Source: Prescottella defluvii | GTDB taxonomy: Bacteria; Actinomycetota; Actinomycetes; Mycobacteriales; Mycobacteriaceae | Direction of reading: 5' to 3' | Length of the DNA: 64,000 nt | Assembly (NCBI RefSeq): GCF_000738775.1 | Contig: NZ_JPOC01000022.1 | Coordinates: 1-64,000, forward strand | Shown here: positions 1 through 64,000 of the stretch, in pieces | Position numbering within the stretch: the stretch's first letter is position 1 | Layout of the letters: each line of letters begins with the position of its first letter | Translations under genes and position numbers: made by a program | Notes under the pieces: generated by a model | The model's input: the letters and a program-made list of their open reading frames with translations, nothing else | Told to the model about the DNA's origin: nothing | Databases searched by the model: none

Positions 1-3000
1 GCACCGGAGTTGCGCACGCAGAATCGCTCGCCCACCCGCCCCCGCAGGAATGCCTCTCCCGACGTCGCCCCGTAGAGCAGCGTGTTGCCCGCGATCACCT
101 GCGTCTCCGGCAGGAACAGCACGTCGTCCGCCGGCCGGACCACGACCCGGCCACCGGAGAGCCCCTTGCCGACGTAGTCGTTGGCGTCGCCGACGAGGTC
201 GATCGTGATGCCCGGTGGCAGGAACGCACCCAACGATTGACCGGCCGAGCCGTCCAACTGGATCCGGATGGTGTCGTCGGGCAGACCCACGGCGCCGTAC
301 CGGCGGGTGACCTCCGACCCGAGCAGCGTCCCCACGGTCCGGTTGACGTTGCGCACCGGCAGTTCCAGCCGGACCGGCAACGCGTCCTCGAGCGCACCCT
401 CGGCCAGCTGGATGAGCGTGCGGTCCAGCGCCAGATCGAGTCCGTGGTCCTGCGCCCGCACCCGCCGGCGTTGCGGCACGGCCGCACCCGCCGGCGACTC
501 GGCCGTAGCAAAGATCGGACTCAGGTCCAGTCCCCGACTCTTCCAGTGCGCCACCCCGGCGGCGGTCCCGAGCACCTCCGGGTGCCCCACCGCCTCGTCG
601 ATGCTGCGGAAGCCGAGGTCGGCGAGATGCCGGCGCACATCCTCGGCCACGAACCGGAAGAAGTCCGCCACGAACTCCGGTCGACCGGTGAACCGCTTGC
701 GCAACTCGGGATTCTGCGTCGCCACGCCCACCGGGCAGGTATCGAGGTGGCACACCCGCATCATGATGCAGCCCGCCGCGATCAGCGGTGCCGTGGAAAA
801 TCCGTACTCCTCCGCGCCGAGCAGCATCGCCACGACGACGTCCCGCGCGGTGCGCAGCCCCCCGTCGCACTGCATCGTGATCCGATCGCGTAACCCGCCC
901 CGCACCAACGTCTGCTGTGCATCGGCGAGACCGATCTCCCACGGCAACCCGGCGTGCTCGAGCGACGTCAGCGGGGACGCGCCGGTACCGCCGTCGTGAC
1001 CGGAGATCAGCACGACGTCGGCGTGCGCCTTGCTCACGCCGGCGGCGACCGTGCCGACACCGACCGAACTGACCAGCTTGACGTGCACCCGGGCCTGCTC
1101 GTTCGCGTTCTTCAGATCGTGGATCAACTGGGCAAGGTCCTCGATCGAGTAGATATCGTGGTGCGGCGGCGGCGAGATCAGCCCCACACCGGGCGTGGAA
1201 TGCCGCGTCCGCGCGATCCACGGATACACCTTGTACGCGGGCAACTGTCCGCCCTCGCCGGGCTTGGCACCCTGCGCCATCTTGATCTGGACGTCGGTCG
1301 CATTCACGAGATAGTCGCTGGTCACACCGAATCGCCCGCTCGCGACCTGCTTGACGGCGCTCCGCCGCTGCGGATCGTGCAGCCGGTCGGCGTCCTCACC
1401 GCCCTCGCCGGAGTTCGACCGCCCACCGATCCTGTTCATCGCGACCGCGATGGTCTCGTGCGCTTCCGCCGAGATCGAGCCGTAACTCATGGCGCCGGTG
1501 TTGAACCGCGTGAAGATCGACTCGGCCGGTTCGACCTCGTCGAGCGGAACGGGCGGCCGCAATCCACGACGGAACTCGAACAGTCCCCGCAAGGTGCCGC
1601 CCTCCGCCGAGAGGCGGTCCACCTCGGCGCTGTACCGCTCGAAGACATCTGCCCGGCCCGTTCGGGTCGCGTGCTGGAGCAGGAACACCGTCTCCGGCGT
1701 GAACAGGTGCAGTTCGCCGTCACGGCGGTACTGGTAGATGCCGCCCACGTCGAGGCGGCGATGGACCCGCGCCGACGGGCTCTCCGGGTATGCCGACCGA
1801 TGCCGCAACCCCACCTCCCGCGCGAGCACATCCAGACCCACGCCGCCGAGTCGGCTCACCGTGGCGGTGAAGTACTCGTCGACCACGTCGTGCGACAGAC
1901 CGATGGCCTCGAAAACCTGTGCGGCAGTGTACGACCCGACCGTCGAAATCCCCATCTTCGACATCACCTTCAGCACGCCCCGACCGAGGGCGGTGAGGTA
2001 GTTGCGCACCGCGACCGAGGACTCCACTCCGGTCAGTTCCCCCTCTGCGACGAGGTCCTCGATCGTCTCCATCGCGAGATACGGATTGACCGCCGCCGCT
2101 CCGAACCCGATCAGCAACGCGATGTGGTGCACCTCCCGGGCGTCGCCGGACTCGACCACCAGCGCCACCTTCGTGCGCTCCTTGGTCCGCACCAGGTGGT
2201 GGTGCACCGCGGACACGGCGAGCAACGACGGGATCGGCGCCCGCAGGTGGTCGGAGTCGCGATCGGAGATCACCAGAGTCCGGTATCCGTTCGCGATGGC
2301 GGCACTGGCTGCCGCCCGCAGGTCCTCGATCGCCTCGGCCATGCCCGCGCCGCCGCTGTCGACACCGTAGAGCGCCCGTAGGACGGTCGCCGCGAACCCC
2401 GGACAGTCACCGTCGGCGTTGATGTCGATGATCTTGCCGAGTTCGTCGTTGTCGAGGACGGGCCATGACAGGACCAGTTGACGACACGACGCCGCCGTCG
2501 GCTCGAGGAGATTCTGTTCCGGGCCCATCACCCGCCGCAGCGACGTGACGATTTCCTCCCGGATCGCGTCCAACGGCGGGTTCGTCACCTGCGCGAACGT
2601 CTCGACGAAGTAGTCGTAGAGCAGCCGCGGACGTTGCGACAGTACCGCGACGGGCGTGTCGGTGCCCATCGACCCGAGCGGTTCGCCACCCGACGCCGCC
2701 ATCGGCGCGAGCAGGACGCGTTCCTCCTCCTCCGTGTAGCCGAACGCCTGCTGCCGGCGCACCACCGACTCGTGGTCGTGCGGGATCCGCCCCCGGTTCG
2801 GGAGCGCGCGCAGTTCGAGCAGGCCCGCGTGGAGCCACTCCCGGTACGGCTCCCGGGACGCCAGGTCCGCCTTGATCTCGTCGTCGGGCACGATGCGCCC
2901 TGCCGCGGTGTCGACCAGGAACATATGGCCCGGCTCGAGGCGGCCCTTCGCGATCACATCCGACTGGGGTATCGGCAGGACCCCGCTCTCGCTCGCGAGC

Positions 3001-4184
3001 ACCACACGGCCATCGCTGGTGTGCCACCACCGGCCCGGACGAAGCCCGTTGCGGTCGAGGACCGCGCCCACGACCGTGCCGTCGGTGAACGTCATGCAGG
3101 CCGGGCCGTCCCACGGCTCCATCAGCGACGCGTGGAACTGGTAGAACGCACGTCGGTCGTCGCTCATCGCCGTGTGGTTCTCCCACGCCTCCGGGATCAT
3201 CATCAACACCGCGTGCGGCAGCGACCGGCCCCCCAGGTGCAGCAACTCGAGAACCTCGTCGAACGACGCCGAGTCCGACGCATCGGCAGTGCAGATCGGA
3301 AAGAGCCGTTCGAGCGCACCCGGGATGAGGTCGCTGCGCAGCATCGCCTCCCGCGAACGCATCCGGTTCCGGTTCCCCCGGACCGTATTGATCTCCCCGT
3401 TGTGCGCGACGTACCGGAACGGATGCGCCAACGGCCAGGACGGGAACGTGTTGGTCGAGAAGCGACTGTGCACGAGCGCGATCGCACTCGTGATCCGCCG
3501 ATCCCGCAGATCCGCGAAGTACAACGCCAACTGGGCGGTCGTCAGCATGCCCTTGAACGTCATCGTCCGACTCGACAGCGACGGGAAGTACACGCCGGTG
3601 CCGGCCCGTTCGATCTCCGGTGTCATCGACTCGGCGCGCTTGCGCAGCCCGTACACCCGTCGATCCAAATCCACCCCGGCCGGCCGGACGCCGCCGACAG
3701 GCGGTGCGGACACGAAGAGGAACGTCATGTGCGGCATGCAGGACCGGGCCGTCGCGCCGACATCGGCCCCGATCGGATCCACCCGTACCTCGTGCCAACC
3801 GAGGACCTCGAGATCCTCGCGGTCCGCGATCGACTCCACCCGGCGGCGCGCCTCCGCGCGCAGGCCGGGCTCCGTCGGCAGGAAGCAGATTCCGGCCGCG
3901 AAGGTCGCGGACCCGTCCGCCGATGCCGGCGGAAGTTCGAAATCAACCAGTTCGCGCAGGAAGTCCACCGGAAGCTGGATGAGGATTCCCGCACCGTCAC
4001 CGCTGTTGACCTCGGCGCCCGCGGCCCCACGATGCTCGAGATTCTCGAGGGCGAGCAACGCGTCCGCGACGATCGCGTACGAGCGGCGACCGCGGACGTC
4101 GGCGACCATCGCGACACCGCACGAGTCCGATTCCCGATCGGGGACATACAGGCCACCGGCATCGGGTTGCCGAGAGAACAGCAC
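1..4184 (-). CDS. gltB: Glutamate synthase large subunit, 3' end cut by window
   Basis: Large (alpha) chain of NADPH-dependent glutamate synthase: releases ammonia from glutamine and aminates 2-oxoglutarate to glutamate. The GTG start at 4182-4184 has GGAGG six bases upstream. The N-terminal glutaminase nucleophile is the Cys of DSCGVAMV at residue 22, so a short propeptide is expected. The Ntn amidotransferase domain is followed by a linker and the FMN synthase domain ([22 protein letters not shown]). The 3Fe-4S cysteines are in [15 protein letters not shown] (C-x5-C-x4-C). About 1394 codons are present against roughly 1530 in the family, so most of the C-terminal beta-helix is present and the last part lies off the left edge, where gltD is expected. 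Bases 4185-4408 upstream hold the leader; apart from a short inverted repeat near 4256-4281 I see nothing in them. Confidence 0.97.
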
Positions 4185-4408
4185 CGAACACCTCCACACC
4201 GGACGCGGAAATCTTCGACCGCGACCACCTGTTCGCGCATCACGCACTTCTCGGGGCGACTCCCTCCTGGGGGGTCGCCGACTACGGGCGCTGACTGCGT
4301 TGATCGGGGTCCACCGGCATTGCTGTCGACCCGTGAAGGTTGCCGAGTTTCACACCCGGCCGGGCCAGTTTACCCCGCCACGGCCACCCGAAGCGATGGC
4401 GAAAACGC

Positions 4409-4443
4409 ACACCGCCCGCGCCGGAAAACGGCGCGGGCGGTGT
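4409..4443 (-). terminator. Rho-independent terminator of the trp-lgt run
   Basis: Perfect 15-bp GC-rich stem (ACACCGCCCGCGCCG and its complement) with a 5-base loop. On the minus strand it is followed by GCGTTTTCGCC, a short T run. It lies 27 bases past the stop of the TM2 gene and separates that transcription unit from gltB. Confidence 0.85.
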
Positions 4444-4470
4444 GTCGGTGAGTGATGTCCTCGACGGGAA

Positions 4471-5226
4471 TCAGGTTCGCAGCGGACGCCCCTGGGGGTC
4501 GCGCACCGCACCGGAGAGCATCAGGATGCCGTCGACGAATCCCCAGAGCCAGACCACCGGGAAGATGATGAGTCCGATTCCGAAGAAGATGGTGGCGATA
4601 CCCAGCCAGAAGACGAGCAACTGGGTGAGTCCGATTCCGATACTGCCGATGTACAGTCGGCCGATTCCGGGCAGGGAGACGAAGCCGAGCAGGATCTGCA
4701 GCAAGCCGGCCGTGGCCTTCGACTTGTCCGAGAAGGGTTCACCGGTGACCGGGTCGCGCCCGAACGGCGCGCTCGGGTCGCCGTAGCCACCGCCGTAAGG
4801 AGCCGGGTACCCGGGCGCCGCCTGGTACCCCGGTGCCGCCGGGTAGCCCGAGGCCGGCGGGTACCCCGACACCGGCGGCGACGGATAACTCGGCGGGGGC
4901 GGGACCGGCGAGGTGTACTCGGGCTGCGGCGTTCCGAACACCGGCCCTGTGGGCTGCGGCACGGAGCCGCTCACCGGCGGCGGATAGCTCGGCTCGCTGC
5001 CCCACCCGGGGCCGTTCCCGACGCCCGAGTAGGTGTCCCAGCCCGGGCCCGCGGTCGAGCCGCCGGACGGTGGCACCGCGGAGGTACCCGACGTCGACTC
5101 GGACAGCGACGCGTCCGCGGTGGCGTCGTAGTCGAACGGCGAGCCGAACTCCGGTGGGGCCTGTGCGGCCCGGTTCGGTTCCTGCGGGTCCGGCTCATCG
5201 CCGCCCGACTTGCTGAGATCGATCAT
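4471..5226 (-). CDS. Pro/Gly/Tyr-rich TM2-domain membrane protein
   Basis: Protein of 251 residues. The first 145 or so are low-complexity, rich in Pro, Gly, Tyr and Ser, with degenerate GYPA(A/P)PGY-like repeats. The C-terminal part is a TM2 domain: two hydrophobic helices (about LLQILLGFVSLPGIGRLYIG and IFFGIGLIIFPVVWLWGFVD) joined by a short turn and ending in GILMLSG. The start ATG at 5224-5226 was chosen because AGGGATAG, at the end of lgt, forms a ribosome site and the product begins MIDLSKSG; longer in-frame extensions run back inside lgt. It follows lgt by 5 bases. TM2 proteins of this kind commonly follow lgt in actinobacteria. The function is unknown. Confidence 0.85.
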   Translation of the reverse strand: MIDLSKSGGDEPDPQEPNRAAQAPPEFGSPFDYDATADASLSESTSGTSAVPPSGGSTAGPGWDTYSGVGNGPGWGSEPSYPPPVSGSVPQPTGPVFGTPQPEYTSPVPPPPSYPSPPVSGYPPASGYPAAPGYQAAPGYPAPYGGGYGDPSAPFGRDPVTGEPFSDKSKATAGLLQILLGFVSLPGIGRLYIGSIGIGLTQLLVFWLGIATIFFGIGLIIFPVVWLWGFVDGILMLSGAVRDPQGRPLRT

Positions 5227-5231
5227 CGCTT

Positions 5232-6143
5232 CTATCCCTTCACGTCGGACGGATCGGCGCCGGCCACCCGGTGCGGCTTCAATTCCTCCGGATCCTCCCG
5301 ACCCTTCTTCGCGAGCACGAAGTACGCGATCGCACCGACGAACACGATCGCCGACGTGAACGAGTTGACGCGGATACCGAGGATCTCGGAGGCATGGTCC
5401 GAGCGCATCAGTTCGATCCAGAAGCGGCCCGCGCAGTAACCGGCCACGTAGAGCGCGAACAGGCGGCCGTGCCCGATCCGGAACCTGCGGTCCACCACCA
5501 CGAGCAGCACCACGATCAGCAGGTTCCACACCAGTTCGTACAGGAACGTGGGGTGAACGACCTGCAACACGACACCGTTGGACACGCCGTCGAGGGTGTC
5601 GACCCGGCCCGCGCCGTCGGTGCGCTCATAGATCTCGAGCCCCCACGGAACCGTCGTCTCGCGGCCGTAGAGTTCCTGGTTGAACCAGTTGCCGAGTCGG
5701 CCGATCGCCTGCGCCAGGATGACACCCGGCGCGACCGCATCGCCCAGCGCCGGCAACGGGATCCCCCGGCGCCGGCACCCGATCCAGGCGCCGACGGCAC
5801 CGAGCGCCACCGCGCCCCAGATGCCGAGGCCGCCCTGCCAGATCTTCAGCGCATCGACGGGGTTCCCGCCGGCTCCGAAGTACGTCGGCCAGTCCGTGAG
5901 GACGTGATACAGCCGTCCACCGATCAGACCGAACGGCACCGCCCAGACGGCGATGTCGAGAACCGTGCCCTTCTCGCCGCCACGCGCCACCCAGCGCCGG
6001 TCACCCCACACGATCGCCACGATGATGCCGGCAATGATGCAGAGCGCGTAGGCACGCAGGGCGAACGGACCGAGGTACCACACCCCTTGCGGTGGACTGG
6101 GGAGATACGCGAGAAGTTGCGTCGAAGTCGCCATCGAAGTCAC
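5232..6143 (-). CDS. lgt: Prolipoprotein diacylglyceryl transferase
   Basis: Moves the diacylglyceryl group of phosphatidylglycerol to the lipobox cysteine of prolipoproteins, the first step of lipoprotein maturation, in the cytoplasmic membrane. 303 residues with about seven hydrophobic segments. The Lgt signature is visible as GRLGNWFNQELYGRET, and HPTFLYELVWN matches the second conserved block. The GTG start overlaps the trpA stop (GTGA); an in-frame ATG three codons later is an alternative. The position directly after trpA matches the mycobacterial trp-lgt order. Confidence 0.96.
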   Translation of the reverse strand: MTSMATSTQLLAYLPSPPQGVWYLGPFALRAYALCIIAGIIVAIVWGDRRWVARGGEKGTVLDIAVWAVPFGLIGGRLYHVLTDWPTYFGAGGNPVDALKIWQGGLGIWGAVALGAVGAWIGCRRRGIPLPALGDAVAPGVILAQAIGRLGNWFNQELYGRETTVPWGLEIYERTDGAGRVDTLDGVSNGVVLQVVHPTFLYELVWNLLIVVLLVVVDRRFRIGHGRLFALYVAGYCAGRFWIELMRSDHASEILGIRVNSFTSAIVFVGAIAYFVLAKKGREDPEELKPHRVAGADPSDVKG

Positions 6144-6943
6144 TGGGCCACGGTAGCCGAGCGCACGCCCTCCGCGAGTTCGGTGGTGAGGGCGCGGACC
6201 GCGCCCAGGCCCTGCTCCACCGCGGAGACGATGGCGGATCCGACGATGACCGCGTCCGCGTACGCCGCGATCTCGGCGGCCTGGGCACCCGACCGGACGC
6301 CGAGTCCGACACCGACCGGGATGTCCGAGTGAGCGCGGATCCGAGACGTCAGTTCCGGCGCCATCGACGACACCGCATCACGCGCACCGGTCACGCCCAT
6401 CGTCGACGCAGCGTAGATGAACCCGCTGCTCGCCTCGAGGGTCATGGCCAGTCGCTCCTCGGTGGACGACGGCGCCACCAGGAAGATGCGGTCGAGGTGA
6501 TGCTCCTCGGACGCCGCCATCCATTCGCCGGCTTCCTCGGGGATCAGGTTCGGGGTGATCATGCCGAGGCCACCCGCGGAAGCCAGGTCGCGCGAGAACG
6601 CGTCGACGCCGTACTTGAGCACCGGGTTCCAGTACGTCATGACGACGGCTTTGCCACCGACCGACGCGATCTGCTCGACGACGGTGAACACGTCACGGAG
6701 TCGCACCCCGTTGCGCAGTGCGGTCTCGGCCGCGGTCTGGATCGTCGGTCCGTCCATCACCGGATCGGAGTACGCGACACCGACCTCGATGATGTCGCAG
6801 CCCGCATCGACCATCGTCTTGTAGACGTCGATCGACCCGGCAACGTCCGGGTAGCCGGCCGGCAGGTAGCCGACGAGTGCCGCCCGCTTCTCCTCGCGAC
6901 ACTTCGCGAACGTCGACGCCAGGCGTGAATCTCGTTGGCTCAC
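6140..6943 (-). CDS. trpA: Tryptophan synthase alpha subunit
   Basis: Cleaves indole-3-glycerol phosphate to indole and glyceraldehyde 3-phosphate and channels indole to TrpB. TIM barrel of 267 residues. The catalytic pair is E54 (IIEVGV) and D65 (PVMDGPT), equivalent to E49 and D60 of the enteric enzyme. The motif reads EVGVAYSDP where most homologues have a proline before the Tyr/Phe-Ser-Asp. The GTG start overlaps the trpB stop by four bases, so translational coupling is likely. Confidence 0.97.
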
Positions 6944-8247
6944 TTGACCGTACCTTCCTTGCTCGAATCAGCAGCGTCCTTGTCGAACAGGTCGAACCAC
7001 TGCGCGGCGGTGTCCATGTCCTTGTCGCCGCGGCCGGACAGGCTCACGACGATGATCGCGCCGTCGCCCAGTTCACGACCGAGCTCGAGGGCGCCGGCGA
7101 TCGCGTGCGCCGACTCGATCGCCGGGATGATGCCCTCGCGCCGCGACAGCAGCAGCAGCGCGTCCATCGCCTGGGAGTCGGTGATCGGCTCGTAGGTCGC
7201 CCGTCCGGTGTCCTTGAGGTAGGCGTGCTCGGGTCCGACACCCGGGTAGTCGAGGCCGGCCGAGATCGAGTGCGACTCGACGGTCTGGCCGTCCTCGTCC
7301 TGCAGCAGGTACGAGTACGCGCCCTGGAAGGCCCCCGGGGTGCCGCCGGCGAACGTGGCAGCATGCCGACCGGTCTCGACACCGTCACCGGCCGCCTCGT
7401 AGCCGACCAGCTTGACCGACGGATCGTCGATGAATGCGTGGAAGATTCCGATCGCGTTGGAGCCGCCGCCGACACACGCCACGACCGCGTCCGGCAGTCG
7501 GCCCGTCAGCGCCTGCACCTGTGCGCGCGCCTCGAGTCCGACGATGCGCTGGAAGTCGCGCACGATCATCGGGAACGGGTGCGGTCCGGCTGCGGTGCCG
7601 AAGCAGTAGTACGTCCGATCGGCGTTGGTGACCCAGTCGCGCAGTGCCTCGTTGATCGCGTCCTTCAGGGTGGCCGATCCGGTCTCGACGGACACGACCT
7701 CCGCGCCCAGCAGACGCATCCGGGCGACATTGAGCGCCTGCCGGCGGGTGTCGACCGCGCCCATGTAGACGACGCACTCGAGACCGAGCAGTGCACACGC
7801 GGTCGCCGTCGCCACACCGTGCTGACCGGCACCGGTCTCGGCGATGATCCGCGTCTTGCCCATGCGCTTGGCGAGCAGGACCTGCCCCAGCACGTTGTTG
7901 ATCTTGTGAGATCCGGTGTGGTTCAGGTCTTCCCGCTTGAGCAGGATGCGCGCGCCACCGGCGTGCTCGCGCAGCCGCGTCGCCTCGAACATCGGCGACG
8001 GACGACCGGTGTAGTCGCGCTGGAGTCGATCCAGCTCGTCGAGGAACGAGTCGTCCCCCCGGGCCTTGTCGTACTCGGCGGTGACCTCCTCGATCACCGC
8101 CATCAGCGCCTCGGGGACGTGACGCCCGCCGTACACGCCCCAGTGGCCGCCGGGATCGGGCTCATGGGTGGAGCGCTCGGTCAGACCGGCGCTGGCGGGG
8201 GGCAGATTCCCGCCCTTGGAGACGAAGGCCTCATTGCGTGAACTCAC
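6940..8247 (-). CDS. trpB: Tryptophan synthase beta subunit
   Basis: PLP enzyme that condenses indole with serine to tryptophan. The PLP lysine is in HTGSHKINN and the phosphate-binding loop is [10 protein letters not shown]. The start was set at GTG 8245-8247 ([12 protein letters not shown]...), giving 435 residues. An upstream in-frame start at 8343 would overlap trpC by 35 bases and add a non-conserved tail. The SD is weak at either start, so the exact N-terminus is uncertain. Confidence 0.95.
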
Positions 8248-8308
8248 GCCCCCAGTCTGCCCCAACCCCGACGAGAACGAATGGTCGGGTCCGCCGCCGG
8301 CCGTCGAC

Positions 8309-9118
8309 TCAGCGAGCCGGCTTGGGGCACGACGGATGCGCACCCGCCGTGACCAGATCGGAAACGGCGGTCCGCGGGTCGCCGCTGGTCACCAGTCCCT
8401 CGCCGACGAGCACCGCGTCCGCACCGGCACCCGCGTAGGCCAACAGGTCGGCGGTGCCGCGAACGCCGGACTCGGCGATCTTCACGACGCTGGACGGCAG
8501 GCCCGGAGCGATCCGCCCGAACGTGTCCATGTCGACCTCGAGGGTCTTGAGATTGCGGGCGTTCACGCCGATGACGCTGGCGCCGGCCTCGAGAGCACGG
8601 TCCGCCTCGGCCTCGGTGTGAACCTCGACCAGCGCGGTCATGCCGAGCGATTCGGTGCGCTCGAGCAGTGACGTGAGCACGGCCTGCTCGAGGGCCGCGA
8701 CGATCAGCAGGATGACGTCCGCGCCGTGCGCGCGTGCCTCGTGGATCTGGTACGGGCCGACGATGAAATCCTTGCGCAGGATCGGGATGTTCACCGCCCG
8801 GCGAACGGCGTCGAGGTCCGCGAGCGAACCGTGGAAGCGGCGTTCCTCGGTGAGGACGCTGATCATCCGTGCGCCACCGGCTTCGTACGCAGCCGCGAGC
8901 ACAGCGGGATCCGGGATGTCTGCGAGTGCACCCTTCGACGGGCTCGCGCGCTTGACCTCCGCGATGACGCCGATACCCGGGGCGCGCAGCGCCGCGGCCG
9001 CGTCCAGCGCGGGGGGCGCTGCGGCAGCGGCGGCCTTGACGGCGGCCAGGTCGAGAACGGCTTCGCGGGCGGCGACATCGGCGCGTACCCCGTCGAGAAT
9101 CGAGTCGAGAACGGTCAT
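8309..9118 (-). CDS. trpC: Indole-3-glycerol phosphate synthase
   Basis: Closes the ring of CdRP to indole-3-glycerol phosphate. TIM barrel of 269 residues from ATG 9116-9118 ([11 protein letters not shown]); a start 24 bases earlier is possible. The active-site block [13 protein letters not shown] is present, with [11 protein letters not shown] and the phosphate-binding GVNARNLKT. It lies 61 bases upstream of trpB. trpD, trpG and trpF are not in the window; TrpF activity is expected from PriA at 53.3-54.0 kb. Confidence 0.96.
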
Positions 9119-9194
9119 CGTGGCCCGAGTCCTTTCCGGCATGTCCGATGTGTGAGGTACCTCATCGGATCTTGACTCAGCCTAGAGGTAGGGG

Positions 9195-9929
9195 TTATTC
9201 GGTCTCGCGGCGGGTACCCGACCCGCCGGTGTCCTTGGTCACATCCGTCGCGGGAGGGGTTGACTCCTCGGCACGGGGAGCCCCCTCGTCGTCCGAGACG
9301 GTCGGGTCCTCACCGGCGTCGAGGGCATCCCACAGCATGCGCTGCGTCGGAGGCTCGTCCTTCGCGCCGGTGTCCGCACGCTTGGAGGCAGCGTCCCGTC
9401 GAGCGGCCGGGCTGTCGTACTTCGACGAGAGTCCGCCCGTCGCAGCCGGTTTCCGGATGAGCACGAAGGCCGCGGCCAGCGCAACCACCGAACCCAGCAA
9501 CACCAGCACCGCCGGCAGGACGGAGACCTCGGTCGCGGTCACCTGCGTGGCGACTCGCTCGAATCCTGCGATGTCCGCGGCCTTCTCGTCCGACGCCCCA
9601 CTCACCAGCATGCCGATCGCGGGAATCGCGGCGACGACGGCGACGATCGCGACCAGCAGACCCAGAAGTCGCACGAGCCACCCGCGTACCGCGAACGCGG
9701 CCGCGATCGCCGCGACCAACGCGAGCGCCAGCGGTGTCGTCGCCGCGGCCCAGGTGCCGCCGTCGAGGGCCGTCACGCGGTCCTCGCCCAGCCCGTCGGA
9801 CGACGTCACCGTCACCCACGTCATCCGCGACGAGCCCCACAGGCACAGCGCAGCCACCGCGAGCAGCAACGCGGCCACCCCGGTCGCGCGCCGACCGGCC
9901 GCCCGTCGTCCGGTCTCGTTCTCACTCAC
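9195..9929 (-). CDS. Trp-operon-associated membrane protein (TIGR02234 type)
   Basis: 244 residues with four hydrophobic helices in the first 160 (one near the N-terminus, then SSRMTWVTV, two central helices and one around residue 140) and a charged, Ser/Pro-rich cytoplasmic tail. The family occurs between trpE and trpC across actinobacteria (Rv1610 position), with no established role. Its start overlaps the end of trpE by eight bases, so it is co-translated with it. Confidence 0.88.
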
Positions 9930-11523
9930 CGTTGTTCACCTCCGAACGGTCCCCGAAGGACCGCAGCGTCTGCGCCGCGGCGATCGCGCTCAGGACCGCC
10001 ATCGCCTTGTTCCGTGCCTCAGTGTCCTCGTAGACGGGGTCCGAGTCGGCCACGACACCGGCGCCCGCCTGGACGTACGCCGTGCCGTCCTTGATCAACG
10101 CGGTGCGGATCGCGATCGCGGTGTCCGCGTCGCCCGCGAAGTCCAGGTATCCGACGATGCCGCCGTAGATGCCCCGGCGGGTCGGCTCGAGTTCGTCGAT
10201 CAGCTCCATCGCGCGGACCTTCGGCGCACCCGACAGCGTTCCGGCGGGGAAGCAGGCCGTCACCGCGTTGAGCGCGTGCTTGCCCTCCGCCAGGCGTCCG
10301 GTCACGGTCGAGACCAGGTGCATCACGTGGCTGTACCGCTCGATGTGCCGGTAGTCGTGCACCTTGACGGTACCCGGCTCGCACACCCGGCCCAGGTCGT
10401 TGCGACCGAGATCCACGAGCATCAGGTGCTCGGAATTTTCCTTCTCGTCGGCGAGGAGATCCTTCTCGAGCAGGATGTCGTCCTCCTCGGTGGCACCACG
10501 CCACCGGGTTCCGGCGATCGGATGCGTCGTCGCGGTCCCGTCCTTCACCGTGACGAGCGCCTCCGGACTGGAACCGACGATCGAGAACGCCGTCTCCCCG
10601 TCTGCGCCGGGGACCTGCACGAGATACATGTACGGACTCGGGTTCGATGCGCGCAGCATGCGGTACACATCGATCGGCTCAGCCGCGCAATCCATCTCGA
10701 ATCGCTGCGAGAGCACCACCTGGAACGCCTCACCGGCCTCGATCTCACCGATCAGCCGTCGGACATCGGTCCCGAAGCTCTCGGTGGTGCGCTGGCGCCG
10801 GTAGTCGGGTTGCGGGCGGGCGAACGTCGAGACCGTCGAGTGGGCGGGTGCGGCGAGCGCCGCGGTCATCCTGTCCAGGCGGGCGACGGCGTCGTCGTAC
10901 GCGGCGTCGACACGCTCGTCGGAGCCGTCCCAGTTGACGGCATTGGCGATGAGCGTGATGGCGCCCTCGTGGTGATCGACCGCGGCCAGGTCGGTGGCGA
11001 GGAGCATCACCATCTCGGGGATCTGCAGGTCGTCGACGGCATGTTCAGGTAGGCGTTCGAGGCGTCGGACGGCGTCGTATCCGAGGAACCCGACCATGCC
11101 GCCGGTCAGCGGCGGGAGGTCCGGCAGGCGCTCGCTGCGCAGCAACTCGAGGGTGCGCCCCAACGCCTCCAGGGGATCACCGCCGGACGGCGCGCCCACC
11201 GGGACGTTGCCGAACCACGCGGCCTCCCCGTCCTGCACGGTCAGCGCTGCGGGACTGCCCGCGCCGATGAACGACCAACGCGACCACGACCGGCCGTTCT
11301 CCGCCGACTCGAGCAGGAAGGTGCCCGGACGGCTGCCGGCCAGCTTGGTGTACGCCGACAGTGGAGTCTCGGCATCCGCCAACACCTTTCGGATGACGGG
11401 CACCACGCGATGCTCCGCCGCGAGAGCCCGGAACTGCTCCCGCGTGGTGGTCGAATCGTGCCGGGGACCCTCGCCCGGAACTGCCGAGGTAGCTGCTGGG
11501 ATGGTGGTGGACTCGCCGCGCAT
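9922..11523 (-). CDS. trpE: Anthranilate synthase component I
   Basis: Converts chorismate to anthranilate, using ammonia supplied by TrpG, which is not encoded here. 533 residues. The feedback Trp-binding element is seen as FLLESAENG near the N-terminus. The chorismate-binding half contains [21 protein letters not shown] and [18 protein letters not shown]. The ATG start is at 11521-11523. No Trp-rich leader peptide is visible between it and the upstream gene, so attenuation is not apparent. It is the first gene of the trp run and marks the left edge of the island. Confidence 0.97.
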
Positions 11524-11599
11524 GCACCCATCATCCCAGGCGGCACCGGGGCGCTGCGCGCCCGTGCGCCTTTTCGGTAGCGGCCACCGCCTGAAGTGC

Positions 11600-11620
11600 G
11601 CACCGGCGCGGCGCCGGCGC
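11600..11620 (-). terminator. GC-rich hairpin after the dioxygenase gene
   Basis: Two 10-base arms (GCGCCGGCGC and GCGCCGGTGC on the minus strand, with one G-U pair) and a minimal loop, starting two bases past the dioxygenase stop. It lies between the minus-strand dioxygenase and trpE. There is no clear T run. Confidence 0.45.
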
Positions 11621-11621
11621 G

Positions 11622-12398
11622 TCAGGCCACCTGGATCGATCGTTTCGCCAGACCCATCCAGAATCCGTCGATCACCTGCCGCGGGGACTGCTCCGGGTCA
11701 CTCGAGGCGCCCAGCGTGACGAACAGCGGCGCGAAGTGCTCGATCGTCGGATGCGCGTACGGCATGCCGGGCGCCTGCGCACGGAAGTCGAGCAGGGCGT
11801 CGACGTCGCCGGCGGCCAACCGCTCCCCCGCCCACGCGTCGAACTCGGCCGACCAACCCGGGGCAACCGCATCGGGCGACGGATCGCGCAGGAACGGCAG
11901 CCCGTGCGTCGCGAAGCCCGACCCGATGATCAGCACGCCCTCCTCGCGCAGGGGCCGCAGCCGCCGCCCGAGGTCGAGCAGACGCTGCGGGTCGAGCGTC
12001 GGCATCGAGATCTGCAGGACCGGGATGTCGGCGTCCGGATACATGACCGTCAGCGGCACGTACGCGCCGTGATCGAGGCCGCGATCCGGCTGGTGGTGGA
12101 CGGGTTCACTGTCCGGCATCAGCGCCGCGACCCGACGAGCCAGTTCCGGCGCACCGGGAGACCGGTAGGTCACGTCGTAGAACCGTCGAGGGAATCCCCC
12201 GAAGTCGTAGACGAGCGGCGTCCCGGTCGCGGTGGCGCCGATCGTGAGCGGCGCTGACTCCCAGTGCGCGGAGACGACGAGGATCGCCGTCGGACGCGGC
12301 AGGTCGGACGACCACTGTGTGAGTTCGCGGACCCACCGTTCGCTGTCGACCAGCGGGGGTGCGCCGTGGCTGAGGAAGATCGCGGGGATGTCGGTCAC
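11622..12398 (-). CDS. DODA-type class III extradiol dioxygenase
   Basis: 258-residue metal-dependent ring-cleaving dioxygenase of the 4,5-DOPA dioxygenase (YgiD/LigB-like) family. Expected metal ligands are visible in FLSHGAPP near the N-terminus, VSAHWES, the LDHGAYVP block and YAHPTIEH near the C-terminus. The natural substrate cannot be told from the sequence; a catechol-type aromatic is usual. It is transcribed away from the marR gene across a perfect 14-bp palindrome, so substrate-relieved MarR repression is likely. Confidence 0.92.
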
Positions 12399-12410
12399 AG
12401 GAACTCCTTT

Positions 12411-12424
12411 GTTGAAGCTTCAAC
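12411..12424. promoter_or_regulatory. MarR-type operator palindrome
   Basis: Perfect palindrome GTTGAAGCTTCAAC, 12 bases upstream of the dioxygenase start and about 115 bases upstream of marR. Its position in the divergent region and its MarR-like form (TTGAA-N2-TTCAA) suggest it is the binding site of the adjacent MarR protein. This is inference from position and symmetry. Confidence 0.75.
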
Positions 12425-12540
12425 CTAACATGTCCCTCAACGCTCCCTCCGTCCCGCTATTCCCCGGTCAGCGGGCCGCCGCGGACATTTGGCACGCTGG
12501 TACCCGAACACCGACTTTCAGCGATCGGAGAAACGAGCCG

Positions 12541-13035
12541 ATGGGCGCGCAGGACAACACCGACACCAAGTGGCTCACCGCCGCCCAGCAGGACGCCTGG
12601 CGCACCCTCGTCGCCCTCGTGACGCGACTGCCCGCAGCGCTGGACACCCAACTGCAGCGGGACTCCGACCTGGCCCACTTCGAGTACTTCGTCCTCGCCG
12701 TACTCTCGGAGGCCCCGGACCGGCGACTGCGGCTGTCGGAACTGGCGCAGCAGGCCAACGCGTCGCTCTCCCGCCTGTCGCACGTCGTCACCCGGCTGGA
12801 GAAGCGGGGCTGGGCCCGTCGCGAGACGGTCGCCGGGACACGGGGCGCGTTCGCGGTCCTCACCGACGCGGGCCTGGCCACGGTCGTCGAGGCGGCACCC
12901 GGGCACGTCGCCACTGTGCAGGCGCTGGTCTTCGAGGGGCTCGACGACGATCAGGTCGCCCAACTGTCGTCGCTGGGCCGCGCCCTCGTCGATCAACTCG
13001 ACAAGGGCATCGCGGCAGGCACCGGCAAGGCCTAG
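12541..13035 (+). CDS. MarR-family transcriptional regulator
   Basis: 164 residues with a winged helix-turn-helix. The recognition part is LRLSELAQQANASLSRLSHVVTRLEKRGWARRE and the wing AGTRGAFAVLTDAG. The start ATG 12541 has GGAG 12 bases upstream and gives the usual length for the family. It is divergent from the dioxygenase gene, which it probably represses through the 12411-12424 palindrome. An AraC gene follows after 8 bases. Confidence 0.93.
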   Translation: MGAQDNTDTKWLTAAQQDAWRTLVALVTRLPAALDTQLQRDSDLAHFEYFVLAVLSEAPDRRLRLSELAQQANASLSRLSHVVTRLEKRGWARRETVAGTRGAFAVLTDAGLATVVEAAPGHVATVQALVFEGLDDDQVAQLSSLGRALVDQLDKGIAAGTGKA

Positions 13036-13043
13036 AGCGAACC

Positions 13044-13841
13044 GTGGCTGCCACGTCGGCGGAACAGCCGACACCCGCACGATTCCCGTGGGAGGGCGTG
13101 CTCACGCTGACCCCGGGGGCGGTTCTCTACGTCGGCGCCGGCGGCGACGCGGAGATCCACGCGCACCACGCCGTGCAGGTCATCGTCTCCCTGGACGAGC
13201 CGTTCGTTCTGGAGCTCGAGGACGGCCTCCATCCCGCGGCGGCCGCGGTCGTCCCGAGCGGGCTGCCGCACGGATTGCGCTGCAACTCCCGCAGCCTGCT
13301 GTTGATGCTGGTCGAGCCGTTCGGTCCGCGGGGCCGTGGACTCAGCGTCGCCGGACAGCGCAGTCGTGGCCAGGAGGTCGAGGACGCGCTCGCGCGCATC
13401 GCCACCGAGCACTCCCACGATTCGAGCACCGTGGCCACGATCGACCGCCTGGTTCGGACGATCACCCCGACAGTCCAGCAACCGCCCACCCACTTGTCCG
13501 CGCCGGTGCGCTCGGCGCTTCGGTACATCGAGGGGAACTCCGGTGCACGGCCCACCCTCGGCCACGCGGCCGCCGAGGCGCACCTGTCGCCCTCCCGTTT
13601 GACACACCTCTTCACCCGGGAGGTGGGTATCCCGTTTCGTCGCTACGCACTTTGGGTGCGGCTACGGACCGTGGCCGAGCGAGTGGCGGAGGGCGACAAC
13701 CTGACTCGGGCGGCCGTCGCCGCCGGCTTCAGCGACTCTGCGCACCTCAGCCGGGTGTTCAAGAGCAATTTCGGCCTGAGTCCGTCCGCCCTGTTGGGGA
13801 TGCAGTTCGATCGCGACGCCTGGCCCGGCGGCACCACCTGA
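13044..13841 (+). CDS. AraC-family transcriptional regulator
   Basis: 265 residues from GTG 13044. The N-terminal half is a cupin-like sensor (IHAHHAVQVIVSLDEPF, PSGLPHGLRC); the last 100 residues carry two HTH units (LGHAAAEAHLSPSRLTHLFTR and TRAAVAAGFSDSAHLSRVFK). It follows marR by 8 bases and is probably co-transcribed with it. Its target is not evident; the transglutaminase-like gene 77 bases downstream is the nearest candidate. Confidence 0.92.
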   Translation: MAATSAEQPTPARFPWEGVLTLTPGAVLYVGAGGDAEIHAHHAVQVIVSLDEPFVLELEDGLHPAAAAVVPSGLPHGLRCNSRSLLLMLVEPFGPRGRGLSVAGQRSRGQEVEDALARIATEHSHDSSTVATIDRLVRTITPTVQQPPTHLSAPVRSALRYIEGNSGARPTLGHAAAEAHLSPSRLTHLFTREVGIPFRRYALWVRLRTVAERVAEGDNLTRAAVAAGFSDSAHLSRVFKSNFGLSPSALLGMQFDRDAWPGGTT

Positions 13842-13918
13842 CCCGACGGGGCACCGTCCGGGGAAGGTCAGCCGCAACGTTCAAGCGTTCGAGATCCCGC
13901 TCCCCCTAGGTTCGACTC

Positions 13919-14638
13919 ATGGACGTTCACCGGAAATCCACCGCGATCCTCGACTACGACCACCCCTCGATCCAGTCATTGGTGTCGATCCACGGATGGC
14001 TCGATCTGCACTATGGAGAGCGCATCGGTGCGGTCTACGACTTCGTCCGGGACGAGATCGGCTTCGGGTACAACGCGACCGACGCGCTACCCGCGTCCCA
14101 GGTGCTCTCGGACGGGTACGGCCAGTGCAACACCAAGACCACGCTCCTGATGGCGCTGTTGAGAGCGGTCGAGGTGCCCTGCCGATTCCACGGGGCGACG
14201 ATCGACAAACGCCTGCAGAAGGGCGTCGTCGACGGGATCCTCTACCGACTGGCCCCGAACGACATCCTGCACAGTTGGGCCGAGGTCCGGTTCGACGACC
14301 GCTGGGTCGACCTGGAGGGCGTCATCCTCGACGCCGACTATCTGGCCGGACTGCGCAACACGGTCGCGTCGAATGGTCCGTTCCTCGGCTACGGTGCCGG
14401 CACCGAGGACATCGCCGACCCGCCGGTCGCCTGGACCGGCACCGACACCGCGATCCAGAAGACGGGAGTGAACCGCGACCTCGGGGTCCACGACGATCCG
14501 GACACGTTCTACCGACAGCACGGAACCAACCTCAGCGGAGTGCGGGATCTCCTGTATCAGAAGGTGATCCGGCACCTGATGAACCGGAAGGTGGCCTCGA
14601 TCCGCGGGCGCGCGACCAGCACAGCGGCGAGCCGCTAG
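13919..14638 (+). CDS. Transglutaminase-like cysteine peptidase-fold protein
   Basis: 239 residues with a bacterial transglutaminase core. The Cys is in GYGQCNTKTTLL, the His in ILHSWAEVRF and the Asp in RWVDLEGV, in the correct order and spacing. No signal peptide or membrane segment is visible, so it is probably cytosolic. Enzymes of this family may be proteases or amidases rather than cross-linkers; the substrate is unknown. Its stop codon lies inside the first of two hairpin repeats. Confidence 0.88.
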   Translation: MDVHRKSTAILDYDHPSIQSLVSIHGWLDLHYGERIGAVYDFVRDEIGFGYNATDALPASQVLSDGYGQCNTKTTLLMALLRAVEVPCRFHGATIDKRLQKGVVDGILYRLAPNDILHSWAEVRFDDRWVDLEGVILDADYLAGLRNTVASNGPFLGYGAGTEDIADPPVAWTGTDTAIQKTGVNRDLGVHDDPDTFYRQHGTNLSGVRDLLYQKVIRHLMNRKVASIRGRATSTAASR

Positions 14639-14660
14639 ATCAACTCAGCGGCGAGCCGCT
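14623..14660. repeat. Tandem hairpin repeat between converging genes
   Basis: The palindrome-like unit AGCGGCGAGCCGCT occurs at 14623-14636 and again at 14647-14660, 24 bases apart, with similar flanks (CTAGATCAAC, CTAATTCAAC). A third variant, AGCGGCTCGCCGCC, begins at 14671 inside the tautomerase-like frame. Each unit can form a 6-bp stem. They sit where the plus-strand transglutaminase and minus-strand tautomerase converge and may act as a bidirectional terminator. Confidence 0.6.
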
Positions 14661-14663
14661 AAT

Positions 14664-14876
14664 TCAACCCAGCGGCTCGCCGCCGACGCCCCAGTTCTCC
14701 CGCGGCACCTCGGTGATTGTCACCCACACCGACGAGGCGTTCTTCCCGGTCGCCTCGGCGTAGGCCTTGGTGACGGCGGCGATGGTCTCGCGCTTCTGTT
14801 CGGCGGTCAGTCCGGGGGTCTGGCTGATCTGAATGATTGTGTCGGTACTTTCGGATTGACCATTGACTAGATACAT
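14664..14876 (-). pseudogene. Tautomerase-like gene lacking the catalytic Pro1
   Basis: 70-codon frame whose last 57 residues align closely with the intact tautomerase next door (IIQISQTPGLTAEQKRE..., SSVWVTITEVPRENWGVGG). The 4-oxalocrotonate tautomerase family needs an N-terminal Met-Pro so that proline becomes residue 1. Here the equivalent position reads ...STDT-IIQIS with an unrelated 13-residue N-terminal extension and no proline. The body is otherwise intact, so it is either a recently inactivated copy or one diverged to another role. Confidence 0.6.
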
Positions 14877-14928
14877 ACGCCGTACGGCCCGCCGCCACTA
14901 TCGTGATGCGCTGAGGAGTTCCACGACC

Positions 14929-15108
14929 TCAGCTCAAGGGCACTCCCCCAACCCCCCAGTTCTCGCCGAGAACCTCGGTGATCGTCACCCAGACCTTGTC
15001 CGGGTTCTTCCCCGCAGCCTCGGCATACGCCCTGGTGACCGCTTCGATCACCGCCCGCTTCTGTTCCCTCGTAAGCCCCGGTGTTTGAGTGATCTGAATC
15101 ATCGGCAT
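14929..15108 (-). CDS. 4-oxalocrotonate tautomerase family protein
   Basis: 59 residues, MPMIQITQTPGLTREQKR at the start, so Pro1 is exposed after Met removal. The body matches the family (AVTRAYAEAAGKNPDKVWVTITEV). Small hexameric keto-enol tautomerases of this kind act in aromatic degradation; a link to the dioxygenase 2.5 kb away is possible but not shown. Tandem with the Pro1-less copy, separated by 52 bases, which points to duplication. Confidence 0.8.
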   Translation of the reverse strand: MPMIQITQTPGLTREQKRAVIEAVTRAYAEAAGKNPDKVWVTITEVLGENWGVGGVPLS

Positions 15109-15129
15109 AGGAAGTACTGTGTCACAACC

Positions 15130-15510
15130 TCATTCGACCGCCTCGGACACCACTCGCGTTCGATTCCGTGACGCGATGTCCACGACTCCACTCAGGGCTT
15201 CGAGCTCGCGGTGCAAACGGTAGTTCTCGAGGGCCAGGCGCTGCACGCTGACAGCAGCGGCCGCCACGTCACCTCGCAGGACCGAGTTCTCTTTCCGAAG
15301 CCGATCACAGTCATGGCAAGGTCCGGTCGACCGAGTAGCACTCCCGCGAGCAACGGGTTCGATTTCGTTGATCGTTCGGATCTCGTCGACGACATCTGCG
15401 AAGTTGTGTTGGACAATCCAAAATGGCGCGCGATCGACAGGACGCTCAATCGCGTGCTTCCCTCGCCCCGGCTCGGGTCCCGCACCACTACCCGCACGTC
15501 ATCAATGTCA
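15130..15510 (-). pseudogene. Open frame without start; coiled-coil-like remnant
   Basis: Minus-strand frame open from a stop near 15511 to TGA at 15130-15132 with no ATG or GTG that would give a sensible product. Its C-terminal half looks protein-like: CDRLRKENSVLRGDV followed by SVQRLALENYRLHRELEAL, a heptad-type Leu/Glu/Arg pattern. Such helices occur in proteins carried with actinobacterial integrase modules, but I cannot assign it. Probably a remnant. Bases 15511-15753 upstream hold no gene that I can support. Confidence 0.3.
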
Positions 15511-15753
15511 GGAATCGAACCACGTGGCTTCACGATTTGCTCCGGACATTCTTATCGAGGAATTCTTCAATCTGCTCGACACGGCGAGCAAACGGCAGGG
15601 CTCGCGGACGTACTCCGGGACACTGCGATCCGCGAAGACCACCCGGGAGGCGCGCTCGGTGCGAACTGGAGAAGCATCGTGTCCGGTGTCACCGCGAAGT
15701 ACTTGGCCGACAGTTAGCGGAACCGAGGGCCCAGGTCTTCAAGGGTGGGCGTG

Positions 15754-15783
15754 AACGGCAGTGCCGGTGCAGGCACTGCCGTT
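15754..15783 (-). terminator. Hairpin downstream of the HEPN-STAND gene
   Basis: Perfect 12-bp stem (AACGGCAGTGCC and complement) with a 6-base loop, 10 bases past the stop of the minus-strand STAND gene. No strong T run follows on the minus strand. Confidence 0.65.
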
Positions 15784-15793
15784 CTTGCTCTGT

Positions 15794-18229
15794 CTATGCC
15801 AACAGCGAGCATGCCTTTACGAGTTCACCGTGGAGCCGGTGTCCTGATCCAACTGCACTAGCGGCAGTACCGATTCGGTCGCTGAGGATAGACGACCTGC
15901 GCGGAGAAATGCTCCGGCTCCACTTGACCACAAAATCTACTACCTGCCGTATGGCTCGCTCTTGCGAGTTGGAGGTTGGCTCCTCAAGCTTCTGCCATGA
16001 TTTGAACAGTACGATCGCACATTCTGCAATGGATTCGGCAGTCTTGCTGTGGGGACCACCTTCGTTCATGGCTACTACTCCGCTGTGTATTCCGACTGAT
16101 GCCTTATCGAATGATTCTTTGAATCGTCTGGCAGCGAACTCGCGGTCGGCCCAGCGAGCCCAACTGTCGACGAGCACGGCCAGAACGATTCGGCGGTGGC
16201 GCCCGCTTGTTTCTTCCAAGTGGTTTTCGATAGTCTCCTGGCCGTCTTTGAAGTTCCCAGTCCAGATAAGAACTCGACCGAGCAGGAATGAGGTGTCGCT
16301 ACATGGAAAAGTCTGGTACGCGGATTTGGCGTGGGGTAGTGCCAATCCTGCATCGTGGAGATCCTTCGCCATGACGTTTGCTAGTGAATAGTTTGTTGTC
16401 GCGGTAACGATCGGGTCGGTAGCGTAGGAGAGTGCCATTTTGTATTCGGACACCGCGTTCTCGTACCGCCGCTCGAGCGTGTTTACAAAACCGGAAATTC
16501 GATAAACTTCAGAAAACTCGGGATTAAAGCTTCTCGCGCGTTCGATCTGTTCATGGGCCCTATCGTACTGGCCTGACTTGGCCATTGTTACTGCGCGCGA
16601 CAATAGAAATGTTGCGGGATGGTCCAATTCGTCCGAAGGAAACACGCGCTCCGGATTGATCCGCTCCTGCTTCTGTTGAGCGTTATGCTCGACCGAGGCC
16701 CGGAATTGCCGTTCTCGCTGAAGGACAGCACCAATGAAGGCTCCAGAATGATCGGGCCGCGCTACAAACATTCGTGCCGTCGGTGTGAGTGCAAGTTTGC
16801 CCGCCACCGCACCTGCAGATTCGGATTCTACTGAGACTAGTGAACCTTGTGTGAGTTTTTGGGTCGCCGACCGCAGATCGTCGATTGACATATCGGTAAG
16901 AATCGCGAACTCATCAAACCCGATTGACCTGTCCAGTGCCCGAAGGATGGTTAGAACCGCCCTTGCATTCTGGGGGAGGCCGTCGTATACGTTCTTAACG
17001 CAGAAGTCCAGCAGTTCCCGTTGGTCCCTTAGGGTGTCGAGTGGAACCTTTCCCGCCTCACTCGATAGGACGTACCAGCGAATCGCTAGCGGGCTACATC
17101 TGAGCTGTTCAACGACCTTGTCTAGGGTCTTCTCGGACAGTCCTGCGAGCTTTCGTTGATTCCTTGCCTTGGAGAACTTTCGAAGTAGCAGCTTTGCCTC
17201 TTGTGCGCTCAATGGAGGTAGAGGGAATCTCCGCTCGAGCTGGCCGATTCCTAACCGGCTCGTAAACAGGTAGTTGACAGACGGTGGAAGAACATCGTAC
17301 ATGTGCACGATTTCATCCCCCTGTGCAGACTCCAAGTTGTCAATAATGATCAGACATTCGATTCCCTCAAGTGCGTGCGATAGGTCGGTCAGCCTGCCCG
17401 TGAAATCGTTGTCGAGCCCTCGTCCGAGCGCAACAATCGTCTGGTCGATTCCTTGGATTGCGTTTCTAAGTTCCTCGACCCCATAAGCCGTAAGCCTCTC
17501 GGTCTTGAGGGAGACCCAGAGGATTGCTTCGTAAGGGTTTGCGTCGGAGTCAAGTATGCGATACGCGACGTCGAGCGCGAGGGTTGTCTTGCCGATTCCG
17601 CCCTCCCCTGTAACAGTAATGACGTTCTGGCGCCGCCTTATTAGCGCCTGGAATAGTTTCTCCGACTCATCTTTTCGGCCGATGAAGGAAGTTTCGTCGT
17701 AGTCAACCTCGGGGAGATTGTGGAGGGTCTTCTCGAAAGGCACGGCGGACCGCTCAAAGTATGGCTCCCAGGTGGGGTCGCGTCGAAGTCGGCCGATGAC
17801 AACGACGGTTTCCTCCCATGCTCGAGAATGAAACCCTGACAGTATAGAAACTGCAACTATTGGGTCGTCTGAGTTCAGTGGTCTACCGTGCATCACGCGG
17901 TGTCGAATTGGAGAAAGCTTGGCGACTGACGGGGCGTTGTCGCGAATTTCTTGGACCACCTCAGTTGGAAGACAATCTTTATTTCTCAGCATGATATCGA
18001 AACATGTTCCGAGGTCGAGGTAGTGGATGATGCTGACGTGATCGCCATTCTCATCAAGCTTCTGTCGGCGAGACGCTTCGGTGAACTCGGCTTCAGTCAG
18101 GATGTCGCGTTCGGTCAGATGGTCGAGAAGATTCGATTCGATAGTTCGACGCATGTCTTGTTCGAAACTGTCGATTAGCACATACAAGCGTGCCCTGCTC
18201 ATCCGTACGTCTTCGATCGCCAGGCTCAA
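15794..18229 (-). CDS. HEPN-STAND NTPase-TPR protein, probable defence protein
   Basis: 811 residues if started at TTG 18227-18229, which has GGGGAGG five bases upstream; ATG 18200-18202 would remove 9 residues. Three parts are visible. The N-terminal ~160 residues are helical and contain RHRVMH, the R-x4-H motif of HEPN RNases (R109, H114). A STAND/NB-ARC NTPase follows: SFIGRKDE linker, Walker A GEGGIGKTT near 208-216, Walker B CLIIIDNLE near 292-300, and a winged-helix region up to about 500. The last ~260 residues look like TPR repeats (SGQYDRAHEQIERARSFNP, ERRYENAVSEYKMAL). Base composition is visibly lower in GC than the flanks, suggesting transfer. STAND NTPases with nuclease-like effectors are known antiphage sensors; that role here is inference. 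Confidence 0.82.
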   Translation of the reverse strand: MSLAIEDVRMSRARLYVLIDSFEQDMRRTIESNLLDHLTERDILTEAEFTEASRRQKLDENGDHVSIIHYLDLGTCFDIMLRNKDCLPTEVVQEIRDNAPSVAKLSPIRHRVMHGRPLNSDDPIVAVSILSGFHSRAWEETVVVIGRLRRDPTWEPYFERSAVPFEKTLHNLPEVDYDETSFIGRKDESEKLFQALIRRRQNVITVTGEGGIGKTTLALDVAYRILDSDANPYEAILWVSLKTERLTAYGVEELRNAIQGIDQTIVALGRGLDNDFTGRLTDLSHALEGIECLIIIDNLESAQGDEIVHMYDVLPPSVNYLFTSRLGIGQLERRFPLPPLSAQEAKLLLRKFSKARNQRKLAGLSEKTLDKVVEQLRCSPLAIRWYVLSSEAGKVPLDTLRDQRELLDFCVKNVYDGLPQNARAVLTILRALDRSIGFDEFAILTDMSIDDLRSATQKLTQGSLVSVESESAGAVAGKLALTPTARMFVARPDHSGAFIGAVLQRERQFRASVEHNAQQKQERINPERVFPSDELDHPATFLLSRAVTMAKSGQYDRAHEQIERARSFNPEFSEVYRISGFVNTLERRYENAVSEYKMALSYATDPIVTATTNYSLANVMAKDLHDAGLALPHAKSAYQTFPCSDTSFLLGRVLIWTGNFKDGQETIENHLEETSGRHRRIVLAVLVDSWARWADREFAARRFKESFDKASVGIHSGVVAMNEGGPHSKTAESIAECAIVLFKSWQKLEEPTSNSQERAIRQVVDFVVKWSRSISPRRSSILSDRIGTAASAVGSGHRLHGELVKACSLLA

Positions 18230-18509
18230 GTTGACCTCCCCATCGGTTTTGCAGCAGGTTACCTCGCGCGCAGCTATCCAGGGCAAGCGCGATATGCAAA
18301 TCTGGTCGAGCCGTACCCGCCTCGACCCGAGCGACACCGAAGTCAAGAAGGTCCTCTACGCCCGGCTTGTGTGCTGTAGGCCGGACAACTCTCCACCGCA
18401 GCAGAGTCTTGTTCATGGCCTACCGTCACATCTCCCAGGGGCATCGATCCCGGACCTGCCGGCCCTCTTGCCCGATGTGCGACTGCACTGGACCACAAGA
18501 CCGTGACGG

Positions 18510-18739
18510 GCCGCCGCCCTCCTCAACTTCCGAGTGGACTTCCTCCTACTGCTATACAGTCCACCGCAGCGTCCTCGAATTCGACGGCAAACAGCTCTAC
18601 ACCGACGACCGCGGCCACGCGTCACCCGTAAGATACGCAGACAACATCCGTGCCGACCGCGACATGAAGCTGTGCGGATACGCACGTATTTCGCTTCGGC
18701 GACCACGAACTCTGCACCAAACAACACGCACTCCCCTAG
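18510..18739 (+). pseudogene. DUF559-like (PD-(D/E)xK) nuclease remnant, frameshifted
   Basis: Pieces of one protein are spread over different frames: LNFRVDFLL near 18510-18550, then VLEFDGKQLYTDDRGHASPV up to KLCGYA (18571-18690), then VFRFGDHELCTKQHALP ending at TAG 18737-18739. EFDGK is the catalytic E-x-K half of the nuclease motif and FRFGDHEL is the typical distal strand. At least two frameshifts separate the pieces, and no N-terminal part is left. Bases 18230-18509 between this and the STAND gene hold nothing that I recognise. Confidence 0.55.
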
Positions 18740-18784
18740 CCTTCCGTGACGCCCCTACAGGGGCGAAGAGCGGGACATTTGTGG

Positions 18785-18872
18785 TCAGGGGTGGACGGGT
18801 TCGGTGGTCAGTTCGGCGATCGGCGCCTCGACCTTCGCTTCAATCTCGTCGCGGATCGGTCGGACAGCCGCG
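18785..18872 (-). pseudogene. arsC: C-terminal tail of an arsenate reductase gene
   Basis: The last 28 or so residues before TGA 18785-18787 read VAAVRPIRDEIEAKVEAPIAEL plus a short tail, matching the C-terminal helix of low-molecular-weight-phosphatase-type arsenate reductases. Upstream the frame runs straight into antisense of the arsA fragment, so only the 3' end survives, joined head-to-head with arsA sequence. Confidence 0.5.
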
Positions 18873-18875
18873 ACG

Positions 18876-19475
18876 CCCTCGCTGGCCGCCCTCGACGACC
18901 AGGGCCACGCCAACCTCGCCGAAGACCTGAAATCCCCGTGCACCGAGGGAGTGTCCGTCTTCCATGCCTTCTCCCGGGTCATCCACGAATCCCGCCGACG
19001 CTTCGTCGTCGTCGACACCGCCCCCACCGGCCACACCCTGCTCCTACTCGATGCCCCCGGCTCCTACCACCGCGAGATCGCCCGACAGATGGGCGAGAAC
19101 ACGTACTACACCACCCGGCTCATGCGGCTGCAGAACCCCGACGAGACCAAGATCCTCATCGTCACCCTCGCCGAAACCACACCCCGCCTCGAAGCCGAAA
19201 CTCTGCATGCCGACCTCGAGCGTGCCGGCATTCACCCCTGGGTATGGGTCGTCAACAACTCAATCGCCGCAGCGAAACCAACATCACCGCTGCTTCAACG
19301 CCGCGCGCACACAGAGTTCGCCGAAATCGATGCCACCACACGCGCGCACACCCACTGTCGCGCGCACACCCGCTGCGCCATCGCCCCGATGCTTCAAACG
19401 GAGCCCATCGGTATAGCTGCGCTCAAGGCCCTAGCCCACTCTGAGCGACCTGCCATCGAGAACATCTCATATTGA
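18876..19475 (+). pseudogene. arsA: ArsA arsenite-efflux ATPase, C-terminal fragment
   Basis: About 200 residues of the second half of ArsA: LAEDLKSPCTEGVSVFHAFS, the ArsA signature DTAPTGHTLLLLD, YHREIARQM, and the C-terminal WVVNNSIAAAKPTSPLL. The Walker A loop (GKGGVGKT) and the whole first half are missing. Near the end a short internal duplication (RAHTHCRAHTRC) disrupts the usual alignment. The frame can be opened by an in-frame start at 18804, but the first ~24 residues would be antisense of the arsC tail. Non-functional as an ATPase. Confidence 0.7.
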
Positions 19476-19514
19476 ATATGCCGAACGGTCGGTTCAGCTA
19501 GCTATCATCGAGGG

Positions 19515-19967
19515 ATGATTACGATCGCACCGACAGCGAGGCAGCCTGGGGTGCCCCTGTCTCTGTCGGTGCACGTGGATTTCGGGCCTGCGGCGCAACA
19601 GATGCAACGCGCCTTCGAACCCGCGATGGAAGTCATGCGGCGGAGCGCCGCCATCCTCGACATGCTCGACCGTACACGCCAGGTGCTCGATATCTTCTGG
19701 GAGCGCGCCCGCCGCTCCAGCGCGTGGCTGTCGAGTCTGGCGCCGGCGAAAGTCAGCAATCTCGACGAATCGCTGGGGCAGTACCGTCGCCGGTCCATCG
19801 ATGCCGACGGCCACGTCCACGCCTTCCTCCGATCGCTGATAGTGCGCCACCGCGGGGGTGGAGACCCACCCGGACACCTCGTCTCGACCCAGCCGCAGGT
19901 CACACGCGGCCCTGACTACCGCAGGTCTTTTGCCGAAATAGACCCTGCGGTGGTTCTGCACGCCTGA
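19515..19967 (+). CDS. Hypothetical protein
   Basis: 150 residues from ATG 19515. The first ~60 are protein-like and helical (FGPAAQQMQRAFEPAMEVMRRSAAILDMLDR); the rest is Arg/Ser-rich with no recognised motif, signal or membrane segment. It lies in the degraded zone between the two arsA fragments and may be a mobile-element passenger. I do not recognise the family. Confidence 0.4.
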   Translation: MITIAPTARQPGVPLSLSVHVDFGPAAQQMQRAFEPAMEVMRRSAAILDMLDRTRQVLDIFWERARRSSAWLSSLAPAKVSNLDESLGQYRRRSIDADGHVHAFLRSLIVRHRGGGDPPGHLVSTQPQVTRGPDYRRSFAEIDPAVVLHA

Positions 19968-20013
19968 GCATCAGGCAGCAGTCCCCCGCACTAGTTGCTG
20001 AGGACTAATCCCG

Positions 20014-20226
20014 GTGCATACCTATCTCTTCTCTGCTTTCGACTCCGTCGCTCCCGGCTCCTTCATGTGCGCGATGGTCGCGCTGGTGCTTCTCTTCTGG
20101 GCTGTCTGGGTTTCCTGTGCGCTGTTCGTTGCGCTGAAGTCGGACGGAGACCGTGCCGATCGCGCTCGCGACCTGGTCCGCATCTTCACGGACCTGCTAC
20201 GCCGCGGCGGGAGTGATCAGCGGTGA
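20014..20226 (+). CDS. Small single-span membrane protein
   Basis: 70 residues from GTG 20014. One strong membrane helix (SFMCAMVALVLLFWAVWVSC) is followed by a basic tail (KSDGDRADRARDLVRIF). The stop overlaps the start of the next frame (GTGA at 20223), which supports both being real and co-translated. Function unknown. Confidence 0.45.
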   Translation: MHTYLFSAFDSVAPGSFMCAMVALVLLFWAVWVSCALFVALKSDGDRADRARDLVRIFTDLLRRGGSDQR

Positions 20227-20687
20227 CGGTACTGTCCGGCCGACGAGGCCGGCCACCGCTGTGCTCTCCTGAGGTACTTGATCGGACGATCGCGATGCGT
20301 CTGGCTGGTCTGTCCTACCGGAGAATCTGCGAGATCTTCAACGCCGAGGGCCTCCCAACCCCGGCAGGCCGGCCTGTCTGGCATCCGTCGTACGTGTATC
20401 GGCTGACCGGGACACGACACTGGATCGAGCGCCTGGCCGAGGCCAAGAGTTCAGCCGAGGGACTGGTCGGACTTGCAGCAGAAGGCAATTCGTCCCCACC
20501 CCACGCACACACAGAGGTCACGGAGAACCGGCCCACGCGCCGTGAAGAATCGACTGGTCATCAGCGCCCCCAATCAACCAACGGAGTCGAGGCGTGCCAC
20601 CGCTGGACGCCTACTCAAGCTCATCGATCAGCTCCTGGACGCTGTTGCAGCGGCGCGCTGCGGCGGAAGTGGCGGAACTCGCCCTGA
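20223..20687 (+). CDS. Recombinase-like HTH protein, 3' end probably scrambled
   Basis: 154 codons. Residues 6-65 (RRGRPPLCSPEVLDRTIAMR, then LSYRRICEIFNAEGLPTPAG) resemble the DNA-binding part of the Recombinase domain of serine recombinases: GLS-x3-I-x3-(L/F)N-x2-G(I/L)-TP-x-G. No resolvase catalytic domain is present. After about residue 85 the sequence looks unconstrained, and its last part overlaps the second arsA fragment in another frame, so the original 3' end was probably lost at a junction. Confidence 0.45.
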   Translation: MTVLSGRRGRPPLCSPEVLDRTIAMRLAGLSYRRICEIFNAEGLPTPAGRPVWHPSYVYRLTGTRHWIERLAEAKSSAEGLVGLAAEGNSSPPHAHTEVTENRPTRREESTGHQRPQSTNGVEACHRWTPTQAHRSAPGRCCSGALRRKWRNSP

Positions 20688-20797
20688 TTGCCACCGAGCA
20701 CGCGGAAAAGTTCGCTGTTGTTCCGGCACTAACTGAAGAACCTGTGGGAGTCGTGGCGCTTGGCGCACTGAGCGTCTCAAGCACAGCCATCAAGTGA
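20645..20797 (+). pseudogene. Second ArsA C-terminal fragment
   Basis: About 50 codons: LLQRRAAAEVAEL, ATEHAEKFAVVPALTEEPVG, VALGAL, then TGA at 20795-20797. This is the extreme C-terminus of ArsA, equivalent to the end of the 18876-19475 fragment but with a different sequence, so it comes from a separate copy rather than a local duplication. It has no plausible start of its own. Confidence 0.55.
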
Positions 20798-20834
20798 GTT
20801 TGGAGAGTCCCACGCGGGCACTCGGCGCAGCGAG

Positions 20835-21214
20835 CTATGCCACGAATGTCCGGGCAGCGGCCAATATGAGCGACCAGTCCTCCAGGGTGCGGCCTTGCTG
20901 GAGCATCTGGGCGGGCGACCGGTCGTCGAGGTCACAGTTCATCCCTTGGAACCAGCCCTGCGCGACCGCTTTGTTGTTGCGGTCGGCAATCAGTCGCGAT
21001 ACGCGAACCGAAGTCGCGCGATGAGCTCGTGGCTGTCAATCTCGACGGAGCCCTCCGCCCACTGCCGAATAATCCGTGTATCGCTCACTCCACCGAGGTA
21101 GGCGACCAACTTCGCTCCGAGTACTTCGCGGAGTGCGCTGGTTAACTCAGCGGGGCCCATAAACGCTGCTTCGGAATACGCGTCAAGATCCGGCCGTGGG
21201 TGCGACGCCGCCAT
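20835..21214 (-). pseudogene. Xre/antitoxin-like regulator gene with one frameshift
   Basis: From ATG 21212-21214 (GGAGG eight bases upstream) the first ~73 codons read MAASHPRPDLDAY...LGAKLVAYLGGVSDTRII...ELIARLRFAYR, then hit a stop at 20990. The family continues in the next frame from about 21000: VSRLIADRNNKAVAQGWFQG, MNCDLDDRSPAQML, ending at TAG 20835-20837. The joined product of about 125 residues matches a common actinobacterial small protein with an AYLGGVSD(T)R-x2-RQWA core and a C-terminal GWFQGMN block. One single-base change would restore the gene, so either recent inactivation or a sequencing error is possible. Confidence 0.65.
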
Positions 21215-21563
21215 GCAATCCACCTCCAATCCCACGATAGGTCCGAGCGTGTATACGCATCGTGCAACTTGGATCCAGCATTCTCAACTTTTTGCACAGC
21301 GCAGAGATCTAGTTCCGAAGACGGCGATCAGAGAGGCATCAATGCCCGTCAATATGGTTCGCCGGACCAACACTCTGGGCCACTACGCCAAGGCAGCAGA
21401 CTCGACCCATGAGCCATCGTTGCCGCCGACACCGGCAGTGGTCACTGACCGGTCATACACAAGCACCAGTGGCATGCCGCCATTGTCGCCTCGGTCCATG
21501 TGCGGCCGATCTTCGGGGCCGGGCGTGATTCATCTGCCGACCGGGCCGGGTTCGCCCAGGTCG
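21215..21563. other. Gene-free stretch
   Basis: 349 bases between the frameshifted regulator and the lipoprotein gene. Only poorly supported frames occur on either strand; I see no promoter, repeat or RNA structure worth naming. It marks the right end of the degraded zone. Confidence 0.5.
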
Positions 21564-21998
21564 TCAGGGGCAGGCCGGCGTGACGATGTCGTAGATCTGC
21601 TCGGCCTGATCCTGCGACGGCTCGGTGCCGTTGTTCGCCGCCAGTACCCGGATCTTCTCGGTCACCTGCTCTTCTCTGACCCCGTTCGCGAGGTCGTTGC
21701 ACGAGGTGATGACGATGTTCTCGATGCTGTCGTCGTCGCGGTCCGCGGAGAGATCCGCGTAGCCGGTTCGGAACGAGACCACGAACGCATCGAGCTTGGC
21801 CTGATCGATGGTCCCCAATTGTTCGGTCGATGTGACCGAGGAGGGGCTCGACCCGTCGGTTTCTGTTTCCGTGGTCACCGGCATCTCCATCGATGTCTGC
21901 ATCGTCGTGTCGGTGTTGTCGTCGTTGCCGTCTCCGCACGCCGACAAGGTGAGCACGGCGCCGGCACCTACCAGCGCGGTGGCGATGATCTTCTTCAT
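21564..21998 (-). CDS. Secreted lipoprotein, DUF732-like
   Basis: 144 residues. Lipoprotein signal MKKIIATALVGAGAVLTLSAC, with lipobox LSAC and the Cys at residue 21; Lgt is encoded at 5.2-6.1 kb. A Thr/Ser/Asp-rich linker is followed by a small helical domain with two cysteines (ITSCNDLANG, IVTPACP) of the type found in short mycobacterial-like exported proteins. It is divergent from the gas vesicle operon. Function unknown. Confidence 0.8.
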   Translation of the reverse strand: MKKIIATALVGAGAVLTLSACGDGNDDNTDTTMQTSMEMPVTTETETDGSSPSSVTSTEQLGTIDQAKLDAFVVSFRTGYADLSADRDDDSIENIVITSCNDLANGVREEQVTEKIRVLAANNGTEPSQDQAEQIYDIVTPACP

Positions 21999-22102
21999 TC
22001 GGATTGCCCGTCTACTCAGAACCTCGCGTGGACGGTACGTACCCGGTCGGCCCCTCGATCAATCGTCGCCGCCGAACAACCCATCACCTTTCGGTAATCC
22101 GT

Positions 22103-22128
22103 GTTTGCGGCAGTCCAATAGGGGCTAC
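22103..22128 (+). promoter_or_regulatory. Possible SigF/SigB-type promoter of the gas vesicle operon
   Basis: GTTT, 16 bases, GGCTAC: one base off the GTTT-N15/17-GGG(T/A)A(C/T)-type pattern recognised by the SigF/SigB class. It ends 75 bases before the first gvp-cluster gene. The pattern recurs upstream of rsbW and csbD in the same neighbourhood. Confidence 0.45.
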
Positions 22129-22203
22129 CCGTCGCACGGAGCGGATCGATCCGGGCCGTCCGGGTGTCGGACACTCGTCTCCCTCGTACGAATGGAACCC
22201 GTC

Positions 22204-22887
22204 ATGAAAGGTGGCATGCGAATCGCCCTGGGCGTCGCAGTCGGGTACTTCCTGGGCCGAACGCGCAAGATGAAGGTTGCTCTGATGCTGGCCGGCGCGG
22301 GCGCGACCGGTCGTCTCCCCAGCAACTCTCGCGAGTTGGTCCGGGAGGGCATCAAGAAGCTCGGCGATTCCGCAGAGGTCGGAAAACTCACCGAAAGCGT
22401 CCGAGGCGAACTCACCGATGCGGCGAAACGCGCGGCAGTCGCCGCGGCCAGCAACCGGATCGAAGCACTCACCAGTCGCATCGAGGGTGTCGGTGACGCC
22501 GCGGGCGACGGTGTCGGCAAGGTCGGCGAGCAGGTGGGCAAGGTCGGTGAAGGGCTCCTGGGCGGGGAACAACCGGAGGAGGAGCACGAAGAAGCCGAGA
22601 CCGAGGCCGCCGAGCCGGAGGTTGACCGCGAACGCACCCGTGCCCCCCGGCAACGGAAGAAGCAACCGGATGCCGAACGCGAGGATGCCGACGCAGAAGA
22701 CGGACACGACCGGGCCGAGTCGTCGACCGAAGACTCCGGGCGCCGGCGCACTGCTTCGACGTCGTCACGTACCTCGGCGTCGCGCCGCAGCACCCCCCGC
22801 ACCCGCAGGGAATCCGAACCCAAGTCGCGGACCCGCTCGCGGCCCACTACGTCCACCGACGCACCTGTGCGCCGCACAGGGAGGTGA
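22204..22887 (+). CDS. Gas vesicle cluster protein with basic C-terminal tail
   Basis: 227 residues. An N-terminal hydrophobic stretch (IALGVAVGYFLGRTRKMKVALMLAG) is followed by amphipathic helices and a Glu-rich segment, ending in ~80 residues rich in Arg, Ser and Thr ([17 protein letters not shown]). First gene of the gvp operon; overlaps the next gene by four bases. Comparable proteins open actinobacterial gvp operons, but I cannot give a secure symbol. The start is uncertain: ATG 22192, 22204 and 22216 are all in frame, and the last has AAAGG just upstream. Confidence 0.72.
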   Translation: MKGGMRIALGVAVGYFLGRTRKMKVALMLAGAGATGRLPSNSRELVREGIKKLGDSAEVGKLTESVRGELTDAAKRAAVAAASNRIEALTSRIEGVGDAAGDGVGKVGEQVGKVGEGLLGGEQPEEEHEEAETEAAEPEVDRERTRAPRQRKKQPDAEREDADAEDGHDRAESSTEDSGRRRTASTSSRTSASRRSTPRTRRESEPKSRTRSRPTTSTDAPVRRTGR

Positions 22888-23921
22888 CACCGATGACCGC
22901 CACGAAGGATGGGATCGAGGAAGAGCAGGGGTCCGCGGTCGGCGCGGACCAGCTCAAGTCGTCGTTGCAGCATCTCGTCGGTGCCGTAACCCAGAAGGGG
23001 GTCAAGTCGCTGACCGACACGATCACGTCGACTGTCGGCAATCTGGACCAGTTCGCGTCGAACGGCGGCAGCGGCGGCCTGGCCTCCGCTGTGTCCGGCC
23101 TCTCCCAGGGAGAGTCCCCGGCCAAGGTAGCGCTCAAGGCAGGAATGTCGTCCGTGACGGGAAAGATCAAGGAGAAGGGACGCGACCTCAAGGAAGCCCT
23201 CACCGGAGGCGGCAAAGGCAAAGGTAAGGGCAAGAAGGACAAGATCACCAACATCGTCGAGCAGATCGATATCGGTGCACCGGTCGACCTGGTCTACGAC
23301 CAGTGGACAGAGTTCGCCGACTTCCCCCGCTTCATGAAGAAACTCGAGCAGGTGGAACAGGTCTCGGACGAGAAGCTGAGGTGGAAAGCGCAGGTCTTCT
23401 GGTCCCACCGTTCGTGGGAGTCCACGATTCTCGAACAGGTCCAGGACGAACGCATCGTGTGGCGGTCGAAAGGCGACAAGGGATACCTCGACGGCGCGAT
23501 CACATTCCACGAACTCACACCCGATCTCACAAGGGTGGTGGTCGTGATCGAGTACCACCCGCAGGGCTTCTTCGAGAAGACCGGCAACATCTGGCGCGCG
23601 CAGGGTCGGCGAATACGACTGGAGCTCAAACACTTCCAACGCCAAGTCATGATCCAGACACTTCTGCACCCGGACGATGTCGAGGGGTGGCACGGAGAGA
23701 TCCGCGACGGTGAGGTGGTACCCGAGGAGGAGCGCGACGAATCCGAGGGCGACGAGGAGGAGTTCGACGAACCCGAGAACGACGAGGACCGGGGCGAGGA
23801 CGGGCAGGAAGAGCAAGACGAGCCGGACGAGCCGGACGAGCCGGACGAGGACGACGAGAGCGCAGATGCCGAGTCCGGTGACGACGACACGGCCGGGACG
23901 CCACGGAAGAGCCGGAGGTGA
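22884..23921 (+). CDS. SRPBCC (START-fold) protein of the gas vesicle cluster, acidic tail
   Basis: 345 residues from GTG 22884 (or ATG 22893). The N-terminal ~110 residues are helical and end in a Lys/Gly run ([13 protein letters not shown]). An SRPBCC/cyclase-like domain spans about 115-260: [20 protein letters not shown] and [12 protein letters not shown] at its start, [12 protein letters not shown] near its end. The tail is extremely acidic, with [20 protein letters not shown] proteins are regular members of actinobacterial gvp operons with no proven role; ligand binding or a chaperone function is possible. Confidence 0.8.
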
Positions 23922-23928
23922 CAGGAAG

Positions 23929-24327
23929 ATGACCATGGTTCAGAGCGGCGGCGCGGCGGGCGGGCCCAGTTCCCAGAGTCTCGCGGATGTCGTGGACACG
24001 ATTCTCGACAAGGGCCTCGTGATCGATGCCTACGTGCGGGTCTCCCTCGTGGGCATCGAACTCGTCACGATCGACGCGCGCGTCGTGGTGGCCAGCGTCG
24101 ACACGTATCTGCGCTTCGCCGAGGCGGTCAACCGCCTGGAGATTTCGGAAACCCAGCCGAAGGGCCTCCCCGACGTGGTGCAGGACATGACCACGGGCGT
24201 CGCCGAAGGCAAGACGAAAGGCGCAATCGAGGCCGCCGGCGAGAAGGTACTCGACTTCCTGGGCAGCTCGCAGGACGAGCGCGAGCGGCAGCCTCGCGGA
24301 CGTTCCGGTGGAGGTGAGGAGGGATGA
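23929..24327 (+). CDS. gvpA: Gas vesicle structural protein GvpA
   Basis: 132 residues; main shell protein of the gas vesicle wall. The core is [20 protein letters not shown], then [20 protein letters not shown] and [14 protein letters not shown], the canonical helix-strand-strand-helix GvpA unit. A hydrophilic C-terminal extension of about 50 residues is typical of actinobacterial GvpA. GGAGGTGACAGGAAG precedes the ATG at 23929, the strongest ribosome site in the operon, which fits the high expression needed. Overlaps gvpF by four bases. Confidence 0.93.
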
Positions 24328-25106
24328 CCGAGGAGAAGTCCGCGCCCGAGGAGAGCGCAGCCGTGGTGTACGTCTACGGACTGGTGCCTGCGGACGTGGA
24401 AGTGAACGAAGACGCCACCGGCATCGGATCGCCTCCGCGGCCCCTCGAGATCGTGACGCACGACGACGTCGCAGCCCTCGTGAGCAAGATAGATGCGGAC
24501 GCCCCACTCGGGAGCTCCGACGATCTTCGGACCCACGCCGCGGTTCTCGATTCCACCGCCACGGTGGCACCGGTGCTACCGCTGCGGTTCGGCGCCGTAC
24601 TCACCGACACGGATGCGGTGATCTCCGAGTTGCTCGAACCGTACCGGGACGAATTCCGCGACGCGCTCGACCAGTTGGAGGGAACGGTCCAATTCATCGT
24701 CAAGGGCAAGTACGTCGAGGATGTGATCCTGCGCGAGATCCTGTCGAGCGACCCCGAGGCAACGCGCCTGCGGGACGCGATCCGCGATCAGCCCGAGGAG
24801 GCGACGCGTGACGAGCGCCTCGCACTCGGTGAACTGATCAGTCGAGTTTTGACCGCCAAGCGCGAACAGGACACCCAGCGCATAGCCGAGGCCGTCGAAC
24901 CGGTCGCCACGGCCGTGTCGGCGCGCGAGCCCACCGACGACGAGGGGACCGGCATTGTGGCCGTGCTGATGCCCGCGGACCGGGCGGCCGAGTTGGACAA
25001 GGCCGTGGCTCCGCTGATCGACGACTGGCAGGGACGCGTCGACGTGACGGTGACCGGGCCGCTCGCCGCATACGACTTCGTGAAGACTCGGGCACCGGGA
25101 ACCTGA
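24324..25106 (+). CDS. gvpF: Gas vesicle protein GvpF (GvpL/F family)
   Basis: 260 residues. GvpL/F proteins are minor vesicle proteins that act early in assembly and bind GvpA. Family features: [12 protein letters not shown] at the N-terminus, [15 protein letters not shown], a long helical middle, and PLAAYDFV near the end, close to the family's GPWPPYSF block. It starts on an ATGA overlap with gvpA. Confidence 0.9.
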
Positions 25107-25107
25107 C

Positions 25108-25362
25108 ATGGGCCTCTTCTCTGCCGTCTTCGGACTGCCACTGGCTCCGGTCCGGGGCGTGGTGTGGATCGGGGAGGTCGTTCGCCGCCAGGTGGAGGAA
25201 GAGACGACGAGTCCGGCTGCGATGCGCCGTGACCTCGAGGCGATCGAGGAGCGCCGGCGTTCGGGGCAGATCTCGGAGGACGACGCCGCAGGTGCCGAAG
25301 ACGAAATCCTCGACCGGGTCACGCGAACGAGGGACGTCGAAGCCCCGGACGGAGAGGAGTGA
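25108..25362 (+). CDS. gvpG: Gas vesicle protein GvpG
   Basis: 84 residues. The pattern is characteristic: GLFSAVFGLPLAPVRGVVWI, then a charged coiled-coil helix (DLEAIEERRRSGQISEDDAA). GvpG is a minor assembly protein. It follows gvpF by one base and is separated from gvpO by three. Confidence 0.9.
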   Translation: MGLFSAVFGLPLAPVRGVVWIGEVVRRQVEEETTSPAAMRRDLEAIEERRRSGQISEDDAAGAEDEILDRVTRTRDVEAPDGEE

Positions 25363-25365
25363 CCG

Positions 25366-25665
25366 ATGTCCGGCCCACGAGATCCGGACGAGCACAGCGA
25401 CCTGAGCGCACCCGAGGCCGCGGCCGAGGCCGCCCGACAGATCGCCGCACTCACCGGCAGGACGCCGATCGGGGCAGTGTCCGTCGCACCCAGCGACGAG
25501 GGATGGTCCGTCGAAGTGGAGGTCGTGGAGGATCGGCGGATCCCGTCGTCTTCCGACGTATTGGCCATCTACGTCGTGGTTCTCGACATGGACGGGATGC
25601 TCCTGTCCTACAGAAGAATCCGACAGTACACGCGGGGGCGGTCCGAGAAGGGAGCGCAGCAGTGA
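25366..25665 (+). CDS. gvpO: Gas vesicle protein GvpO
   Basis: 99 residues. GvpO family pattern: EAARQIAALTGRTPIGAVSV, then a small beta sheet ending in DVLAIYVVVLDMDGMLLSYR and RRIRQYTRG. It is an assembly or expression-affecting accessory protein in haloarchaea and actinobacteria. Its stop overlaps the gvpJ start (GTGA). Confidence 0.9.
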   Translation: MSGPRDPDEHSDLSAPEAAAEAARQIAALTGRTPIGAVSVAPSDEGWSVEVEVVEDRRIPSSSDVLAIYVVVLDMDGMLLSYRRIRQYTRGRSEKGAQQ

Positions 25666-26078
25666 CGAGATCAGGAGGCGGATCGAACTACCCACAGCAG
25701 TACAGCCAGGGTCTCGGCGGAGCTGGGCACGAGCCAGCCAACCTCGGCGACATCCTCGAGCGCGTTCTCGACAAGGGCATCGTCATCGCCGGTGACATCC
25801 GCGTCAACCTTCTCGACATCGAACTCCTCACGATCAAGCTGCGCTTGGTGATCGCGTCGCTCGAGACGGCCCGTGAAGTCGGAATCGATTGGTGGGAGCA
25901 CGACCCGTGGCTGTCGGGACGCAGCAGTGACCTGAAGCTGGAGAACGAGCGTCTGCGCGCTCGAGTCGAGGCGCTCGAGGCAGGTCATGAAAGGGTCGAC
26001 GGCCGGACCGCCGCCGCGCCGCAGGCAAGGGAACCGTTGGAACCGGCAGCGGACGAGGAGCGCCAGGATGACCTCTGA
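25662..26078 (+). CDS. gvpJ: Gas vesicle protein GvpJ (GvpA paralogue)
   Basis: 138 residues from GTG 25662. GvpA-type core NLGDILERVLDKGIVIAGDI, RVNLLDIELLTIKLRLVIAS, followed by GIDWWEHDPWLSG, a GvpJ hallmark absent from GvpA. A coiled-coil (LENERLRARVEALEAGHE) and an acidic tail follow. Minor shell or tip-nucleating component. The next gene starts 11 bases before its end. Confidence 0.9.
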   Translation: MTRSGGGSNYPQQYSQGLGGAGHEPANLGDILERVLDKGIVIAGDIRVNLLDIELLTIKLRLVIASLETAREVGIDWWEHDPWLSGRSSDLKLENERLRARVEALEAGHERVDGRTAAAPQAREPLEPAADEERQDDL

Positions 26079-26844
26079 CGACGGCGTGTGGGTGTACGCG
26101 GTGACCAGCGACAGTCCATTCCCCGGCGGCATCTCGGGCATTCGAGGCGTGGCCGGTGAGGAATTGCGCACGGTCACCGACTCGGGTTTCACTGCCGTCG
26201 TCGGCACCGTGCGTCTCGACACGTTCGGGGAGGAGGCACTGCGCCGTAATCTCGAAGACCTCGACTGGCTGTCCGAGACGGCCCGCCGTCACGATGCGGT
26301 CGTCGCCTCGATCTGTGCCGGCGGCGCCACCGTGCCTCTCCGTCTGGCGACCGTGTACTTCGACGCCGATCGAGTGCGAACGATGTTGCGCGACAATGCC
26401 GAACAACTCGGCGAGGCACTCGAGCGAATCACCGACCGCGCAGAGTGGGGCGTGCGGGCATACCTCGATCGGCCCCGCCCGGAACAGCGGACCACATCCG
26501 AGCAGTCCGGCAGGCCCTCCGGGACGGCATATCTCATGCAACGACGCGCGAAGGCAGCCGCACGTGAGGAATCCGAATCCGCTGCGGCCCGGCGGGCCGA
26601 TGAGATCTTCTCCGAGTTGGGCCGGTCGGCCGTGGCAGGCGTTCGCCAGCCGCCTTCTCCTCCCGATCTGTCCACACATCGCTCACCGGAGATCCTCAAC
26701 GCGTCGTTCCTGGTCGACAACAAGCGGTGTCGCGAGTTCATCGCTGCGGTCGAACAACTCGATGCACGCCTCGACGACGTCGAACTGGCCTTCACCGGGC
26801 CATGGCCGCCGTATTCGTTCACCTCGGTGGAGAACATTCGATGA
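26068..26844 (+). CDS. gvpL: Gas vesicle protein GvpL (GvpL/F family, second copy)
   Basis: 258 residues from ATG 26068, with GAGGAG upstream inside gvpJ. Second GvpL/F protein, clearly diverged from the copy at 24.3 kb: WVYAVTSDSPFPGGISGI, VPLRLATVYFDADRVRTML, and the family end block FTGPWPPYSFTS. Two L/F proteins per cluster is normal in actinobacteria. Overlaps gvpS by four bases. Confidence 0.88.
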   Translation: MTSDDGVWVYAVTSDSPFPGGISGIRGVAGEELRTVTDSGFTAVVGTVRLDTFGEEALRRNLEDLDWLSETARRHDAVVASICAGGATVPLRLATVYFDADRVRTMLRDNAEQLGEALERITDRAEWGVRAYLDRPRPEQRTTSEQSGRPSGTAYLMQRRAKAAAREESESAAARRADEIFSELGRSAVAGVRQPPSPPDLSTHRSPEILNASFLVDNKRCREFIAAVEQLDARLDDVELAFTGPWPPYSFTSVENIR

Positions 26845-27038
26845 GCGCGGCCCCCGATCGCCGAATCGCCCTGGTCGACCTACTCGATCGAGTCCTCGGC
26901 GGCGGTGTGGTCGTTGCCGGCGAGATCACACTCTCGATCGCCGATGTCGACATGGTGCACATCTCCCTCCGCACACTCGTGTCGTCGGTCAGTGCACTCA
27001 CACCTCCCCCCGGCGGACCGCCGGAGATTCCGCAGTGA
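26841..27038 (+). CDS. gvpS: Gas vesicle protein GvpS (short GvpA paralogue)
   Basis: 65 residues, little more than the GvpA fold: IALVDLLDRVLGGGVVVAGE, ITLSIADVDMVHISLRTLVS, then a Pro/Gly tail. The third GvpA-family gene of the cluster. ATGA start overlap with gvpL; its stop overlaps gvpK (GTGA). Confidence 0.85.
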   Translation: MSAAPDRRIALVDLLDRVLGGGVVVAGEITLSIADVDMVHISLRTLVSSVSALTPPPGGPPEIPQ

Positions 27039-27376
27039 ACGGTTCACCGGACGACAGGCACCCGACGGGGGACCCGGCATCGGGCCCCGGCCCGTCGTCG
27101 CTTCGTCAAAGGATCGACGCCGACCCGGACTCGGTCGAACGCGGCCTCGTGGCGTTGGTGCTCACGCTCGTCGAGTTGCTGCGCCAGCTCATGGAACGCC
27201 AGGCGCTGCGCCGTGTGGACGCAGGCGATCTCTCCGACGACCAGATCGAACGCATCGGAACCACCTTGATGCTGCTCGAGGAGAAGATGGAGGAGTTGCG
27301 CAACCACTTCGGACTCGAACCCGAGGATCTCAACATCGATCTCGGGCCCCTCGGTCCACTTCTCGCCGACGAGTGA
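27035..27376 (+). CDS. gvpK: Gas vesicle protein GvpK
   Basis: 113 residues from GTG 27035. Family core: SVERGLVALVLTLVELLRQL, MERQALRRVDAGDLSDDQIE and LGTTLM/LEEKMEEL-type helix, ending DLNIDLGPLGPLL. Last gene of the gvp operon; ends 31 bases before the SigF-type promoter of rsbW. Confidence 0.9.
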   Translation: MNGSPDDRHPTGDPASGPGPSSLRQRIDADPDSVERGLVALVLTLVELLRQLMERQALRRVDAGDLSDDQIERIGTTLMLLEEKMEELRNHFGLEPEDLNIDLGPLGPLLADE

Positions 27377-27407
27377 GATCGGGAACGACATCGATCCTCG
27401 CCCACGA

Positions 27408-27433
27408 GTTTGGAATGCGCGCGGTTCGGGAAT
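27408..27433 (+). promoter_or_regulatory. SigF/SigB-type promoter of rsbW-sigF
   Basis: GTTT, exactly 16 bases, GGGAAT, ending 53 bases upstream of the rsbW ATG. It matches the GTTT-N15/17-GG(G)(T/A)A(T/A) pattern of alternative sigma factors of the SigF/SigB class, so the module probably drives itself. Confidence 0.65.
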
Positions 27434-27486
27434 TACTCACTCGCCGACGCCGATCGGATCAACAGGCACCGTCGAAGCGAGGAGTC

Positions 27487-27927
27487 ATGAGCGAAGCGTG
27501 CGCTTCCACGAGGAAGCCCGAGAACTCGGGAGCGGTGATCGAACTACGCGCTCCGGCCGACGCCTCACAACTGGGTCCGATTCGGAGCGTGGCCGCATCG
27601 CTGGCAGAGCAGTGCGGAATGACCCTGGACCAGATCGCTGACTTGCGCCTGGCAGTGGACGAGGCTTGCAGCACTCTCTTTCGGATCGCGTTGACCGGCA
27701 GCGAGGTCGTGTGCAGGTTTCGCGTGTCGCCTGATTCACTGCACTTCGCGGCTTGTGTGGCCACCGAAGGGGAAGATGTCGACGGCCCCTACGAGCGCCG
27801 GTTCGGCTGGCACGTTCTACGCACACTGACCGACGATCTGAAACTCCACCGGCACCACGGCAACGGCGACGGCGCATACTCGAGTGTCAGCATCTCGTTC
27901 ACCGTGCGGTGTGGAGACGCTGCATGA
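27487..27927 (+). CDS. RsbW-like anti-sigma factor (GHKL kinase fold)
   Basis: 146 residues from ATG 27487 with AGGAG four bases upstream. HATPase_c_2 fold: IRSVAASLAEQCGMTLDQIA, then DLRLAVDEACSTLF (N-box region; the usual Asn is not obvious, as in mycobacterial UsfX-type proteins) and the C-terminal GDGAYSSVSISF. Predicted to bind and hold the SigF encoded next to it until released by a STAS protein. Overlaps sigF by four bases. Confidence 0.87.
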   Translation: MSEACASTRKPENSGAVIELRAPADASQLGPIRSVAASLAEQCGMTLDQIADLRLAVDEACSTLFRIALTGSEVVCRFRVSPDSLHFAACVATEGEDVDGPYERRFGWHVLRTLTDDLKLHRHHGNGDGAYSSVSISFTVRCGDAA

Positions 27928-28697
27928 GTTCCCGAACCGCCGACCGGTCCGACGAGTACGGCGACGTGAAGCCCATGTTCACGGCACTGGCGTCGGTGGA
28001 CGGCGACGACGTCGCTCGCGACGAACTGCGGTCGGCGATCATCACCCGGTGCCTGCCCCTGGCGGAGCACATTGCCCGCCGCTTCGATCGGCGCGGTGAG
28101 CCGTTCGACGACCTCGTGCAGGTCGCGCGCCTCGGGCTGCTCAATGCGGTGGATCGTTACGACGTGGACCGTGGTTCCGATTTCCTCGCCTTCGCGGTGC
28201 CGACGATCATGGGCGAGGTGCGACGTCACTTCCGTGACACCGGATGGGCTGTCCGGGTGCCGCGGCGGCTGAAGGAACTTCACTTCGAGATCACCCGAGC
28301 GTCCTCGGCGTTGTCACAACGGCTCGGCCGGTCGCCGACGTTCCGAGAGATCGCCGTGGATCTTGGCGTCACGGAGGAAGACGTCGAGCAGGGCCTGCAG
28401 GCCGCCAGTGGCTACCAGGCGCTCTCGGTGGACGCGGCGGCCCGCTCCGAAGACGGATCGACACTGGGCGATCTGCTGGGTGGCGACGACGACGCGCTGG
28501 CCGGAATCGACGACCACGAGACCTTGCGCGCCATACTCGACGACCTACCGGAGCGAGAACGAACCGTCCTGTTGCTTCGCTTCTTCCGAGACCAGACCCA
28601 GTCTCAGATCGCCGCGCGAATCGGCGTCTCCCAGATGCACGTTTCGCGCATCCTGTCGGACACGTTGGCGAAGCTTCGCGAACGTGTGGAGAGATAG
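27924..28697 (+). CDS. sigF: Stress-type sigma factor, SigB/SigF/SigG family
   Basis: 257 residues. Region 2: PLAEHIARRFDRRGEPFDDL, VQVARLGLLNAVDRYDVDRG, FLAFAVPTIMGEVRRHFRDT; region 3: LSQRLGRSPTFREIAVDLGV; region 4: LPERERTVLLLRFFRDQTQS, QIAARIGVSQMHVSRIL. This is the group 3 stress/sporulation type that uses GTTT-N16-GGGTA-like promoters. Translationally coupled to its anti-sigma factor. Several such sigma genes can occur per genome, so the symbol is by family, not orthology. Confidence 0.9.
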   Translation: MSSRTADRSDEYGDVKPMFTALASVDGDDVARDELRSAIITRCLPLAEHIARRFDRRGEPFDDLVQVARLGLLNAVDRYDVDRGSDFLAFAVPTIMGEVRRHFRDTGWAVRVPRRLKELHFEITRASSALSQRLGRSPTFREIAVDLGVTEEDVEQGLQAASGYQALSVDAAARSEDGSTLGDLLGGDDDALAGIDDHETLRAILDDLPERERTVLLLRFFRDQTQSQIAARIGVSQMHVSRILSDTLAKLRERVER

Positions 28698-28917
28698 TCG
28701 ATCAGCCGCCCTCCCCCCTCGTGACGGCTCCCGGACCGCATCGGCGCCCTCGCTCCCGCTGTACAACCGGGCAAGTCAGTGTTAGAAACGAGGGAGGTTG
28801 AGTGAACAGCCTGCCGCCACATCAGAGATGGTGCATTCGCCACCGTCGCGAGCGGGTGTCCCCCGTCGGCAGTTCGACAGGCACTTCGGGCTCGTTCCAA
28901 CCGGTTGGAGGCACAAC

Positions 28918-29361
28918 GTGCCTGATCTTCTTGTTTCAACACGGGCCATGCGTCGCGTCTGCGTCGATGGCGCCACAGCCACCCACACGCCTCATTCCAC
29001 GGCACTCGTGGTCGACATCACGGACGATCTGGACATGAGCACGATCGACAGCTTCCGTCGCGCGTTCGGGGCTCTGCTCGGCGAGGCCCCCGCCGGATTG
29101 GCGCCCGGAGACGTCATCGTGCTCGATCTATCCCTCGTGAAGTTCCTCAGCATCGACGGCACTTCCGCGCTGGTCGAAGCCAGGGATCTGACCCTTCGAC
29201 ACAGTGTCGGGTTCAGGCTCGTCACTGCAGCGCATGGAGTCGAACGCGCTCTCGCTGCCACAGGAACGCGACGATCCTTCGAGTGTCACCCGACCGTCGA
29301 ATCGGCACTGGCCGCAGACTCGCCTCTACTCGACGTATTGACGCACCCGGCACGGACCTGA
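28918..29361 (+). CDS. STAS-domain anti-anti-sigma factor
   Basis: 147 residues from GTG 28918, chosen because GGAGG lies six bases upstream; a longer in-frame version from TTG 28798 has no proper spacing. STAS pattern: LVVDITDDLDMSTIDSFRRA, then VIVLDLSLVKFLSIDGTSAL, where the serine phosphorylated by RsbW-type kinases is expected in the SIDGTS turn. It probably releases SigF by binding the anti-sigma factor. It follows sigF after 220 bases with no terminator seen. Confidence 0.8.
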   Translation: MPDLLVSTRAMRRVCVDGATATHTPHSTALVVDITDDLDMSTIDSFRRAFGALLGEAPAGLAPGDVIVLDLSLVKFLSIDGTSALVEARDLTLRHSVGFRLVTAAHGVERALAATGTRRSFECHPTVESALAADSPLLDVLTHPART

Positions 29362-29415
29362 CCCGACACCACCGCAGGCCGGCACCATCCGGTCCCACAG
29401 GGGTATAACCGAACG

Positions 29416-29898
29416 ATGACAGTCACCGCGAGCGACGGCAGTTCGGCTGCGGCAGAGAAGATTTCCGAGCTGGCGCTCGGCAGCGCTCGAACTGTCGCCG
29501 CCGCCGAATCTCTGACCGGCGGGCACATCTCCTGCCTTCTCGGCGCAGCCTCTTCGTCCTCCGATTGGTATCGCGGCAGCATCGTCGCGTATTCGAGCGA
29601 GGTGAAGTATCGGTTGCTGGGGGTGCCCCCGGGGCCGGTCGTGTCCGAGGAGAGCGCTCGCAGGATGGCTGCCGCGACGGCGAGACTGCTCGACGCCGAC
29701 ACCGTCGTTGCGGTGACCGGCGCGGCCGGTCCTGATCCGCAGGACGGACAGGAGCCCGGCACCGTCTGGGTCGGACTGTTCGACCGTGGCACCGTGACTG
29801 CCGAGCGGAAGCATTTTCCGGGAGGACCATCCGACGTCGTCGAACAGACCTCACGCTATGCACTCGAGCTGCTCGCGGAGTGTCTCGCTCACGAATGA
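29416..29898 (+). CDS. CinA C-terminal-type nicotinamide-nucleotide amidohydrolase
   Basis: 160 residues, a stand-alone CinA C-terminal (PncC) domain. Signature blocks: TVAAAESLTGGHISCLLGAA, YRGSIVAYSSEVKYRLLGV, VAVTGAAGPDPQDGQEPGTV (usually GxAGPxG). The enzyme deamidates NMN to nicotinic acid mononucleotide in NAD salvage. The N-terminal ADP-ribose pyrophosphatase half of full CinA is absent. It sits in the SigF-associated group. Confidence 0.85.
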   Translation: MTVTASDGSSAAAEKISELALGSARTVAAAESLTGGHISCLLGAASSSSDWYRGSIVAYSSEVKYRLLGVPPGPVVSEESARRMAAATARLLDADTVVAVTGAAGPDPQDGQEPGTVWVGLFDRGTVTAERKHFPGGPSDVVEQTSRYALELLAECLAHE

Positions 29899-30116
29899 TC
29901 TGGTCGGCGTGGCACCGCATCGGGTGCGAGCGGCACCGGCACGGCGCCGTCCCGCTTCTTCCCGCATTGCGTTGCCGCCGAACCGAGTACCGACAGTGCG
30001 CTGAGTTCCGTTCCGTGCACGATCGACCGAGGTGGACGACAATCGATGAACGACGCACCGGCCCCACCGGCAGATTCGGCGCGGTGGGGGAATCGATTCG
30101 ACACCGGGAGGCTCGA

Positions 30117-30401
30117 ATGAACAGCAACGACCCTCGCGACCTCGCACACACAACCCGGGAGCACCCCGGCGAGGCCATCGAAGACTCACGGAATTGGCCC
30201 GGATATGCGCTGATCGGCATCGCGATCGTCGCACTGGGCCTCACACTCGTCGCGGCCGGTTACGGCTTCGCGGGATGGGCCTGGATCGCCGGGATCGTTT
30301 GCGGCTGCGCGCTGGTGGCCGGGACGGTTCTCGTTCTGACCGAGCATCAGCGGGTCAAACGACTCGACAATGCATCACTCGGCGATCAACGAGGCCACTG
30401 A
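30117..30401 (+). CDS. Small two-helix membrane protein
   Basis: 94 residues from ATG 30117 with GGGAGG five bases upstream. Hydrophilic N-terminus (DPRDLAHTTREHPGEAIEDS), two membrane helices (YALIGIAIVALGLTLVAAGY; WAWIAGIVCGCALVAGTVLV), basic end. Resembles small actinobacterial stress-associated membrane proteins of unknown role. Lies between the CinA-like gene and the SigF-type promoter of csbD. Confidence 0.72.
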   Translation: MNSNDPRDLAHTTREHPGEAIEDSRNWPGYALIGIAIVALGLTLVAAGYGFAGWAWIAGIVCGCALVAGTVLVLTEHQRVKRLDNASLGDQRGH

Positions 30402-30435
30402 CCTGGAGCGACCTACTACGGGAGGTCCGGCCCAT

Positions 30436-30461
30436 GTTTGTCGGCGGGACCGGTCGGGTAC
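30436..30461 (+). promoter_or_regulatory. SigF/SigB-type promoter of the csbD-like gene
   Basis: GTTT, 16 bases, GGGTAC, ending 40 bases upstream of the csbD-like ATG. Perfect match to the SigF/SigB-class pattern; csbD genes are classic SigB targets. Confidence 0.7.
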
Positions 30462-30501
30462 CCACGTGCGCACCGTAGATCTGCAGAAGGGAGGTCGCGT
30501 C

Positions 30502-30747
30502 ATGTCGGACAAGGACAAGTCGGGACCCGCGGAGGCCGTCAAAGGAGTCGTCGAGGGCGTGAAAGGTAAGGCCAAGGAGGCCACGGGCGCCGTGACCGGT
30601 CAGGACGATCTGGTCCGCGAGGGCAAGGCCCAGCAAGACAAGGCGGCGGCGCAACGAGAAGCGGCCGAGAAGGAAGCGGCGGCGGAGAAGGCGCGCGGCA
30701 AAGCGGCGGCACACGAGGCGCGCCAGCGAGCCGAACAGGACAAGTAG
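30502..30747 (+). CDS. CsbD-like stress protein
   Basis: 81 residues from ATG 30502, with GGGAGG eight bases upstream. The N-terminal half matches CsbD (EAVKGVVEGVKGKAKEATGA, VTGQDDLVREGKAQQDKA); the rest is an Ala/Glu/Lys/Arg-rich helix. Small, highly charged, probably partly disordered; members are induced by general stress. Ends 37 bases before a strong terminator. Confidence 0.85.
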   Translation: MSDKDKSGPAEAVKGVVEGVKGKAKEATGAVTGQDDLVREGKAQQDKAAAQREAAEKEAAAEKARGKAAAHEARQRAEQDK

Positions 30748-30784
30748 CGCACCGGCCTCGATGCCGATCAGACGACAAGTGAAG

Positions 30785-30820
30785 TGCACCGGCCTCTTTC
30801 ACGGTTCCGAGGCCGGTGCA
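30785..30820. terminator. Bidirectional terminator
   Basis: Perfect 12-bp stem (TGCACCGGCCTC and complement) with a 12-base loop, between the plus-strand csbD-like gene and the minus-strand oxidoreductase gene, which converge here. Confidence 0.75.
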
Positions 30821-30849
30821 GTCGTTGTCGGACGTTGTCAGGCCGATTC

Positions 30850-31815
30850 TCAGGCCGAGGTGAGCGTCGACAGCGCCGGCTCGAGTTCGTCCGAGTAGAA
30901 GCGGAAGAATCCCTCGATGTCAGGTCCCGCATTCACGAGGGCAAGATGATCGAAACCGGCGTCGGCGAACATCCGCACCCTCGCGAGATGGTGCTCCCTG
31001 CCGGGTCCGTAGCCGAAGCTGTCTGCAGTGTCCGACTCGCGGACCAGGGAGGACGCTGCCTCGAAGTTGACGGGGTTCGGCAGCTCGGCCTGGACCTTCC
31101 AGCCTGCTGCCGAGAAGCGGAACAGCTTGTGCGCCGACTTCAGTGCTGCGTCGTCGGTCGGCGCCCACGACAGCGGTACCTCCGCATAGCGCGGTCCCAC
31201 CCCACCCGCGTTCCGGTATGTCTCGATCAACTCCGGGTCTGCTTCCGTCGCGAACAGTCCGTCGCCGAGTTCGGCTGCGACCCTGGCCGCCGGTCCACCC
31301 GAGCCCGCGACCACGATCGCCGGAAGCTCGTCGGGCAGATCGAAGACCCGCGCGTCCTCGAGTTGGACATGACGCCCGGTGTAGCTGTGATAGCCACCGC
31401 CCCACAACAGACGGATGACCTCGATCGATTCGCGCAGCATCTCAGTACGAGTGGACGCCGGTGGCCAGCCCCTGGCCACGACGTGCTCGTTCAGCTTTTC
31501 TCCGGTTCCCAGACCGAGAGTGAACCTGCCGTCGGACAGCAGAGCCGTCGTTGCCGCCGCCTGCGCGACGATCGCGGGGTGATAGCGAACGAACGGGCAG
31601 GTCACGCCGGTGGCCAAGTCGAGCGTCGATGTCTTCGCTGCGATCGAACCCAGGATCGACCAAGCGAAGCCCGAGTGGTTCTGATCGTGCAGCCACGGGT
31701 GGAAGTGGTCACTGATCTCGACGAAATCGAAACCCGCTTCCTCCGCGCGAACGGCCTGACGAACCAACTCGGGCGGCGAGTAGGCCTCCGCGAACAACTT
31801 GTATCCGATCTTCAC
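30850..31815 (-). CDS. LLM-class F420-dependent oxidoreductase (G6PDH-like)
   Basis: 321 residues from GTG 31813-31815. Luciferase-like TIM barrel of the F420-dependent glucose-6-phosphate dehydrogenase group: IGYKLFAEAYSPPELVRQAV, FVEISDHFHPWLHDQNHSGF, LATGVTCPFVRYHPAIVAQA, FTLGLGTGEKLNEHV. These features fit F420 rather than FMN. The substrate is unknown; a glucose-6-phosphate role is one option among several for this family. Confidence 0.85.
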   Translation of the reverse strand: MKIGYKLFAEAYSPPELVRQAVRAEEAGFDFVEISDHFHPWLHDQNHSGFAWSILGSIAAKTSTLDLATGVTCPFVRYHPAIVAQAAATTALLSDGRFTLGLGTGEKLNEHVVARGWPPASTRTEMLRESIEVIRLLWGGGYHSYTGRHVQLEDARVFDLPDELPAIVVAGSGGPAARVAAELGDGLFATEADPELIETYRNAGGVGPRYAEVPLSWAPTDDAALKSAHKLFRFSAAGWKVQAELPNPVNFEAASSLVRESDTADSFGYGPGREHHLARVRMFADAGFDHLALVNAGPDIEGFFRFYSDELEPALSTLTSA

Positions 31816-31915
31816 AGTGCATCGGCCCTTCCCTGCCTGGACTGGACTCACCGGCGCGACTCCCGGCGAACCGTGCCCGTTCGTCCCTCCTCCGCGGGAT
31901 TCGGACGGGATCCGG

Positions 31916-32323
31916 TCAATGCGTCGGGTGCGGGCTCCCGACAGCGGTGGCACCGCCCCCGAACGGGTGCCGCCAACTCCTGACAGGAGCCGTGCCGTGC
32001 GCCGCGGACCGCGTTGTCGGCGCGGTGACGGCGCCACCGTCACCGACAGCCGACACCGACTCGCGGCGTGCGAGTTCGTGCCGCGCTTGGCGCTCCCTGC
32101 GCGAGTGTCGACGCGATCCCGCGAGCAGGAGAGCGAGGCCCAGCATTCCCGCCGCGCCGACGATGAGGCCGGCGAGGAACAACGTCCCCGTCGATCCGGT
32201 CACCTGGACGCCGAAGATCGTGAAGTCGTCACGCACGAGATGCTCGCCACCGGTGTTGTTCACGACGCCCGCGACGCCGATCGCAACAGCTGCGATCAGG
32301 ATGACAAGTCCGATGATGATCAT
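31916..32323 (-). CDS. Small membrane protein with basic tail
   Basis: 135 residues. Two membrane helices (IIIGLVILIAAVAIGVAGVV; LFLAGLIVGAAGMLGLALLL) flank a short exported loop (EHLVRDDFTIFGVQVTGSTG). The cytoplasmic tail is basic and low-complexity, so the real end may be functionally short. Proteins with this exact two-helix plan are common in rhodococci and mycobacteria; role unknown. Confidence 0.72.
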   Translation of the reverse strand: MIIIGLVILIAAVAIGVAGVVNNTGGEHLVRDDFTIFGVQVTGSTGTLFLAGLIVGAAGMLGLALLLAGSRRHSRRERQARHELARRESVSAVGDGGAVTAPTTRSAAHGTAPVRSWRHPFGGGATAVGSPHPTH

Positions 32324-32486
32324 GTGAACTCCTCGCTCGATCGCGGGCGAACCGTGTGCGGCACTTCAAGAACCCGGTGATCCCGACGTCTTGTGGGGAT
32401 CACGCCTATGACCTACCCCCCACAGCCGGGGCACAAACGTCCGGAGACGGCAGCGCCGCGCCGGCACTCGACCGGCGCGACGCCAA

Positions 32487-32960
32487 CTACCGCCGCGTCA
32501 TCGTCGAGGGGTATCCGCCGCCACCGGGGTACACCCAGTCACCGGTCATCGTCCGGTCGCCATCGGCGAAGGTGCCGCGGAAGTACGCCGGGCTGCCGTG
32601 TGCACCGGCCCAGATGGTGAGGACGTCACCGTCGAGTTCGTACACGTAGTCGAACGTGTTGCCCTCCGAGTCGTAGAACCGGGAGACGACCTCCTCGCCC
32701 ACCGGCTCCCCGAACGGGTGCAGGTGCCCGATCACCTCGAACCCCGTCACGGCCTGGCCGTACTGTTCGAGTTCGACGTGCTGGACGAGGAAGTGCCCGC
32801 CCGGCATCCACTCGTACCGCACGGCGCCCTCGGCTCCCCCGGTGACCGTCCAGGTGCCGACGAGCCGCTCGAGGGCTCGAACCCTGTCGCTGGGCCGCGC
32901 CGGCTCGCCCTGCTCGAAAGCGTCAAGAGTGTTGCTGGTGGTGCTGGTGGTGTCGCTCAT
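32487..32960 (-). CDS. DUF1579-like lipocalin-fold protein
   Basis: 157 residues from ATG 32958-32960, which has GGGAG a few bases upstream; a longer N-terminal extension to 33029 is unlikely. Pattern: LERLVGTWTVTGGAEGAVRY, EWMPGGHFLVQHVELEQYGQ, GTFADGDRTMTGDWVYPGGG. A single small beta-barrel domain of unknown ligand; such proteins often sit beside YCII/ECF genes, as here (1 kb away). Confidence 0.78.
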   Translation of the reverse strand: MSDTTSTTSNTLDAFEQGEPARPSDRVRALERLVGTWTVTGGAEGAVRYEWMPGGHFLVQHVELEQYGQAVTGFEVIGHLHPFGEPVGEEVVSRFYDSEGNTFDYVYELDGDVLTIWAGAHGSPAYFRGTFADGDRTMTGDWVYPGGGGYPSTMTRR

Positions 32961-33167
32961 GATGTGCTCCCTGTCCGGTCCGAAGCAGCGTCTTTGTGGC
33001 TGCTCTCGCGGATACCTCGGAGCCGACATCGAGTTCTCGACATCGTGTGCGAAGAAGTTTCAACCGATTTCTTCGGCGGCGATGTCGAAGCAGCGACTCC
33101 GGCTCCGTGGTGTCCGTGAGAACCGCCCGGATCCGGGCGGTGGACGCCACGATCACCGGAGGACGAC

Positions 33168-33848
33168 ATGGCCATCACCACACTTCACGACCGCGCGACG
33201 CAGCGAGCGGACGGGCGGACGCGTCTCCTGCTCACTGCCGCGGCGATCGCCGGTCCACTGTTCTACCTCTCGTCCACCGTGCAGGCGCTCACGCGCAGCG
33301 GCTTCGACCTTCGCGACCATCCCCTCAGTCAGCTCGCCACCGGCGACCTCGGCTGGATTCAGGCGGTGAGTTTCGTGCTGGCGGGCCTCGGTGTGCTCGC
33401 CCTGGCGGTCGCGCATCGACGAGTGGTGCCGAAGGGCACCGGCGCCCGCAGTGCGCCCGTGTTCCTCGGCATCTTCGGGGTCGGATTCGTCGTCGCCGGC
33501 TGCTTCCCGATGGATCCGCAGAACGGCTTCCCCATCGGGGCGCCGGCGGGCACGGTGGAGATGTCCTGGCACTCCGTCATCCATTCCGCGGCGGCCGCCC
33601 TGTCGTTCGTCGCATTGGCCGCGGCGTGCATCGTGCTGCTCGTGCGCGCGTTCCGACGCCACCACGTGTGGGCCGCTGTCGGCCACGGCGTGACGGCGCT
33701 CGTGCTGTTGGTGCCGGTGTCTCCGTCCGAGTCGAGCGTGCAGATCGCGGTGACCGGACTGGTCGCGTTCACGTGGGTCACGGTGTACTCACTCGGACTG
33801 CGCCACGGCATGTCGGACCACACAGACCCCGCGAAAAGCCTAGGCTGA
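33168..33848 (+). CDS. DUF998 integral membrane protein
   Basis: 226 residues with about six membrane helices. DUF998 features: AGPLFYLSSTVQALTRSGFD, LRDHPLSQLATGDLGWIQAV, FGVGFVVAGCFPMDPQNGFP. GGAGGACGAC precedes the ATG. Function unknown. It is followed after 29 bases by the YCII gene and may belong to the ECF42-associated unit. Confidence 0.85.
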   Translation: MAITTLHDRATQRADGRTRLLLTAAAIAGPLFYLSSTVQALTRSGFDLRDHPLSQLATGDLGWIQAVSFVLAGLGVLALAVAHRRVVPKGTGARSAPVFLGIFGVGFVVAGCFPMDPQNGFPIGAPAGTVEMSWHSVIHSAAAALSFVALAAACIVLLVRAFRRHHVWAAVGHGVTALVLLVPVSPSESSVQIAVTGLVAFTWVTVYSLGLRHGMSDHTDPAKSLG

Positions 33849-33877
33849 CAACAGAAACGAAACAACCGAGGAGAGCG

Positions 33878-34246
33878 ATGAAGTTCCTGCTGTTGAGCTA
33901 CACGCCCGCGGAAGCCTGGGACGCCGAGACCGCCGACGTCCCCAGCGACGACGCGATGGCCGCCTTCGCCGCCTACCAGAAGTTCGAGAACGAACTCCGC
34001 GAGACAGGTGAGTTCGTCCTGAGCGAGGGCCTGGGGCACCCGGCGGTGTCGACCACCGTCCGGAAGACGGATACCGGTGTCGTCGCGACGGACGGCCCCT
34101 TCGCCGAACTGAAGGAGGTACTCGCGAGCTTCGCGATCGTCGAATGCTCGAGCCTCGAACGCGCTCGTGACATCGTGGCCCGGATGGTCGACGTGCTCGG
34201 CGAGCCGATGGAGATCCGGCCGATCATGGGTGACGATTTCGCCTGA
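33878..34246 (+). CDS. YCII/DGPF-domain protein of the ECF42 module
   Basis: 122 residues. YCII fold with MKFLLLSYTPAEAWDAE at the start and the DGPF motif in VVATDGPFAELKEVLASFAI. GAGGAGAGCG precedes the ATG. Its TGA overlaps the ATG of the sigma factor (TGATG). DGPF proteins are the regular partner and usual target genes of ECF42 sigma factors. Confidence 0.9.
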   Translation: MKFLLLSYTPAEAWDAETADVPSDDAMAAFAAYQKFENELRETGEFVLSEGLGHPAVSTTVRKTDTGVVATDGPFAELKEVLASFAIVECSSLERARDIVARMVDVLGEPMEIRPIMGDDFA

Positions 34247-35529
34247 TGGAACCTTCGGCGTCCGCTCCCGGAACTGGGCACCGGCGCATCGAGCACGTGC
34301 TGCGCACCGAGACGCCGCACGTGGTCGGCGCGTTGGTACGCCGCTTCGGCAGATTCGAGCTCGCTGAGGACGCCACCCAGGAAGCACTGCTCGTGGCCAG
34401 CCGGACGTGGCGCGAGGACGCGATCCCCGAGGAACCTCGCAGCTGGCTCATCCGCGTCGGCTATCGCAAGATGGTCGATCTCGTCCGGTCCGAGCAGGCG
34501 GCTCGCCGCCGCGAGGAGGAAGTCGCGTACGCCGATGCGGTGCTGGTCGATCCCGTACGGACCGGCACCGCCCCCGGCGACAGTGACGACAGCGTGCAAC
34601 TGCTGTTGCTGTGCTGCCATCCTGCGCTCAGCCGGACCTCCCAAGTCGCCCTGACCCTGCGCGCGGTGGGTGGCCTGACCACGGCGGAGATCGCGCATGC
34701 CTACGGCACGACCGAAGCGACGATGAGTACCCGGATCAGCAGGGCCAAGCAGACGTTGAAGAAGGCCGGGGCCCGCTTCGAGATTCGCTCCGGTGAGGAA
34801 CTCGCGGAGCGCACCGCCACCGTCATGCGCGTGCTCTATCTCGTCTTCAACGAGGGCTACACCGTCACCGCCGGGGACGCACTCACCCGGACCGATCTGA
34901 CGGTGGAGGCGACACGGCTGACCCGGATGCTGCGCGATCTGCTGCCCGACGACCCCGAGGCGTCCGGCCTGCTCGCACTGATGCTGCTCACCGAGGCACG
35001 CCGCTCCGCTCGGACCGACGGGGACGACGAGCTCGTCCCCCTCGCCGAGCAGGACCGCGCACTGTGGGACGAGCGGCTGACCGCGGAGGGCCGGCGACTG
35101 ATCGAACAGGCCTGGGCGCACAACGATGTGGGCCCCTATCAGCTCCAAGCCGCCATCGCCGCAACTCACGCGCAGGCGCAGACGGCCGCGGAGACCGATT
35201 GGCCCCAGATCGCTGCCCTCTACCTGTGGCTCGAGCGATTGCAGCCCACCGCGCCGGTACGCCTGAGCAGGGTCGTCGCCGTCACGCACGCCTTCGGCCC
35301 ACGACGCGGCATCGCCCTTCTCGACGAGTTCGAGCGGGATCACCGGATCACGGACGATCCGCTCGTCGCACAACGTGCCCGTGCCGTTCGGGCACATCTG
35401 CTCGAACAACTCGGCGACGACACCCGAGCACGTGAACAGTTCCGTGCGGCTGCAGAACTCACCGGAAACGACGTCGAGAGGCGGTACCTTCTGCGTCGCG
35501 CAGGAGAACTCCCCGAGAGAGAACGCTGA
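34246..35529 (+). CDS. ECF42-type RNA polymerase sigma factor
   Basis: 427 residues. The N-terminal ~180 carry sigma region 2 (ALVRRFGRFELAEDATQEAL, WLIRVGYRKMVDLVRSEQAA) and region 4 (LTLRAVGGLTTAEIAHAYGT). The long C-terminal extension is TPR-like and holds the ECF42 hallmark region with ETDWPQIAALYLWLERLQPT. There is no anti-sigma gene; ECF42 activity is thought to depend on that extension. Coupled to the YCII gene. Confidence 0.9.
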   Translation: MEPSASAPGTGHRRIEHVLRTETPHVVGALVRRFGRFELAEDATQEALLVASRTWREDAIPEEPRSWLIRVGYRKMVDLVRSEQAARRREEEVAYADAVLVDPVRTGTAPGDSDDSVQLLLLCCHPALSRTSQVALTLRAVGGLTTAEIAHAYGTTEATMSTRISRAKQTLKKAGARFEIRSGEELAERTATVMRVLYLVFNEGYTVTAGDALTRTDLTVEATRLTRMLRDLLPDDPEASGLLALMLLTEARRSARTDGDDELVPLAEQDRALWDERLTAEGRRLIEQAWAHNDVGPYQLQAAIAATHAQAQTAAETDWPQIAALYLWLERLQPTAPVRLSRVVAVTHAFGPRRGIALLDEFERDHRITDDPLVAQRARAVRAHLLEQLGDDTRAREQFRAAAELTGNDVERRYLLRRAGELPERER

Positions 35530-35564
35530 CGCCGCGCATCCGGCTCCCGTATTCTCGTTCACGG

Positions 35565-37331
35565 ATGGCGACGAGCTTTCGATGGCCACATCGACTCGAT
35601 CGCCGCTGCCCTGTAGATGCACGAATCGATGACGCCGTGCCCCGGACTCCGAAACAGCGTGGAACCCTCACCGACGCCGCGGATCAACTCGACGGCGAGA
35701 TGATCGCCGCGTCGTGCCGTACCCGGGATCAGCTCGAGGGGCTGGTGCAGGCGCTGCTCGACATCACAGCAGATCTGGATCTGCCCGAAACACTGCGCCG
35801 TGTGGTGGTTGCCGGTATGCGCCTGACCGGCGCTCGCTACGGGGCACTCGGCGTGCGCGGCCCCGACGAGAGCCAGCTGTCCCATTTCGTGCACCAGGGT
35901 CTCGACCCCGAGACGGTGCGCGCCATCGGCCGGGCTCCACACGGACGCGGGATCCTGGGTGTGCTGTTCGACGATCCGGTTCCGCTACGACTCGAGGACC
36001 TGCGCCGCCACCCGTCCTCGGTCGGCTTTCCCACTGGTCATCCACCTATGACGACGTTTCTGGGTGTTCCGATCCAGTTGCGCGGCACGGTGCACGGGGC
36101 GTTGTATCTGACGGAGAAGGCGGACGGTGCGCCGTTCACCACCGACGACGAGATCCTGGCCCGGGCACTGGCGTCCGAGGCTGGAATCGCGATCGCCAAC
36201 GCGCGACTGTACGAGCAATCCCATGCGAGGCAGCGTCGCCTCGAAGCGCTGCACGAGGTGAGCACCGCGCTCCTGGCGGGCGGCGATCCTGACGGTGTGT
36301 TGCAGATCGTGTCCGACCACGCCCTGGAACTCACCGACTCGGATCAGTCGTTCCTCGCGATGCCGACCGACCCGGACGCCGCAACCGGCGAGATCGACGA
36401 ACTGGAGATCGCTGTTGCCTCGGGACCGGGATCCGCGCAGGCGGTGGGCTGTGTCGTCTCGGTTGCTCCTGCGGGCCGTGGGCGATCGGTGTGGACGGAC
36501 CTGCCGAGCGGCGCGGACCGCCTCGCGTGCTCGCCGCCCGACGGCGTCCTGGACACGTTCGGGCCGGCGCTGATCGTTCCTCTCCGCGCCACGAAGGGGG
36601 TCACGGGGCTACTCGTCACGTTGCGGCGCCGCGGACGTCCGGCCTTCGACTCCGATCAGCTGGACCTGATGACCTCCTTCGCGGATCAGGCGGCACTCGC
36701 ACTGCGGCTGGCCTCCGCGCAGCGCGACAGGCACGAACTGGAACTGCTGGCCGACCGGGATCGCATCGCGCGCGACCTCCACGACCATGTCATCCAACGC
36801 CTCTTCGCGGCCGGTCTGGCGCTGCACGGCACCCTTCGGGATCCCGCCTCACCGGAGTCGCGAGCCCGCGTCGACACGACGATCGACGAACTGCACGCGG
36901 TGGTCGCGGAGATCCGGAGCGCGATCCGCGACCTCCATGACGGCGGCGAACCAGGCAGTCTCGGCCGGCGGATACGGCGGGCCGTGGCGGCCCTGACCGC
37001 GAACTCCCCGGCGGCGACGGAACTGCGCATCCGGGGTCAGTTGGAAACGCTGACACCGGTGGTCACGGACCACGTCGAGGCGGTGGTGCGCGAAGCGGTG
37101 AGCAACGCGGTCCGGCACTCGCGGGCCGAGACGCTCCGAGTCACGGTCGAGGTGGCAGACCGGGTGACGGTGGAGATCTCCGACGACGGGTGCGGCGCCC
37201 GCGCGGACGTCGAGCGCAGCGGGCTGACGAACCTCGCCGCCCGGGCCGACGAGGTCGGGGGCACGTTCGCGTTCGATTCGGTGCCGGGCGAGGGCACATG
37301 GGTCGTCTGGTCGGCTCCCGCGACCGAGTGA
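35565..37331 (+). CDS. DosS/DosT-like GAF-GAF histidine kinase
   Basis: 588 residues at most; the start is uncertain (ATG 35565, GTG 35637 and ATG 35701 all lack a clear SD). Two GAF domains span about 70-215 and 228-385. GAF-1 has FPTGHPPMTTFLGVPIQ; the His (H159) corresponds to the residue reported as proximal heme ligand in mycobacterial DosS/DosT. HisKA_3 with DRIARDLHDHVIQRLFA, phospho-His H406, and an ATPase domain (VREAVSNAVRHSRA, ISDDGCGARADVERSGLTNL) follow. Likely senses O2, NO or CO through heme and phosphorylates the DosR encoded at 41.9 kb. It lies in a hypoxia gene block. Confidence 0.9.
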   Translation: MATSFRWPHRLDRRCPVDARIDDAVPRTPKQRGTLTDAADQLDGEMIAASCRTRDQLEGLVQALLDITADLDLPETLRRVVVAGMRLTGARYGALGVRGPDESQLSHFVHQGLDPETVRAIGRAPHGRGILGVLFDDPVPLRLEDLRRHPSSVGFPTGHPPMTTFLGVPIQLRGTVHGALYLTEKADGAPFTTDDEILARALASEAGIAIANARLYEQSHARQRRLEALHEVSTALLAGGDPDGVLQIVSDHALELTDSDQSFLAMPTDPDAATGEIDELEIAVASGPGSAQAVGCVVSVAPAGRGRSVWTDLPSGADRLACSPPDGVLDTFGPALIVPLRATKGVTGLLVTLRRRGRPAFDSDQLDLMTSFADQAALALRLASAQRDRHELELLADRDRIARDLHDHVIQRLFAAGLALHGTLRDPASPESRARVDTTIDELHAVVAEIRSAIRDLHDGGEPGSLGRRIRRAVAALTANSPAATELRIRGQLETLTPVVTDHVEAVVREAVSNAVRHSRAETLRVTVEVADRVTVEISDDGCGARADVERSGLTNLAARADEVGGTFAFDSVPGEGTWVVWSAPATE

Positions 37332-37350
37332 GTGCCGCCGGTAGACGGCT

Positions 37351-37364
37351 GTGACCAACGGCCC
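37351..37364 (+). promoter_or_regulatory. DosR-box-like site upstream of hsp20
   Basis: GTGACCAACGGCCC, 10 of 14 positions matching the mycobacterial DosR consensus core (GGGACT-WW-AGTCCC), 75 bases upstream of the hsp20 ATG. Similar sites precede three other units in the block. Confidence 0.5.
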
Positions 37365-37439
37365 TCCCCAGCAGTCCGCAACGGGCGTCGAATGGGGAGA
37401 CAGCCGATTTCCGAGGCTGCACGACAGTGAGGAGTGGCC

Positions 37440-37859
37440 ATGTCGAATGTTCCTGCCCGCCGCCGGTCCGTCTTTCCCGATCTGACCGAGCTGTTCGACG
37501 CGTTCCCCGTCACGGGTTTCCGTCCCCCCTTCGGCGGCAACCTGATTCGAGTCGAGGACCGGGTCGACGAGGACAAGTACGTCCTGCGCGCCGAACTCCC
37601 GGGCCTGGACCCCGAGGACATCAAGGTCAACGTCGAGGACGGTCGACTGACGATCGAGGCCGAGCGGACCGAGGAGCGGTCGGAGAGCGGTCGGTCGGAG
37701 TTCTCGTACGGATCGTTCAACAGGTCGGTGTCCCTTCCGGCCGGCGCCGACGAGGACCAGGTCGAAGCAAGCTATGCGAAAGGGATCCTGGAGGTCACCG
37801 TGGCCTTGACGGCGACGGGAACCGGGGGCAGGAGCATCGACGTGAAATCCGCCGATTGA
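37440..37859 (+). CDS. Hsp20 / alpha-crystallin small heat shock protein
   Basis: 139 residues from ATG 37440 (AGGAG upstream; a GTG two codons earlier is possible). Alpha-crystallin domain: IRVEDRVDEDKYVLRAELPG, LDPEDIKVNVEDGRLTIEAE, ending with the A-x-x-x-G-(I/V)-L motif in ASYAKGILEVTV. Holdase chaperone; HspX (Acr), the hallmark DosR-regulated protein of mycobacteria, is the nearest functional analogue. A DosR-box-like site lies upstream. Confidence 0.93.
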   Translation: MSNVPARRRSVFPDLTELFDAFPVTGFRPPFGGNLIRVEDRVDEDKYVLRAELPGLDPEDIKVNVEDGRLTIEAERTEERSESGRSEFSYGSFNRSVSLPAGADEDQVEASYAKGILEVTVALTATGTGGRSIDVKSAD

Positions 37860-37881
37860 CCGATCCGCTGCGGACCGGCGG

Positions 37882-38316
37882 TCAGGTGGTGCCCCCGTCC
37901 TGGCGTTGCCGGGTGCCGAGCCCGGTCAGCGCCCGGACGAGTTCGAGCCGGGTAACCGTGCCGATCGGGGTGAATCCATCGACCACGGCCACGGCGACCG
38001 TGTCGGTGTCGGTCAGCGCGGCCGCGAGGTGGCCTATGTCGGTGTCGGCGCGCACCGCAACGACCGGCGTGCTCATCGCGTCGGCGACAGTGTCGGTGGT
38101 CGCGTCGCCTCCGGTCGAGCGTTCGACCGCGGCCAGGACCGCGCGAATCGGCTCGAGCAGGTGGGCGGCGGTGACCAGGCCGACGAGGTGACCCGCGGCG
38201 TCCACGACGTGGAGGGTGGCGCGGGGGTCGGTGCAGAGCAACCCGACCGCGTCGGCGAGCGAGGCATGCTCGCCCACCGTGACGACTCCCCGCTCCATGA
38301 TGTCGCCGGCACGCAT
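37882..38316 (-). CDS. Tandem CBS-domain protein
   Basis: 144 residues made of two CBS motifs: MRAGDIMERGVVTVGEHASL, LHVVDAAGHLVGLVTAAHLL, then VADAMSTPVVAVRADTDIGH and VVDGFTPIGTVTRLELV. Binds adenine nucleotides in most relatives. Stand-alone CBS proteins are part of the mycobacterial DosR regulon (Hrp1 type). It follows ppsA by four bases on the same strand and is probably co-transcribed from the ppsA promoter. Confidence 0.88.
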   Translation of the reverse strand: MRAGDIMERGVVTVGEHASLADAVGLLCTDPRATLHVVDAAGHLVGLVTAAHLLEPIRAVLAAVERSTGGDATTDTVADAMSTPVVAVRADTDIGHLAAALTDTDTVAVAVVDGFTPIGTVTRLELVRALTGLGTRQRQDGGTT

Positions 38317-38320
38317 CGAC

Positions 38321-40639
38321 TCATTCCTCGGTTCGGTCCGCGGCGCGGGCGTGATCGAGCAGGATGCGACGTTCGGCGGCCGCGATCACCCGACGGGTAC
38401 GGGTCGCCGAATCCGCAGTCACGGACACCGAGGTGATCCCCCTCCGCACGAGGTGCTCGGCGAGACCAGGGTCGGTGGAGACCGCCTGCCCGCACAGTGA
38501 CGTCGTCATCCCCGCCCGTCGGGCCCGGTCGATTATCCGGTCGATCGCATCGAGGACGGCCGGGTCCATTGTGTCGAACAGGTCCTTGCACACCTCGGAA
38601 TCGCGGTCGACGCCGAGCATCAACTGTGTGAGGTCGTTACTGCCGATCGACACCCCGTCGATGCCCAGTCCGGCGTACTCGGGGATCCAGTACGTCACCG
38701 ACGGGACCTCGGCCATGATCCAGCGGTGCATCCGACGATCGGCGCCCAGCGGATGCGCGTCGAGTTGGGCGAGGCAGTCCGCGAGTTCCCAGCGGGTGCG
38801 GACGAACGGGATCATCAGGTGCACGTTCGGCAACCGCCGCCGGACACGGTGCAGCACGTCGAGGTCGAGGGAGAACAGTTCGGGCTCGCGCACGTACCGG
38901 AAGCAGCCGCGATAGCCGATCATCGGATTGTCCTCGTCCGGCTCGATGTCACCGCCCTCGAGTTCCGCGAACTCGTTGGACCGCAGATCCACCGCCCGGT
39001 AGACGACCGGCCGGGGCGCGAACGCGGCGGCGATGTGCTCGACACCAGCGGACATCTCGTCGACGTACTCCTGTCGGCGGCCGGCGGCGATCATCGCCGC
39101 GGGGTGTTTGCCGCCGAGCGCGCCGGTGATCATGAACTCGGCGCGCAGTAGTCCGACGCCGTCCACGTCGGTGGCGGCGACGGACTCCGCGGCGTCGGGG
39201 GTCGCGAGGTTGACGTAGAGCGCCGTGGCGGTTGGCTCGTTCATCGCAGTGCTCGGGGCGCCGCGGGCCGGTGCGGAGGGTTCCGAACGGGCGGGATGCG
39301 GCGGGGCGCCGGCGAACACCGTCCCGCCGTCGCCGTCGACCGTGATCACGGTGCCGTCGCCGATGACCGTGGTGGCCTCGTGGGTGCCGACGACGACGGG
39401 CCGTCCGAGTTCGCGGCCGACGATCGCCGCATGGCACGTCACTCCGCCACCGTCGGTCACGATCGCCGCAGCGCGCCGGAGCACGGGCAGCCAGTCCGGG
39501 CGGGTCATCGGGGCGACGAGAATGTCGCCGTCCTCGAGTCGATTCGAATCCTCGAGGGCGGTGAGCACGCGTGCCGTTCCGGTCACGGTGCCGGGTCCGG
39601 CGCCGAGTCCGCGGACCAGGAGTGTGGCGGCACCGGTCGTGGTGTCCGCGGAAGCCGACGGCCGATCTCCGAGTGTGGTGATGGGACGCGTCTGGACGAG
39701 CCACACCCGACCGTCCTCGACCGCGAACTCGAGGTCCTGCGGCACCCCGTAGTGTTTCTCCACTGCCGCAGCAATTTTTGCGATCTCCCGCACCTGGGAG
39801 AGGCCGAGGACCTGGCGGGCACCCTCGTCGGGCGACAGGTCGACCCGCTCATCGCCGTGGCGGCCGGGGCGGATCGCGAACGCCTGTACCCCGATGCGCT
39901 TGTCGATCAGCACGAAATCGTCCTTGGCGACGACGTAGGTGTCGGGCTCGACCTGGCCACCGACGATCACCTCGCCCAACCCGAGGGCAGCCTCCACGAC
40001 GACGCGATCCCGGTCACCGGTGCGAGGGTCGGCGGTGAACGCGACACCGGAGCGGTCGGAGCGGACCATGCGCTGCACGACGACCGCGATCGACGGTTCC
40101 TCCTCGTAGTTCCGCATGCTCCGATAGGTGAGAGCGCGTGGTGTCCACAGCGATGCCCAGCAGGCGAGTACCGCGTCGACGAGTGCCTCGTCTCCGACGA
40201 CGTCGGTGTAGCTCTCGTGGATTCCGGCGAACGATGTGTCGGCGGCGTCCTCAGCCGGGGCCGACGAGCGCACCGCGACAGGGACGTCGGGCCCGAGATC
40301 CCGGTAGGCGCGAGCGATCTCGGATCTCATGTCGTCGGGGAGCCGCACCCCGCGCACGAGGCCCTGCAGTTCCTCCGATGCACGGGTGAGATCGGCGTCG
40401 TCGATCGTGCGACGGAGAGTTGCGCCGCGGTCGGCGAGTTCGGTCCGGACACCGGCCGCGTCCATCGCGGCGAGATACGCCCGTTCGGTGATCGCGAACG
40501 CCGGTGGCACCGGAAATCCGGCGCGCACGAGTTCCCCCAGATTCGCGGCCTTGCCACCCACCGATGGGGCGTCGGCCGACCCGAGATCGTCGATCGACGC
40601 GGTCCACGGTTGCCCGACCGGGCCCGACTGAGTTGTCAT
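38321..40639 (-). CDS. ppsA: Phosphoenolpyruvate synthase
   Basis: 772 residues from ATG 40637-40639 (GAGGAGCGGAG upstream); a longer N-terminus to 40717 is not conserved-looking. Makes PEP from pyruvate with ATP giving AMP and phosphate. Domain order: ATP-binding (SVGGKAANLGELVRAGFPVP, VAVRSSAPAEDAADTSFAG), phosphohistidine (DGGGVTCHAAIVGRELGRPV, catalytic His), PEP/pyruvate TIM barrel (SIGSNDLTQLMLGVDRDS, SLCGQAV with the conserved Cys). It sits in the hypoxia block with a DosR-box-like site 72 bases upstream, suggesting a role in anaplerotic or gluconeogenic flux when oxygen falls. Confidence 0.93.
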   Translation of the reverse strand: MTTQSGPVGQPWTASIDDLGSADAPSVGGKAANLGELVRAGFPVPPAFAITERAYLAAMDAAGVRTELADRGATLRRTIDDADLTRASEELQGLVRGVRLPDDMRSEIARAYRDLGPDVPVAVRSSAPAEDAADTSFAGIHESYTDVVGDEALVDAVLACWASLWTPRALTYRSMRNYEEEPSIAVVVQRMVRSDRSGVAFTADPRTGDRDRVVVEAALGLGEVIVGGQVEPDTYVVAKDDFVLIDKRIGVQAFAIRPGRHGDERVDLSPDEGARQVLGLSQVREIAKIAAAVEKHYGVPQDLEFAVEDGRVWLVQTRPITTLGDRPSASADTTTGAATLLVRGLGAGPGTVTGTARVLTALEDSNRLEDGDILVAPMTRPDWLPVLRRAAAIVTDGGGVTCHAAIVGRELGRPVVVGTHEATTVIGDGTVITVDGDGGTVFAGAPPHPARSEPSAPARGAPSTAMNEPTATALYVNLATPDAAESVAATDVDGVGLLRAEFMITGALGGKHPAAMIAAGRRQEYVDEMSAGVEHIAAAFAPRPVVYRAVDLRSNEFAELEGGDIEPDEDNPMIGYRGCFRYVREPELFSLDLDVLHRVRRRLPNVHLMIPFVRTRWELADCLAQLDAHPLGADRRMHRWIMAEVPSVTYWIPEYAGLGIDGVSIGSNDLTQLMLGVDRDSEVCKDLFDTMDPAVLDAIDRIIDRARRAGMTTSLCGQAVSTDPGLAEHLVRRGITSVSVTADSATRTRRVIAAAERRILLDHARAADRTEE

Positions 40640-40710
40640 CTCCGCTCCTCGTGGTGGTGCGAGAGTCCTCTTCAGCAAACACCCGTCGACCGGACCCGTT
40701 CCAGGGCCCA

Positions 40711-40724
40711 AGGTCATCGGTCCT
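40711..40724 (-). promoter_or_regulatory. DosR-box-like site upstream of ppsA (weak)
   Basis: AGGTCATCGGTCCT, 8 of 14 matches to the DosR core, keeping the GG and GTCC halves, 72 bases before the ppsA ATG. The weakest of the four candidate sites. Confidence 0.35.
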
Positions 40725-40741
40725 GATCCCCCGGCATCCGA

Positions 40742-40888
40742 TCACCTGGGCGTCTGATGCCCTGTGTCAGGGCGGTCCTCCGAGAACACCACGCACGGAC
40801 GCCGCTGCCGGAACGCATACGCCATCGCGTCGGTCAACGAGACCGACGACCCGGCCAGGAGGAAGAGTTGGTCGGCAGGGGCGTCCAC
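40742..40888 (-). CDS. Possible 48-residue protein
   Basis: Frame from GTG 40886-40888 to TGA at 40742-40744; GAGAGGA lies seven bases upstream. The product reads like protein: DQLFLLAGSSVSLTDAMAYA, FRQRRPCVVFSEDR. It follows the universal stress gene by 25 bases on the same strand. I recognise no family; it could be a chance frame. Confidence 0.35.
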   Translation of the reverse strand: MDAPADQLFLLAGSSVSLTDAMAYAFRQRRPCVVFSEDRPDTGHQTPR

Positions 40889-40913
40889 GGGCGTGTCCTC
40901 TCGGTTCCGGCGG

Positions 40914-41804
40914 TCACGGTCGGACGATCATGAGTGGACAGTCGGCCGAGTGCAGCAGGACGGAACTGGTCGACCCGAGGAGCATTCCGGCGAAGCCTCC
41001 ACGCCCGTGCGAGCCGACCACCAGCAGTTCGGCGTCGGCGGCCCGGATCCGCAATTCCTCCGCAGCGTTGCCGCGGACGACCAGCGCAGTCACCTCGATC
41101 TCGGGGCGGCGCTCGCGCCATCCGGCGAGACACTCCGCCAGAACTGCCCGCTCGGCGACCTCGACCTCGTCCCACTGCAGATCGAGTTGGTCGTCGAACG
41201 CAGTGGAAAGCTCGAACGTCGACCACGTGTGGATCGCGAGCAGCCCGGATCCCCGCAGTGACGCCTCCCCGAACGCCGCGGCGAGTGCCGGCCCGGCGTT
41301 CTCCGTGCCGTCGACGCCGACTACGACGTAGCGGCCGCCGGATACCAGATGGGCCGGGCGTCGGATCACCACGACGGGACTGTGGGCGTGCGCGGCCAGG
41401 GCCACGGCCACCGACCCCGCCAGCACGCCCGTGACCCGGCCCAGACCCCTGCTGCCGACCACGACCATCCGTGCGGACGTCGACGCCTCGATCAGCGCCG
41501 GACGCGCGGGGCCGTCGAGAACCTCCGTGGCGATGTCGGTGATGTTCGTAGGGGTGTCAGTGGTCCGCGCGATCGCGGCCGCCTCCTCGAGGTTGGTGTG
41601 CGCGGCGCGGTCGCGGTCGGCGAAGTAGCTCGGCGGGAGCCGGACCCCGTCGCCGTACGGTGTGGGCGCGCCCAGCGCAGTCACGATGCGCAACGGGCAA
41701 TCGTGCAGCCCGGCGGTCCGCGCCGCCCAACTCACCGCGGCAAACGATGTGGACGATCCGTCGATTCCGACCACCACCGGGGCTTTCGTTCCGATTGTGT
41801 CCAC
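40914..41804 (-). CDS. Tandem universal stress protein
   Basis: 296 residues from GTG 41802-41804, chosen for GGAGG five bases upstream. Two USP domains: the first begins PVVVGIDGSSTSFAAVSWAA, the second RYVVVGVDGTENAGPALAAA. Each has the ATP-binding G-2x-G-9x-G(S/T) motif (VVGSRGLGRVTGVLAGSVAV; VVGSHGRGGFAGMLLGSTSS). Double-domain ATP-binding USPs are typical DosR-regulon members in mycobacteria. Divergent from dosR, with a DosR-box-like site between them. Confidence 0.93.
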   Translation of the reverse strand: MDTIGTKAPVVVGIDGSSTSFAAVSWAARTAGLHDCPLRIVTALGAPTPYGDGVRLPPSYFADRDRAAHTNLEEAAAIARTTDTPTNITDIATEVLDGPARPALIEASTSARMVVVGSRGLGRVTGVLAGSVAVALAAHAHSPVVVIRRPAHLVSGGRYVVVGVDGTENAGPALAAAFGEASLRGSGLLAIHTWSTFELSTAFDDQLDLQWDEVEVAERAVLAECLAGWRERRPEIEVTALVVRGNAAEELRIRAADAELLVVGSHGRGGFAGMLLGSTSSVLLHSADCPLMIVRP

Positions 41805-41862
41805 GGCGACCTCCACGCACCTCGCGTGCACCCATAGTCGCCGCGTGGGGCCCGCCGGGATA

Positions 41863-41876
41863 GGGCCGGAAGTCCT
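41863..41876. promoter_or_regulatory. DosR-box-like site between usp and dosR
   Basis: GGGCCGGAAGTCCT, 10 of 14 matches to the DosR core, 59 bases upstream of the usp start and 65 bases upstream of the dosR start, so it could serve both (autoregulation). Confidence 0.55.
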
Positions 41877-41941
41877 GCCACGGCCCGCGGCCCGCGGATC
41901 GTCGTACGATCGGACGGGTATGCACCTGGGAGGTGCCGAGA

Positions 41942-42580
41942 ATGCTGACCGTGTTCATCGTGGACGATCACGAGGTCGTGCGCCGCGGACTCGCCGAACT
42001 GCTCGAGACGGACGACGGCATACAAGTGGTGGGGCAGGCAGAGAACCGCTCGCAGGCCCTCGCACGGATACCTGCACTGCGGCCGGATGTGGTGCTGCTC
42101 GACGTGCGTCTACCGGACGGCAACGGAATCGACGTCTGCCGTCAACTGCGCACCGGGCTTCCCGATCTGCGGTGCCTGATCGTCACCGCCTTCCACGACG
42201 AGCGCGCGATACAGGACGCCGCCGCTGCGGGCGCAAAGGGCTACGTGGTCAAGGACATTCGCGGAATGCAACTCATCGAGGCGGTCCGGGAAGTCGGAGC
42301 GGGCCGCACCCTGCCACTGCCTGCGGGAACCACGCCGCGACCTCGCCGTCGACGCACCCCGATCCCGGAGGACCTCACCGCACAGGAACAGCGGCTACTC
42401 ACCCTGCTCGGGGAGGGTCTCACCAATCGACAGATCGCGGCGCGCATGTTCCTGGCCGAGAAGACGGTCAAGAACTACGTCTCCCGACTACTGGGCAAGC
42501 TGGGTGTGGAGCGCCGAACCCAGGCCGCCGTGCTGGCCGCGCGATCGGGTGTGGCCGACGTGCGCCTGTCGCGTCCGTGA
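41942..42580 (+). CDS. dosR: DosR/DevR-type response regulator
   Basis: 212 residues from ATG 41942 (GGGAGG eight bases upstream). Receiver with D8/D9, phosphoacceptor D54 ([12 protein letters not shown]) and K104 (YVVKDI), the same positions as in Mycobacterium tuberculosis DosR. C-terminal Lux[24 protein letters not shown] and [20 protein letters not shown], nearly identical in pattern to DosR. Expected to control the hypoxia genes around it and to be phosphorylated by the GAF kinase at 35.6-37.3 kb. Confidence 0.93.
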
Positions 42581-42599
42581 CGACGCCCGCTGTCCGAGT

Positions 42600-45224
42600 T
42601 CACGTCGGCGCGCGTGCGTGCCGGATCCGTTTACTCCCGTAGTCGGCCGCGATCAGCGCCGGCATACCGACGAGCGCAATCGCCCACCCCACGACCGACG
42701 GCGGCGATTGTCCGAGCACCGCGGCGACGGGGCCGACAGTCAGTAGCACGATCAGGATCGCGAACTCGGCGGCCACCGCCCACACCAGCATCCGGTTGGT
42801 CAGCCAGCCGATCTGCCACGGCGACCGGGTCGCGCTCCGGCAGGCGAAGGCATTCGCGATCTGGCCGAGCACGACCGCGGTGAATGCGCTCCCGGAGGCT
42901 GTGACGAGCACTCGACCGTCGGGCGCGCCGGCGCCCAAGTGCCAGCCCCCGAGCATGAGCACTGTCAGGAACGCCAGCATCTCGGTCAGCGACTCCACGG
43001 GGCCCAGCACCCCGAACACGCGGGTCAACAACGCGCGGTCCATGAGGTGGCGTCGCTCAGGACCGCGATCCATCACACCTGCGCTCGGTGGTTCCCCACC
43101 GAGCGCGAGAGCGGGCAGGAGGTCGGTGACGATGTCGAAGCACAGCACCTGCAGGACACCGATCGCGAGGGGAATGTGGCCACCCGACAATGCCCAGACG
43201 ACGAACGGCGTGAGCTCGGCGACGTTGGCCGTCAGGTGATAGGTGAGAAAGCGCCTGATGTTGGCGTAGGTCGCACGCCCCTGCTCGACGGCGGCAACGA
43301 TCGTGGAGAAGTCGTCGTCGAGCAGCACGAGGTCGGCGGCGGCGCGAGCGACGTCGGTGCCGCCCCGCCCCATCGCGACGCCGATGTCGGCCTCGCGCAG
43401 CGCGGGACCGTCGTTGACACCGTCGCCGGTCATCGCCACCACGTGACCCCGCGACTGGAGGGCGCGGGCAACGGCCAGCTTCTGTTCCGGCGACACCCTA
43501 CTGACGACGGCGCCGTCGCGGTCGAGCAGTTCGCCCAGTGCGGCGTCGTCGGCCGGGAGGTCGCGCCCCACGAGGACCTCGGCGTCACCCGTGGGATCGA
43601 CGAGACCGATTTCCCGCGCCACGGCCAGGGCCGTCGCGGGATGATCCCCGGTGAGCATGACGACCTTGATGTGGGCGCGTCGCGTCGCCTCGAGCGCTTC
43701 GGTCACCGTCGGCCGTGGCGGGTCCTCGATCGCGAACAGCCCGAGCAGCGTCAGATCCCGCTCGGCGTCGGCAACCGACATCGGCGTGTCGGTGTCCGAG
43801 ATCGTCGAGGTACCGGGAAGGTTCCTCTCGGCTACCGCCAGCACTCGCAGTCCCTGACCTGCCATCTCGTCGACGGTCCGGTGCGCGGACTCGAGCGTGG
43901 CCCGATCGGGTCCCGTGCACAGCGGGAGAACGGAGTCCGGCGCACCCTTGAGCATGAGCGTCCGGCCGGACACCACCGATTCACGGCGACGCCGAGGGTC
44001 GAAGACGTAGCGGCGGTCCGTCCGTGTGCGCACCGGGCCGGTCCCACCGCTCACCCGGCGCGCGAAGGCATCGATCGCTGCCTCCATCGGGTCACCGACC
44101 ACCGACCACGTCCCGTCGTGGAACGCGATCCCGCCCTGCGAGGCGGTGACCGCGGCCCGCCCCACCCGCTGTCCCGCGGCGCGTGCGGCGGCGGAACCGG
44201 CAACCTGCCCCGTCGGTTCGTATCCGTCGCCGGTGACGGTGACGGTTCCGACCGGGGTCCATGCCTGGACTACCGTCATCCGGTTCTGAGTGAGTGTGCC
44301 GGTCTTGTCGGTGCAGATCACCGTCGTCGACCCGAGTGTCTCCACGGCCTCGAGGTGCCGGACGAGGGCGTGCCGGTGGACCATTCGCTGGGCACCCATC
44401 GCCAACGACAGTGTCACGGTCGGCAGGAGTCCCTCCGGGACCAGGGCGACGGTCACACCGACCGCGAACAGGAAGCCGTTGTGGGCCGGAGAGCCGACCA
44501 GCAGCGACAGCCCGAAGAAGGCGCACCCGACGACGATCGCGAGCACGGCGATGATCCGCACGACGCGGTGAAGTTCGGCGGCGAGAGGGCTGCGGGGTCG
44601 GCGCACACCGGCGGTCAGCGACGCGATCCCGGCCAGCCGGGTGTCGTCGGCCGTCGCGATACAGACCGCGTCCCCACGTCCGGACACGACGTAGGTGCCC
44701 GCCGACACCCTGTCACCGCCCGCTGCGCGCACCGGTTCGCTCTCACCGGTGAGCGTCGATTCGTCGACCGCGAGATCGTCCGTGTCCAGCAGGCGGGCGT
44801 CGGCGGGTATCCGGTCGCCGCTCGCGAGCAGCATCACGTCACCGACGACTACGTCGGCCGCCTCCACGGTTCGGGGTTCACCGTCCCGACGAACTGTGAC
44901 CGCGGACGGCAACAGGTCCCGGAGCCGATCGGATGCCTTCTCCGCCCGTTCCTCCTGCACGAACGCGAAGATGCCGTTCACCAGGATCACCACGACGATC
45001 GCGATCGCCAACTGCGGCATTCCGGCGACGAGCGCGAGCACCGCTGCCACCCACAGCATCAGCGCGAAGAAGTGGGTCAACTCGGCCAGGAGTTTGCGCC
45101 AGGCAGGCACCGGTCGCACGGTCGGCAGAACATTCGGTCCGTCGGTGCGCAGGCGTGCGGCCGCAGCGGCGGACGACAGTCCCGCCGCCGCCTCGACGGG
45201 CTCGGTTGCCGAGGTGCGTGCCAC
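42600..45224 (-). CDS. P-type cation-transporting ATPase (CtpF-like)
   Basis: 874 residues from GTG 45222-45224. P2-type pump: actuator TGES at 159-162, PEGL in helix 4 (VALVPEGLLPTVTLSLAMGA), phosphorylated Asp D306 in CTDKTGTLTQNRM, hinge GDGVNDGPAL, and six C-terminal helices. Ion specificity cannot be read with certainty; Ca2+/Mn2+-type pumps are the nearest class. CtpF is in the mycobacterial DosR regulon. It follows pfkB by 20 bases and probably shares its promoter. Confidence 0.9.
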   Translation of the reverse strand: MARTSATEPVEAAAGLSSAAAAARLRTDGPNVLPTVRPVPAWRKLLAELTHFFALMLWVAAVLALVAGMPQLAIAIVVVILVNGIFAFVQEERAEKASDRLRDLLPSAVTVRRDGEPRTVEAADVVVGDVMLLASGDRIPADARLLDTDDLAVDESTLTGESEPVRAAGGDRVSAGTYVVSGRGDAVCIATADDTRLAGIASLTAGVRRPRSPLAAELHRVVRIIAVLAIVVGCAFFGLSLLVGSPAHNGFLFAVGVTVALVPEGLLPTVTLSLAMGAQRMVHRHALVRHLEAVETLGSTTVICTDKTGTLTQNRMTVVQAWTPVGTVTVTGDGYEPTGQVAGSAAARAAGQRVGRAAVTASQGGIAFHDGTWSVVGDPMEAAIDAFARRVSGGTGPVRTRTDRRYVFDPRRRRESVVSGRTLMLKGAPDSVLPLCTGPDRATLESAHRTVDEMAGQGLRVLAVAERNLPGTSTISDTDTPMSVADAERDLTLLGLFAIEDPPRPTVTEALEATRRAHIKVVMLTGDHPATALAVAREIGLVDPTGDAEVLVGRDLPADDAALGELLDRDGAVVSRVSPEQKLAVARALQSRGHVVAMTGDGVNDGPALREADIGVAMGRGGTDVARAAADLVLLDDDFSTIVAAVEQGRATYANIRRFLTYHLTANVAELTPFVVWALSGGHIPLAIGVLQVLCFDIVTDLLPALALGGEPPSAGVMDRGPERRHLMDRALLTRVFGVLGPVESLTEMLAFLTVLMLGGWHLGAGAPDGRVLVTASGSAFTAVVLGQIANAFACRSATRSPWQIGWLTNRMLVWAVAAEFAILIVLLTVGPVAAVLGQSPPSVVGWAIALVGMPALIAADYGSKRIRHARAPT

Positions 45225-45244
45225 CGATCCGCTCCGCCTCGCTC

Positions 45245-46204
45245 CTACGACTCCACCCGGTCGCCGTCCACTACGGTGGCGGGCGGGGCGCGGTGGTAGA
45301 GCATCTCGATCTCCTCGCGCCGGCACGGACGGGTGCCGGGCATCCTGAGCATCGCGGCGCCCGCGGCGATGCCGAACCGCACCGCGTCGTGCAGGGCCAG
45401 GTTCCGGACCAGTCCGACGGTGATGCCGGCAAGCATCGCGTCCCCGGCGCCGACTCCGCTGCGGACCGCGATCGGGATGGCGGCGAACCGGGCGGCCGAG
45501 TCGGCAGTGACCGCCAGGGCACCGCCCGCACCCATCGACAGCACCACCACCTCGCATCGCCCGGAGTCCACGAGCGCGCGGGCCGCACCGATCCGGGCGG
45601 ACTCGTCGACGAGGTCGTCCCCGCTCAGCTCCCGCAGTTCCCGGATGCTCGGCTTGAGGAGATACACACCGGATTCACTGCACTGCAACGATTTTCCCGA
45701 GGTGTCGAGCACACACCGCGCCCCGAGGTCGCGGGCAGTGCCGGCAACCCGATCGTAGAAGTCCGGTGAGATCCCCGGCGGCAGTGAACCACTCGCAACG
45801 ATGTACCGGGCGTCGCGGGCCACTTCCTCGAGCATCACCAGGCACTGTTCCTGCTCGGCGCGGGTCACCCGGGGGCCGGGGAGCACGAACCGATACTGCT
45901 CACCGGAACAGTCCTCGTCGACGGTGAAACTCTCCCGGGTCGCGCCCTCGATCGGGATGCGACGGGTCCACACCCCCTCCCGGTCCAGCAGTCCCCCGAG
46001 CACTCTGCCGGTGTCCGACCCGACCGGGAACACCGCGACCACCGACTCGCCCAGGACTCGCGCGATCCGGGCGACGTTGATGCCTCCGCCGCCGGGGTCG
46101 TAGCGGGGTCCGCTGCAGCGGATCTTGTCGGTCGGCCCGACACGCTCGGCGGTCGTCGAGATGTCGAGGGCCGGGTTCATGGTGAGCGTGACGATCGCCG
46201 GCAT
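45245..46204 (-). CDS. pfkB: PfkB-family sugar-phosphate kinase
   Basis: 319 residues. Ribokinase-fold 6-phosphofructokinase/1-phosphofructokinase type: IVTLTMNPALDISTTAERVG, YDPGGGGINVARIARVLGES, and the catalytic GVGAGDAMLAGITVGL with the base Asp. PfkB (Rv2029c) is a DosR-regulon gene in mycobacteria. First gene of the minus-strand pfkB-ATPase unit; divergent from the hydrogenase operon with a perfect DosR-type palindrome between. Confidence 0.9.
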   Translation of the reverse strand: MPAIVTLTMNPALDISTTAERVGPTDKIRCSGPRYDPGGGGINVARIARVLGESVVAVFPVGSDTGRVLGGLLDREGVWTRRIPIEGATRESFTVDEDCSGEQYRFVLPGPRVTRAEQEQCLVMLEEVARDARYIVASGSLPPGISPDFYDRVAGTARDLGARCVLDTSGKSLQCSESGVYLLKPSIRELRELSGDDLVDESARIGAARALVDSGRCEVVVLSMGAGGALAVTADSAARFAAIPIAVRSGVGAGDAMLAGITVGLVRNLALHDAVRFGIAAGAAMLRMPGTRPCRREEIEMLYHRAPPATVVDGDRVES

Positions 46205-46290
46205 CGTGGGGCGCCTCCCTCGGATCCGGGCCGTGGCGCGGCCGGGGCGCCCGCCCCCTCCGATCGTGGAGGGCAGGCAATTCCCGGTCC

Positions 46291-46306
46291 AGGGCCGAAC
46301 GGCCCT
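46291..46306. promoter_or_regulatory. DosR-type palindrome between pfkB and the hydrogenase operon
   Basis: AGGGCCGAACGGCCCT, a perfect inverted repeat around the central AA; the inner 14 bases match the DosR core at 10 positions. It is 87 bases from the pfkB start and 44 bases from the hydrogenase operon start, so it can serve both directions. Confidence 0.65.
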
Positions 46307-46350
46307 TCACACGACTCGGCCTACCTGCGCCAATGGACGAAAGGAGTGCC

Positions 46351-47493
46351 ATGGCCACGACGAACACAGCGGTGATCGATCGACGCGGCCTCGACGACCT
46401 GATTCTCGTGCTGCGTGCCGACGGGCGCCGGGTGGTGGGTCCGACGGTCCACGACAGCGCCGTCGTGCTGGCCGATCTCGAGTCGGGGGCCGACCTGCCC
46501 GACGGGTGGGGGGTGGTCACCGCGCCGGGCGAGTACCGACTGCATCCGCGGGACGACGGCGCGGTCTTCGCGCATTCGGCGGGACCAATGTCGTGGAAGA
46601 CGTTCGTCCATCCACCGCACCGGGCGTTGTGGTCGGAGTCCGGAGGCACCTTCACCGTTGCCGAACCCGAGGAGCAGCGGTTCGCCTTCCTCGGGGTGCG
46701 CGGCTGCGACCTCGCCGCGATCGGCACGCTGGGCACCGTGCTGGGCGCGGACCCGGACGGCCACACCGCGCGGGTGCTCGCGGACCTCGTGGTGGTGGCA
46801 GTCAACTGCACCGAACCCGGCGGGGTGTGTTTCTGCGCCTCGATGGGCACCGGCCCCGACGCCGGCAGCGGCTACGACCTGGCACTGACCGAACGCATCG
46901 ACGACCGCGGGCACCGCTTCGTCGTCGAGGTCGGCACCGACACCGGACGCGCACTGCTCGCGCGCATCCCGCACACCGCCGCCACCCCGGCCGACACCGA
47001 CGACGCGCACGCCGCCGTCGACGCCGCGCGCGGACGGATGGGTCGGTCGATGCCCGATGTGGACCTGCGATCCCTACTGCGCGCCGCCCGCGACGAACCG
47101 GTGTGGGACGACGTCGCCGACCGCTGCCTGACCTGCGGGAACTGCACGATGGTGTGCCCCACCTGCTTCTGCACCAGTTCCGAGGACGTGAGCGAACTCG
47201 GCGCCGACGGCACGGAACGGCGGCAGCGCTGGGCCTCGTGCTTCGAACTGGACTTCTCGCACCTGCACGGCGGGAACGTGCGCACCAGCGGCGCGAGCCG
47301 CTACCGCCAGTGGATGACGCACAAGCTCGGCACATGGTTCGACCAGTTCGGCTCGTCGGGCTGCGTCGGGTGCGGGCGTTGCATCGACTGGTGCCCGGTC
47401 GGCATCGACATCACCGCCGAGGCCGCGCGGCTCACCGGAGCGCTACCCGACGTCCCCAACGGCAACGCCGCGCCCGGGGAGCCGCGGCCGTGA
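46351..47493 (+). CDS. hydB: Hydrogenase iron-sulfur subunit (HydB/HyhB-like)
   Basis: 380 residues from ATG 46351 (AAAGGAG six bases upstream). Two ferredoxin-type clusters near the C-terminus: CLTCGNCTMVCPTC and CVGCGRCIDWCPVG. The N-terminal region contains GVRGCDLAAIGTLG and NCTEPGGVCFCASMG, typical of the beta subunit of group 3b (sulf)hydrogenases. It links the HydDA core to the flavin subunit. First gene of a six-gene overlapping operon. Confidence 0.9.
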   Translation: MATTNTAVIDRRGLDDLILVLRADGRRVVGPTVHDSAVVLADLESGADLPDGWGVVTAPGEYRLHPRDDGAVFAHSAGPMSWKTFVHPPHRALWSESGGTFTVAEPEEQRFAFLGVRGCDLAAIGTLGTVLGADPDGHTARVLADLVVVAVNCTEPGGVCFCASMGTGPDAGSGYDLALTERIDDRGHRFVVEVGTDTGRALLARIPHTAATPADTDDAHAAVDAARGRMGRSMPDVDLRSLLRAARDEPVWDDVADRCLTCGNCTMVCPTCFCTSSEDVSELGADGTERRQRWASCFELDFSHLHGGNVRTSGASRYRQWMTHKLGTWFDQFGSSGCVGCGRCIDWCPVGIDITAEAARLTGALPDVPNGNAAPGEPRP

Positions 47494-47936
47494 CGGATCC
47501 GCTGTTGCTGCCGGGCCTGTCCGCTGCGGCGCGGGACCGGCTGGAGGATCTGGCGACCCCGACCCTGTGGGTGCCGGACGAGGTCGTCTTCCACGAGGGC
47601 GAACCCGCACGGCGGTGCTGGGTGCTGCGACGCGGGCGGGTGCTGCTCAGCACCGCCGTGCCGGGTCGCGGCGACGTGGTGATCGAGACGCTGTCCGGTG
47701 GTGACGTGCTGGGGTGGTCGTGGCTGCGACCCCCTCAGGTGTGGAGCTTCGGGGCGCGAGCCGCCGTGCCCACCGAGGCCCTGCAACTCGACGTCGCGGC
47801 GTTGCAGGAGGCCGCCGAGCGGGATCCCGCATTCGGGTACTCGGTCGCCCGCGCGATGTCGGGTCTGCTGCTCGATCGGCTGCAGGCGACCCGGGCCCGA
47901 CTGCTCGACCTGTACGCGAATCCGGGTGCGTCGTGA
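47490..47936 (+). CDS. Cyclic-nucleotide-binding-fold protein without DNA-binding domain
   Basis: 148 residues from GTG 47490. Crp/Fnr sensor beta-roll: [60 protein letters not shown], followed by a dimer-type helix. The protein stops before any HTH, so it cannot be a conventional Crp regulator. The FGE-x-A/R pocket of cAMP binders is not evident. Sits between two hydrogenase subunit genes with 4-base overlaps; it may be a structural or sensory partner of the enzyme. Confidence 0.8.
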
Positions 47937-48766
47937 CCGCGGCGGTGTCGGTGCTGGTCCCGACGGCCCACCGCGTGCGCCGCCGCACGGTCGAGACGCA
48001 CGACTCGGTCACCCTGGACCTGGAACCGGTCGCTGCCGCGCTGCCACGGTTCCGGCCCGGCCAGTTCATGATGCTCGCCTCCCCCGGTGTCGGGGAGGTT
48101 CCGATCTCGGTGTGCGGGGATCCGACACGGTCCGACGGCGTCCTCACCCACACGGTGCGCAGCGTCGGTTCGGCGAGCGCCGCGCTGCACGACGCCCCGC
48201 TGGGCGCCGTCGTCGGCGCGCGCGGGCCGTACGGGACGGCCTGGGACCTCGGCGGCGCGGTCGGCGGCGATCTGGTGATCGTCGCGGGCGGGTTCGGACT
48301 CGCGGCGGTCCGCGCACCGGTGCTCGCGGTCGTCGCACACCGGCGGCGGTACCGGAACGTCACGCTGGTGATCGGGGCACGCAGTCCCGACGAGATTCTC
48401 TACCGCCGCGACCTCGACGGCTGGCGGGCTTCCGGCATCGACGTGGTGGTGACCATCGACCGGCCTGCCCGCGACTGGACCGGTCCGGTCGGCTTCGTCA
48501 CCGAGGTGCTCACCCGGTTGAGGGTGGACCCGGACCGCACCCACGCGCTGTTGTGCGGGCCCGAGCCGATGATGCGGTTCTCGGTGCGGATGCTGGTCGG
48601 CCACGGCGTCGACCGTCGCCACGTGCAGGTCTCCCTCGAACGGAACATGCAGTGCGGTGTCGGCGTGTGCGGGCACTGCCAACTCGGCGAGTTGTTGCTC
48701 TGCCGCGACGGCCCGGTCGTCGACTACGCGGTCGCCGATTCCCTGCTGCACACCCGGGAGCTGTGA
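47933..48766 (+). CDS. hydG: Hydrogenase FAD/NAD(P)-binding subunit (HydG-like)
   Basis: 277 residues from GTG 47933. Ferredoxin-reductase fold: [20 protein letters not shown] for [23 protein letters not shown] and [11 protein letters not shown] for NAD(P). C-terminal 2Fe-2S cysteines in [19 protein letters not shown]. Gamma subunit of group 3b hydrogenase, exchanging electrons with NADP(H). Confidence 0.92.
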
Positions 48767-49536
48767 TGGACCCACCACCGACCCTGGCCGTGTGGAAGTT
48801 CGCGTCGTGCGACGGCTGCCAACTGTCGTTGCTCGACTGCGAGGACGAACTGCTCACGGTGACAACGGAACTGAAGATCGCACACTTCCTCGAGATGTCC
48901 AGTTCGACCGTGGCAGGCCCGTACGACCTCTCCCTCGTCGAGGGGTCGATCACCACCGCCGAGGATGTCGAACGCATCCACCGGATCCGGGACACCTCCT
49001 CGCACCTGGTCACGATCGGTGCGTGCGCGACCGCCGGTGGGGTGCAGGCGCTGCGCAACTTCGGTGACGTCGCCGAGTTCGCGGCCGCGGTGTACGCGAG
49101 CCCCGAGTACATCGACACGCTCGCGACGTCGACGCCGATCTCGGCGCACGTGCCGGTGGACTTCGAACTGCGCGGCTGCCCCATCGACCGCGGTCAGCTG
49201 ATCGAGGTGATCGCCGCGTTCCTCGCCGGCCGCACCCCGAACGTCCCGGACACCAGCGTGTGCAGCGAGTGCAAGCGTCGGGGCCTGACGTGCGTGATGG
49301 TCGCCGACGGCACCCCGTGTCTGGGGCCGGTCACGCACGCCGGGTGCGGCGCGCTGTGCCCCGCCCATTCCCGCGGCTGCTACGGCTGTTTCGGGCCCAC
49401 TGCTGATCCGAACATCGCGTCGTTGGCCGGGTGGTTGCGCCGCTGCGGCATGGACGACGACGGCATCGGGCGGGTGTTCTCGACCTTCAACGTCGCCGCC
49501 CCCGGGTTCGACGAGGGCCGGCGCCATGGCGGGTGA
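48766..49536 (+). CDS. hydD: NiFe hydrogenase small subunit (HydD-like)
   Basis: 256 residues; TGATG overlap with hydG. Proximal 4Fe-4S ligands start in [13 protein letters not shown]; further cysteines in [32 protein letters not shown] and the [16 protein letters not shown] region. No twin-arginine signal, so the enzyme is cytoplasmic, as expected for group 3b. Overlaps hydA by 11 bases. Confidence 0.93.
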
Positions 49537-50827
49537 CCAGGAGGAGCGGCGCCGGCTCACGGTGCGGGCGTTGGCCCGGGTCGAGGGAGAGGGCCGGCTC
49601 GACGTCACGGTTCGGTCCGGCGCGGTCGAGCACGCCCGGCTCGACATCTACGAGCCACCACGCTTCTTCGAGGCGTTCCTGCGCGGGCGCGACTTCCGGG
49701 AACCGCCCGACATCACGTCCCGCATCTGCGGCATCTGCCCGGTCGCGTACCAGGTCAGCGCGTGCAACGCGCTCGAGCAGGCGTGCGGGGTCACGGTCGA
49801 TCCGCGGGTGCGGACCTTGCGGCGGCTGCTGTACTGCGGCGAATGGATCGCCAGCCACACCCTGCACATCTACTTCCTGCACGCGCCGGACTTTCTCGGC
49901 GTCCCCGATTCGATCGAACTCGCCCGCCGCGACCGCGGCGCCGTCGAACGCGGACTGGCACTGAAGAAGGCCGGCAACGCGATCCTCGAGACGATCGGCG
50001 GGCGGCCGATCCATCCGGTCAACATCCGGGTCGGCGGCTTCTACCGGGCCCCGACCCGCGCCGAACTGGCGCCGCTCGCGCGGACGCTGCGGGGCGCCCT
50101 CGACGACGCCGTCGGCACCGTCCACTGGGTCGCGGGCTTCGACTTCCCGGACGTGCGCCTCGACCCAATGCTGATGGCGCTGCACGACGACACCGGATAC
50201 GCGATCGAGGACGGCGTCGTCCGCACCAGCGCCGGCGGACGATTCCCCGCCGCCGAGTTCCCCGACCACGTCACCGAACGGCAGGTCCCGGACTCGACGG
50301 CGCTGCACGCTCGGCTCGACGGCGCGCCGTACCTGACTGGGCCGCTGGCCCGGTACTCACTCAACGGCGGGCAGCTCACCGGCGCTGCGCGGGATGCCGC
50401 CAACGCGGCAGGGCTGGGCGACGAGTGCCGGAACCCGTACCGCAGCATCGTCGTTCGGGCAGTGGAAGTGGCGTATGCGCTCGAGGAGGCGCTGCGGATC
50501 ATCGACTCGTACGAGCGTCCCGAGCCCGCGGCGCTGCCGGTGACCGCGCGCGCCGGCACCGGTCACGGGGTGAGCGAGGCACCGCGGGGGCTGCTGTACC
50601 ACCGGTACGTGCTGGCCGACGACGGATCGATCCGGGCCGCCGACATCGTGCCGCCGACCGCCCAGAATCAGGACGTGATCGAGGCCGACCTCGTGGACCG
50701 CATCGCCGAGAATCTCGAACTCCCCGACGCGGTGCTGACCGCGCTGTGCGAACGGACGATCCGCAACCACGATCCCTGCATCTCGTGCGCCACACACTTC
50801 CTGGACCTGCGGGTGACCCGACGATGA
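49526..50827 (+). CDS. hydA: NiFe hydrogenase large (catalytic) subunit
   Basis: 433 residues. The four Ni-Fe ligands are in [11 protein letters not shown] and DPCISCATH, and [10 protein letters not shown] is the conserved N-terminal block. After DPCISCATH a nine-residue tail (FLDLRVTRR) follows, the peptide expected to be removed by the endopeptidase encoded next. Alpha subunit of a group 3b NADP-coupled hydrogenase, like mycobacterial Hyd3, which is induced in hypoxia. Confidence 0.95.
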
Positions 50828-51291
50828 CCTCCACACCGCGGACCGCGGTGATCGGGCTCGGCAACGAGTACCGGCGCGACGACGGCTTCGGTCCTGCAGT
50901 GATCCGGGCCTTGGACGGGCGCCTGCCCTCGACGACCACTGTCCTGACGGTCGACGACACGGTCGACCTGCTCGCGGCGTGGGCCGGCATGCGGTCGGTG
51001 ATCGTGGTCGATCTCGTCCTGCGCACCCGTCCGCGACCGGGACGACTGCACCGATGGGCCGTCGGCGACGCACCGGGCGTGCTGGGCAGCCACGGCACGG
51101 ATCCTTCTGCCGCACTGGCGCTCGCACGTGTTCTCGGGACCGCCCCCGGTCGGGTCGTGGTCTACGCGGTCGAGGGCACCGACGTCGGGTTCGGGGTGGG
51201 ACTGTCCCCGGCGGTTCGGCGGGCCGTCGCGGTGGCGACGCGGGCCATCGTCGCCGAGACGCGTCACCCGCCTCCGGTGGGAGACGAGTGA
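50824..51291 (+). CDS. Hydrogenase maturation endopeptidase
   Basis: 155 residues; ATGA overlap with hydA. HyaD/HybD-type: VIGLGNEYRRDDGFGPAVI with the metal-binding Glu, SVIVVDLVLRT with the Asp, GVLGSHGTD with the His. Cleaves the C-terminal tail of HydA after Ni insertion. No hypA-F genes are in the window, so these must be elsewhere. Converges on hisI with only 10 bases between stops and no terminator. Confidence 0.9.
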   Translation: MTSTPRTAVIGLGNEYRRDDGFGPAVIRALDGRLPSTTTVLTVDDTVDLLAAWAGMRSVIVVDLVLRTRPRPGRLHRWAVGDAPGVLGSHGTDPSAALALARVLGTAPGRVVVYAVEGTDVGFGVGLSPAVRRAVAVATRAIVAETRHPPPVGDE

Positions 51292-51301
51292 CCCGAACCC
51301 G

Positions 51302-51649
51302 TCAGGCTTCGGCGGCGAGCAGGACGTCGGTGTCGAAACAGGTGTGCGTGCCGGTGTGGCACGCGGCGCCCTCCTGGTCGACGATGAGCAGCACGCTGTC
51401 ACCGTCGCAGTCCAGTCGCACCTCGTGCACGTACTGGGTGTGTCCGGACGTCTCACCCTTGACCCAGTACTGCTGGCGCGAGCGCGAGTAGTAGGTGCCC
51501 TTGCGGGTCTCGAGGGTGCGGGCGAGTGCCTCGTCGTCCATCCACGCGACCATGAGGACGGCGCCGGTCGACTTCTCCTGCGCGACGGCGCTGAACAGGC
51601 CGGCGTCGTTGCGCTTGAGGCGGGCGGCGATCGTCGGATCGAGGCTCAT
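51302..51649 (-). CDS. hisI: Phosphoribosyl-AMP cyclohydrolase
   Basis: 115 residues; step 3 of histidine synthesis. Family blocks: [40 protein letters not shown], and the metal site [20 protein letters not shown]. The phosphoribosyl-ATP pyrophosphatase (HisE) domain is not fused. ATGA overlap with hisF. Last his gene and right boundary of the island. Confidence 0.95.
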
Positions 51650-52419
51650 CGGACGGTGATCCCTTCTGCACGCATGGACGCCTTGACGTCCCCGATCGTC
51701 ATGTCCCCGAAGTGGAAGACACTCGCCGCGAGGACGGCGTCGGCGCCGGCCTCGACGGCTGGGGCGAAGTGCTCGACGGCGCCCGCACCGCCACTGGCGA
51801 TGACCGGCACACGCACCGCCGCGCGGACCGCGCGGATCATCTTCAGATCGAAGCCGGCCTTGGTGCCGTCGGCATCCATCGAGTTGAGCAGGATCTCCCC
51901 CACACCCAGTTCGGCGCCGCGGATGGCCCACTCGACAGCGTCGATGCCGGTGCCGCGTTTGCCGCCGTGCGTGGTGACCTCCCAGCCCGACGGCGTCGGC
52001 TCCTGACCTTCCGGAACGGTGCGGGCGTCGACCGACAGCACGATGCACTGCGAACCGAACCGCTGCGACATCTCGCGCAGCACCTCGGGACGGGCGATCG
52101 CGGCGGTGTTGACGCTGACCTTGTCGGCGCCGGCCCGCAGCAGGCGGTCGACGTCCGGGGCGGTGCGTACGCCGCCGCCGACGGTGAGCGGGATGAAGAC
52201 CTGCTCGGCGGTGCGGGTGACGACGTCGAGCATCGTGCCGCGGTCGCCGCTGGACGCGGTGACGTCGAGGAACGTCAACTCGTCAGCGCCCTGCGCGTTG
52301 TACGCCGCAGCGAGCTCGACGGGATCGCCGGCGTCCCGCAGGTTCTCGAAGTTGACGCCCTTGACGACGCGGCCCGCGTCGACGTCGAGGCACGGGATCA
52401 CTCGAACAGCCAAAGTCAT
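51646..52419 (-). CDS. hisF: Imidazole glycerol phosphate synthase cyclase subunit
   Basis: 257 residues. Barrel with [20 protein letters not shown] (catalytic D11) and LSVDARTV (the second Asp), plus the phosphate loops TVGGGVRT and IASGGAG. Works with HisH: ammonia from glutamine converts PRFAR to IGP and AICAR. Overlaps impA by four bases. Confidence 0.96.
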
Positions 52420-53249
52420 TGTGGTGGCCCTCCTTCAGGCCGGATCTCCGGGTCGCCCAGAGAGTGGAGAATGTCGAGCAGTTCGCGGTGCACGCCGGGT
52501 GCGCCGGCCAGGACGGAGCGGGAACCGACGTGCCAGTCGTCCCCGCGCAGATCCGTCACGACGCCCCCGGCCGCCCGGACGAGCGCGACGCCGGCCGCGT
52601 TGTCCCACACGTGGTGACCGAACACGACCGCGCCGCCGAGGATTCCGGCAGCGGTGTAGGCGAGGTCGGCGCCCGTCGATCCGTGGATCCGGATCCGGGA
52701 CGAGATCCGGCTGAGCTGACCGAGCAGTTCGAAGCGGTACGGGCCGGGGATGCGGCCGCGGCTGTCGATGTTGAACGCACCGAAACCGATCATCGCGGCG
52801 GACAGCGAACTCGCCTCGAGCCGGGGCACTGCGACGCCGTTGCGGTACACCGGTCCGCCCTCCGCGGCGGCGAACCGTTCCCCGGTCAGCGGCAGCCACG
52901 TCAGCCCCAGCACCGGGACTCCGTCGCGCAGCAACGCGAGCAGCATGCCCGCGGTGGGCAGGCCGGCCGAATAGTTGAACGTGCCGTCGATCGGGTCGAG
53001 GATCCAGACGTAACCGTGGGCCAGTTCGGGCCCACCGAATTCCTCGCCGTGGACCTCGATGCCGGTGCGGCGTTCGAGTTCGGCCGACACCGTCTTCTCG
53101 AGTTCGAGGTCGACGGCGGTCGCAAAGTCCTTGGGGCCCTTGCGGACCGCGCTGGGGGCGCCGAGCCCCGCGACGAACCTGCCCCGGGCACCGTCGAGAA
53201 CCTCACTCGCGATCGCGAGCAGTTCGAGCGGTGTCCGGGGCAGGCTCAT
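52416..53249 (-). CDS. impA: Inositol-monophosphatase-family phosphatase ImpA
   Basis: 277 residues. Metal-site motifs: [23 protein letters not shown] and [18 protein letters not shown]. In mycobacteria impA holds this same place between hisA and hisF. It may supply inositol phosphatase activity; a histidinol-phosphate phosphatase role is possible because the window has no other such gene, but that is inference. 14 bases separate it from priA. Confidence 0.92.
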
Positions 53250-53263
53250 TGCGAGTGTCGTTC

Positions 53264-53998
53264 CTAGCGCGAGACCGCGGCGAGTGCCTCGGGAAGCGTG
53301 AATCGTCCTGCGTAGAGGGCCTTTCCGACGATCGATCCCTCGACGCCCTCGCCCACGAGACCGGCGATGGCCTCGAGGTCGGCGATGGTCGAGACGCCAC
53401 CGGAGGCGACGACCGGCGCATCGGTGGCGGCGCAGACCGCGCTCAGCAGTTCGAGGTTCGGGCCGGTGAGGGTGCCGTCCTTGCTGACGTCGGTGACGAC
53501 GTAACGCGAGCAGCCGTCACGGTTGAGACGCTCGAGCACCTCCCACAGGTCGCCGCCGTCGGACACCCAGCCACGCCCGCGCAGGCGGTAGTCGCCATCG
53601 ATCAGCTTGACGTCGAGGCCGACGGCGATGCGCTCGCCGTGCTTGGCGATGGCGCGGGCGCACCAGTCCGGGTTCTCGACGGCGGCGGTACCGAGGTTGA
53701 CGCGGGCGCAGCCGGTCGCGAGAGCTGCCTCGAGGGACTCGTCGTCACGGATGCCACCGGACAGCTCGACCTTGACGTCGAGTTCACCGACGACGGAGGC
53801 CAGCAGCTCACGGTTGGATCCGCGGCCGAACGCGGCGTCGAGGTCGACCAGATGCACCCACTCGGCACCGTCGTTCTGCCACGCCAGGGCGGCGTCGCGG
53901 GGCGCACCGTAACTGGTCTCGCTCCCCGCCTCTCCCTGAACGAGGCGAACAGCTTCACCGTTGGCGACATCTACAGCAGGCAAAAGGACCAGGCTCAC
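53264..53998 (-). CDS. priA: Phosphoribosyl isomerase A (HisA/TrpF dual)
   Basis: 244 residues from GTG 53996-53998. Barrel with [20 protein letters not shown] (Asp base) and [16 protein letters not shown] (Asp acid). In actinobacteria lacking trpF this enzyme isomerises both ProFAR (histidine) and PRA (tryptophan). The absence of trpF near the trp genes here fits that dual role. The neighbouring genes are impA and, 61 bases upstream, a small membrane gene. Confidence 0.94.
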
Positions 53999-54059
53999 CG
54001 CGCCCACTCTAGTGCCTGGCGCCGCTGCAACCGAACGCACGGTCGAGACGGTCGCACCG

Positions 54060-54314
54060 TCACGAGCGCCGGTCGCGGTCGTCGGCCTCCGGTCCGACCG
54101 CCCGACGGACCATCCGTGTGGACACCACGCCCATCGCCGCGATCGCGGCAGCGACCCCGACCAGGGCGATGACGAGCCCCGCGACCGGCCCCGGACGCAG
54201 CACCACGATCACCGCAGTCACGACCACCAGCGCCGACGTCGCCGCACCCAGGGCCGCCAGCGCGAGCCGGGCGATCGACAGATCACCCGAACGACCGTCG
54301 GGGGCACGGGTCAC
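54060..54314 (-). CDS. Small membrane protein in the his run
   Basis: 84 residues from GTG 54312-54314, overlapping the hisH stop by four bases. Two membrane helices ([20 protein letters not shown] and [20 protein letters not shown]) with short charged ends. Unknown role; the tight coupling to hisH supports a real gene. Confidence 0.75.
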
Positions 54315-54946
54315 AGAGCGCGGACCCAGTTCTCCAGTAGCTGGGCGCCTGCGTCCCCGGACTTCTCGGGGTGGAACTGCGTCGCCGAGAGGGCCCCGTT
54401 CTCGACGGCGGCGAGGAAGCGGTCCCCGTGCTCGGCCCAGGTCAGCTTGGGCGGCGCGATGATGTCCGACGGCGGAAGCTCCCACTTCCGGACACCGTAG
54501 GAGTGCACGAAGTAGAAGCGGGTCTCCGCGTCCATGCCGTCGAACAGCACGCTGTCCTCGGGCGCCTCGACGGTGTTCCAGCCCATGTGCGGCAGGACAT
54601 CGGCCTCGAGGCGTTCGACGGTGCCGGGCCACTCGCCGCAGCCGTCGGCCTCGACGCCGTGCTCGACACCGCGTTCGAAGAGGATCTGCATGCCGACGCA
54701 GATGCCCAGCACCGGGCGTCCGCCGGCGAGACGCTGACCGATGATGCGCTCACCCCGGACCGCGAGCAGCCCCTCCATGCACGCAGCGAACGCGCCGACC
54801 CCCGGCACGACCAGCCCGTCTGCGGCGAGTGCGACCTTGGGATCCGACGTCACCTCGATCTCCGCGCCGGTCCGCGCGAGGGCGCGCTGCGCCGAGTGGA
54901 GATTTCCGGAGCCGTAATCGAGGAGGGCAACCTTGCGTGCGGTCAT
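54311..54946 (-). CDS. hisH: Imidazole glycerol phosphate synthase glutaminase subunit
   Basis: 211 residues. Class I amidotransferase: nucleophile Cys in [14 protein letters not shown], the His/Glu pair in [14 protein letters not shown], and the oxyanion region VPGVGAF. Delivers ammonia to HisF. 9 bases downstream of the MFS gene. Confidence 0.96.
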
Positions 54947-54955
54947 GAGGAAACT

Positions 54956-56107
54956 CTATCGGGGCCGCGACCCCGCCCCGCGCACCGCCAGGGCTGCGGG
55001 CGCAACGACCAGGGCGCCGATCGACGCGAGCGCGAACACCATCGGGTAACCGGCCGCGCCCGCCACGACACCCAGGGCGAGAGCCCCGATGCCGGTGCCG
55101 CCGTCGTACGCGATGTTCCAGGCGGCGCTGGCCGCCCCGACCCGATCGGGCCCGGCCGAGGCCAGCAGCGTGAGCAGGGCCTCGTTCTGGACGGCGCCGA
55201 ACCCGGCGCCGAATGCCATTGCACCTACGACGAGCGCCGCGTCACCGCCGACGCCCCCCACCGACAACGCCACCAGGCCCATGCCCACCGCGGCGAGAAC
55301 CAGCGCGGGAACGAGGGTGCGCCCCGCGCCGATGCGGTCCGCGATCACGCCTGCGCCGTATCGTCCGACGAGCATCGCACCGGCGGAGGCCGACAACGCC
55401 AATCCCGCTATCGCAGCGCGGGATTCCGTGGCGATCGGCAGCAGCGAGGACATGCCGCCGTAGGCCGCGGACACCACGAGCATCGACACGCACGGGATCA
55501 ACAGGACCGCCACGGGCAGCCCCTTGCGCCCCGCGGGAAGGCCGGGCTTGGGCACGGACGGCAGCCGCGAGATGGATGCCAGCGACAGCGTCGGAATCAG
55601 CGCACCGAGAACGAATACCGCAGTGGTGGAACCAGATTCGTACAGGGCCAGGCCCAAAGGGAGCACAATCATCTGGGCGGCCGCGATCGCGACCCCGTTC
55701 GCACCGGTGACCCGGCCGAGCAGGTTGCGCGGCGCCAGTTCCGCCAGCAATCCGATACCGGCGACGGTGACCAGGCCGAAGCCGATCCCACGGACCGCGG
55801 AGATCGCCAACGCGGGACCGATCGCCGTGCTCCACAGGAAGGCCAGCGACGGCGGACCGAGCAACACACAGCCGACAGCGAGGACGGCCCGATAACCGAA
55901 CCGGCGGAGCAATCCGGGCACCAGCAACTGCGTCGCGACGGTGGTGGCCATGAATATCGCGGTGGACGCGCCGGCGGCCGCGTCGCTGCCACCACCGTCC
56001 TTGACCGCGAGCGGGACCACGGGCAACAGCAGAGACCAGCCACCGAAGGTGGTGGCACCCATGAGCAGAGCGACCAGGATCCCGCGGGTACGCAGGAGTT
56101 CACGCAT
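54956..56107 (-). CDS. Major facilitator superfamily transporter
   Basis: 383 residues from ATG 56105-56107, with about twelve hydrophobic helices; motif A-like stretch VGRYGAGVIADRIGAGRTLV between helices 8 and 9 and RRFGYRAVLAVG in the first half. Likely drug or metabolite efflux; the substrate is not evident. It sits between hisB and hisH in a run of overlapping genes, a position seen in other rhodococcal his operons to my recollection, so an amino-acid-linked role is possible. Confidence 0.88.
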   Translation of the reverse strand: MRELLRTRGILVALLMGATTFGGWSLLLPVVPLAVKDGGGSDAAAGASTAIFMATTVATQLLVPGLLRRFGYRAVLAVGCVLLGPPSLAFLWSTAIGPALAISAVRGIGFGLVTVAGIGLLAELAPRNLLGRVTGANGVAIAAAQMIVLPLGLALYESGSTTAVFVLGALIPTLSLASISRLPSVPKPGLPAGRKGLPVAVLLIPCVSMLVVSAAYGGMSSLLPIATESRAAIAGLALSASAGAMLVGRYGAGVIADRIGAGRTLVPALVLAAVGMGLVALSVGGVGGDAALVVGAMAFGAGFGAVQNEALLTLLASAGPDRVGAASAAWNIAYDGGTGIGALALGVVAGAAGYPMVFALASIGALVVAPAALAVRGAGSRPR

Positions 56108-56259
56108 CAGATCAGTCGCAGGATTCCCGACGCTGCCGCCAGACCCGCGAGTGCAACCAGGACCAGGGATGCGAGCTTGTTCACCTTCCACATCGCGTAG
56201 GCGCCGCCGATGGCGAAGCCCGCGGCGAGGAACAGGATGTACATGAAGACCGTATCCAT
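56107..56259 (-). CDS. 50-residue membrane protein between hisB and MFS
   Basis: From ATG 56257-56259: MDTVFMYILFLAAGFAIGGA, YAMWKVNKLASLVLVALAGL, AAASGILRLI. Two short membrane helices. Its stop overlaps the MFS start (TGATG), and it begins 4 bases after hisB, so it is embedded in the operon. Unknown function. Confidence 0.68.
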   Translation of the reverse strand: MDTVFMYILFLAAGFAIGGAYAMWKVNKLASLVLVALAGLAAASGILRLI

Positions 56260-56263
56260 GGCT

Positions 56264-56877
56264 CTACAGCGCACCCTTGGTCGACGGGACACCGGAGACC
56301 CGCGGGTCCGGTTCGACGGCCTCGCGCAATGCCCGCGCGACGGCCTTGAACTCAGCTTCGGTGATGTGGTGCTGGTCGCGGCCGTACAGCACGCGCACGT
56401 GCAGCGCGATCCGCGCGTTGAGAGCGATCGACTCGAACACGTGCCGATTGATCACCGTCGAGTACGGCACGCCCGGGTAGCCACCGATCACACTGTGCAG
56501 CATGTGTTCCGGCTCACCGGTGTGCACACAGTACGGGCGCCCGGAGACGTCGACCGAGGCGTGGGCGAGGGTCTCGTCCATCGGGATGAAGGCGTCGCCG
56601 AAGCGGCGGATGCCCCGCTTGTCGCCGAGCGCCTGACCGAGCGCCTGACCGAGCACGATGGCGGTGTCCTCGACGGTGTGGTGGGCGTCGATCTCGACGT
56701 CACCCTTCGCCTGGACGGTCAGGTCGAAACTGGCGTGCGCGCCGAGGGCAGTGAGCATGTGGTCGAAGAACGGAATGCCCGTGGATACATTCACGATTCC
56801 GGTGCCGTCGAGGTTGAGTTCGACGACGATGCTCGACTCCCTGGTCGTGCGTTCGACGCGCGCGATCCGATCACTCA

Positions 56878-56878
<1 letters not shown>
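56264..56878 (-). CDS. hisB: Imidazoleglycerol-phosphate dehydratase
   Basis: 204 residues, the monofunctional actinobacterial form. Mn-binding repeats: [20 protein letters not shown] with [15 protein letters not shown], and the second [13 protein letters not shown] and [12 protein letters not shown]. The histidinol-phosphatase domain of enteric HisB is absent. Starts on an ATGA overlap with the hisC stop. Confidence 0.96.
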
Positions 56879-59327
<2,449 letters not shown>

Positions 59328-59558
59328 GAGAGGTCCTCTCTGGAGAACAAGGGTTCACACCGATTATCCGCGATGGGTGCAAGTTACTTACGATCCGGCC
59401 CCACACGTGCGCCGAACAGGCCTCCACCTGCGGTGAGCAACACCTCTGAGCTGCAATTCACCCGAAAGACACCACACTGGACACGTGTCCACCCTAGAGT
59501 CCCCATCTGCGTGAGCTCGTCGATCCCAGCATCCGACACCGCAGCACAGGGAGTTGCC

Positions 59559-61193
59559 GTGACCCCCGATCCGAGTCCCATCGTTCCGCGAGTGACCAGG
59601 CGCACGTTCCTGGGCGGCACCGCCGCGGTCATGACGGCCGGCGCCGCCGGCACGATGACTGCCGGCGCCGCCCTGGCAGCTCCGGCAGCCGCCACCGCTT
59701 TCCGTCGAGCCGAGGTCACCGAACAGCGTCGCCGTGCCGTCGTGATCGGCAGCGGTTTCGGCGGTGCGATCGCGGCGATGCATCTGGGCCGCGCCGGTGT
59801 GGACACCCTCGTCCTCGAGCGCGGCATCCGGTGGCCGACCGGACCGAACGCCGAGACGTTTCCCCGGATGCTCTCCCCCGACCAACGCTCGGCGTGGCTG
59901 CAGCCGCACCCGGTGATGACGGGCGCTCCCCCGGCCGTGTTCCCACCGTTCACCGGCTTGATGGAACGCATCCCCGGCAACGGCATGGACATCCTGTGCG
60001 GTGCCGGCGTCGGCGGCGGCTCGCTGGTCTACCACGGGATGACGATGCAACCCGACGGCGAGAATTTCGCGAGGTGCGTCTCGTCGCGCATCGACTACGA
60101 GCGGATGGATTCGGTCTACTACCCGAGGGTGGCGCGCATGCTGCGGATCGCGACCATCCCGGACGACCTGTTGAACAGTCCGCAGTACCGCTCGTCGCGC
60201 CGGTTCGTGGAGATGGCCGACGCCCAGGGCCTGCACACGTTCCGGGTGCCGATGCCCATCGACTGGGAGTTCGCGCGGAGGGAACTGCGCGGGGAGATGC
60301 GCCCGTCGTACACGAACGGCGATGTGATCTACGGCGTCAACAACGGCGGAAAGTTCTCCGTCGACGTCACCTATCTCGCGGAGGCCGAGGCCACCGGGCG
60401 GGTGGAGGTGGCGCCACTGCACCGGGTCGCCGACATCGAACGCGGCGGGGACGGCTCCTGGGTCGTGCACTGCGACCGGATCGGCCGGGACGGCGCGGTG
60501 CTCGAGCGCAAGCGGATCGTCTCGGACGCACTGTTCCTCGGCGCCGGCTCTCCCGGCACCACCCGCCTGCTGGTCAAGGCACGCGCGAAGAACCTGATCC
60601 CGGACCTGCCGGACGCCGTCGGCACGGGCTGGGGCAACAACGGCGACCGCATCTTCATGGTCACCCGGGCCACCGACAGCCCCGGCGCGTGGCAGGGCGG
60701 GCCGGCGTGCGTCGGGGTCAAGGACTGGGACAACCCGGCCGGTGCCCTGACGATCGTCCTCGGCCCGGTGCCGTTTCCACTGGATCTGCACACGACGTCG
60801 GTGATCGGCTACGGCGTCGTCGACGGTCGCGGGATCTGGCACTACGACCCCGGGCGCGACGATGCGGTCCTGACCTGGGATCAAGCGTTCGACAGGGACC
60901 TGACGAACGCGATCCGGGCGCGGATCGAACAGATCGTCGGCGCCGGCTTCGGGGTGTCGGCGATCGATGTGAACGCCTTCGACACCAACACCTTCCACCC
61001 GTTGGGCGGCGTGCCGTTCGGCTCGGTATGTGACGACGTCGGCCGCGTGCACGGGCAGCGGGGGCTCTACGTCCTCGACGGCTCACGCATTCCGGGCTCG
61101 ACCGGCGCCTGCAACCCGTCCATGACGATCGCTGCGCTCGCCGAGCACAGCATGGACACCCTCGTCGCCCACGATCTCGGCACCGTCTTCTGA
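59559..61193 (+). CDS. Cholesterol oxidase-type GMC oxidoreductase, Tat-exported
   Basis: 544 residues from GTG 59559 (GGGAG six bases upstream). Tat signal TRRTFLGGTAAVMTAGAAGT with an Ala-rich h-region. FAD-binding VVIGSGFGGAIAAMHLGRAG follows. The substrate-side residues match class I cholesterol oxidases: NTFHPLGGVPFG (active-site His) and GACNPSMTIAALAEHSMD (Asn). Oxidises and isomerises 3-beta-hydroxysterols to 4-en-3-ones in related enzymes. Followed after 10 bases by a secreted glycosidase. Confidence 0.9.
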   Translation: MTPDPSPIVPRVTRRTFLGGTAAVMTAGAAGTMTAGAALAAPAAATAFRRAEVTEQRRRAVVIGSGFGGAIAAMHLGRAGVDTLVLERGIRWPTGPNAETFPRMLSPDQRSAWLQPHPVMTGAPPAVFPPFTGLMERIPGNGMDILCGAGVGGGSLVYHGMTMQPDGENFARCVSSRIDYERMDSVYYPRVARMLRIATIPDDLLNSPQYRSSRRFVEMADAQGLHTFRVPMPIDWEFARRELRGEMRPSYTNGDVIYGVNNGGKFSVDVTYLAEAEATGRVEVAPLHRVADIERGGDGSWVVHCDRIGRDGAVLERKRIVSDALFLGAGSPGTTRLLVKARAKNLIPDLPDAVGTGWGNNGDRIFMVTRATDSPGAWQGGPACVGVKDWDNPAGALTIVLGPVPFPLDLHTTSVIGYGVVDGRGIWHYDPGRDDAVLTWDQAFDRDLTNAIRARIEQIVGAGFGVSAIDVNAFDTNTFHPLGGVPFGSVCDDVGRVHGQRGLYVLDGSRIPGSTGACNPSMTIAALAEHSMDTLVAHDLGTVF

Positions 61194-61203
61194 AGGAGCA
61201 ACT

Positions 61204-62481
61204 GTGAGAACCGTTCTCGGCGCCGCGATCGTCGCGCTCACCGCAACCCTGCTGGCCGCCCCGGCGGTACAGGCCGATCCCCTCGGCGACGACTTCCTGT
61301 GGGGTGTCGCCACCTCGGGATTCCAGTCGGAGGGGTCCTCCCCGGACAGCAACTGGGCGCGGTACTCGGCGTCCGGGAAGACGCACGACGAGATCGGCGA
61401 CGCGGTCGACTTCCGGCACCGGTACACCGAGGACATCGACAACGCCGCCGCGCTCGGGGTGGACGTGTTCCGCTTCGGGGTCGAGTGGGCCCGGGTGCAG
61501 CCGAGCCCCGGCACCTGGGACGAGGCCGAATTCGCATACTACGACGACGTGATCCGGCGCATCCGCGGCCACGGCATGACACCGATGATCACGCTCGACC
61601 ACTGGGTCTATCCGGGCTGGATCGCCGACCGTGGCGGCTGGGCCGATCCCCGCACCGTCGACGACTGGCTGGCCAACGCCGAGAAGGTCGTCGAGCGCTA
61701 CAAGGACGCCGGGGCGATCTGGATCACGTTCAACGAGCCGACGACCTACGCGCAGCGCGAACTGACGTTCGGCGGAATCTCCCTTCTCGACGTCCACAAG
61801 ATGTTCGACGGCATGACCCGAGCGCACCGCACGATCTACGACCGCATCCATCAACTCGACCCGGCCGCCCGCGTCGGTAGCAATCTCGCGTTCATCCCTG
61901 CCGTGTTCGGGATGCTCGACACCCTGTTCGTCGACCGGGTCACCGACAAACTCGACTTCCTCGGCATCGACTACTACTACGGCGTCTCCCTCGACAACGT
62001 CTCGGCGATCGCGGCCGCCACCGACCGGTTCTACGACGTGGTGCCACAGCCCGACGGGATCTACCACGCGCTCATGGCGTATCACCGCAAGCTGCCGACG
62101 GTGCCGCTGTACGTCGTCGAGAACGGGATGCCGACCGACAACGGGCAGCCACGCCCGGACGGCTACACCCGGTCGGACCATCTGCGAGACCACATCTACT
62201 GGATCGAGCGGGCTCGCGAGGACGGCGCCGACGTGATCGGCTACAACTACTGGTCGATCACGGACAACTACGAGTGGGGTTCGTACCGTCCGCGTTTCGG
62301 CCTGTACACGGTCGACGCGCTCACCGACCCGACGTTGACCCGTCGCCCCACCGATGCCGTCGACACCTACCGCGACATCGTCGCCCGCGGCGGCACCCCC
62401 GCCGGCTACACCCCGGTGATGCCGACCGCGTTCTGTTCGCTGGTCGATCCGCCGCGCAGCTGCGTGAGCGGCGGATCGTAG
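61204..62481 (+). CDS. Secreted family 1 glycoside hydrolase
   Basis: 425 residues from GTG 61204. Sec signal MRTVLGAAIVALTATLLAAP, cleavage after VQA. GH1 features in order: FLWGVATSGFQSEG, acid/base Glu in WITFNEPTTYAQ, nucleophile Glu in YVVENGMPT, and YWSITDNYEWGSYRPRFGLY at the end. Slightly shorter than typical GH1. A beta-glucosidase-type activity is likely. Co-transcription with cholesterol oxidase suggests a sterol or steroid glycoside substrate. Confidence 0.9.
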   Translation: MRTVLGAAIVALTATLLAAPAVQADPLGDDFLWGVATSGFQSEGSSPDSNWARYSASGKTHDEIGDAVDFRHRYTEDIDNAAALGVDVFRFGVEWARVQPSPGTWDEAEFAYYDDVIRRIRGHGMTPMITLDHWVYPGWIADRGGWADPRTVDDWLANAEKVVERYKDAGAIWITFNEPTTYAQRELTFGGISLLDVHKMFDGMTRAHRTIYDRIHQLDPAARVGSNLAFIPAVFGMLDTLFVDRVTDKLDFLGIDYYYGVSLDNVSAIAAATDRFYDVVPQPDGIYHALMAYHRKLPTVPLYVVENGMPTDNGQPRPDGYTRSDHLRDHIYWIERAREDGADVIGYNYWSITDNYEWGSYRPRFGLYTVDALTDPTLTRRPTDAVDTYRDIVARGGTPAGYTPVMPTAFCSLVDPPRSCVSGGS

Positions 62482-62530
62482 CGCCACCCTCCGCCGAGCG
62501 ACGCCGTCGACGGGCCTAAGCTTCTCCCTC

Positions 62531-63148
62531 GTGTCGTGGCAGATGTGGTTGGCATTTTTCGGCGCCAGCTGGGTGATCAGCCTGTCACCGGGAGCCGGCG
62601 CGATCGCGTCGATGTCGACGGGGCTACGGCACGGTTTCGTCCGCGGCTACTGGAACATCCTGGGGCTGCAACTGGCACTGCTGCTGCAGATCGTCATCGT
62701 CGCCGCGGGCCTGGGCGCCCTCCTCGCCGGATCGCCGACCGCGTTCACGGTCGTCAAATGGCTCGGGGTGGCGTACCTCGCCTATCTCGGTGTGCGGCAG
62801 TGGCGGGCGGCGCCGACCCCCGTCGAGGCCGACTCCGACACCAGCCGCGCCACCGCCGCGTCCCTCGTGCTGAGGGCCTTCCTGATCAATATCAGCAACC
62901 CGAAGGCCGTCGTCTTCATTCTCGCGGTGCTACCCCAGTTCCTGAATCCGTCCGCCCCGCTGCTGCCGCAGTACGCTCTCATCGCGGCGACGATGGTGGC
63001 CGTGGACGTCGTCGTGATGACCGGCTACACGGGCCTCGCCGCCCACGCACTGCGACTGCTGCGCTCGCCGCGGCAGCAGCAGGTCACCGGCCGGGTCTTC
63101 GCCGGACTGTTCTTCACCGCCGCCGCGATACTCGCGACCGCGGTGTGA
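62531..63148 (+). CDS. LysE/RhtB-family exporter
   Basis: 205 residues from GTG 62531, about six hydrophobic helices. Family features: WVISLSPGAGAIASMSTGLR with the conserved Pro-Gly, KWLGVAYLAYLGVRQWRA, FLINISNPKAVVFILAVLPQ. Exports amino acids or related metabolites; substrate unknown. Stops 9 bases before the converging binding-protein gene. Confidence 0.9.
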   Translation: MSWQMWLAFFGASWVISLSPGAGAIASMSTGLRHGFVRGYWNILGLQLALLLQIVIVAAGLGALLAGSPTAFTVVKWLGVAYLAYLGVRQWRAAPTPVEADSDTSRATAASLVLRAFLINISNPKAVVFILAVLPQFLNPSAPLLPQYALIAATMVAVDVVVMTGYTGLAAHALRLLRSPRQQQVTGRVFAGLFFTAAAILATAV

Positions 63149-63157
63149 CGCGACCAC

Positions 63158-64000
63158 TCAAGCCAACGGTTCGGAGGCGAGCCAGGCATCCTGGAACAGC
63201 ATGATTCCGTCTGCACTCGGCGTGACGCCGTGCACATTCTGTCTCCAGGTGACGAGTACCTTGCCAGCACCGATAGTGGCCAGCGGTGCCGTGTCGTTGA
63301 CCAGTGTCTGCATCCTCTCGAGGACGGCCCGTCGGTCGTCGTCGGTGAACGCGGTCTGCAACTGGGTGAGCAACTGGTCCATCTCCGCGTTCTTGTAGCC
63401 GAGCACGTTCGACGGGGAATCGCTGTGGAAGTTGACGAACAACCGCACGAACGGTGACTCCTCGAGGACACTCAGTCCCGAGTGCGCGACGTCGTAGTCA
63501 TGTTCGACGAACAATCGGCGCACGAGATCGGTATTGCTCGGCGCATACGAGATCTCGACAGTGAATCCGACTGCTTGCAGCATGGACTGGTAGGCGAGGG
63601 CGTTTCGCTGGGTTTCGGGAGTATTCGATCCGACGTAGGTGAGTTTGCCGTCGTATCCGTCGGCTCGGGCCTCGGCAAGGTACCTCTTCGCAGCCTCCGG
63701 GTCGTAGCCGCTGGCCGCGACATTGCCGTGCCATGCGGACCACGACTGGAACATGTCACTGCCGGGCATGCCGTAGCCATCCTCGACACGGTCGTTGTAG
63801 ATCTCGGGGTTGATCGCTGCAACGATCGCCTTGCGTACACGTTCATCGGACGCTGCGCGGCCTTCCCGCTGGTTGATGACACCGACAGTGCCCAAGCTGA
63901 CGGTGTGTACGTAACCGATGTCGCCGGCGGCCAGCGCACTGTGGACTGCCTCAGCCCTCCGAATGTAGGCCGCGTCGATCCCACCACTGTGGAGCGCTTC
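63158..64000 (-). CDS. ABC transporter substrate-binding protein, family 5, 5' end cut by window
   Basis: The last 280 residues of a periplasmic-type solute-binding protein of the oligopeptide/dipeptide class (SBP_bac_5): VRKAIVAAINPEIYNDRVED, GYDPEAAKRYLAEARADGYD, VEHDYDVAHSGLSVLEESPF and LTQLQTAFTDDDRRAVLERM. The N-terminal half, including the signal peptide, lies beyond the right edge. Base use is slightly less GC-rich than the his genes. The permease and ATPase genes are not in the window. Confidence 0.9.
   Translation of the reverse strand, partial: EALHSGGIDAAYIRRAEAVHSALAAGDIGYVHTVSLGTVGVINQREGRAASDERVRKAIVAAINPEIYNDRVEDGYGMPGSDMFQSWSAWHGNVAASGYDPEAAKRYLAEARADGYDGKLTYVGSNTPETQRNALAYQSMLQAVGFTVEISYAPSNTDLVRRLFVEHDYDVAHSGLSVLEESPFVRLFVNFHSDSPSNVLGYKNAEMDQLLTQLQTAFTDDDRRAVLERMQTLVNDTAPLATIGAGKVLVTWRQNVHGVTPSADGIMLFQDAWLASEPLA

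Follow-up and report, generated by a model that had tools for sequence, protein, structure and literature searches.

A candidate NLR-like antiphage gene of the Swt1-type HEPN-STAND-TPR kind, without a cold-shock end, in a variable region of Prescottella defluvii

Does a single low-GC gene of Prescottella defluvii encode a phage defence system, and would such a system act on RNA? The gene lies in a stretch of 64,000 nucleotides (contig NZ_JPOC01000022.1, here called the window), where the minus-strand open reading frame 15794-18229 is intact and has a product of 811 residues. The order of domains is an N-terminal HEPN-like domain, then an NB-ARC/STAND NTPase, then TPR repeats, and the motifs that the initial annotation had picked out are all present (RHRVMH as R109-H114, GEGGIGKTT as residues 208-216, and LIIIDN as residues 293-298). 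We put at about 0.7 the probability that this is a one-gene abortive-infection system whose NLR-like protein is of the Swt1-type HEPN-STAND-TPR kind. As a likely bacterial relative of the immune receptors of plants and animals, the protein probably senses an infecting phage and responds by cutting RNA, shutting the cell down; we infer both the role in phage defence and the RNase activity. The features of the gene are as follows.

15794..18229, minus strand: HEPN-STAND-TPR gene, 811 aa (TTG start; alternative ATG at 18202)
18235..18240, minus strand: Shine-Dalgarno-like GGGAGG, read from the sequence, five bases upstream of the TTG at 18229
17765..18229, minus strand: N-terminal HEPN-like domain, residues 1-155 (structure model, VIA rows, hhalign to HEPN_Swt1)
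17888..17905, minus strand: R109-x4-H114 motif (RHRVMH), predicted RNase site (conservation in aligned and profile-found sequences)
17075..17686, minus strand: NB-ARC/STAND NTPase core, residues 182-385 (Pfam NB-ARC and AAA_16)
17582..17608, minus strand: Walker A GEGGIGKTT, residues 208-216 (sequence and alignment)
17336..17353, minus strand: Walker B LIIIDN, residues 293-298 (sequence and alignment)
16211..16609, minus strand: TPR region, residues 541-673, presumed sensor (Pfam TPR models)
15797..16159, minus strand: divergent C-terminal tail, residues 691-811, without a cold-shock domain (alignment and Pfam)

The in-frame ATG at 18202, which is 27 bases past the TTG and would give 802 aa, is also a possible start, and it agrees with the aligned N-termini of the Rhizobium homologs.

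The GC content of the gene is 0.539, versus 0.691 for positions 1-14836 and 0.687 for positions 21554-64000, which bears out the earlier claim that it falls below its neighbors. At third codon positions the value is 0.59 (0.7-0.9 in most other called genes within the window). For comparison with the window, eight stretches were taken from seven species of the genus. All seven are collinear with the left flank up to about window 14836, and in three of them the next homologous stretch is nearby, after 1.2 kb (G007, at window 21654), 1.6 kb (G006, at window 22100), or 4.2 kb (G003, at window 21554). Because these three species carry other, shorter sequence there, the gene is placed in a variable region of ~6.7 kb:

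14837..21553, no strand assigned: variable region holding the gene (comparison with other species of the genus)

A direct repeat of 174 nt (window 14664-14837 and 14929-15102, 72% identical) lies where this region begins on the left, and in several relatives both copies match one single place. A fragment of an ArsA-type ATPase adjoins the gene (window 18804-19475; PF02374, E 6.3e-17, best stretch from profile position 91 of 305), and a Recombinase-domain fragment is found at window 20223-20687 (PF07508, E 2.9e-4). The description of this surrounding sequence as debris of mobile genes is thus apt for the Recombinase-domain fragment but not for the ArsA-type ATPase, which is itself no mobile gene.

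This is a rare accessory gene of patchy occurrence. At E 1e-10, no match turns up in 13 other genomes of the genus. Across 396 sampled genomes of the phylum (scored per genome on two candidates in the protein search and on up to eight with the N-terminal profile), only the window's own genome has a match (at E 1e-15 with the protein and at E 1e-4 with the N-terminal profile). The window gene is the sole full-length copy there, and four other matches are short and confined to the P-loop/NTPase (E about 1e-4). Within another genus of the same class, the N-terminal profile matches 6 of 295 genomes, with four long frames that have Walker A and HNLP and two short frames that lack them. Two frames of 301 and 268 aa (L143 and L144, from two genomes of one genus) carry RNAVAH and RNVPMH, respectively, with a different C-terminal part and no Walker A.

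A tblastn search found no match in phages and matches in 17 plasmid records, four of which cover at least 80% of the protein (one from Planococcus and three from Rhizobium, identity about 25%). Alignment A1, comprising the window protein and three of these four long plasmid homologs, yielded 50 homologous loci out of 101 pattern matches, from genome contigs that span nine phylum-level groups. The closest homologs are those of Nocardia concava (L009, 54%) and Microbacterium oxydans (L016, 52%). In a tree from which two short rows (L020 and L057) were omitted, these two and the window protein form a clade with 100/100 support, within an actinobacterial group of 11 rows.

The reading of the N-terminal domain as HEPN draws on several lines of evidence. 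Pfam HEPN_Swt1 reaches only E 0.11 over residues 21-123 of the window protein, and it matches 13 of 49 family members at E 0.01 or better (best 7.4e-4). When alignment A2 was compared by hhalign with 20 of the 27 HEPN_Swt1 matches, the result was P 1.8e-4 and a probability of 49%, with the R and H in register. The predicted structure of residues 1-178 (pLDDT 90.2) is entirely helical, and it places the motif at the end of helix 105-114, ahead of a loop; the same placement, at a helix end before a loop, is described in the HEPN paper (PMC3710099). The initial annotation had proposed a fold search with this part of the protein, and the outcome was divided: HEPN entries are among the top rows of the VIA structural neighbors, with modest Z, and Foldseek returned no significant match. 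Neither a search of PDB sequences with the HEPN profile (at E 1) nor a search of the window's genome with the HEPN_Swt1 profile gave any match. The modeled fold offers modest support for the HEPN assignment.

The conservation of the motif adds to this. R109 and H114 are kept in 54/54 aligned rows (the window protein, three plasmid proteins, and 50 locus proteins), a count that is biased because the retrieval pattern held either the R-x4-H motif or HNLP. The R and H are also kept in all 10 proteins that matched the HNLP pattern alone. A further six proteins, found with an N-terminal profile that was itself built from motif-bearing sequences, all keep R-N-x3-H (with VAH for VMH in four and PMH in one). 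Judged from the 54 of 54 compared sequences that have both residues, the conservation exceeds chance. The residue following the motif R is N in 47, H in six, and R in one of the 54 sequences; in motif-bearing HEPN domains it is mostly N, D, or H, according to the same paper (PMC3710099). An Ex3[KR] motif (E23, with R or K at 27) occurs in 43 of 52 rows. Such a motif is mentioned for HEPN, but the acidic residue is assigned to helix 2 in that account (PMC3710099), whereas E23 lies in the first helix of our model. Together, the conserved motif residues, the HEPN_Swt1 profile match with R and H in register, and the helical model, whose best structural neighbors include HEPN entries, strengthen the domain reading.

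The weakness of the fold match (modest Z with VIA, nothing significant with Foldseek) would also suit a STAND conflict protein whose effector is not directed at RNA, the HEPN-like domain being a binding module or having another target. For some HEPN domains in which the motif has been lost, a role as binding modules is proposed (PMC3710099). We consider this explanation unlikely, as an R and H kept in 54/54 aligned and 6/6 profile-found sequences would be unexpected for an inactive domain.

The STAND NTPase is supported by profile matches: Pfam NB-ARC exceeds its cut-off (E 3.3e-7, 30.3 bits, cut-off 23.5), AAA_16 is at its own cut-off (E 1.4e-7), the two spanning residues 182-384, and NB-ARC is found at E 0.01 in 47 of 49 members. 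The residues of its P-loop are conserved. Between residues 541 and 673 there are matches to TPR_19, TPR_2, and TPR_14 (E 5e-5 to 2e-3, each under its gathering cut-off), and TPR_2 is found in 33 of 49 members. Three other identities were rejected: NCBIfam FxSxx_TPR (37.5 bits versus a cut-off of 300, covering the NTPase alone), ClpA/ClpB (match confined to the surroundings of the P-loop), and PADLOC mad8 (E 4.5e-4, again covering the NTPase alone).

The window protein and its nearest homolog, L009, are 69% identical over the NTPase; the figure is 55% for the HEPN domain, 49% for the TPR region, and 29% for the tail, and the lower values of the TPR region and tail relative to the NTPase are the pattern expected of a variable C-terminal sensor. 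This sensor-like gradient also bears on the idea that the gene does not sense phage and is instead a module for addiction or island maintenance. The variable region around it, with its recombinase fragment, and the presence of homologs on plasmids would fit such a module, but no adjoining partner gene was recognised, and with the C-terminal divergence pointing to a sensor we regard this as very improbable.

The C-terminal end differs from that of many relatives. The Pfam listing of the window protein contains no cold-shock domain (CSD), and Pfam detects one at E 0.01 in 29 of 49 members (best 1.8e-19); in two CSD members viewed singly (L013 and L024) it sits at the C-terminus. Individual Pfam listings of L009 and L016 likewise have no CSD, and by eye in the alignment L028, L030, L031, L032, and L054 are also without such an end, which is present in the Streptomyces rows and in L010, the outgroup closest to the CSD-less clade. 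Given the tree position and the CSD-like end of this outgroup, loss of the CSD within the clade of the window protein, L009, and L016 is the simplest reading. The loss is not peculiar to the window gene, because both nearest relatives (822 and 811 aa) stop at about the same endpoint. Inspection by eye of the three reverse frames of 15191-16000 showed no frameshift that hides a CSD past the stop.

In many relatives the CSD probably helps in RNA binding; since this branch is without it, the domain cannot be essential to the branch's function. We tentatively raise the possibility, which we hold to be rather doubtful, that the family has two sensing modes, with CSD members detecting or presenting RNA and CSD-less lineages using the TPR region and tail alone. 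If this is true, the branch would serve as a natural experiment in which the sensing of phage RNA and that of phage protein can be told apart inside a single family of NLR-like RNases. If the protein works, the CSD-less branch also offers a simple way to test the purpose of the RNA-binding domain.

What surrounds the homologs elsewhere is relevant to a role in defence. The neighbor set comprised 170 genes within two places of homologs (ORFs of 90 aa or more, called by a simple script), of which the 150 longest were scanned; proteins >1500 aa were dropped, and L014, L015, L045, and L050 were excluded. PADLOC models near homologs include, among the matches listed, GajA, GajB, SduA, Avs2, LmuA, Dsr2, AriAB, AbiEii, and mad3 (which we take to represent Gabija, Shedu, Lamassu, PARIS, and so on), as well as type III, type IV, and other restriction-modification genes. 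At E 1e-10 there are 115 and 221 PADLOC families near homologs (two scans, with shared families counted twice) versus 183 in a control of 150 of 166 genes >5 kb away, which is not a clean control because these genes lie in the same islands as the homologs and one protein may match many models. These figures count families, 25 of which were listed per scan, and not proteins. On the Pfam side, the near genes include three integrases, four resolvases, Mrr, and GmrSD alongside housekeeping families, transporters, SmpB, and UvrA among them. As individual cases, the copy in Rhizobium BG4 has a type I restriction operon one gene away, and the R. etli copy adjoins transporter genes.

Homologs also occur in three viral contigs, from 30 pattern matches. 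One of these, full length (L091:5974-8544), lies between portal and major head genes, and a second (L089) has an integrase and a primase upstream (both by PHROGs); the third (L090) is downstream of what by eye appear to be tail, holin, and amidase genes. The defence models near homologs and the homologs in viral contigs lend weight to the proposal of an antiphage function.

Some neighbors and matches point elsewhere, toward a STAND protein that has nothing to do with phages and acts in regulation or the stress response. The gene adjacent to the Nocardia homolog encodes an AAA_16-LuxR regulator, and over residues 117-383 the window protein is 26% identical to a LuxR-type regulator from a plasmid of Rhodococcus opacus. 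We judge this quite improbable, because the Pfam listing of the window protein shows no DNA-binding domain, the HEPN-like domain is common to full-length relatives, and the gene occurs patchily, with homologs in viral contigs.

For the preferred reading, an abortive-infection protein, a sequence of events can be proposed. In the resting state, the NB-ARC switch would keep the protein inactive. Recognition of a phage product by the TPR region and variable tail would trigger nucleotide exchange and then oligomerisation, as in the STAND class. Oligomerisation would pair the HEPN domains, which by analogy with the HEPN superfamily may cleave RNA without metal through R109 and H114, and growth arrest would follow ahead of phage release. 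This scheme of sensor binding, nucleotide exchange, oligomerisation, and effector action is the most likely one, judging from the STAND class, from the P4 TIR-STAND-TPR protein (PMC9122126), and from Avs5 (PMC12931631).

How does the protein compare with what has been described? The Swt1-like row of Table 1 in Anantharaman et al. 2013 (PMC3710099) reads “STAND-ATPase, TPR, S1 (Npun_F6454, MED222_16016, Desac_1927), mostly active,” and the text of that paper on bacterial HEPN and STAND proteins mentions cold-shock-like OB-fold C-termini “in some cases.” The order of HEPN, STAND, and TPR is the same as in the window protein, with Rx4H “mostly active” there, and three features of the broad Swt1-like kind are found (an intact Rx4-6H motif, a STAND ATPase with Walker A and B, and TPR repeats). 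The C-terminal S1/cold-shock OB feature is absent, unlike in Npun_F6454, MED222_16016, and Desac_1927, compared here by their description in that table. Lacking a CSD, the window protein is filed under the broad kind and not under the S1/cold-shock sub-architecture. By its domain make-up, then, the gene is a member of a broad kind predicted from sequence in 2013, without the S1/cold-shock end. The earlier suggestion that the architecture may be undescribed in the genus can stand at most for the genus, given that the design appears in that table row (PMC3710099).

Among the openly licensed papers listed by our searches, none showed an experimental test of the HEPN-STAND-TPR family. The DefensePredictor paper reports four validated systems with HEPN domains, out of 31, and we could match none of these four to this family (PMC13092281). 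The PADLOC candidate system PDC-M34B is recognised in 25 of 49 members (best E 1.9e-10) and, weakly, over residues 12-122 of the window protein (E 6.4e-4); its model of 192 positions is too short for a STAND NTPase plus repeats.

Two of the closest known designs differ in their effectors. The TIR-STAND-TPR protein that P4 satellites use against phages (Rousset et al. 2022, PMC9122126) shares the single-protein effector-STAND-TPR plan, but its effector is TIR (SIR2 and nuclease variants are mentioned in the text on this plan, HEPN is not), whereas that of the window protein is HEPN-like. Avs5 (PMC12931631) likewise has an effector, a STAND NTPase, and C-terminal repeats with TPR; there the effector is Sir2 and the NTPase nSTAND3, in contrast to the window protein, where they are HEPN-like and NB-ARC-type. 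Protection against phages is reported for STAND proteins that carry TIR or Sir2 effectors (PMC9122126, PMC12931631), and if the window protein is functional, RNA cleavage would join the tested outputs of bacterial NLR-like proteins.
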